Assembly: GCA_946478645.1 (NCBI GenBank)
Contig: CAMLCW010000021.1
Coordinates: 1-27,091, forward strand
Reading direction: 5' to 3'
Length of the DNA: 27,091 nucleotides
Source of the DNA: an uncultured Variovorax sp.
GTDB taxonomy: Bacteria; Pseudomonadota; Gammaproteobacteria; Burkholderiales; Burkholderiaceae
In this document: positions 1 to 27,091 of the stretch, piece after piece
Numbering within the stretch: position 1 is the stretch's first letter
Layout of the letters: every line of letters begins with the position of its first letter
Position numbers and translations under genes: made by a program
The notes under the pieces: model-generated
The model's database searches: none
Told to the model about the DNA's origin: nothing
The model's input: only the letters and a program-made list of their open reading frames with translations

Positions 1-989
1 GTGCCGACGTTCTCGAACAGGCTGGTCATCTCCCACATGATCCAGTGCGACATGCCCTGCAGCCGCAGCGCCATCGCGGTGGCCGCCGCCACCGCGCCCA
101 CGCCCACCGTGCCCTGCGACCAGAGCCACAGCGCAGTGCCCGCCATGCCCGCCGTGAGGCCCATGCTGAGCGCGTGGTTGACGATCTCGAACGCGCTCAC
201 GAGGCGCATTTGGCCGTAGCCGGTGTGCATGAAATCGCGCATGGCGTCGCGCGCGAAGCCAGCCTCGCGCTGCGTGTGCGAGAACAGCTTGACGGTCGCG
301 ATGTTGGTGTAGGCGTCGGTCACGCGGCCCGTCATGAGCGCGCGCGCATCGGCCTGCGCCTTGCCGACCTTGCCGAGCCGCGGCACGAAGTACGCGAGCG
401 AGGCCGCGTACAGCACCAGCCACACGACGAAGGGCAGCACCAGCTGCACATCGAGCACGCTCACCAGCACGACGATGGTGACGATGTACACGCCCATCGC
501 CACCACCACGTCGGCCAGCACAAAGACGGTGTCGCGCACCGCGAGCGCGGTCTGCATCACCTTGGCCGTGATGCGGCCCGCGAACTCGTCCTGGTAGAAG
601 GCCATGCTCTGGCCCAGCATCAGCCGGTGGAAGTTCCAGCGCAGCCGCATCGGCAGGTTGATCGCGAGCGTCTGGTGCTTCACGATGGTCTGCAGCCCCA
701 CCACGCCGATGCTGATCACGAGCAGCGCGCCGAGCCAGGCCAGCGTGGTTCCGCGGTCGTCCCAGAGCCGCGACGGTTCCTGCCCGCCCAGCCAGTCGAC
801 CACGCGCCCGAGGATGCCGAACAACAGCGCCTCGAAGCCCGACATCAGCGCCGTGAGCCCCGCCATCGCGGCGATCTTGAGGCGCACGCCGCGCGTGCAG
901 GCCCAGAGAAAAGCGAAGAAGCCGGTCGGCGGCAGCGCCGGCTCGGCTGCGGGATAGGGATGGATCAGTTTTTCGAAGAAACGGAACAA
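1..989 (-). CDS. ABC transporter, N-terminal membrane domain (partial)
   Basis: The visible 329 residues are the transmembrane domain of a type-I ABC exporter (MsbA/multidrug family). About six hydrophobic segments are seen, near residues 36-62, 84-104, 155-178, 181-202, 268-290 and from 296 on. The first intracellular loop, FYQDEFAGRITAKVMQ (131-146), matches the exporter coupling-helix region. The ATP-binding half, with Walker A, signature and Walker B motifs, lies beyond the left edge. The chosen start is TTG at 989-987, which gives (M)FRFFEKLIHPYP. A GGAG lies nine bases upstream and no ATG fits the reading frame better. The substrate cannot be told from this half: lipid, drug and peptide exporters share the fold. 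The gene is transcribed away from its neighbour, so the two share a short upstream region. Confidence 0.85.
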   Translation of the reverse strand, partial: MFRFFEKLIHPYPAAEPALPPTGFFAFLWACTRGVRLKIAAMAGLTALMSGFEALLFGILGRVVDWLGGQEPSRLWDDRGTTLAWLGALLVISIGVVGLQTIVKHQTLAINLPMRLRWNFHRLMLGQSMAFYQDEFAGRITAKVMQTALAVRDTVFVLADVVVAMGVYIVTIVVLVSVLDVQLVLPFVVWLVLYAASLAYFVPRLGKVGKAQADARALMTGRVTDAYTNIATVKLFSHTQREAGFARDAMRDFMHTGYGQMRLVSAFEIVNHALSMGLTAGMAGTALWLWSQGTVGVGAVAAATAMALRLQGMSHWIMWEMTSLFENVG

Positions 990-1128
990 GGCGGGGGTCT
1001 CCAGCGGAAGCCGAGACTGTAGCCCTGCAGGCTTGTCCTTGCCCCGAAAGGGTGCGTTGGCGCCGCGGCCTGCGCCGCGCGAGCCGCGCCGCTACAGTTC
1101 GGCGCTACGCCTTCATGGAGCACCCACC

Positions 1129-1962
1129 TTGGCCACCGACAACAACAACAGCCCGCGCCTGCCCACCTACTTCATCTCGCACGGCGGCGGCCCCTGGCCC
1201 TGGATGAAGAAGGAGATGGGCGCCGCCTACGACCAGCTGGCCGCCGCGCTCGCCGACATGCCGCGCCAGATCGGCCGCACCCCCTCGGCCATCCTCATGG
1301 TGTCGGCGCACTGGGAGGCGCCGGTGTTCACGGTGCAGGGCAATTCGCGCCCGCCGATGATCTACGACTACGGCGGCTTCCCGGCCCACACCTACGAGGT
1401 GCGCTACGACGCGCCGGGCTCGCCCGCACTCGCCGAGCGTGTGGCGGTGCTGCTCGCGGCGGCGGGCCTGCCCGCGGCCATCGACCCCGAGCGCGGCTTC
1501 GACCACGGCATGTTCTCGCCGATGGCCGCCATCTACCCCGACGCCGGCGTGCCCGTGGTGCAGCTGTCGCTCAAGCGCGGCCTCGATCCTGCCGAGCACC
1601 TCGCGCTCGGCCGCGCGATCGCACCGCTGCGCGACGAGAACGTGCTCATCATCGGCAGCGGCCTGAGCTACCACAATCTGCGCAACTTCGGGCCGCAGGC
1701 GCACGGGGTCTCGAAGGCCTTCGGCGACTGGCTCGACCACACGGCCGTGCAGGCCGAACCCGCCGAGCGCGAGCAGCGCCTCACGGACTGGGCCTCGGCC
1801 CCGTCGGCGCGCATGGCGCATCCGCGCGAGGAGCACCTGATTCCGCTGATGGTGGCGGTGGGCGCGGCCGCGCAGGAGCCGGGCGAGCGCGTCTACCATG
1901 AAGAAGACTTCATGGGCGGGCTCGTGGTGTCGAGCTACCGGTTCGGCGCAGCGGCTGGCTGA
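1129..1962 (+). CDS. LigB/DODA-type extradiol dioxygenase
   Basis: This 277-residue protein belongs to the class III extradiol ring-cleavage dioxygenase family (LigB subunit fold, 4,5-DOPA dioxygenase/YgiD type). Members open catechol-like rings with a metal held by histidines. Candidate ligands are H18 in FISHGGGPW, H61 in VSAHWEAP and H236 in REEHLIPL. H126 (GFDHGMFSP) and H182 (SYHNLRN) are also conserved-looking. The length fits single-domain members. The start chosen is TTG 1129, with GGAG at 1117-1120 eight bases upstream. The open frame extends back to 1033 but those residues look non-coding. An alpha/beta hydrolase follows 31 bases later, the pairing expected in meta-cleavage catabolism, although the real substrate is unknown. 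DODA homologues in bacteria often act on simple catechols. Confidence 0.88.
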   Translation: MATDNNNSPRLPTYFISHGGGPWPWMKKEMGAAYDQLAAALADMPRQIGRTPSAILMVSAHWEAPVFTVQGNSRPPMIYDYGGFPAHTYEVRYDAPGSPALAERVAVLLAAAGLPAAIDPERGFDHGMFSPMAAIYPDAGVPVVQLSLKRGLDPAEHLALGRAIAPLRDENVLIIGSGLSYHNLRNFGPQAHGVSKAFGDWLDHTAVQAEPAEREQRLTDWASAPSARMAHPREEHLIPLMVAVGAAAQEPGERVYHEEDFMGGLVVSSYRFGAAAG

Positions 1963-1993
1963 AGCGCGCGTCACGCCTTGGCAGAATCGGGCG

Positions 1994-2878
1994 ATGTCTT
2001 CCTCCCCGATTTCCGATTCTTCCGACGAGAGCGCGGCCCGCGCTGCCATCGACCGCATCGCCACGCTGGGCACGCGGCATGACGTGGTGCACGGCGGTGT
2101 GCGCGTCTGCTGGCGCCGCTTTGGCGATGACGTCGAAAGCGGCCATCCGCCACTTGTTCTGCTGCACGGCGGCCATGGCAGCTGGATGCACTGGCTGCGC
2201 AACGTCGAGGCGCTGTCGGCCGGCCGCACGCTGTGGCTCCCCGACATGCCGGGCTTCAACGATTCCGATGCGCCCCCGCCCGCCGAGCCCGGCGGCGATC
2301 CGCTCGGCCCGCTGCTCGATGCGCTCGGCGGCTCGCTCGACCAGCTGATCGGCGCGGGCACGCCCATCGACCTCGGCGGCTTCTCGTTCGGCGGCCTTAC
2401 TGCCGCGCGCTTCGCGGTGCGGCGCGGCGCCATCCGGCGCCTGCTGCTCGTGGGCAGCGGCGGCCACGGCACGCTGCGGCGCATGGCCGTGCAGATGATC
2501 AACTGGCGCGCCGCACCCGACCGCGACGCCGAGCGCGCCGCGCTGCGGCACAACCTCGGCGCGCTGATGCTGCACGACGACGCGGCCATCGATGCGCTCG
2601 CGTTCGAGATCCACGACATCGCCTGCCACGGCACGCGCTTTCGCAGCAAGGACGTCTCGCAATCCGGCGGGCTGCAGGCCGCGCTCGACGCGATCGGCGG
2701 GCCGCAGCTGCTGCTTTGGGGCGAATACGACGTGACCGCCGATCCGCGGCCGCTCGTGGCGCAGTTGATTGCCGGGCACGCCGAGCGCGAAGGAGCGGTG
2801 ATCGACGGGGCAGGGCATTGGGCGCAGTACGAGCGCGCCGATGCGTTCAACCGGCGCGTGCTCGACTTCCTGCGCTGA
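1994..2878 (+). CDS. Alpha/beta hydrolase
   Basis: This 294-residue alpha/beta-hydrolase-fold protein has a complete catalytic triad. The nucleophile is S131 in the elbow GFSFGG, the acid is D246 (EYDVTADP) and the base is H275 (GAGHWAQYE). HGGHGS (58-63) would form the oxyanion hole. No signal peptide is seen, so it is probably cytoplasmic. Members of this group include meta-cleavage-product hydrolases, esterases and carboxylesterases. The dioxygenase gene just upstream makes C-C hydrolysis of a ring-cleavage product a reasonable guess but not a demonstrated one. ATG 1994 is chosen because the in-frame codons before it overlap the upstream gene. The ribosome-binding site there is weak. The gene is convergent with the Bug gene ending at 2885, leaving only six bases between stops. 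Confidence 0.87.
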   Translation: MSSSPISDSSDESAARAAIDRIATLGTRHDVVHGGVRVCWRRFGDDVESGHPPLVLLHGGHGSWMHWLRNVEALSAGRTLWLPDMPGFNDSDAPPPAEPGGDPLGPLLDALGGSLDQLIGAGTPIDLGGFSFGGLTAARFAVRRGAIRRLLLVGSGGHGTLRRMAVQMINWRAAPDRDAERAALRHNLGALMLHDDAAIDALAFEIHDIACHGTRFRSKDVSQSGGLQAALDAIGGPQLLLWGEYDVTADPRPLVAQLIAGHAEREGAVIDGAGHWAQYERADAFNRRVLDFLR

Positions 2879-2884
2879 GCCTCG

Positions 2885-3892
2885 TCACTGCTTCGCCAAC
2901 CCCAGCCGCTTGATCGTCGCCCCCCACTGCGCATACGTCGCGCGCGTCAACTCGGCCAACTGCTGCGGTGTCGACGACTCGGCCTCGTAGGCGCCCTGGC
3001 GGAAGAAGTCGCGCGTGGCGGGCATGGCGAGCACCTGCGCGAGCGCCGCGTTGAGCCTGGCGACCACGGGCGCGGGCATGCGCGCGGGGCCGTAGAAGCC
3101 GAGCCAGCTCGGCATGTCGACGCCGCTCACGCCTTGCTCGCCCATCGTCGGCACGCCGGGCAGCAGCGGGCTGGGCTGGGGCGCCGCGACGGCGAGCATG
3201 CGGACCTTGCCGGTGGCGGTGTTCTGGATCGCGTTGGGCGCGGCATCGAAGTAGAAGTGGACGCGGCCCGCGAGAAAATCCTTCGCGGCATCGGCGCCGC
3301 CCTTGTAGGGCACGTGCACCACGTCGAGCCCGGCCTGCTGGGCAAAGGCCTCGCCGTAGATGTGCGACGAGGTGCCGGTGCCGAACGAGGCGTACGCGAT
3401 CTTTCCGGGGTTGGCCTTGATGTAGGCGATGAGCTCCTGCACGTTGCGTGCGGGCACGCTCGCATGCACGGTGAGCACCAGCGGCCCGCGCGCGCCGAGC
3501 GAGATGGGCGTGAGGTCCTTGAACGGGTCGTAGCGCACCTGCGCGAGCGTCTGCGGGTTCTGCGCCACCACGGAAGAGGGCGCGTACATCATGGTGTAGC
3601 CGTCGGGCGCGGCGCGGATCACCTCCTCGGTGGCGAGGATGAAGCTCGCGCCGGGCCGGTTCTCGACGATCACGGGCGTCTGCAGCACCTCGGCGAGCTT
3701 GATGGCGACGAAGCGCGCCTGCGCATCGGAAGCGCCGCCGGCCGCGAGGCCGAGCACGATGCGCACGGTGCGTCCCTTGTCGGGAAAGGCGGGCGCATCG
3801 GCCGCGCGAACGGCCATCGACGGCAGCGCGCCGAACGGCAGCAGCGCGAGCAACGCGGCGAGCCGGCGCCTGTTCATGGTGCCGTCCATCAT
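2885..3892 (-). CDS. Bug/TctC-type periplasmic binding protein (1)
   Basis: This 335-residue protein belongs to the Bug (TctC) family of extracytoplasmic binding proteins, which bind carboxylates and related small molecules in the periplasm. A signal peptide is visible: an arginine-rich start (MNRRRLAALLALLPFGALP) ending near VRAADA. Family landmarks follow: VRIVLGLAAGGASD, ENRPGAS, APDGYT, and FGTGTSSHIYG, plus PSWLGFYGPARMP near the C-terminus. Its first ATG overlaps the stop of the upstream paralogue (ATGA at 3892-3889), so the two are probably translationally coupled. A second possible start is the ATG at 3877 (MNRRRL). It closely resembles the neighbour along its whole length, which points to tandem duplication. 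No TctA/TctB membrane genes lie nearby, so it is an orphan receptor as is usual for Bug proteins. Confidence 0.93.
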   Translation of the reverse strand: MMDGTMNRRRLAALLALLPFGALPSMAVRAADAPAFPDKGRTVRIVLGLAAGGASDAQARFVAIKLAEVLQTPVIVENRPGASFILATEEVIRAAPDGYTMMYAPSSVVAQNPQTLAQVRYDPFKDLTPISLGARGPLVLTVHASVPARNVQELIAYIKANPGKIAYASFGTGTSSHIYGEAFAQQAGLDVVHVPYKGGADAAKDFLAGRVHFYFDAAPNAIQNTATGKVRMLAVAAPQPSPLLPGVPTMGEQGVSGVDMPSWLGFYGPARMPAPVVARLNAALAQVLAMPATRDFFRQGAYEAESSTPQQLAELTRATYAQWGATIKRLGLAKQ

Positions 3893-4893
3893 TGCTTGGC
3901 CAGCCCGACCTGCTGCACCATCGCGCCCCAGCGCTCGTAGGTCGAGCGCGTGATGCCGGCGAAATCCTCGGGCGTCGAGCCGCCGGCCTCGTAGCCGCCG
4001 GTGCGGTAGAAGGCCTGCACCTGCGGCATGGCGAGCACCTTGGCGAGTGCGGCGTTGAGCGTGGCGACCACGGCCGGCGGCATGCGCGCCGGTCCGTAAA
4101 AGCCGAGCCAGCTCGGCAGGTCGAGGCCGGCGTAGCCCTGCTCGGTGAAGGTCGGCACCTCGGGCAGCGCGGAAATGCGCGCGTTCGCGGCAACCGCGAG
4201 GATCTTCACCTTGCCGGTGGCCGAGGTGATGACGGCCGAGGAGGCGGAATCGAACATGTACTGCACGCGCCCGCCGATCAGGTCCTTGGCCGCGTCGGAG
4301 CCGCCCTTGTACGGGATGTGCACCGCGTCGATGCCGGTCTTCTGCACGAAGGCCTCGCCGTAGATGTGCGACGAGGTGCCCGCGCCGAAGGAGGCGTAGC
4401 TGACCTGGCCCGGACGGCCCTTCACCCAGGCGACGAGTTCCTTCACGTTCGAGGCCGGCACCGTGGTGCTCACCGACAGCACCAGCGGCCCGCGCCCGCC
4501 CATCGAGATGGCGGTGAAGTCCTTGAACGGGTCGTAGGGCACCTGGGCGAAGGTGTGGGGGTTCTGCGCCATGGTGGACGAGGGCGCGTAGAGCAGCGTG
4601 TGGCCGTCGGGCAGGGCGCGCGCCACCTCGCTCGCGGCGAGCATGGTGCTGGCGCCGGGCCGGTTGTCGACGATCACGCCGGTGCCGAGCACTTCGCCGA
4701 GCTTCTGCGCCACGATGCGCGCCTGCGCGTCGGTGCCGCCGCCGGCCGTGAAGCCGACCACGATGCGGATCGGCTTGCCGCGGGCGGGAAAGCCCTGCGC
4801 GTCCTGCGCGAAGGCGCGCGGCGCCAGCCCCAGCAGGGCCGCAGCGCCCAGCGCCGAGCTGAACGCGCGGCGGGTGCCTGGAAGTTTCTTCAT
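3889..4893 (-). CDS. Bug/TctC-type periplasmic binding protein (2)
   Basis: This 334-residue Bug-family binding protein is the first gene of a leftward pair. It starts at ATG 4893 with GGAGA six bases upstream. The N-terminus MKKLPGTRRAFSSALGAAAL carries a twin arginine and a hydrophobic stretch ending AFAQ, so export to the periplasm is expected, perhaps by Tat. Landmarks are IRIVVGFTAGGGTD, DNRPGAS, FGAGTSSHIYG and PSWLGFYGPARMP, nearly identical in order and spacing to those of the downstream paralogue. It is transcribed divergently from the FAD oxidoreductase across an AT-rich region with a perfect palindrome, so it is probably co-regulated with the catabolic cluster and may capture the substrate or a related compound. 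Confidence 0.93.
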   Translation of the reverse strand: MKKLPGTRRAFSSALGAAALLGLAPRAFAQDAQGFPARGKPIRIVVGFTAGGGTDAQARIVAQKLGEVLGTGVIVDNRPGASTMLAASEVARALPDGHTLLYAPSSTMAQNPHTFAQVPYDPFKDFTAISMGGRGPLVLSVSTTVPASNVKELVAWVKGRPGQVSYASFGAGTSSHIYGEAFVQKTGIDAVHIPYKGGSDAAKDLIGGRVQYMFDSASSAVITSATGKVKILAVAANARISALPEVPTFTEQGYAGLDLPSWLGFYGPARMPPAVVATLNAALAKVLAMPQVQAFYRTGGYEAGGSTPEDFAGITRSTYERWGAMVQQVGLAKQ

Positions 4894-4968
4894 CAATGTC
4901 TCCGTTGGTTTTCGGCGCGTATATTGATCTTCAAAACCATAAAAAGCCATATTTACTAGGGAATACCC

Positions 4969-4984
4969 CAAACGTTAACGTTTG
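4969..4984. promoter_or_regulatory. 16-bp perfect palindrome, candidate operator
   Basis: The sequence CAAACGTTAACGTTTG is its own reverse complement over 16 bases and consists of two abutting AACGTT units. It lies three bases upstream of a TTGACA box, so a bound protein would touch RNA polymerase, consistent with an activator or repressor site. The IclR regulator encoded at 6546 is the nearest candidate ligand-responsive protein. IclR proteins bind palindromes of about this size. LacI-type operators also have central CG palindromes, but no LacI gene is seen. Confidence 0.6.
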
Positions 4985-4987
4985 AAG

Positions 4988-5015
4988 TTGACAAAATGGA
5001 AAGTGAAATCAAAAT
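4988..5015 (+). promoter_or_regulatory. Sigma-70-like promoter for the FAD oxidoreductase
   Basis: A perfect TTGACA (4988-4993) is followed after 16 bases by CAAAAT (5010-5015), which matches four of six consensus -10 positions. It points toward the FAD oxidoreductase start at 5048 and directly follows the 16-bp palindrome. The -10 choice is uncertain in this A-rich stretch. Confidence 0.5.
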
Positions 5016-5047
5016 ACGAATAAATCAGTCCAGCCGAGAACGCATCC

Positions 5048-6502
5048 ATGAAAACTGTCGTCCGCACCGACGAGCGCATCCTGACCTCCGACATCTTCGA
5101 CCGCGACAGCCGCGTCAAGCGCCCTGACCATGGCAGCTGGGCCGAGCCCGGCAAGCAGATTCCGGTCTACCACCGCTGCGGCGTGCTGGTGGTCGGCGGC
5201 GGCCCGTCGGGCACGGCCGCGGCCGCGGCGGCCGCACGGGCCGGCGCGGACGTGGCGCTGCTCGAGCGCTACAACCACCTGGGCGGCCTGTCTACCGGCG
5301 GCCTCGTGATCTGGATCGACCGCATGACCGACTGGGAAGGCCAGCTCGTGATCCGCGGCTTTGCCGAGGAACTGTTCGACCGCCTGCCGGCCGAGGCCAT
5401 CGCCGGCCCGGCGCGCGAGGACTGGGGCTCGCAGGACCCGGCGAAGGCCGCGCACTGGTCGCAGCGCACCGCCGCTTACCACGGCGTGGTCACCTGGTCG
5501 CCCACCATCGACCCCGAGCGGCTGAAGCTGCTGTCGCAGGAGATCGTGCTCGAGCGCCAGGTCAAGCTCATCTATCACTCCTGGGCCGCGATCCCGATCG
5601 TGCAGGACGGCGCCGTGAAGGGCGTGGTGTTCGAAAGCAAGGAAGGGCGCATGGCGATCATGGCCGACGTGGTGGTCGATGCCACCGGCGACGGCGACCT
5701 GTTCGCGCGTGCCGGCGCCGCCTTCGTCAACGACATCGAGGAAGCCGACGTGCACCACTGCATGAACACCTCGTGGCTCTTCGGCGGCGTGGACATGAAC
5801 CGCTGGATCGCGTTCAAGGCCGGCCAGCCCGAGGCGTTCAGTGCCTTCATGGCGCGCGGCCGCGAGCAGCTCGGCCTGTTCGAGCGCCCCTTCGTCTCGT
5901 GGCGCAACGACGTGGCGCTGTTCATGGGGCCGCGCCAGTCGGGCTACTCGGCGCTCGACGTCGACGACCTCACGGCCGTCGAGGTGCGCTCGCACCGCGC
6001 AATGGCCGCGCACCTCGACTACTTCCGTGCCCATGCGCCGGGCTTCGAGGACGCCTACCTGATGCTCAGCGCGCCGCAGATCGGCGTGCGCCATGCGCGG
6101 CGGCTTACCGGCGTGGGCGCGGTGCTGCGCAGCCAGTGGCCCGACGGCGTGGCGCTGGCCGACGAGATCGGCGTGACCCCTGCGGTGTCGCCGAAATTCC
6201 CGAACATCTCCATTCCCTACGGCGCGCTGGTGCCGCAGCAGCTCGACGGCCTGCTGGCCTGCGGCCGGCACATCTCGTGCGACCGCAACTCGCACGGCTT
6301 CATGCGCGAGATACCCCAGTGCTGGATCACCGGCCAGGCCGCGGGCGTGGCTGCCGCGCTGGCCTCGCAGGGCGGCATCGCGCCGCGCGCGGTCGACATC
6401 GGCACGCTGCAGTCGGCGCTGCTCGCGCAGGGCGTGTACCTGCGCGCCGGTGCGGGGCAGGGCGCAGGGGTGCCGGCGGCAGCGGCCGAAGCGGGTGCCT
6501 GA
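5048..6502 (+). CDS. FAD-dependent oxidoreductase
   Basis: This 484-residue flavoprotein of the FAD_oxidored family has a dinucleotide-binding motif VVGGGPSG (48-55) with an acidic residue at the end of the second strand (LLER, E73) and the typical LGGLSTGGLV (78-87). A second FAD motif, VVDATGDGDLFARAGA, lies mid-protein. The C-terminal signature GRHISCD...REIPQCWITGQAAGVAAALA matches the family. About 40 residues precede the Rossmann fold. No signal peptide or membrane segment is seen, so it is cytoplasmic. It is the first gene of the rightward cluster and is followed by an IclR regulator, AcnX and an IlvD-like dehydratase, so it probably oxidises the pathway substrate or an intermediate. 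The substrate is unknown. The ribosome-binding site is weak. Confidence 0.88.
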   Translation: MKTVVRTDERILTSDIFDRDSRVKRPDHGSWAEPGKQIPVYHRCGVLVVGGGPSGTAAAAAAARAGADVALLERYNHLGGLSTGGLVIWIDRMTDWEGQLVIRGFAEELFDRLPAEAIAGPAREDWGSQDPAKAAHWSQRTAAYHGVVTWSPTIDPERLKLLSQEIVLERQVKLIYHSWAAIPIVQDGAVKGVVFESKEGRMAIMADVVVDATGDGDLFARAGAAFVNDIEEADVHHCMNTSWLFGGVDMNRWIAFKAGQPEAFSAFMARGREQLGLFERPFVSWRNDVALFMGPRQSGYSALDVDDLTAVEVRSHRAMAAHLDYFRAHAPGFEDAYLMLSAPQIGVRHARRLTGVGAVLRSQWPDGVALADEIGVTPAVSPKFPNISIPYGALVPQQLDGLLACGRHISCDRNSHGFMREIPQCWITGQAAGVAAALASQGGIAPRAVDIGTLQSALLAQGVYLRAGAGQGAGVPAAAAEAGA

Positions 6503-6545
6503 ACCTCTACATTGCATGGTCCTGGGTCTTGCAACGGGTTCTGCC

Positions 6546-7394
6546 ATGTCCACTGAAAAAAACGAAACCTCCTCACTGCCTGCGTCGCCCGACGCCGCCG
6601 ACGCGCGCGCCGACCGCTCCGACACCGTGAGCGCGCTGGAGCGCGGCATCTCGGTGCTGCGCTGCTTCAGCGAAGAGCGGCCGGTGCTCGGCCATGCCGA
6701 CATCGCGCGCATGACCGGCATTCCGCGCGCCACCGTCAATCGGCTGGTCGCGACGCTCCTCTCGCTCGGCATGCTCAAGAGCGCGCCCGCGGCCGACCGG
6801 CTGATGCTCGGGCCCGGCGTGGTGTCGCTCTCGCGCGTGTTCCTCGGCAGCCTCGACGTGCGTGCCGCCGCGCGGCCCAGCATGCAGGCCATGGCCGAGG
6901 AGGTCGGCGCCTCGGTCTACCTCGCGGTGCGCGACGGCATGGAGATGGTGCTGATCGAAGCCTGCCGGCCGCGCTCGTCGATGCTGTCGGCGCGGCTCGA
7001 CGTGGGCTCGCGCGCGCCGCTGCCCAACTCGGCGCTCGGCCGCGCCTACCTGTCGGCGCTGCCCGAGGCCGCACGCAACCAGCTCGTCGATTCGCTGCGC
7101 CTCCTGCGCGGCCCCGAATGGGACAGCATCGCCGCGCCCATGGCGCGTGCCATCGGCGAGGCGAAGCGGCTCGGCTACTGCCTGTCGCTCGGCGAGTTCC
7201 ACCGCGAGATCAATTCGGTGTCGGTGCCGCTCGTCGGGCCCGACGGCGAAGTGATGGCGCTCAACGGCGGCGGCGCGGCCTTCGTCTTCACCGAGGAGCG
7301 GCTGCGCAACGAACTCGCGCCGCGGTTGCACGACATCGCGCTCAGCATCGCGCGCGACATCGGCGGCCACGTGCCGTCGCCCACCTCGGGCTAG
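6546..7394 (+). CDS. IclR-family transcriptional regulator
   Basis: This 282-residue regulator has an N-terminal winged helix-turn-helix (about residues 28-85). The recognition region is HADIARMTGIPRATVNRLVATL, written here to locate it at 50-71. The IclR effector-binding domain fills the rest, including the conserved-looking LPNSALGRAYLSALP and the C-terminal SVSVPLVGPDGEVMALN. Such proteins bind aromatic or aliphatic acids and repress or activate the adjacent catabolic genes. The gene lies inside the cluster it probably controls, 43 bases after the FAD oxidoreductase and 47 before AcnX. ATG 6546 is chosen. ATG 6516 in the same frame is possible but has no better ribosome-binding site. The palindrome at 4969-4984 is a candidate binding site. 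Confidence 0.92.
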   Translation: MSTEKNETSSLPASPDAADARADRSDTVSALERGISVLRCFSEERPVLGHADIARMTGIPRATVNRLVATLLSLGMLKSAPAADRLMLGPGVVSLSRVFLGSLDVRAAARPSMQAMAEEVGASVYLAVRDGMEMVLIEACRPRSSMLSARLDVGSRAPLPNSALGRAYLSALPEAARNQLVDSLRLLRGPEWDSIAAPMARAIGEAKRLGYCLSLGEFHREINSVSVPLVGPDGEVMALNGGGAAFVFTEERLRNELAPRLHDIALSIARDIGGHVPSPTSG

Positions 7395-7441
7395 CGACAA
7401 CAAGACAACCCCACGACGGAAAAAGAACGGAGACACAGGCC

Positions 7442-8743
7442 ATGCACCTGAGCGATGAAGAAAAAGCCATGTACGACGGCCGCGACGGGCCGGCCGTGCA
7501 GAAGGCGATGGACCTGCTGGTGCGCTACGGTGAGGCGCTCGGTGCCGAAAGGCTGGTCGAGACACGCAACGTCTGCGCATCGATCACTTCCACTACGCCG
7601 TTCCAGCGCGACTTCGCGCTCGCCAAGGGCGGCGGCATGGATGCGGTGTTCTCCGAATTCAGCCTCGACAGCCAGGAGACCGTCGAGATCCCGAAGTTCA
7701 AGGTCTTCACGAGCCACCTGCAGCTGGGCTTCGATCCCGGCCAGCCCGAGCGCATGGGCGTGAGCGAGGAGATCGTGCAGTTCTACGAGCGCAGCGAGCG
7801 CCATGCGGCCGGCCTCGGCGCGCAGATCATGAACACCTGCACGCCCTACCAGGTCGGCAATATCCCGACGCGCGGCGAGCACTGCGCCTGGATGGAATCG
7901 TCGGCCGTGGTGTATTGCAACTCGGTGCTCGGCGCACGCACCAACACCGAAGGGCGCGAGAGCACCGGCGCGGCCATGCTCACCGGCCGTATTCCGTACT
8001 GGGGCTACCACCTCGACGAGAACCGCCACGCCACGCACGTGGTCGAGCTCGACGCGGGCATCGAGGTCGAGTCGGTGCAGGACTGGGGCCTGCTCGGCTA
8101 TTACATCGGCGAGCATGTGCAGGAGCGCGTGCCGGTGGTGCACAGCCGGCGCGGCATCGCGCGGGTGCCGAACCTGCCGCGGCTCAAGCACTTCGGCGCG
8201 GCGGCCTCTTCGTCGGGCGGCGTGGAGATGTACCACATCGTCGGCGTCACGCCCGAGGCGCTGACGCTCGAGCAGGCGCTCGGCGGGCGCAAGCCGCAGG
8301 CGGTGCTGCACTACGGCGAGGCCGAGCGCCGCGCCACCTACGAGAAGATCAACGCCACCGGCCGCGATGCCGACGTGCAGTACGTGATGCTCGGCTGCCC
8401 GCACTACACCATCGAGCAGATCTGGGAGGCCGCGCAGCTGATCGAGGGGCGCAAGGTGCATGACGGCTGCGAGCTCTGGATCTTCACGCCCCGCGCGATC
8501 AAGTCGCTGGCCGACCGCAACGGCTACACGAAGATCATCGAGGACGCGGGCGGCATCCTCATGACCGACAGCTGCTCGGCAATGAGCCGCGCCGTGCCCA
8601 AGGGCACGAAGACCGTCGCGCTCGACTCGGCCAAGCAGGCGCACTACCTGCCGGCGATCCTCGGCGTGCAGGCGTGGTTCGGCAGCACGGCGGAATGCAT
8701 CGATGCGGCGTGCACGGGGCGGTGGAACGGGGGCATGCAATGA
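7442..8743 (+). CDS. Aconitase X catalytic (large) subunit
   Basis: This 433-residue protein is the catalytic domain of aconitase X (AcnX). The known activities of the AcnX family are cis-3-hydroxy-L-proline dehydratase in bacteria and mevalonate-5-phosphate dehydratase in archaea, both using an iron-sulfur cluster. Cysteines in conserved-looking settings are C133 (MNTCTPYQVGN), C319 (MLGCPHYT) and C378 (TDSCSAMS), the likely cluster ligands. C45, C148 and C159 are further candidates. Start ATG 7442 has GGAG nine bases upstream. The swivel domain is encoded separately at 8874, so the enzyme is the split, two-subunit form. Between the two lies a repeat element. With the IlvD-like dehydratase and FAD oxidoreductase alongside, the substrate may be hydroxyproline or another hydroxy acid. 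Confidence 0.9.
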   Translation: MHLSDEEKAMYDGRDGPAVQKAMDLLVRYGEALGAERLVETRNVCASITSTTPFQRDFALAKGGGMDAVFSEFSLDSQETVEIPKFKVFTSHLQLGFDPGQPERMGVSEEIVQFYERSERHAAGLGAQIMNTCTPYQVGNIPTRGEHCAWMESSAVVYCNSVLGARTNTEGRESTGAAMLTGRIPYWGYHLDENRHATHVVELDAGIEVESVQDWGLLGYYIGEHVQERVPVVHSRRGIARVPNLPRLKHFGAAASSSGGVEMYHIVGVTPEALTLEQALGGRKPQAVLHYGEAERRATYEKINATGRDADVQYVMLGCPHYTIEQIWEAAQLIEGRKVHDGCELWIFTPRAIKSLADRNGYTKIIEDAGGILMTDSCSAMSRAVPKGTKTVALDSAKQAHYLPAILGVQAWFGSTAECIDAACTGRWNGGMQ

Positions 8744-8761
8744 GCGCAGCGCGTGGGTTGT

Positions 8762-8870
8762 CTTTCTCCCTCCCCCGCTGGGGGAGGGCAGGGGTGGGGG
8801 CCAGCGGCGCCTCCATTGGGCGCTCTGGCTGCCCCCATCCCAACCTTCCCCCGGTGGGGGAAGGAGCAAG
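8762..8870. repeat. REPIN-like pair of inverted palindromes
   Basis: Two related hairpins face each other. The left one has stem arms 8768-8776 and 8780-8788 (CCCTCCCCC/GGGGGAGGG, loop of three). The right one has arms 8844-8852 and 8856-8864 (CCTTCCCCC/GGGGGAAGG, loop of three). The left flank (ctttctccct..., ending ggggtggggg) matches the reverse complement of the right flank with a few changes, so the whole is an imperfect inverted repeat around a spacer of roughly 30 bases. This is the architecture of REP doublets (REPINs/BIMEs). From memory, similar sequences are scattered between genes in Burkholderiales. It interrupts the AcnX two-subunit unit, and its right end contributes the AAGGAG of the next gene. 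It has no coding capacity of its own. Confidence 0.8.
8780..8800 (+). other. G-quadruplex motif
   Basis: Within the left half of the repeat the coding strand reads five G, A, three G, CA, four G, T, five G. That is four G-runs separated by loops of one or two bases, satisfying the usual G3+N1-7 pattern. In the transcript it competes with the left hairpin for the same bases. Whether it folds in vivo is not known. Confidence 0.5.
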
Positions 8871-8873
8871 ACC

Positions 8874-9320
8874 ATGACGGACCACGAAACCATGTTGATC
8901 ATCCGCGGCCGCAAGGTCGTCGGCGGCGTGGCCGAAGGCGAGGCGCTGGTCACGCGCGACCGCATCTCGGGCTGGGGCGGCATCGATCCGCGCACCGGCA
9001 GCGTCGTCGAGACGCGGCACGAACTGCGCGGCCAGAGCTTCGCGGGCAAGGTGCTGGTGTTTCCCGGCGCCAAGGGTTCGTCGGGCTGGTCGGCCATGTT
9101 CCACATGACGCGGCTCATGAACGTCGCGCCCGCCGCCTTCCTGTTCAATGAGATGACCACCAAGATGGCGCTCGGCGCCGTGGTCACCCATGCGCCTGCG
9201 ATGACCGACTTCGAGCGCGATCCGCTCGAATGCATCGCCACCGGCGACTGGGTGCGCGTGGACGCCGACCGCGGCGTGATCGAGATCACCAAGAAGAACC
9301 CCTCCGGAGACCGCCCATGA
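8874..9320 (+). CDS. Aconitase X swivel (small) subunit
   Basis: This 148-residue protein is the AcnX swivel domain, the partner of the catalytic subunit encoded just upstream. The conserved substrate-binding loop is seen as VFPGAKGSSGWSA (62-74), with S69/S70 in the position of the serine that aconitases use for catalysis. The C-terminal part, with TDFERDPLECIATGDWVRVDADRG, is typical of the family. ATG 8874 is chosen because AAGGAG (8861-8866) stands seven bases upstream. ATG 8892 (MLIIRG) is a possible internal start. The ribosome-binding site belongs to the right arm of the REPIN-like repeat, so folding of that hairpin could limit translation of this subunit. Its stop overlaps the start of the IlvD-like gene (ATGA, 9317-9320). 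Confidence 0.9.
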   Translation: MTDHETMLIIRGRKVVGGVAEGEALVTRDRISGWGGIDPRTGSVVETRHELRGQSFAGKVLVFPGAKGSSGWSAMFHMTRLMNVAPAAFLFNEMTTKMALGAVVTHAPAMTDFERDPLECIATGDWVRVDADRGVIEITKKNPSGDRP

Positions 9321-11002
9321 CCCGCCCCCTGCGCAGCAACTTCCCCCGCGGCTCCTACCTCTGGTCGGTGCGCAATGCGCACTGGCGCGCGCTCGGCATC
9401 CCCGAGGAAGACTGCGAGAAGCCCAAGATCGCCATCGTCAACAGCTCGTCCGAGCTGGCCGCCTGCTTCAGCCACCTCGACCAGGTGGCCGCCGAGATCA
9501 AGGCCGCGATCCGCGCCGCGGGCGGCGTGCCGTTCGAGATCCGCACCGCCGCGCCGAGCGACTTCATCACCGGCGCCGGCGCGCGCGGCGCCTACATGCT
9601 CGGCGCGCGCGACCTCGTCACCAACGACATCGAAGTGGCGGTCGAGGGCGCGCAGCTCGACGGCATGGTCTGCCTCACCTCGTGCGACAAGACCGTGCCG
9701 GGCCAGCTCATGGCGGCGGCGCGGCTCAACATCCCGACCCTGCTCGTGCCCTGCGGCTACCAGCCGAGCGGCGAGTACCGCGGCCGGCACATGGACATCG
9801 AGGAGGTGTTCATCGGCGCGATGCACGCGGTCACGGGCAACTTGCCGGTCGAGGAACTCGTGGGCATGAGCCGCGAGGCGATCCGCGGGCCCGGCGTGTG
9901 CTCGGGCCTGGGCACGGCCAACTCGATGCACATCGTCTGCGAGGCGCTCGGCATGGCACTGCCCGGCAGCGCACCCGTGGCCGCGCTCAGCGACAAGATG
10001 ATGGCCGACGTGCGCGCCGCCGGCGCACGCATCGTGCAGATGGTGTGGGACGACCTGAAGCCGCGCGACATCCTCTCGCCCGGCGCGTTCGCCAATGCCG
10101 TGCGCGCGGTGCTCGCCATCGGCGCTTCGCTCAACACGGCCAAGCACTTGCAGGCCGTGGCGACCGAGGGCGAATGCGGCGTCGACGTGTACGGCCTGTT
10201 CGAAAGCCTCGGCCCCGTCACGCCGGTGCTCGCGGGCGTGCGGCCGATCGGCGAGCACAGCATCGAGACCTTCGAGGCCGCGGGCGGCTGCCGCGCGCTC
10301 ATGAAGCAGCTCGCGCCGCTGCTCGACACCGGCGCGCGCACCGTGACGGGCGCGACCGTGGCCGAGAACCTGCGCGATGCCGCCGTCGCCGATGCCGAGG
10401 TGATCCGTCCGATCGAGCGCCCCGTGGCGCCGCTGCCCGCCATCGTGCTGCTGCGCGGCAATCTTGCGCCCGAGTCGGGCCTGGTCAAGGCCGGCATCGC
10501 CGAGCGCAAGGTGCGCCGCTTCACCGGCCCGGCAGTGTGCTTCTGGACGTCCGATGCGGCCATCGCGGCGCTCAAGAAGGGCGAGATCGTGCCGGGCCAG
10601 GTGGTCGTGATGCGCGGTGCCGGTGCCTGCGGCGGCCCGGCCATGGGCGGCGGTGCCTCGCGCGTGGTGTTCGCGGTCGACGGCGCGGGCCTGGGCGACC
10701 AGGTCGCGATCCTCACCGACGGCCATCTCTCGGGCCTGGTCTGCAAGGGCCTCGTGGTGGCCGAGGTCTCGCCCGAGGCGGCGCTCGGCGGGCCGCTCGG
10801 CCTGGTGCGCGACGGCGACCGGATCACCATCGACCTCGATGCGTGCCGCCTCGACGTCGACCTGAGCGACGCCGAGCTGCAGGCGCGCCGTGCCGACTGG
10901 CAGGCCCCGCCGCCGATGCACGACACCGGCTGGCTGCAGCAGTACCGGCGCAACGTGAGCCCGCTCTCGAAGGGCGCGGTGCTCGTGCGCACCGAGCAGT
11001 AG
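9317..11002 (+). CDS. IlvD/Edd-family dehydratase
   Basis: This 561-residue protein belongs to the dihydroxy-acid/6-phosphogluconate dehydratase family, iron-sulfur enzymes that remove water from dihydroxy acids or sugar acids to give 2-keto acids. The three cluster cysteines expected for the family are C50 (ELAACFSHL), C123 (TSCDKT) and C195 (GPGVCSGLGTANSM). K125 in the CDK motif corresponds to the metal-binding carbamylated lysine. The C-terminal TDGHLSG replaces the usual TDGRFSG. Several core motifs differ from branched-chain IlvD, for example SDFITG where SDG-type motifs are usual, so this is probably a catabolic paralogue. GGAGA lies seven bases before ATG 9317, and the start overlaps the AcnX small-subunit stop, so the two should be co-translated. 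The substrate is unknown. Confidence 0.9.
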   Translation: MTRPLRSNFPRGSYLWSVRNAHWRALGIPEEDCEKPKIAIVNSSSELAACFSHLDQVAAEIKAAIRAAGGVPFEIRTAAPSDFITGAGARGAYMLGARDLVTNDIEVAVEGAQLDGMVCLTSCDKTVPGQLMAAARLNIPTLLVPCGYQPSGEYRGRHMDIEEVFIGAMHAVTGNLPVEELVGMSREAIRGPGVCSGLGTANSMHIVCEALGMALPGSAPVAALSDKMMADVRAAGARIVQMVWDDLKPRDILSPGAFANAVRAVLAIGASLNTAKHLQAVATEGECGVDVYGLFESLGPVTPVLAGVRPIGEHSIETFEAAGGCRALMKQLAPLLDTGARTVTGATVAENLRDAAVADAEVIRPIERPVAPLPAIVLLRGNLAPESGLVKAGIAERKVRRFTGPAVCFWTSDAAIAALKKGEIVPGQVVVMRGAGACGGPAMGGGASRVVFAVDGAGLGDQVAILTDGHLSGLVCKGLVVAEVSPEAALGGPLGLVRDGDRITIDLDACRLDVDLSDAELQARRADWQAPPPMHDTGWLQQYRRNVSPLSKGAVLVRTEQ

Positions 11003-11031
11003 GTTTTTCTCGCACGGCTTTCGCAACCGGC

Positions 11032-11047
11032 GCGGACCCAGGTCCGC
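11032..11047. other. Short perfect hairpin before the porin gene
   Basis: GCGGACC at 11032-11038 pairs with GGTCCGC at 11041-11047 around a two-base centre. It lies 30 bases after the dehydratase stop in the 117-base gap before the porin. No T-run follows, so an intrinsic terminator is unlikely. It could be an mRNA processing or stability element, or chance. The rest of the gap shows only the porin ribosome-binding site. Confidence 0.3.
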
Positions 11048-11119
11048 CCCCGGTGGCGCAGCCCTGCGCGCATCCGAGTAGTTGTTCAACCCAAAGAAGA
11101 AGCAGGAGACAAGGCAACC

Positions 11120-12244
11120 ATGAAAAGACTATGGATGTGTTCGGCGCTGGGGCTGGCGGGCGCTGCGGTGCACGCGCAGTCGAGCGTCACCGTGTTCGGC
11201 GTGATGGACCTCGGCGTGCAGCACACGCGCAGCGGCGGCGGGGGCTCGGTCACCGCGCTGTCGAACGGCGGGCTCTCGACCAGCCGCATCGGCTTTCGCG
11301 GCACCGAAGACCTGGGCGGCGGCCTGCGCGCTGGCTTCTGGCTCGAGGCCAGCCTCAACCCCGACACGGGCGGCGGCCGCGCCAGCAACACCAACAACCA
11401 GGCGAGCGGTGCGGGCACCGCCGGGCCGATCGCGTTCGACCGCATGTCCTTCGTGAGCCTTTCGCACCGGCGCTTCGGCGAAGTGCGGCTCGGCCGCGAC
11501 TTCATTCCCACGCACTACAACAGCATCTACTTCGATCCCTTCAATGCCAACGGCGTGGCGCGCGCGGGCAACCTCACGTTCGCGGGGGCCGGCACCGGGC
11601 CGCTGCCCACGAGCATCACGGGCAGCAACACCGTGAGCTACTGGCTGCCTGCGGGGCTCGGCGGCGTCTACGGCATGGCGATGATCGGCACCGGCGAGAA
11701 CGACTCGAGGGCGCCGAACCGCGACGACGGCAACTTCGCCGGTGCACGCATCGGCTTCGCCTCGGGCGCCTTCGACATCGCCGCCGCCGTGACGCGCACG
11801 CACTTCGACGCCACCGCGGCCATCGGCAATTACACGCACGCCAACATCGGCGCGAGCTGGGATGCGGGCTTCGCGAAGTTCTTCGCGCTCTACAACCGCG
11901 TGACGGTGAAGCTCGCGGGCGGCACCGTGCGCAAGGGCACCACCGAGATCGGCGCGCACATCCCGGCCTTCGAGGTCGGCCGCATCCGCCTGAGCTACGC
12001 CCACCTCGACGACCGCAGCGACGACAGCCTGCGCAACGCCAACGGCATGCCGCGCAGCCGCGACGATGCGCGGCAGTTCGGCATCGGCTACGTGCACAAC
12101 CTCTCCAAGCGCACCGCGCTCTACGGCACCTATGCACGGCTCATGAACAGCGGCCAGGCGCGCTACGTCGTCAGCGGCGGCGTGGCACCGGCGGGCGGGC
12201 AGCGCTCGTCGGGCTGGGAGTTCGGCGTGCGGCACCTGTTCTGA
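11120..12244 (+). CDS. Outer-membrane porin (Gram-negative porin family)
   Basis: This 374-residue protein is a general or substrate-selective porin of the Burkholderiales type. A 19-residue signal peptide, MKRLWMCSALGLAGAAVHA, precedes the classic mature start QSSVTVFGVMDLGVQH. The typical first-barrel pattern follows: LSTSRIGFRGTEDLGGGLRAGF, then FVSLSHRRFGEVRLGRDF. The chain ends GWEFGVRHLF with the terminal phenylalanine needed for barrel insertion. AGGAGA lies upstream of ATG 11120. Lying between the dehydratase and a Bug protein in the same direction, it probably carries the pathway substrate through the outer membrane to the periplasmic binding proteins. Substrate preference cannot be read from sequence. 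Confidence 0.93.
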   Translation: MKRLWMCSALGLAGAAVHAQSSVTVFGVMDLGVQHTRSGGGGSVTALSNGGLSTSRIGFRGTEDLGGGLRAGFWLEASLNPDTGGGRASNTNNQASGAGTAGPIAFDRMSFVSLSHRRFGEVRLGRDFIPTHYNSIYFDPFNANGVARAGNLTFAGAGTGPLPTSITGSNTVSYWLPAGLGGVYGMAMIGTGENDSRAPNRDDGNFAGARIGFASGAFDIAAAVTRTHFDATAAIGNYTHANIGASWDAGFAKFFALYNRVTVKLAGGTVRKGTTEIGAHIPAFEVGRIRLSYAHLDDRSDDSLRNANGMPRSRDDARQFGIGYVHNLSKRTALYGTYARLMNSGQARYVVSGGVAPAGGQRSSGWEFGVRHLF

Positions 12245-12257
12245 AAGGAGCGACCCC

Positions 12258-13223
12258 ATGCAACGCAGACACCTCAATCTCGCCGCGCTCGCCGCGGCCG
12301 TGCTGCCCGCCACAGCGGCATGGAGCGCCGGCGGCGGCTTTCCCGACAAGCCGCTGCGGCTGATCGTCGGCTTCGCGCCTGGCGGCGGCGCCGACGTGCT
12401 CACGCGCATCATTGCGGAAGGGCTCTCGAAGCAGCTCGGCCAGCAGGTGATCGTGGAGAACCGCCCCGGCGCCGACGGCGTGCTCGCGGCGCAGGCCACG
12501 TCGTCAGCGAAACCCGACGGCTACACGCTGCTGATGGGCACCAACACCGCGATGGTCGCCGCGCCCACGCTGCGGCCGACCCGGCCCTACGACCCGTTCA
12601 AGGCCTTCACGCCGATCAGCTCGGCAGGGCAGTTCTCGATGTTCCTGGTGGTGCCGGCCAGCCTGCCCGCGAAGAGCGTGAACGAACTGCTCGCGCTGGT
12701 GGCGGCCAGGCCCGGCGCCTACAACTCGGCATCGAGCAACAGTGCCTCGGAACTTGCGATGCTGCAGCTGCTGGGCGAGCGCAAGGTGGTCAACGCGCGC
12801 TACAAGGGCGACATGCAGGCCATGACCGACCTGCTCGGCGGCCAGATCCACATGATGTTCACCACCGGCACGCTCGCGCCGGGCTTCGTGAAGGAGGGGC
12901 GCATTCGCGCGCTGGTCACGCTGCTGCCGCAGCGCAGCGGCCTGCTGCCCGACGTGCCCACGGGCGCCGAGCTCGGGCTCGGCAAGCTCACCATCACGCC
13001 GTGGGCCGGTTTCTTCGGCCCGCCCGGGCTGCCGCAGGCCATCACCGAGCGGCTGTCGCAGGAGCTGCAGAACACGCTGAAGCGGCCCGAGGTGCATGCG
13101 CAGCTGGTGCAGCAGGGCTTCGAAGGCTATGGCATGGGCCCCGCGAAGTTCACCGAGTTCTTCCGCACGCAGTACGAGGCCTTCGGCGCGACCGTGCGCG
13201 AGCACAACGTGAAGTTCGAGTAG
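12258..13223 (+). CDS. Bug/TctC-type periplasmic binding protein (3)
   Basis: This 321-residue Bug-family binding protein ends the rightward cluster, 13 bases after the porin stop, with AAAGGAG before ATG 12258. The signal peptide is MQRRHLNLAALAAAVLPATA, ending near AWSA. Family landmarks are LRLIVGFAPGGGADVLTR, VENRPGADG, KPDGYTLL and a late GFFGPPGLP. It is clearly more distant from the other two Bug proteins of this window than they are from each other: where they have FGTGTSSHIYG or FGAGTSSHIYG, it has SASSNSASELAM. It may therefore bind a different ligand, for example the substrate versus a breakdown product. It converges with the aldo/keto reductase gene, with 12 bases between stops and no clear terminator. 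Confidence 0.93.
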   Translation: MQRRHLNLAALAAAVLPATAAWSAGGGFPDKPLRLIVGFAPGGGADVLTRIIAEGLSKQLGQQVIVENRPGADGVLAAQATSSAKPDGYTLLMGTNTAMVAAPTLRPTRPYDPFKAFTPISSAGQFSMFLVVPASLPAKSVNELLALVAARPGAYNSASSNSASELAMLQLLGERKVVNARYKGDMQAMTDLLGGQIHMMFTTGTLAPGFVKEGRIRALVTLLPQRSGLLPDVPTGAELGLGKLTITPWAGFFGPPGLPQAITERLSQELQNTLKRPEVHAQLVQQGFEGYGMGPAKFTEFFRTQYEAFGATVREHNVKFE

Positions 13224-13235
13224 TCCGGCGCGGCT

Positions 13236-14195
13236 TCAGCGCTCGATGCCGGGCGCGTGCCTGCGCCAGAACGCGGCATCGGGAATGGCCCCCGCGCCCG
13301 CGGCGGCGTTGTCCGCCATGTGCGCGGGGCGGCCGGTGCCGGGAATGGCGCAGGTCACGGCCGGATGGCTCAGCACGAACTTCAGCAGCACCTGCGCCCA
13401 GCTCGTGCAGCCGATCTCGCCCGCCCATGCAGGCAGCGGCCGGCCCTGCAGCCGCCGCAGCAGCCCGCCGCCGCCGAACGGCATGTTGACGATCACCGCC
13501 ACGCCGAGGTCGGCCGCAAGCGGCAGCAGCCGGTGCTCGGCGTCGCGTGCGTCGAGCGAGTAGTTGATCTGCAGGAAGTCGAGCTGTTTCTCGGCGCGCA
13601 GCACGGCCTCGACCTCGCCGTAGGCCGAGGCCGTGTAGTGGGTGATGCCGATGTAGCGCACGCGGCCCTGCTTCTTCCAGCCGCGCAAGGTGGCGAGATG
13701 GGTTTTCCAGTCGACGAGGTTGTGGACCTGCATCAGGTCGATGCGCTGGGTGCGCAGGCGTGCAAAAGACTGCTCCATCTGCGCGATGCCGGCCTTGCGG
13801 CCCGTGGTCCAGACCTTGGTGGCGAGAAAGGCCCGCTCGCGCTGCTTCGCGGCGGCAAGCAGTTCGCCCGTGGTTTCCTCCGAGCGGCCGTACATCGGCG
13901 AGCTGTCGATCACCGTGCCGCCGGCCGCGAACAGCGCGTCGAGTACGCCCGGCAGGCGCTGGTATTCGTCGCTGCCCGGCTGGCGATCGAAGCCGATCCA
14001 GGTGCCGCAGCCGATCACCGGCAGCGCCTCGCGGGTGGAGGGAATGGGGCGGGTGTTCATCTTGCTTGCGGATGGTGGCGGCGCTGCGGCCTTCGCCACG
14101 GCGGCGGCGCCCAGCGGCAGTGCGGCGGCCAGCCGCAGGAACGCTGCGCGCGTCAGGCATGTGTCGGGCCAATGCGAAGGGAGCGGTGTTTCCAT
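13236..14195 (-). CDS. Aldo/keto reductase with export-type N-terminus
   Basis: This 319-residue protein is an aldo/keto reductase, a TIM-barrel NAD(P)H-dependent carbonyl reductase. The catalytic tetrad is complete: D97 and Y102 (IDSSPMYGRSE), K127 (FLATKVW) and H158 (LMQVHNL). The cofactor end is CAIPGTGRPAHMADN. Before the barrel, LTRAAFLRLAAALPLGAAAVAKAAA resembles a Tat signal, but with TR rather than a twin arginine, ending in an AxA-like cleavage site. The protein may therefore be exported, or the true start may be ATG 14060 (MNTRPIPS), giving a cytoplasmic enzyme. The ribosome-binding site is weak at both. It is downstream of, and separated by 82 bases from, the response-regulator gene on the same strand. 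Its substrate is unknown. Confidence 0.88.
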   Translation of the reverse strand: METPLPSHWPDTCLTRAAFLRLAAALPLGAAAVAKAAAPPPSASKMNTRPIPSTREALPVIGCGTWIGFDRQPGSDEYQRLPGVLDALFAAGGTVIDSSPMYGRSEETTGELLAAAKQRERAFLATKVWTTGRKAGIAQMEQSFARLRTQRIDLMQVHNLVDWKTHLATLRGWKKQGRVRYIGITHYTASAYGEVEAVLRAEKQLDFLQINYSLDARDAEHRLLPLAADLGVAVIVNMPFGGGGLLRRLQGRPLPAWAGEIGCTSWAQVLLKFVLSHPAVTCAIPGTGRPAHMADNAAAGAGAIPDAAFWRRHAPGIER

Positions 14196-14245
14196 GCGTC
14201 GGGGCAAAAAGCCGCAACCACGATAGCACCGGGTGCGCCCCGGCG

Positions 14246-14267
14246 CGCAGCGGGTTTTCGCGCTGCG
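14246..14267 (-). terminator. Possible weak hairpin after the response regulator
   Basis: CGCAGCG (14246-14252) pairs with CGCTGCG (14261-14267) around an eight-base loop, 11 bases beyond the response-regulator stop. No good T-run follows in the direction of transcription, so it is at best a weak or factor-assisted terminator. Confidence 0.25.
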
Positions 14268-14277
14268 GCCTTTCGGG

Positions 14278-14667
14278 CTATGCCGCGCCCGGCGCACGCA
14301 GTGCTCTTTGCGTTTCCAGGCAGAAGTCGAACAGCTCGGCCATCTGCGTCGACTTGTCGAAGAAGGCATCGGCGCCCTCGGCCGATGCGCGGTCGCGCAC
14401 CGGCTCGCGCACGTAGCCGGACATCAGCACCACCTTTTGGCGCGGTGTTCGCGTTGCGCAATGGCGCAGGATCGCGAAGCCGTGGCCCTGCGCCAGAAAC
14501 AGGTCGACGAGCGCGAGGTCCCATCCGCCCGGGTTCGCATCGAGCCAGTCGATCGCCTCCTTCTGCGTGATGGCCGTGCAGACGATCTCGACCCCGAGCA
14601 TCGGGCGCAGGAACTGCGCCATCTGCTCGCGAAGTGTCGGGTTGTCCTCGGCCAGGAAGACCCTCAT
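14278..14667 (-). CDS. Stand-alone receiver-domain response regulator
   Basis: This 129-residue protein is a single CheY-like receiver domain with no output domain. The acidic pocket is E7/D8 (FLAEDNP), the phospho-acceptor D55 (LALVDLFL), the switch residue S83 (LMSGYV) and the conserved lysine K105 (FFDKS). It must act by protein contact or as a phosphate sink. ATG 14667 overlaps the stop of the upstream peptidase gene (ATGA, 14664-14667), so translational coupling is likely. No histidine kinase is in the window, so its partner is encoded elsewhere. The link to a peptidase in one operon is unusual and suggests joint regulation rather than a direct mechanism. Confidence 0.9.
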   Translation of the reverse strand: MRVFLAEDNPTLREQMAQFLRPMLGVEIVCTAITQKEAIDWLDANPGGWDLALVDLFLAQGHGFAILRHCATRTPRQKVVLMSGYVREPVRDRASAEGADAFFDKSTQMAELFDFCLETQRALRAPGAA

Positions 14668-16703
14668 GCATCGGCCTCGATCACGACCGGCTCGCGCGGA
14701 CGCGCAGGTTGCGGCCGGGCCGTTGCATGGCGCTCGATCCACGCGATGATCCGGCTGGCCGCGTCTTCGCGGCAGGATGGCGCGCCGCTGCCGAGAAACC
14801 CGTGCGTCTCGCCCGGATAGAGCACCAGTTCGGCCGGCGTGTCGCCGGCCCGCGCGAGGCTCACGAACAGCTCCTCGGACTGGCATTTGGGACAGCGCTC
14901 GTCGTCCTTGCCCTGCAAGAAGAGCGTCGGCGTGTTCGACCTGGCAATGTGGTGCAGCGGCGAAAGCTTCACGGCCAGCGACCGGTCGAACTCGGGCTTG
15001 CTGGCCATGTAGAAGGGATCGGCGTAGTAGCCGCCGTCCGAGGTGCCGAAGTGGGTCTCGATGTTTCCCACAGGCGCCATCACCACGGCGGCGCAGAAGC
15101 GGTCGGTGTTGCCGGTGGCGTAGCCGCTCAGATATCCGCCGTACGATTTTCCCGATACCGCGATGCGTCCGTCGCAGATGCCCCGGGCTTCCAGTTCGGC
15201 CAGCGCCGCCAGATGCTGCGGCAGGTCGCAGCTTCCCCAACGCCCGGCGAGCCGGCGGCAGAACTTGCGTCCGTAGCTGGCCGATCCGACTGCATTCAGC
15301 GCGAGCACGGCCCAGCCCCTGGCGCAGAGCACCTGCCAGAAGACGTTGGTGTCGTAGTCGAGCAGCGCATAGCTTGCCGGTCCGCCATGCACGTCATTGA
15401 GCACCGGCTGCGGCTGCCTGCTGCCCTTGGCGCGGAGCAGCCAGCCCTCGATGCGCTCCGTGCCGCCGAGGCCGTCGGGCACTTCGAACTCGACCGGTTG
15501 CGCATCGATGGGGGCGCGGTCCCGCCACCATGGATTGAGCGTGCTGAGCTGCCGCTCCAGGCCGCCTTCCTGTGACTGTGCCTGTACCGCTTTCCCGGGA
15601 TGGCCGCTGCCGACGCGCGCCCGGCGCCAGAGTTCGCTCGGCAGCGACGGATGGTCGATGCTGTAGACCAGGTGCGCTGCGGTGCAGCCGAACACGCCGA
15701 GCTGGCGGTCGCCGGCGGCCAGAATTTCGAGCGCGTGGTTCTCGATGTCGAGCGAGACGATCTGGTGCCGGCCGCGGTGCGCACGGGTCAGCACCAGCCG
15801 CTTGCCGTCGGCATCCCAGTGCAGCGACTCTGGATGCGCCACGTCGAGCGTGTCGGAATGCAGCGCATGCACGCGGCCGCTCTCCACCTCGACGAGCCAG
15901 AGCCGCGGCTCGGCGTCGCCTTCCTCGCGCGCGCCGGTGAACGCGATGTGCCGTCCGTCGGGCGACCAGTGCGGCGCCATCACGCTGGCATGGTCGCTCG
16001 TGATGCGGCGCGCATTCTGTCCGTCGGCATCGCAGACCCAGAGATCGTTGTTGTGCGCGAAGCGGCCGTCGCGGGTTCGCGAGAAGGCGATGCGCCCGTC
16101 GCTGGCGACGTCGAAGGCCAGCACATCGAAGGCACCGTCGGTCAGGCGATGGTGGGCGCCCGTTTCCGCGTCGAGCCTGAACAGATGGAACTCGCGCTGC
16201 AACAGGTAGCCGACGCCGTCTTCCTTGTAGGGCAGGCGCCAGGCCACTTCGGGCGCGTTCTTCTTGCGCGGCGCCTTGGCCTCGCGGCCGCGGCCGCCGT
16301 GCAGGTCGGGATCGACCTCGACCGCGGCCGCAACCACGAGCGAGCGCCCGTCGGGTGCCCAGCGCAAATTCGACACGCTCTGCGGCAGCTGGCCGAGCGG
16401 CCAGGCCTCGCCGCCGTCGCGGCGCATCAGGTAGACCTGCGGGCTGCCCGCGCGGCTGGACAGGAACGCGAACCGCGATCCGTCGGGCGACCAGCGCGGC
16501 GACTCGTCCCGGCCGGGGCCGCGCGTCATCTGCAGCGGCGCCGAGCCGTCGAGCGGAAAGCACCAGACGCAGGAGACATAGCCGTCGGCCTCGCGGTCCA
16601 CCGACACGACGGTGCACAAGGCCGCATCGGACGCCGTCGTGCAATGCAGGTCCGAGATCTTCTGGTGCAGGTAGAGGTCTTCGACCCGGAATGGCTGGTT
16701 CAT
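14664..16703 (-). CDS. S9-family prolyl oligopeptidase / acylaminoacyl peptidase
   Basis: This 679-residue serine peptidase has an N-terminal beta-propeller (about 1-400) with repeated TolB/WD-like strands such as PRWSPDGSRFAFLSS, LRWAPDGRSLVV and PHWSPDGRHIAFTG. A C-terminal alpha/beta-hydrolase domain follows. The catalytic residues are S520 in GKSYGG, an aspartate at D600 or D601 (GKDDERCP) and H634 (GETHGF). DVHGGP gives the oxyanion site. No signal peptide is seen, so it should act on short peptides in the cytoplasm, and the propeller would exclude folded proteins. It is the middle gene of a tight leftward operon. Its ATG overlaps the stop of the small upstream gene (ATGA, 16700-16703), and its own stop overlaps the response-regulator start. 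Confidence 0.93.
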   Translation of the reverse strand: MNQPFRVEDLYLHQKISDLHCTTASDAALCTVVSVDREADGYVSCVWCFPLDGSAPLQMTRGPGRDESPRWSPDGSRFAFLSSRAGSPQVYLMRRDGGEAWPLGQLPQSVSNLRWAPDGRSLVVAAAVEVDPDLHGGRGREAKAPRKKNAPEVAWRLPYKEDGVGYLLQREFHLFRLDAETGAHHRLTDGAFDVLAFDVASDGRIAFSRTRDGRFAHNNDLWVCDADGQNARRITSDHASVMAPHWSPDGRHIAFTGAREEGDAEPRLWLVEVESGRVHALHSDTLDVAHPESLHWDADGKRLVLTRAHRGRHQIVSLDIENHALEILAAGDRQLGVFGCTAAHLVYSIDHPSLPSELWRRARVGSGHPGKAVQAQSQEGGLERQLSTLNPWWRDRAPIDAQPVEFEVPDGLGGTERIEGWLLRAKGSRQPQPVLNDVHGGPASYALLDYDTNVFWQVLCARGWAVLALNAVGSASYGRKFCRRLAGRWGSCDLPQHLAALAELEARGICDGRIAVSGKSYGGYLSGYATGNTDRFCAAVVMAPVGNIETHFGTSDGGYYADPFYMASKPEFDRSLAVKLSPLHHIARSNTPTLFLQGKDDERCPKCQSEELFVSLARAGDTPAELVLYPGETHGFLGSGAPSCREDAASRIIAWIERHATARPQPARPREPVVIEADA

Positions 16704-16990
16704 GGGTGCCGTCCTGAAAGTGGCTGTGGCCGGGACGCGCGCGCATTCCGGCCTGGCGGGGCGGGGCTGTGGTGCGCGTCCTCTTCGGTGGATCGTGCCA
16801 GCACGCCGCGGCCTTCGGCCGTCAGCGAGAGGAAGCGCGCGATCTCGTGTGCCGGGCAGTCGGCGCGAAGCGTGAATGCGCTCACGAGGCCGGCGGCGCG
16901 CAGCACCAGGACATGGTCGATCTCGTCGGGTCGGGTGAGGTCCAGCGGACCGCGCTGGGTGGACAGTTTGTGCAGGAATTCGATCGACAT
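16700..16990 (-). CDS. Small hypothetical protein, possibly winged-helix
   Basis: This 96-residue protein has no assigned function. The first 70 residues, from MSIEFLHKLSTQRGPLDLT to FLSLTAEGRGVLAR, look like a compact helical domain. The helix-rich DHVLVLRAAGLVSAF followed by LSLTAEGRGVL resembles the wing region of MarR-like winged-helix proteins, but the similarity is only by eye. The last 25 residues are polar, Pro/Arg-rich and probably disordered. ATG 16990 has a weak GAGA upstream. Its stop overlaps the peptidase start (ATGA), making it the leader gene of the three-gene operon. It may be a small regulator of the operon. Confidence 0.65.
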   Translation of the reverse strand: MSIEFLHKLSTQRGPLDLTRPDEIDHVLVLRAAGLVSAFTLRADCPAHEIARFLSLTAEGRGVLARSTEEDAHHSPAPPGRNARASRPQPLSGRHP

Positions 16991-17151
16991 GGGCGTCTCG
17001 TTTTCAAGGGATTGTTTTCGGCCTGAGCCCGGACCGGGGTGGCAACCGGCGTGCCCGCCGCCGCCTGCGGCGGCCGGTCGCGCCGCGCAAGGTCGACCGC
17101 CCCCGATGGGTAGAAAACGCAGTAACAAGAACACAGGCGGTGGCCACTGCG

Positions 17152-17186
17152 CGCCGCCACGCGGGTCAATGCCCCGCGTGGCGGCG
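17152..17186. other. Strong 14-bp stem-loop in a divergent intergenic region
   Basis: Bases 17152-17165 (CGCCGCCACGCGGG) are the exact reverse complement of 17173-17186, with a seven-base loop TCAATGC. The 240-base gap between the leftward operon and the NADH dehydrogenase gene holds this element and little else recognisable. There is no T-run on either side and both flanking genes point away, so it is not a normal terminator. It could be an operator or a 5'-leader structure: the dehydrogenase ribosome-binding site, GAAGGAG at 17214-17220, lies 27 bases beyond it. Confidence 0.5.
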
Positions 17187-17230
17187 GGCGCGCAGATTGC
17201 CCGCAACCCGGACGAAGGAGCCCATGCGAG

Positions 17231-18549
17231 ATGCTGAATGGCAACAAGAATCCACCGGATGCGCCTGCACCGACGGTGGTGGTCGGCGGCGGGGCCGCGG
17301 GCCTCGAATTCATGGCGCGGATGGCCGCGCGTGCGCCACGCGGCCGGTCGGGCCTGGTGCTGGTCGACCGCGCGCTCGGCCATGTCTGGAAGCCGCGGCT
17401 GCACGAGATCGCCACGGCGATGCAGAACCAGAGCACGGCAGAGAGTTCGTTTCTCGCGCATGCGAGTGCGCACGGTTACCGCTTCGAGATCGGCGCGCTC
17501 CAGGCGATCGACGTTGCGGCGCGCCAGATCGTGCTGGCGCCGCTGCAGGGGCCCGACGGCGAGGTGCTGTTGCCTGCGCGTTCCATCGCCTATGGCCGGC
17601 TGGTGCTTGCCATCGGCAGCGAGGAAAACGACTTCGGCACGCCGGGCGCGCGCGAGCACTGCCTGTTCCTCAACACGCCCGAGCAGGCGCTGGAGATTCG
17701 GCAGGCGCTGCTCGCGCGTGCCTTCCGGGTGGCCCGCGGCGAGCAGGAAGGGCTGTCGATCGTGATCGTGGGCGGCGGCGCCACGGGGGTGGAGCTCGCG
17801 GCCGAGATCCGCGATGGACGCCTTGTGGGAGCACCAGCCGGGGCTCGATCGTGCGCGCGTGCGCCTGACGGTGGTCGAGGGCGCCGACCGGCTGCTGAGC
17901 GCCAACCCGCCCGAAGTCTCGGCCTACGCGGCCGCCTCGCTGACCCGGCGCAACGTGGCGCTGGCGCTCCGCAGCAGGGTCAGCAGCGTGGATGCGCAGG
18001 GCGTGCAACTGGCCAGCGGGGAACGCATCGACGCCGAACTCCGGATCTGGACCGCGGGCATCCGCGGGCCGCGCGTGTTCGACACCATGGCCGGCCTGCC
18101 GCTCGCGCGTTCCGGCCGGCTGCAGGTGGACGGCCAGCTCCAATGCATCGGCCTGCCCGACGTGCATGCGATCGGCGACTGCGCCGAATGGACCGATCCT
18201 GCAACCGGGCGCGCCGCGCCCTACACCGCGCAGGTGGCTTCGGCGCAGGCGCGCTATCTGGCGCGTGCGTTCAGGCGGGCAGAGCGACGGCAATCCGCCG
18301 CCGCCGTTCCGCTTCGAGAGCGCGGGGGCCATCGTCTCGCTTGGCGACCGCGGAGCCGCCGGCAACCTGACGACGAGGTTCGGTCGCCGCAGCCGCGATC
18401 AGTACATCCAGGGTCTGAGCGCGCGCGGCGTGTATGCGGCGCTGTACCGGCGGCACGAGTTCATCGTGCACGGCTGGCGCACGGCGGCAGCCCGGTGGCT
18501 GGTCGAGCGGCTCAGCCGCGCCTACGAGCCCGCGCTCAAGCTGCACTGA
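17231..18549 (+). pseudogene. NDH-2-type NADH dehydrogenase, two frameshifts
   Basis: The region encodes a type II NADH:quinone oxidoreductase-like flavoprotein in three successive frames. Frame one starts at ATG 17231 behind GAAGGAG. It contains the FAD motif VVVGGGAAG and the NADH motif IVIVGGGATGVELAAEIRD, then loses sense near 17810-17822. The next frame carries LDRARVRLTVVEGADRLL through HAIGDCAEWTDP and AQVASAQARYLARAF to about 18275-18290. The third carries PPPPFRFESAGAIVSLGDRGAAG to the end, KLH, at 18549. Joined, the parts give a normal family length near 438 residues. The total of 1319 bases is two more than a multiple of three, so two single-base insertions (or equivalent) explain it. 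All three parts keep good coding sequence, so the lesions are recent or are sequencing errors. Confidence 0.82.
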
Positions 18550-18606
18550 GGGCGGCAAAAGAGCGGTCAGGGGTGGCAACCGTGGGTTGCAAAGCGTAGG
18601 ATGTGA

Positions 18607-18623
18607 ATGTGAAATTGTCACAT
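18607..18623. promoter_or_regulatory. Inverted repeat ATGTGA-N5-TCACAT
   Basis: ATGTGA (18607-18612) and TCACAT (18618-18623) are exact reverse complements separated by AATTG, and an extra ATGTGA copy begins at 18601. The arms equal the CRP/FNR-type TGTGA/TCACA half-sites, but the spacer is five rather than the six bases of CRP sites. It lies 13 bases before the preferred start (18636) of the small gene, so it is probably an operator or part of a promoter. Confidence 0.45.
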
Positions 18624-18635
18624 CAAGAGTGCGGA

Positions 18636-18830
18636 ATGGATGGCCCGGTTTATCCACTTGCATCCGTCGACCTGACGCAACGGATCGAACGGATCAATGC
18701 GGTCGTGGCACAACTGGTCGACGAATCGGTGCGCCTGCGCAGCGAATCCCGGCGGGTTCGGGCCCGATACGCCGCGGCCTTGCGCGCCGCGCGCCTGCGC
18801 CGCGACAACGCAGGCAAGGCGCCGGGCTAG
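18636..18830 (+). CDS. Small helical hypothetical protein
   Basis: This 64-residue protein has no recognised family. After MDGPVYPLASVDLTQ it is one long amphipathic helix rich in arginine, alanine and glutamate (RIERINAVVAQLVDESVRLR, then SESRRVRARYAAALRAARLRR), probably a coiled coil and possibly a nucleic-acid or membrane-surface binder. ATG 18636 is preferred because AAGAG (18625-18629) stands six bases upstream and an operator-like inverted repeat lies just before it. A GTG at 18603 would add 11 residues but would run through that repeat. It sits between the broken dehydrogenase gene and a LysR regulator, and no functional link is evident. Confidence 0.5.
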   Translation: MDGPVYPLASVDLTQRIERINAVVAQLVDESVRLRSESRRVRARYAAALRAARLRRDNAGKAPG

Positions 18831-18868
18831 CGCGGGCGGAGGCGGCGCGCCCGATCGTGCGGTCGGGC

Positions 18869-19816
18869 ATGATAGTCGCCATGGGAATGCCATTCTCGCT
18901 GCTTCGCCTGTCCTCACTCGACCTGGTGCGCGGCTTCGTCGCGGTCGGCCGGCGCATGAGCATCTCGCTCGCGGCGCAGGATCTCTGCCTCACCCAGTCG
19001 GCTGTCAGCAAGCAGGTGCTGGCGCTGGAGGAGCAGCTCGGCGTGAAGCTGCTGGTGCGCGGCCACCGGTCGATCTCGTTCACGGCCGAGGGCGAGCGGC
19101 TTTTCCGCAGCGCCGACGGCGCGGTGCAGCAACTGCAGGACGTGATGGGCGCGATCGGCCGGCGCGGCGGGCAGCGCCCGGTCACGCTCAGCGCGAGCAT
19201 CGGCATGACCGGCCTGTGGCTGCTGCCCAGGCTGAGCCGGGTGCAGCGCCTGTATCCGGGCGTGGACGTTCGCGTGTCGGCCAACAACCGCCTTGCCGAC
19301 CTGCGCAGCGAAGGCATTGACCTGGCGATCCGCTACACCACGCCGGCCCTTGCGCCGGCCGGTGCATTGCGGCTCTTCGGCGAAACGGTGGCGCCGGTGG
19401 CGCATCCCTCGCTCGGGCTCGACGCTCTCGATGGCGCTGCGGCCTTCGCGGGCCTGTGCCTGCTCGACTTCGACGATCCGCAGCATCCGTGGCTGCAGTG
19501 GCGCGGCTGGCTGGCCTCGGCCGGCTGGGCCGATGCCCGGCCGCAGGCCGCGCTGCATTTCAACCAGTACGACCAGTTGATCCAGGCCGCGCTGGCGGGG
19601 CAGGGCGTGGCGCTCGGGCGGCTCGAACTGATCGCGCCGCTGCTTGCCGACGGGCGGCTCGTGCGCGTGGCGACGCCCGCGCCGGCGCAGCCATCCGGGC
19701 ATGCTTACTGGCTGGTCCAGGCCGACGGCGCGCCGCGCGAAGAGGTGCGGCAGGTCGCGGTCTGGCTGCTCGACGAAGCCGGGCGCTCAAGCGAGGCCGG
19801 GAGCGCGGTGGTCTGA
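18869..19816 (+). CDS. LysR-family regulator (GcvA-like)
   Basis: This 315-residue regulator has the LysR helix-turn-helix at about residues 32-53 (SLAAQDLCLTQSAVSKQVLA), then the linker helix EEQLGVKLLVRGHRSISFTAEGE in outline and a two-lobed effector domain. SANNRLADLRSEGIDLAIRYT and QAALAGQGVALGRLELI are typical of the GcvA/AmpR-like subgroup. ATG 18869 is given, but ATG 18881 or 18887 (MPFSLL) is equally possible and no start has a clear ribosome-binding site. It is convergent with the isomerase gene, and their coding ends overlap by 30 bases (19787-19816). LysR proteins usually control divergent neighbours, but none is here, so its target is not obvious. Confidence 0.92.
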   Translation: MIVAMGMPFSLLRLSSLDLVRGFVAVGRRMSISLAAQDLCLTQSAVSKQVLALEEQLGVKLLVRGHRSISFTAEGERLFRSADGAVQQLQDVMGAIGRRGGQRPVTLSASIGMTGLWLLPRLSRVQRLYPGVDVRVSANNRLADLRSEGIDLAIRYTTPALAPAGALRLFGETVAPVAHPSLGLDALDGAAAFAGLCLLDFDDPQHPWLQWRGWLASAGWADARPQAALHFNQYDQLIQAALAGQGVALGRLELIAPLLADGRLVRVATPAPAQPSGHAYWLVQADGAPREEVRQVAVWLLDEAGRSSEAGSAVV

Positions 19817-20422
19817 GCCCGCGATGAAGTCCAGGGCGTCGTCCAGCCGGTCATTGCCCCAGAACATCTCGCCGCCTGCAAAGAAGGTGGGCGCGCCGAA
19901 GATGCCTTTCTCTGCAGCGGTTTCCGTCTGCCGCCGCAGGGCCGCCTTGTTCGCGTCCGACGCGGCTTCCTCGATGATGCGGTGCGCGGGCAGGCCGAGC
20001 GCGGCCAGCACGTCGCGCATGGCCTGCGGCGAATCGATGTCCCGGTCGTCGGCAAAGTTCATCGCCATCGTGCGGCGGCAGAACGCACCGATCCACGGCT
20101 GCGATGCGCCCACCAACGCAATGCGCAGCGGCAGCACCGCGGCTCTCGGAAACTGCGTGGGCTGCGTCCATGGCAGGTCGTACTTTCGGCACTGGCGGAC
20201 CATGTCCTTCCACATGTAGTCGCCCTTTTCCTTCTGCAGCACGAAAGGCGAGGTGGTCCAGCCGAAGGAACGGAAGATCGGCCCGAGCAGGAAGGGCTGC
20301 CAGCGGATGCCGATGCCGCGCCGGGCCGCCTCCTGCTCGATGCGCATCGTGCTGAGATAGCTGTAGTTGCTGCCGAAGTCGAACCAGAAGTCGAGCATCG
20401 GCCGGGGCTGCGGCGCCGTCAC
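19787..20422 (-). CDS. 2-hydroxychromene-2-carboxylate isomerase-like (DsbA fold)
   Basis: This 211-residue protein belongs to the DsbA/GST-kappa fold family that includes glutathione-dependent 2-hydroxychromene-2-carboxylate isomerase from naphthalene catabolism. The N-terminus LDFWFDFGSNYSYLST carries the active-site serine region (S18/S21) where DsbA has its cysteines. The C-terminal GIFGAPTFFAGGEMFWGNDRLDD is the cis-proline and substrate-loop segment. The start is GTG 20422, overlapping the stop of the upstream oxidoreductase (GTGA, 20419-20422), so the two are co-translated. ATG 20398 is a possible alternative. Together they suggest a small detoxification or catabolic pair. The real substrate is unknown, since many homologues are generic GSH-dependent isomerases. 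Confidence 0.9.
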   Translation of the reverse strand: MTAPQPRPMLDFWFDFGSNYSYLSTMRIEQEAARRGIGIRWQPFLLGPIFRSFGWTTSPFVLQKEKGDYMWKDMVRQCRKYDLPWTQPTQFPRAAVLPLRIALVGASQPWIGAFCRRTMAMNFADDRDIDSPQAMRDVLAALGLPAHRIIEEAASDANKAALRRQTETAAEKGIFGAPTFFAGGEMFWGNDRLDDALDFIAGSDHRAPGLA

Positions 20423-21255
20423 TCGAACACCACCAGACAGCGCGCCTCGATGCTCTCGCGCAGCGGCGCATCGGCCGGCGCGTCGGGGTGGTCGAAGGCC
20501 GCATGCGGCGTGAAGCGCGAGACACCGCCGAGCTGCGCGTCGTACTGCTTGAAGACCAGCGCCTCGTGCCGGTCCATGGCCGAGAAATACGACCAGCGGT
20601 GGGCTGGCGAATGCGTGGCCAGGTAGATCTCGCCGGTGCGGCGCGGGTAGCGCACCTCGGCGCTCACCAGGTCGCCGGCCATCACCGAACGGGCGTCACA
20701 GACGGCCAGCGGCGTGTCGAGCACCGGCCCGCGGATCGAGCGCCACACGTTCACGATGCAGTAGCGCCGCACCGACGCCGCCTCGGCGGTATCGCCCAGC
20801 ACCAGCGCGAGCCTGCGCCGGCCCGAGTCTTCGGTGTAGTCGTTGTGGATGCGGCCGTTGGCCGCGGCCCTGCCGTCGGTGCCGCGCCGTCCAAAGCTCA
20901 ATGCGGCGCGGTCGGCCTCGCGGCGGCGCACCAGGTGGTCGAACACATGGGCGCGGCGGCCGCCCGTGACCGCCAGTGCCAGTTCGGCCACCTCGCGGTG
21001 GTAGACGGCCGTGACCTCGGCATCGTCGAGGAAATCGGCCACCGCGGTCGGCGCATCGCGCAGCTCGAAACCTTCGCGTTCGAGGCGCGGCGGCTCGGCG
21101 GCGGTGCGCGCATCCGCGATCGGCGTCGCATGCAGCGCATAGCGGCCGCTTTCCCAAGGCGTGCCGGGCGGCGGCGGGAAGGTGTAGCTGAAAGGGCGCA
21201 GCGCATCCGGTTGCAGGTAGTTGAGGCCGGCGGAAATGGAAGTGATGGGTGTCAT
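20419..21255 (-). CDS. CmcJ/NvfI-family oxidoreductase
   Basis: This 278-residue protein matches the CmcJ/NvfI family of iron/2-oxoglutarate-type oxygenases, known from cephamycin biosynthesis and fungal meroterpenoid pathways but mostly uncharacterised in Proteobacteria. Seen motifs are GRIHNDYTEDSG with candidate metal ligands H137 and D139, VNVWRSIRGPVLDTPLAVCDARS, and THSPAHRWSYFSAMDRHEALVFKQYDA with H215 or H219 as third ligand. Start ATG 21255 has AGGAG upstream. It is translationally coupled to the isomerase-like gene and transcribed away from the SOS operon. It may hydroxylate or desaturate a small molecule, but no substrate can be named. Confidence 0.85.
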   Translation of the reverse strand: MTPITSISAGLNYLQPDALRPFSYTFPPPPGTPWESGRYALHATPIADARTAAEPPRLEREGFELRDAPTAVADFLDDAEVTAVYHREVAELALAVTGGRRAHVFDHLVRRREADRAALSFGRRGTDGRAAANGRIHNDYTEDSGRRRLALVLGDTAEAASVRRYCIVNVWRSIRGPVLDTPLAVCDARSVMAGDLVSAEVRYPRRTGEIYLATHSPAHRWSYFSAMDRHEALVFKQYDAQLGGVSRFTPHAAFDHPDAPADAPLRESIEARCLVVFE

Positions 21256-21377
21256 GGCGGGGCTCCTTGGAAGAGGCATTGGAGCGGAGCCGCGGGCGGC
21301 GCTCAAACGCTTTTTGGTCCGCATTACATGAGCCACAGGAATGTGAACCAGGAGGCGGAAAAGAAGGTTTCCGCCGC

Positions 21378-21407
21378 TTGCAAACCCGGCAAATACTGTA
21401 TGAAAAT
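21378..21407 (+). promoter_or_regulatory. Candidate imuA promoter
   Basis: TTGCAA (21378-21383) and GAAAAT (21402-21407) are separated by 18 bases and match four of six consensus positions each. The -10 lies inside the LexA box, so repressor binding would block polymerase. The implied 5' leader is very short, and no Shine-Dalgarno sequence precedes ATG 21428. Confidence 0.4.
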
Positions 21408-21413
21408 ACAGTT
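21394..21413. promoter_or_regulatory. LexA binding site (SOS box)
   Basis: TACTGTATGAAAATACAGTT has the required CTG at 21396-21398 and CAG at 21409-21411 with ten bases between, plus flanking TA/TT symmetry. It agrees closely with the gamma/betaproteobacterial consensus CTGT-N8-ACAG. It lies 15 bases before the imuA start, so LexA should repress the imuA-imuB-dnaE2 operon until DNA damage. The gene on the other side starts about 140 bases away and is probably not affected. Confidence 0.92.
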
Positions 21414-21427
21414 AGATCGCAACCATC

Positions 21428-22243
21428 ATGGGACTCCCTTCACTCGACCCCTTCTCCGCTGCCGCGGGCCACGGCGTCTGGCATGCCGACGAACTCGGCC
21501 TGGCCGACGCCCAGGTGGCCGCCACCGGCCATGCCGCGCTCGACGCCGAGCTGCCGGGCGGCGGCTGGCCCGTGGGCGCCATGACGGAGCTGTTGCAGGC
21601 CACGCCCGAGGCCCATGTCTGGCAGCTGCTGCTGCCCGCGCTGGCGCAGGCGGTGCAGGCCCGGGGCGGGCCCGTGGTGCTGATCGGCGCGCCCTTCGAG
21701 CCCTGCGGCGCCGCGCTGGCGGCCGGGGGGCTGCCGCTCGAGGCGCTGCTGTGCATCAAGAGCCATGCGCCGCCCGCGCGGCTCTGGGCCTGCGAGCAGG
21801 CGCTGCGCTGCGCCGAGGTGGCCGCGGTGCTGGCCTGGCTGCCGCAGGCCCGCGTCGGCGAACTGCGGCGGCTGCAGCTCGCCGCCGCCCAGCACGAGGT
21901 GCTGCTGTTCGTGTGCCGGCCCGCGTCGGCCGCGCAGGGGGCATCGCCCGCGCGGCTGCGCATCCAGGTCGACACCGACCCGGCCGACAGCGCGCAGATG
22001 GCGCTGCACATCCTCAAGCGGCGCGGCCCGCCGCTGGCGGCGCCGGTGGTGCTGCCCGCGCGCAACGAGCGCATGAGCGCATTGCTCGCCGCCGCACGGC
22101 TGCGCCGCAAGCTGCGCCTGCAGCAGCAGGGCAGCGTGCTGCCCGCCGACCAGGCCGCCGCAGCGTCGTCGGCCACCGTGGTGCGCATCGCCGCGTGGAA
22201 AGGGGGACCGGATGCACTGGATCGCGTTGCGGTGGTCGCCTGA
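21428..22243 (+). CDS. imuA: ImuA, translesion synthesis accessory protein
   Basis: This 271-residue protein is ImuA (formerly SulA2), a RecA-like accessory factor of the mutagenic polymerase system. The N-terminal ELPGGGWPVGAMTELLQATP aligns by eye with the RecA segment that leads into Walker A, but the ATP-binding GxxxxGKT is absent (QATPEAHVWQ instead). Residues 200-240 are basic (NERMSALLAAARLRRKLRLQ) and could contact DNA or ImuB. It starts at ATG 21428, right behind a LexA box, without a visible Shine-Dalgarno sequence. Its end overlaps the imuB start by 32 bases. In studied bacteria ImuA works together with ImuB and DnaE2 in SOS-induced mutagenesis. Confidence 0.9.
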   Translation: MGLPSLDPFSAAAGHGVWHADELGLADAQVAATGHAALDAELPGGGWPVGAMTELLQATPEAHVWQLLLPALAQAVQARGGPVVLIGAPFEPCGAALAAGGLPLEALLCIKSHAPPARLWACEQALRCAEVAAVLAWLPQARVGELRRLQLAAAQHEVLLFVCRPASAAQGASPARLRIQVDTDPADSAQMALHILKRRGPPLAAPVVLPARNERMSALLAAARLRRKLRLQQQGSVLPADQAAAASSATVVRIAAWKGGPDALDRVAVVA

Positions 22244-23561
22244 GACCCAGGCGAGCGATGCCGCCGCGCTCCCCACGCCCGAGGCACTCGGCTGGTGGGC
22301 ATTGCGCTACACGCCGCACGTCGCCTGGCAGGACGAAGCGCTGATGCTCGAAGTCTCGGCTTGCGAACGGCTCTGGGGCGGGCGCACCTCGCTGATGCGC
22401 CAGCTGGCGCACGAGAACCCCGCGCCCGGCGCCGTGATGCGCGGCGCGCAGGGCGCCACCAGCCTGGTCGCGCTCGCACGGCTGCGCCTGTTCGAGCGCA
22501 ACGAGCGCCGGCCCCGGGACCTGCCTGCCGGCCTGCCGCTCGACACCCTGAGCGCAGCGCGCGGCCACCTCGACCTGCTCGCGCGGCTGGGCTGCCGTAC
22601 CTGGGGCGACGTGGCGGCGCTGCCGCGCGCAGGCTTCGTGCGCCGCTTCGGCACCGAGCTGCGCGCTGCGCTCGACGCCGCCTGGGGCCTCTGCCCCGAA
22701 AGCCACCAATGGCTCACGCTGCCCGACGTGTTCGAGCAGAAGCTCGAGCTCCCCGCGCTGGCCGAGACCGCGCCCGAGCTCATGTGGTCGGCCAACCGGC
22801 TGCTGTCGGCGCTGCAGATCTGGCTGCGCGCACGCCAGCGCGGCGCGCGTGCGCTCGAGCTGCAATGGACGCTCGACCTGCGGCGCTTCAATGGCGCCGA
22901 CCTGCCGCCGCACCAGCAGGTCACCGTGCGCACCGCCGAGCCTACGCAGGACATGGCGCACCTGCGTCGGCTGCTGTCGGAAAAGCTCGCGCTGGCCACG
23001 CTCGCCGCGCCTGCCAGCTGGCTGCGGCTGCGCACGCTCGAGACCGACCCCTGGGCCGGTGCCAGCACCAGCTTTTTGCCCGAGGACAACCGCAAGGGCG
23101 ACAAGCTGCACGAGATGGTCGAGCGGCTCAGCGTGCGGCTCGGGCCCGATCAGGTGGTGGTGCCCGCTGCGCAGGCCGACCACCGGCCCGAGCGCAAGCA
23201 GGCCTGGCGGCCAGCGCTGCAGAAAGAGAAGGCCGTGCCCGACAGGACGCGCAAGGATGCCAAGGCCGCAGCCTCGCAGCCCGATGCGATCTATCCGCCG
23301 TGGCTGCTGCCCGAACCTCTGTTGCTCGAGATGGACGGCGAGCGCCCGTGCTACCGCGGCCCATTGAGCAAGCTGATCGGCCCGCAGCGCGTCGAGGCCG
23401 GCTGGTGGGGCGGCAAGGAAGAGGGCGGCCAGCCGGCGATGCGCGACTACTACGTGGCCGAAAGTCCCGAGGCCGGCCTGGTGTGGATCTTTCGCGAGCG
23501 GCCTTCGGCGCGGTTTTCTTCGGGCGAGGTGCGCTGGTACCTGCAGGGGTTCTATGCCTGA
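22212..23561 (+). CDS. imuB: ImuB, inactive Y-family polymerase homologue
   Basis: This 449-residue protein is ImuB, a Y-family DNA polymerase relative that acts as a scaffold for DnaE2 and the beta clamp. At the N-terminus MHWIALRWSP replaces the family's catalytic aspartate strand, and LMLEVSACERLWGG stands where active polymerases have SIDEAFLDV, so polymerase activity is probably lost, as known for ImuB. The helix-hairpin-helix/thumb part is near residues 115-150 (LARLGCRTWGDVAALPRAG), and the C-terminus is long. QKLELPAL (about residue 177) could be a clamp-binding motif but is also common in this family region. The gene overlaps imuA by 32 bases and dnaE2 by 8 bases, so it is co-translated. 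Confidence 0.92.
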   Translation: MHWIALRWSPETQASDAAALPTPEALGWWALRYTPHVAWQDEALMLEVSACERLWGGRTSLMRQLAHENPAPGAVMRGAQGATSLVALARLRLFERNERRPRDLPAGLPLDTLSAARGHLDLLARLGCRTWGDVAALPRAGFVRRFGTELRAALDAAWGLCPESHQWLTLPDVFEQKLELPALAETAPELMWSANRLLSALQIWLRARQRGARALELQWTLDLRRFNGADLPPHQQVTVRTAEPTQDMAHLRRLLSEKLALATLAAPASWLRLRTLETDPWAGASTSFLPEDNRKGDKLHEMVERLSVRLGPDQVVVPAAQADHRPERKQAWRPALQKEKAVPDRTRKDAKAAASQPDAIYPPWLLPEPLLLEMDGERPCYRGPLSKLIGPQRVEAGWWGGKEEGGQPAMRDYYVAESPEAGLVWIFRERPSARFSSGEVRWYLQGFYA

Positions 23562-26500
23562 CCTGAGCGCCAAGGAAGAGCGCAAGCGCCAGCCTGCCAA
23601 GGTGCATGCGCTGCCGGTGCCGTTGCGCAAGCACACCGTGGCGAAGTTGCCGGACTATGCCGAGTTGCACTGCCTCACGAACTTCAGCTTCCAGCGCGGC
23701 GCGTCGACGCCGGAAGAAGTGGTGGAGCGCGCGTACCAGTTGGGGTATGCGGCGTTGGCGATCACCGACGAGTGCTCGGTGGCCGGCATCGTGCGGGCAT
23801 ACGTCTGCCGGCGCGACATGGAACGCACGCTCGACGAATACGAACGCGAGCATCCCGAAGAGCCGCCGATCCCGCGCAACCTCGATTTCCGGCTTCTGTT
23901 CGGCAGCGAGTTCCGCTTCGAGCGCTTCAAGCTGGTGGTGATCGCGAACGACACCGAGGGCTGGGGCAACCTCTGCGAATTCATCACCGCCGCGCGCAAC
24001 ACCGAGCTGCCCAAGGGCGAGTACCGCGTGAGCTGGGAGGACAGCGACGTCGCCTCGCTGCAGAACTGTCAGGTGCTTTTCGTGCCGCATCGCGAGCCCG
24101 GCGGCGCGGTGGATGTCGCCACGCTGCACGAAGACCTGCTGGCCGCCAGGGCGCTGTATGCAGGCAACCTCTGGCTGGCGGTGGAAATGCTCAATGAACT
24201 CGACGACGACCTGTGGTTCGTCACGTTGATGCAGGCAAGCGAGCAGACCGGCGTGCCGCTCGTGGCTGCCGGCGATGTGCACATGCATGCGCGCAGCCGC
24301 AAGCCATTGCACGACGTGCTGACGGCCGTGCGCGAAGGCAAGACGGTTGCCGAGTGCGGCTTTGCGCTGCAGTCGAATGCAGAGCGGCATCTGCGGCAGC
24401 GGGTTCGGCTGGCCGAGCTTTATCTGCCCGAAATGCTGGCGAACACGCTGGTGGTGGCCGAGCGGTGCAGTTTCGATCCATCGGTGATCCGCGAGAACTA
24501 CAAGTACCCGTTGGAAATGCTGGGCAGCAACGAGACGCCGACGCAGACGCTGGCGCGCAAGACGTGGTCGGGGGCGCAGGAGCGATATCCAGGCGGCATT
24601 CCCGATGCGGTGCGTGCGCAACTGCAAAAGGAGCTGGACCTGATCCGCGAGCTCGAATATGAGATGTTCTTTCTCACCGTGGAGAACGTCGTCCGCTTTG
24701 CGCGCTCGCAGAAAATTCTTTGCCAGGGGCGCGGGTCATCGGCCAATTCCGTCGTTTGCTATTGCCTCGGGATCACCGCGATCTCCCCTGAAAAAAGCCA
24801 CCTGCTGTTCGAACGCTTCCTGAGTCGCCATCGCAACGAGCCGCCCGACATCGACGTCGATTTCGAACACCAGCGCCGCGAAGAAGTCATTCAGTACATC
24901 TACGAGAAATACGGCCGCGAGCGCGCCGCGATCGCCGCTGTCGTCATCTGCTATCGCTCGCGCAGCGCGTTGCGCGATGTGGGCAAAGCCCTTGGCGTCG
25001 ACGAGCAATTGGTCGACGAGTTCGCCAAGGACCACTACTGGTTCGACGATGCCGTGCTCGGCGAACAGTTGAATGCCGCGTGCGTACGTGCCGGCGTGAA
25101 GGAGGACGAATTCAAGCTCGTCCAGTGGATCGAGATGACGCAGCGGCTCAAGGGCTTTCCGCGCCACCTGAGCCAGCATGTCGGCGGCTTCGTGCTCACG
25201 CACACCAAGCTCACGCGGCTGGTGCCGGTCGAGAAAGCGTCCATGAAAGACCGCTCCGTCATCCAGTGGGAAAAGGACGACCTCGAGGCCCTGGGCATGC
25301 TCAAGGTCGACGTGCTCGCGCTCGGCATGCTCAGCGCCATCCGCCGCGGACTCGATCACATGAATCGCTGGCGGGGCTCGATGGTGCAGATGCACGACAT
25401 CCCCCACGACGACCAGAAGGTGTTCGACATGATCTGCGATGCCGACACCGTCGGCGTGTTCCAGATCGAGAGCCGGGCGCAGATGTCGATGCTGCCGCGC
25501 CTGAAGCCGCGCTGCTACGAAGACCTCGTGATCGAGGTGGCGATCGTGCGGCCCGGGCCCATTCAGGGCGGCATGGTGCATCCGTATCTCAAGCAGCGCG
25601 AGCGGATGCGCAAGGGCCTGCCGATCCTCTATGAAAAGGACGAACTGAAGCCTGCGCTGGAACGCACGCTGGGTATCCCGATCTTCCAGGAGCAGGTGAT
25701 GCAGATCGCCATGATCGCGGCCAAGTTCAGTGCCGACGAAGCCGACCAGTTGCGTCGTGCCATGGCGGCGTGGAAGCGCAAGGGCGGCCTCGACAAGTTT
25801 CATGCGAAGCTCGTGGATGGGATGGTGGACAACGAGTACCCGAGGGAGTTCGCCGAGGCCATCTTCAAGCAGATCCTCGGCTTCGGCGACTACGGCTTTC
25901 CCGAGAGCCATGCCGCGAGCTTTGCGCTGCTCGTCACCGTGAGCAGCTGGCTCAAGTGCCACGAGCCCGCCTGCTTCCTGGCTGCATTGCTCGATTCGCA
26001 GCCGATGGGCTTCTACAGCCCCTCGCAGCTCGTGCAGGACGCGCGCCGGCATGGCGTCGAGGTGCGGCCGGTCGATGTCGCCTGCAGCGAGATCGACACC
26101 ACGCTCGAAGCCCGCGCGCCCGATGCACCGCGCATGCCGCCGGGCACCGACGCGCGCTACGCCGAACGCCTCGGCAACCCCGGCCAGCCCGCGGTGCGGC
26201 TCGGCCTCAACCGCATCTCGGGGCTCAGCAAGGAAGGCGCGAAACGCCTGCTCGACGCGCGCGCCCAGGCGCCGTTCACCAGCACCGAAGACCTCGCGCT
26301 GCGCGCCGAACTCGACGCCAGGGACATGGCCGCGCTCGCCGCCGCCGATGCGCTGATGTCGCTGTCGGGCCATCGGCGCCAGCAGGTCTGGGACGCCACC
26401 GCCACGCGCGACACCGGGAGCCGCGGCGCCACCCTGCTGCGCGGCGTGCCGGTCAACGAAGAAGCCTTGCAACTGCCCGCCGCGCCCGAGGGCGAGGAGA

Positions 26501-26922
26501 TCGTCGGCGACTACGCCGCGCTCGGCCTCAGCTTGCGCCGCCATCCGCTCGCGCTGCTGCGCCCGCGCCTCGCGCGCATGAAGCTCATGACGGCCGAGCA
26601 GCTGCGGCAGGTGCCCACCGGCCAGACCGTGCGCGCCTGCGGCATCGTCAAGGGCCGCCAGCGGCCCGGCACCGCCAACGGCACCATCTTCGTCACGCTC
26701 GAGGACGAGACCGGCAACGTCAACGTCATCGTCTGGAACCACGTCATCGAGGCCTGGCGCGAGCCGCTGCTCAAGTCGCACCTGCTTGCGGTGCAGGGCA
26801 CCTGGCAGCGCGACGACGACAACCAGGGCAAGGTGCAGCACCTCATCGCCACCGGCTTCAAGGACCTGACCCCGCTGATGGGTCGGCTCGCCGAGAGCAA
26901 CACCAGCCGCGATTTCCATTGA
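23554..26922 (+). CDS. dnaE2: DnaE2, error-prone DNA polymerase III alpha subunit
   Basis: This 1122-residue C-family polymerase is DnaE2, the catalytic partner of ImuB in SOS mutagenesis. The palm aspartates are D434 and D436 (PPDIDVDFEH) and D586 (MLKVDVLALG). CQGRGSSANSVVCYCLGI is the nucleotide-binding region. The N-terminal PHP domain begins DYAELHCLTNFSF (34-46): the metal-binding HxH of DnaE1 has become HCL, as usual in DnaE2, so PHP activity is doubtful. A helix-hairpin-helix (GLNRISGLSKEGAKRLL) and an OB fold (about 1028-1065, with GTIFVTLEDETGNVNVIVW) complete the chain. ATG 23554 overlaps the imuB stop by eight bases. An internal start near residue 31 would still leave the PHP intact. 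Confidence 0.95.
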   Translation: MPDLSAKEERKRQPAKVHALPVPLRKHTVAKLPDYAELHCLTNFSFQRGASTPEEVVERAYQLGYAALAITDECSVAGIVRAYVCRRDMERTLDEYEREHPEEPPIPRNLDFRLLFGSEFRFERFKLVVIANDTEGWGNLCEFITAARNTELPKGEYRVSWEDSDVASLQNCQVLFVPHREPGGAVDVATLHEDLLAARALYAGNLWLAVEMLNELDDDLWFVTLMQASEQTGVPLVAAGDVHMHARSRKPLHDVLTAVREGKTVAECGFALQSNAERHLRQRVRLAELYLPEMLANTLVVAERCSFDPSVIRENYKYPLEMLGSNETPTQTLARKTWSGAQERYPGGIPDAVRAQLQKELDLIRELEYEMFFLTVENVVRFARSQKILCQGRGSSANSVVCYCLGITAISPEKSHLLFERFLSRHRNEPPDIDVDFEHQRREEVIQYIYEKYGRERAAIAAVVICYRSRSALRDVGKALGVDEQLVDEFAKDHYWFDDAVLGEQLNAACVRAGVKEDEFKLVQWIEMTQRLKGFPRHLSQHVGGFVLTHTKLTRLVPVEKASMKDRSVIQWEKDDLEALGMLKVDVLALGMLSAIRRGLDHMNRWRGSMVQMHDIPHDDQKVFDMICDADTVGVFQIESRAQMSMLPRLKPRCYEDLVIEVAIVRPGPIQGGMVHPYLKQRERMRKGLPILYEKDELKPALERTLGIPIFQEQVMQIAMIAAKFSADEADQLRRAMAAWKRKGGLDKFHAKLVDGMVDNEYPREFAEAIFKQILGFGDYGFPESHAASFALLVTVSSWLKCHEPACFLAALLDSQPMGFYSPSQLVQDARRHGVEVRPVDVACSEIDTTLEARAPDAPRMPPGTDARYAERLGNPGQPAVRLGLNRISGLSKEGAKRLLDARAQAPFTSTEDLALRAELDARDMAALAAADALMSLSGHRRQQVWDATATRDTGSRGATLLRGVPVNEEALQLPAAPEGEEIVGDYAALGLSLRRHPLALLRPRLARMKLMTAEQLRQVPTGQTVRACGIVKGRQRPGTANGTIFVTLEDETGNVNVIVWNHVIEAWREPLLKSHLLAVQGTWQRDDDNQGKVQHLIATGFKDLTPLMGRLAESNTSRDFH

Positions 26923-26993
26923 CGTCACGCATGCCCATGCAACCGATCGTTCGATGGCTCGCGCCCAGCGCCCGTTTTCGCTAACCTGTGACC

Positions 26994-27091
26994 ATGTCCG
27001 CACTCGTCCTTGACCTTCCCGTGGCCGGGCCCATCGGTCCGCCGCCGCCCGCGCCCGACGTGCCGGTTCCCATGCCGCCGCCGCCCCCGCC
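26994..27091 (+). CDS. Start of a proline-rich protein (partial)
   Basis: An ATG 71 bases after dnaE2 opens a frame to the window edge: MSALVLDLPVAGPIGPPPP, then more Pro/Val/Met-rich residues (32 visible). There is no clear signal peptide and no strong ribosome-binding site, and GC-rich DNA readily gives proline codons, so this could be chance. If real, it is a low-complexity proline-rich protein of unknown role. Confidence 0.35.
   Translation, partial: MSALVLDLPVAGPIGPPPPAPDVPVPMPPPPP

Follow-up and report, generated by a model that had tools for sequence, protein, structure and literature searches.

What does a soil-bacterial operon that encodes both an aconitase X (AcnX) and an IlvD/Edd-like dehydratase break down, and do its two dehydratases belong to kinds already characterized? 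The window analyzed here, the whole stretch of 27,091 nucleotides from an uncultured Variovorax sp., raises both questions. Profile searches gave strong family matches for every gene named in the preliminary description and confirmed the operon, whose nearest relatives are in Variovorax. On the plus strand it comprises a PF12831 FAD-dependent oxidoreductase (FAD_oxidored, 5048..6502, 255 bits), an IclR-family regulator (6546..7394; PF01614, PF09339), the AcnX large subunit (7442..8743) and small (swivel) subunit (8874..9320), the IlvD/Edd-like dehydratase (9317..11002; PF00920, 309.8 bits; PF24877, 176.6 bits), a Gram-negative porin (Porin_4, 11120..12244; PF13609, 183.8 bits) and a Bug/TctC solute receptor (12258..13223; PF03401, 189.2 bits). 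Both AcnX subunits pass their gathering scores (PF04412, 398.6 against 31.5 bits; PF01989, 87 against 27 bits), and the small-subunit and IlvD genes overlap by four bases (ATGA, 9317-9320). The Bug receptors described earlier are present, but the plus-strand unit holds only one; the other two (2885..3892, 242.6 bits; 3889..4893, 229.3 bits) lie on the minus strand in a divergent unit. All three match PF03401 (189-243 bits), and the PDB matches of the plus-strand receptor include Bug27, the best, and a terephthalate-binding protein. Family profile searches recognized no aldolase or dehydrogenase within the unit that would complete a route. A GC-rich hairpin element between the AcnX genes (8744..8873; MFE -99.7 kcal/mol, z -7.14) is not thought to belong to the pathway.

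Judged by its sequence, the AcnX of the window fits neither characterized kind. Aligned to 7CNR and 7CNP, the large subunit retains Cys133, Cys319, Cys378, Glu152, Ser153, Lys398 and Tyr402, and alignment to 7CNR_B places small-subunit Ser69 at the position of the proposed general base and identifies Trp34. Each of the 33 sequences in the window clade carries the same three Cys along with Glu, Ser, Lys and Tyr, and all 33 displayed also keep the small-subunit Ser and Trp. With AtAcnX, a cis-3-hydroxyproline dehydratase, the window protein shares the family, the catalytic Ser, Glu, Lys and Tyr, two cluster Cys and the small-domain Trp, but it lacks Cys510 and the HIDG Asp, has a Cys at AtAcnX Ser449, and sits in another neighborhood and another clade. 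The HIDG motif, from the loop with Asp203 of the cis-3-hydroxyproline dehydratases, occurs in none of the 33 clade sequences versus 14 of 16 comparison loci (L119-L134), and the Thr72 equivalent in the clade is Gly or Ala. In a tree with characterized AcnX proteins, the window clade (33 sequences, support 99/99) did not cluster with AtAcnX, which falls in a separate clade of 16 (100/99). Proline racemase genes were found at 11 of 16 loci with other types of AcnX versus none of 80 window-type loci (the best 80 of 405), 57 of which had about 10 kb on both sides. That the window AcnX is nevertheless a cis-3-hydroxyproline dehydratase could be argued from the common Pfam family, from Trp34, which corresponds to Trp35 of AtAcnX, a residue packed against the proline ring (PMC8184944), and from the top NCBIfam match, the cis-3-hydroxyproline dehydratase model NF051439, though at 235.6 bits against a cut-off of 700; set against the residues, the separate clade and the racemase counts, this is scarcely credible. 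Residues, tree and neighborhood control likewise ruled out the hydroxyproline pathway, whose usual partner enzymes the preliminary description had not seen here.

The archaeal type IIb enzymes, phosphomevalonate dehydratases such as TkAcnX (7CNR) and ApPMDh, are the other characterized kind. They share with the window protein the two separate subunits, Glu, Ser, Lys, Tyr and the three-Cys pattern (Cys110/283/342 in TkAcnX), which all 33 clade sequences carry, and a mevalonate-like 3-hydroxy-3-methyl acid might on these grounds be its substrate. The position of TkAcnX Asn79, however, is Leu in 28, Thr in 3 and Val in 2 of the 33 sequences, and Asn in none; the phosphate loop (Gly48-Ser50, Asn53) is unrecognizable in the window AcnX, although the alignment is gapped there; and no kinase or decarboxylase partner was recognized in the unit, a bacterial operon with uptake genes. 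With the tree placement of TkAcnX also unsure (75/12), we regard a mevalonate-like substrate as very unlikely. According to PMC8184944 and PMC10040528, bacterial AcnX outside types I and IIa has no published function, and the latter stated in 2023 that the functions of types IIc-IIf were unknown. PMC8184944 describes types IIc-IIf as devoid of the landmark residues of both known functions, and in this respect the window AcnX resembles them. The idea that Arg56 of the large subunit binds a second carboxylate was dropped because TkAcnX has an Arg at the aligned place and some family sequences have none.

The second dehydratase departs from its relatives in a way that is new here and was missed in the preliminary description: its subfamily has lost both the Mg-coordinating Glu and a conserved Arg. 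The Mg2+ ligand (Glu453 of RlArDHT, Glu463 of CcXyDHT; residue roles from PMC5770437 and PMC11316719) is replaced in 71 of 71 sequences that cover the motifs, by Gly (69), Ala (1) or Ser (1), and the Arg of the second IlvD/Edd motif, T-D-[GA]-R-x-S as quoted in PMC5770437, is His in 67 and Gln in 4; both residues are present in 19 of 19 paralogs examined. These counts leave out L085, L086 and L089, which are re-reads of genes already counted. An extra residue follows Ser-Gly in the aligned sequences, while all three cluster Cys, the Asp-Lys pair of the Cys-Asp-Lys motif and the base Ser are retained in every covering sequence. The sugar-acid dehydratases RlArDHT and CcXyDHT share with the window protein the 2Fe-2S Cys and Ser base positions, as aligned to the paralogs, but not their Glu453/Glu463 and Arg488. 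The comparison with dihydroxy-acid dehydratase (TIGR00110) is similar: family, three Cys, Asp-Lys and Ser are common to both, but Glu and Arg are gone and the score of 450 bits is below the cut-off of 618.15. Many database records label this subfamily dihydroxy-acid dehydratase, which the window enzyme probably is not; a biosynthetic identity was rejected, and the relative G001, the centre genome of our comparisons, carries a separate IlvD that passes the cut-off (751.7 bits).

Since the metal ligand is lost, the reaction may differ from the standard one. The enzyme might even have abandoned Mg2+-assisted dehydration of 2,3-dihydroxy acids for a related elimination or another reaction altogether, as the replaced Glu and Arg, the extra residue and the low score would allow; we think this rather unlikely given that every covering sequence keeps its three cluster Cys, its Asp-Lys pair and its base Ser.

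The association of the two dehydratases extends well beyond the window. The cluster recurs in relatives: among the best 80 of 405 loci, the small AcnX subunit is present in 80, the flavoprotein in 74, and the IclR regulator and the IlvD-like enzyme in 66 each, the last at varying positions relative to its partners. In 299 Pseudomonadota genomes, AcnX occurs in five, IlvD in six and both in four (hypergeometric probability 2.3e-7, or 9.1e-6 without G001, with kinship between genomes uncorrected), and in 250 Burkholderiales genomes the two occur in the same two, one being G001. Outside Burkholderiales, Paroceanicella has the order IlvD-FAD-AcnXL-AcnXS. Carboxylate-type uptake genes occur alongside the gene set. 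It could be proposed that AcnX and IlvD belong to separate pathways and that their proximity reflects nothing more than the import of similar acids by both. No IlvD above 39% identity is seen in four genomes that carry window-type AcnX (L036, L052, L062, L080; three of them metagenome-assembled, going by their titles), and G277 has AcnX and no window-type IlvD; conversely, G143 and G167 have the IlvD and no AcnX in the genome, G139 has a second IlvD copy with no AcnX nearby, and in G203 the two lie about 13 kb apart. Yet the pairing persists through several gene orders, the genes overlap in the window, and the two co-occur in the genome samples, so that separate pathways appear distinctly unlikely. 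The conserved link agrees with what was described earlier, and no described AcnX-IlvD pathway was found in open-licence PMC papers.

The linkage of the PF12831 flavoprotein to the dehydratases is weaker. Its frequency in the 80 loci had suggested a core role in the pathway, but among the nine of the 250 Burkholderiales genomes that have it, eight carry its relatives (66-81%) and, at the thresholds applied, neither dehydratase. In G010 the two dehydratases are accompanied by another PF12831 flavoprotein. The earlier designation as an FAD oxidase also found no footing, nor did the order of steps proposed in the preliminary description. PDB sequence matches displayed cover mainly the FAD-binding motif, and the predicted fold does not clearly favor any one of reductases, electron-transfer flavoproteins and halogenases.

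Taken together, these observations suggest that the genes probably form a regulated operon for taking up and catabolizing a hydroxylated carboxylic acid other than hydroxyproline or mevalonate phosphate. Import of the acid would fall to the porin and the Bug receptors, and the IclR protein is probably its sensor. The AcnX heterodimer would dehydrate a 3-hydroxy acid in the manner known for AcnX enzymes: small-subunit Ser69 would serve as the base, an iron-sulfur cluster bound by Cys133, Cys319 and Cys378, probably of the 4Fe-4S type, would be the Lewis acid, and Lys398 and Tyr402 would hold the carboxylate. In the same route, the IlvD-like enzyme may convert a 2,3-dihydroxy acid to a 2-oxo acid using a 2Fe-2S cluster, Ser472 and a rebuilt metal site, and the flavoprotein could provide an accessory redox step. 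Beyond the observed genes, residues, clade and conserved linkage, we infer that the clusters are active, that the reactions are of these types and that they form one common pathway. More tentatively, the locus may represent a third AcnX function and an IlvD/Edd subfamily in whose rebuilt metal site the place of the lost Glu is taken by the substrate itself, for instance by an additional carboxylate; the two iron-sulfur dehydratases would then define an undescribed acid-degradation route across Burkholderiales and one alphaproteobacterium.

The accessory genes, transporters and folds of the gene set and its relatives did not reveal the substrate, nor do they decide for the polyhydroxylated acid proposed in the preliminary description. 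An aromatic or aryl-substituted hydroxy acid, such as an aryl-hydroxypropanoate, in place of an aliphatic polyhydroxy acid would be consistent with the MFS genes of the related clusters L081, L115 and L162, which best fit an aromatic acid/H+ symport model (337.6, 328.6 and 240.5 bits, all below its cut-off of 418.55). TfdA-like dioxygenases in 11 of the best 80 of 405 loci (at least 65% to the L057 copy, itself included, for which a 2,4-D dioxygenase is the top PDB match) point the same way, as do a flavoprotein relative that adjoins protocatechuate-type dioxygenase genes in L172 and, by sequence likeness, in L171, and the IclR protein, nearest to the PcaR/PcaU/PobR model TIGR02431 (129.6 bits, below its cut-off of 284.75). 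Of these genes only the IclR regulator lies inside the window, and C4-dicarboxylate TRAP genes are found near the set in Paroceanicella; we would count an aromatic substrate as possible but improbable.

With its conserved set of partner genes, named active-site residues and hosts that can be cultured (Variovorax, Hydrogenophaga and Pseudacidovorax, by record title), this probable operon for uptake and catabolism of a hydroxylated acid makes AcnX function directly testable. Our data also suggest that proteins labeled dihydroxy-acid dehydratase in many records have an altered active site and a wrong name, and their subfamily is a natural test of the role of the magnesium ligand in this enzyme family.

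The divergent promoter region (4894..5047) contains the element AGGGAATACCC at 4958-4968, which is common to many relatives' divergent promoter regions. A perfect palindrome in the same region, CAAACGTTAACGTTTG, was set aside, its core being confined to the window among 50 regions compared. The motif GGGAAWAYCC is present in 32 of 50 regions, the window included, that precede a flavoprotein gene and have a divergent neighbor, as against 1 of 2500 mononucleotide-shuffled control regions.

Our comparisons give good support to reading the window as carrying a catabolic operon that is uncharacterised and whose AcnX has no assigned function; AcnX and IlvD are likely to belong to one shared pathway. 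A 154-bp region separates two divergent units: the minus-strand unit encodes two Bug receptors, and the plus-strand unit encodes, in order, a PF12831 flavoprotein, an IclR regulator, the large and small AcnX subunits, an IlvD/Edd-like dehydratase, a porin and a third Bug receptor. The four-base overlap of the AcnX small and IlvD genes suggests that their translation is coupled. The window (69.9% G+C) is closest in likeness to Variovorax; among the best 80 of 405 loci, records with a Variovorax name have an AcnX large subunit 91-96% identical to that of the window, and one uncultured Variovorax assembly has a copy at 74%.

The preliminary description read the cluster at 4969-13223 as a possible undescribed pathway, and the same gene neighbourhood does recur in relatives. 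In the best 80 of 405 encoding stretches, AcnX small is present in all 80 and IlvD in 66 (both at least 60%), the flavoprotein in 74 (at least 60%) and IclR in 66 (at least 50%), and the order flavoprotein, IclR, AcnX large, AcnX small, IlvD is complete in 50. Otherwise IlvD follows AcnX small with one or both upstream genes missing (three further loci), precedes the flavoprotein (seven), lies between IclR and the flavoprotein (four) or between the flavoprotein and IclR (one), or is on the opposite strand (one). Seven of the 14 IlvD-less loci have a contig edge at most 3.5 kb from AcnX, and one (L058) retains an IlvD fragment. When the genomes of six IlvD-less loci were searched, one held an IlvD copy elsewhere (L047, 76%), another a copy at 59% and a fragment at 83% (L037), and four (L036, L052, L062, L080) nothing above 39%. 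Three loci labelled Pantoea, Akkermansia and Acidobacteria (L044, L058, L075) have a cluster resembling that of Burkholderiales and are probably mislabelled or mixed assemblies.

The two dehydratases also keep company at the genome level. Among 299 Pseudomonadota genomes, window-type AcnX (at least 55%) occurs in five, window-type IlvD (at least 52%, E 1e-120) in six and both in four (p = 2.3e-7, or 9.1e-6 without the centre genome G001, each uncorrected for kinship). A sample of 250 Burkholderiales genomes has the two genes in the same two members, G001 and G010. These counts take the genome draws to be identical, judging by the handles listed.

An already described hydroxyproline pathway was one alternative, and neither the tree nor the gene neighbourhoods favour it. 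The alignment comprised the window, 32 clade loci selected from the relatives fetched up to then (33 clade rows in all), 18 other AcnX loci and the two solved proteins. The window-type clade (33 rows, support 99/99) does not group with the cis-3-hydroxyproline dehydratase AtAcnX, whose own clade is separate (16 rows, 100/99). Long branches make the placement of the archaeal phosphomevalonate dehydratase TkAcnX (7CNR) and of loci L083, L084 and L124 unsure; the tree program warned that such branches meet, including L084 with the window clade. The HIDG loop, which in hydroxyproline enzymes bears the Asp that binds the ring nitrogen, occurs in none of the 33 clade rows versus 14 of the 16 other-type AcnX loci (L119-L134; L124 lacks it and L134 is not covered there). 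Proline racemase, present in 11 of these 16, has no match in 80 window-type loci at 35% identity and 60% coverage. It is one of 18 families recurring in at least three other-type loci, as do Ldh_2, DHDPS, DAO and aldehyde dehydrogenase families (4 to 7 loci each); 16 of the 18 found no match in the 80 window-type loci by the same criterion, with about 10 kb on both sides available in 57, and an AcnX-containing family and an ABC ATPase each matched one locus (35-37%). IlvD had no match in the 16 other-type loci (tblastn, 1e-15). Another AcnX context is that of Cupriavidus necator (L083, 13998-16053; AcnX at 39%), where Pfam classes one downstream gene as RraA-like and two look alike on visual inspection.

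Of the solved structures, AcnX large scores 192.5 bits against TkAcnX and 150.1 against AtAcnX (7CNP), and AcnX small 102.4 bits against TkAcnX. All 33 clade rows have three Cys at the TkAcnX positions (window Cys133, Cys319, Cys378) and retain Glu152, Ser153, Lys398 and Tyr402 of the large subunit, and Ser69 and Trp34 of the small subunit are retained in the clade alignment; roles for these catalytic and cluster residues come from PMC8184944. From its residues, a 4Fe-4S arrangement is predicted for the window AcnX. Unlike AtAcnX, the clade has no Cys510, and unlike TkAcnX it has Leu, Thr or Val in place of Asn79 in every row. PMC8184944 describes types IIc-IIf as without both sets of landmark residues; PMC10040528 states their functions as unknown and calls the cluster type in the remaining subfamilies unclear.

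IlvD is itself a variant. We compared 79 rows (the window and 78 translated stretches at 54% identity or more), reduced to 76 by removing three duplicates of counted genes; 71 cover the C-terminal motifs. The Mg2+-coordinating Glu (Glu453 and Glu463 in L-arabinonate and D-xylonate dehydratases; PMC11316719, PMC5770437) is replaced by Gly in 69, Ala in one and Ser in one, and the conserved Arg by His in 67 and Gln in four; the base Ser, three Cys and an Asp-Lys pair are retained in every covering row. Motif Glu, Arg and Ser are present in all 19 paralogs, several of them orthologs of one another (18 of 20 regions chosen for comparison, the other two being window-type, plus L062). A distance script placed Glu 26-27 residues before Ser in 18, like the spacing of 27 in the sugar-acid dehydratase CcXyDHT, and caught a different Glu in the remaining one. 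Against the dihydroxy-acid dehydratase model (TIGR00110, cut-off 618), the window IlvD scores 450 and another IlvD in G001 752; among the best 120 listed, source records mostly name its relatives dihydroxy-acid dehydratase. The variant is shared by IlvD in L162 and L164, with a flavoprotein relative (61-62%) nearby and no AcnX within the stretch, and in L163, with neither.

The flavoprotein is a shared module, since relatives (66-81%) occur in eight of 250 Burkholderiales genomes in which searches at E 1e-120 and 1e-140 found neither dehydratase. The proposed "FAD oxidase" step is therefore not specific evidence for the pathway. All tested divergent flavoprotein kinds beside window-type AcnX are PF12831. 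Neighbourhoods fetched for seven of the eight genomes include a different uncharacterised association: the relative adjoins a Meth_synt_2 (MetE-like) gene in L171 and L172 and lies two genes from one in L173, with protocatechuate-type dioxygenase genes in L172 (by Pfam) and L171 (by sequence likeness).

Transport genes point to a carboxylic acid, and neither they nor the accessory genes choose between aromatic and aliphatic. Transport varies among loci (Bug and porin, MFS, or TRAP in Paroceanicella), and all three MFS proteins tested are nearest an aromatic acid/H+ symport model, below cut-off. With the L057 copy as query, TfdA-like dioxygenases at 65% or higher occur in 11 of the 80 loci (L057 included); one further locus has a copy at 38%, and the B. 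cenocepacia plasmid locus has one at 62%. Six loci carry a GMC oxidoreductase cluster (five at stricter coverage), none shared with the TfdA-like loci; an Amdase-type gene is found in two, a VanA-type Rieske pair in three and UGSC-family genes in four. UGSC-family genes near AcnX were seen in L037, L053, L070, L080 and L084 (PF24696 in tested copies); in L084, from Sporomusa, this nearby AcnX is distantly related, and a PF12831-flavoprotein relative is also near.

The element AGGGAATACCC at 4958-4968 recurs in many of the intergenic regions that lie between the flavoprotein gene and a divergent neighbour, and is a candidate regulator or promoter site; GGGAAWAYCC occurs in 32 of 50 such regions. 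The two AcnX genes are separated by a GC-rich hairpin of very high stability (8744-8873; MFE -99.7 kcal/mol, z -7.14). An exact search for its core motif in 174 fetched loci matched one, L002, at the same place, so the hairpin looks like a strain-specific inserted repeat. The stretch 1033-2878, upstream of the two divergent Bug genes, encodes a LigB-type extradiol dioxygenase along with an alpha/beta hydrolase; many Variovorax loci likewise have both close to the cluster. At 20419-26922, a DnaE-type polymerase gene follows two ORFs without Pfam match, in what we take to resemble an imuA-imuB-dnaE2 mutagenesis cassette.
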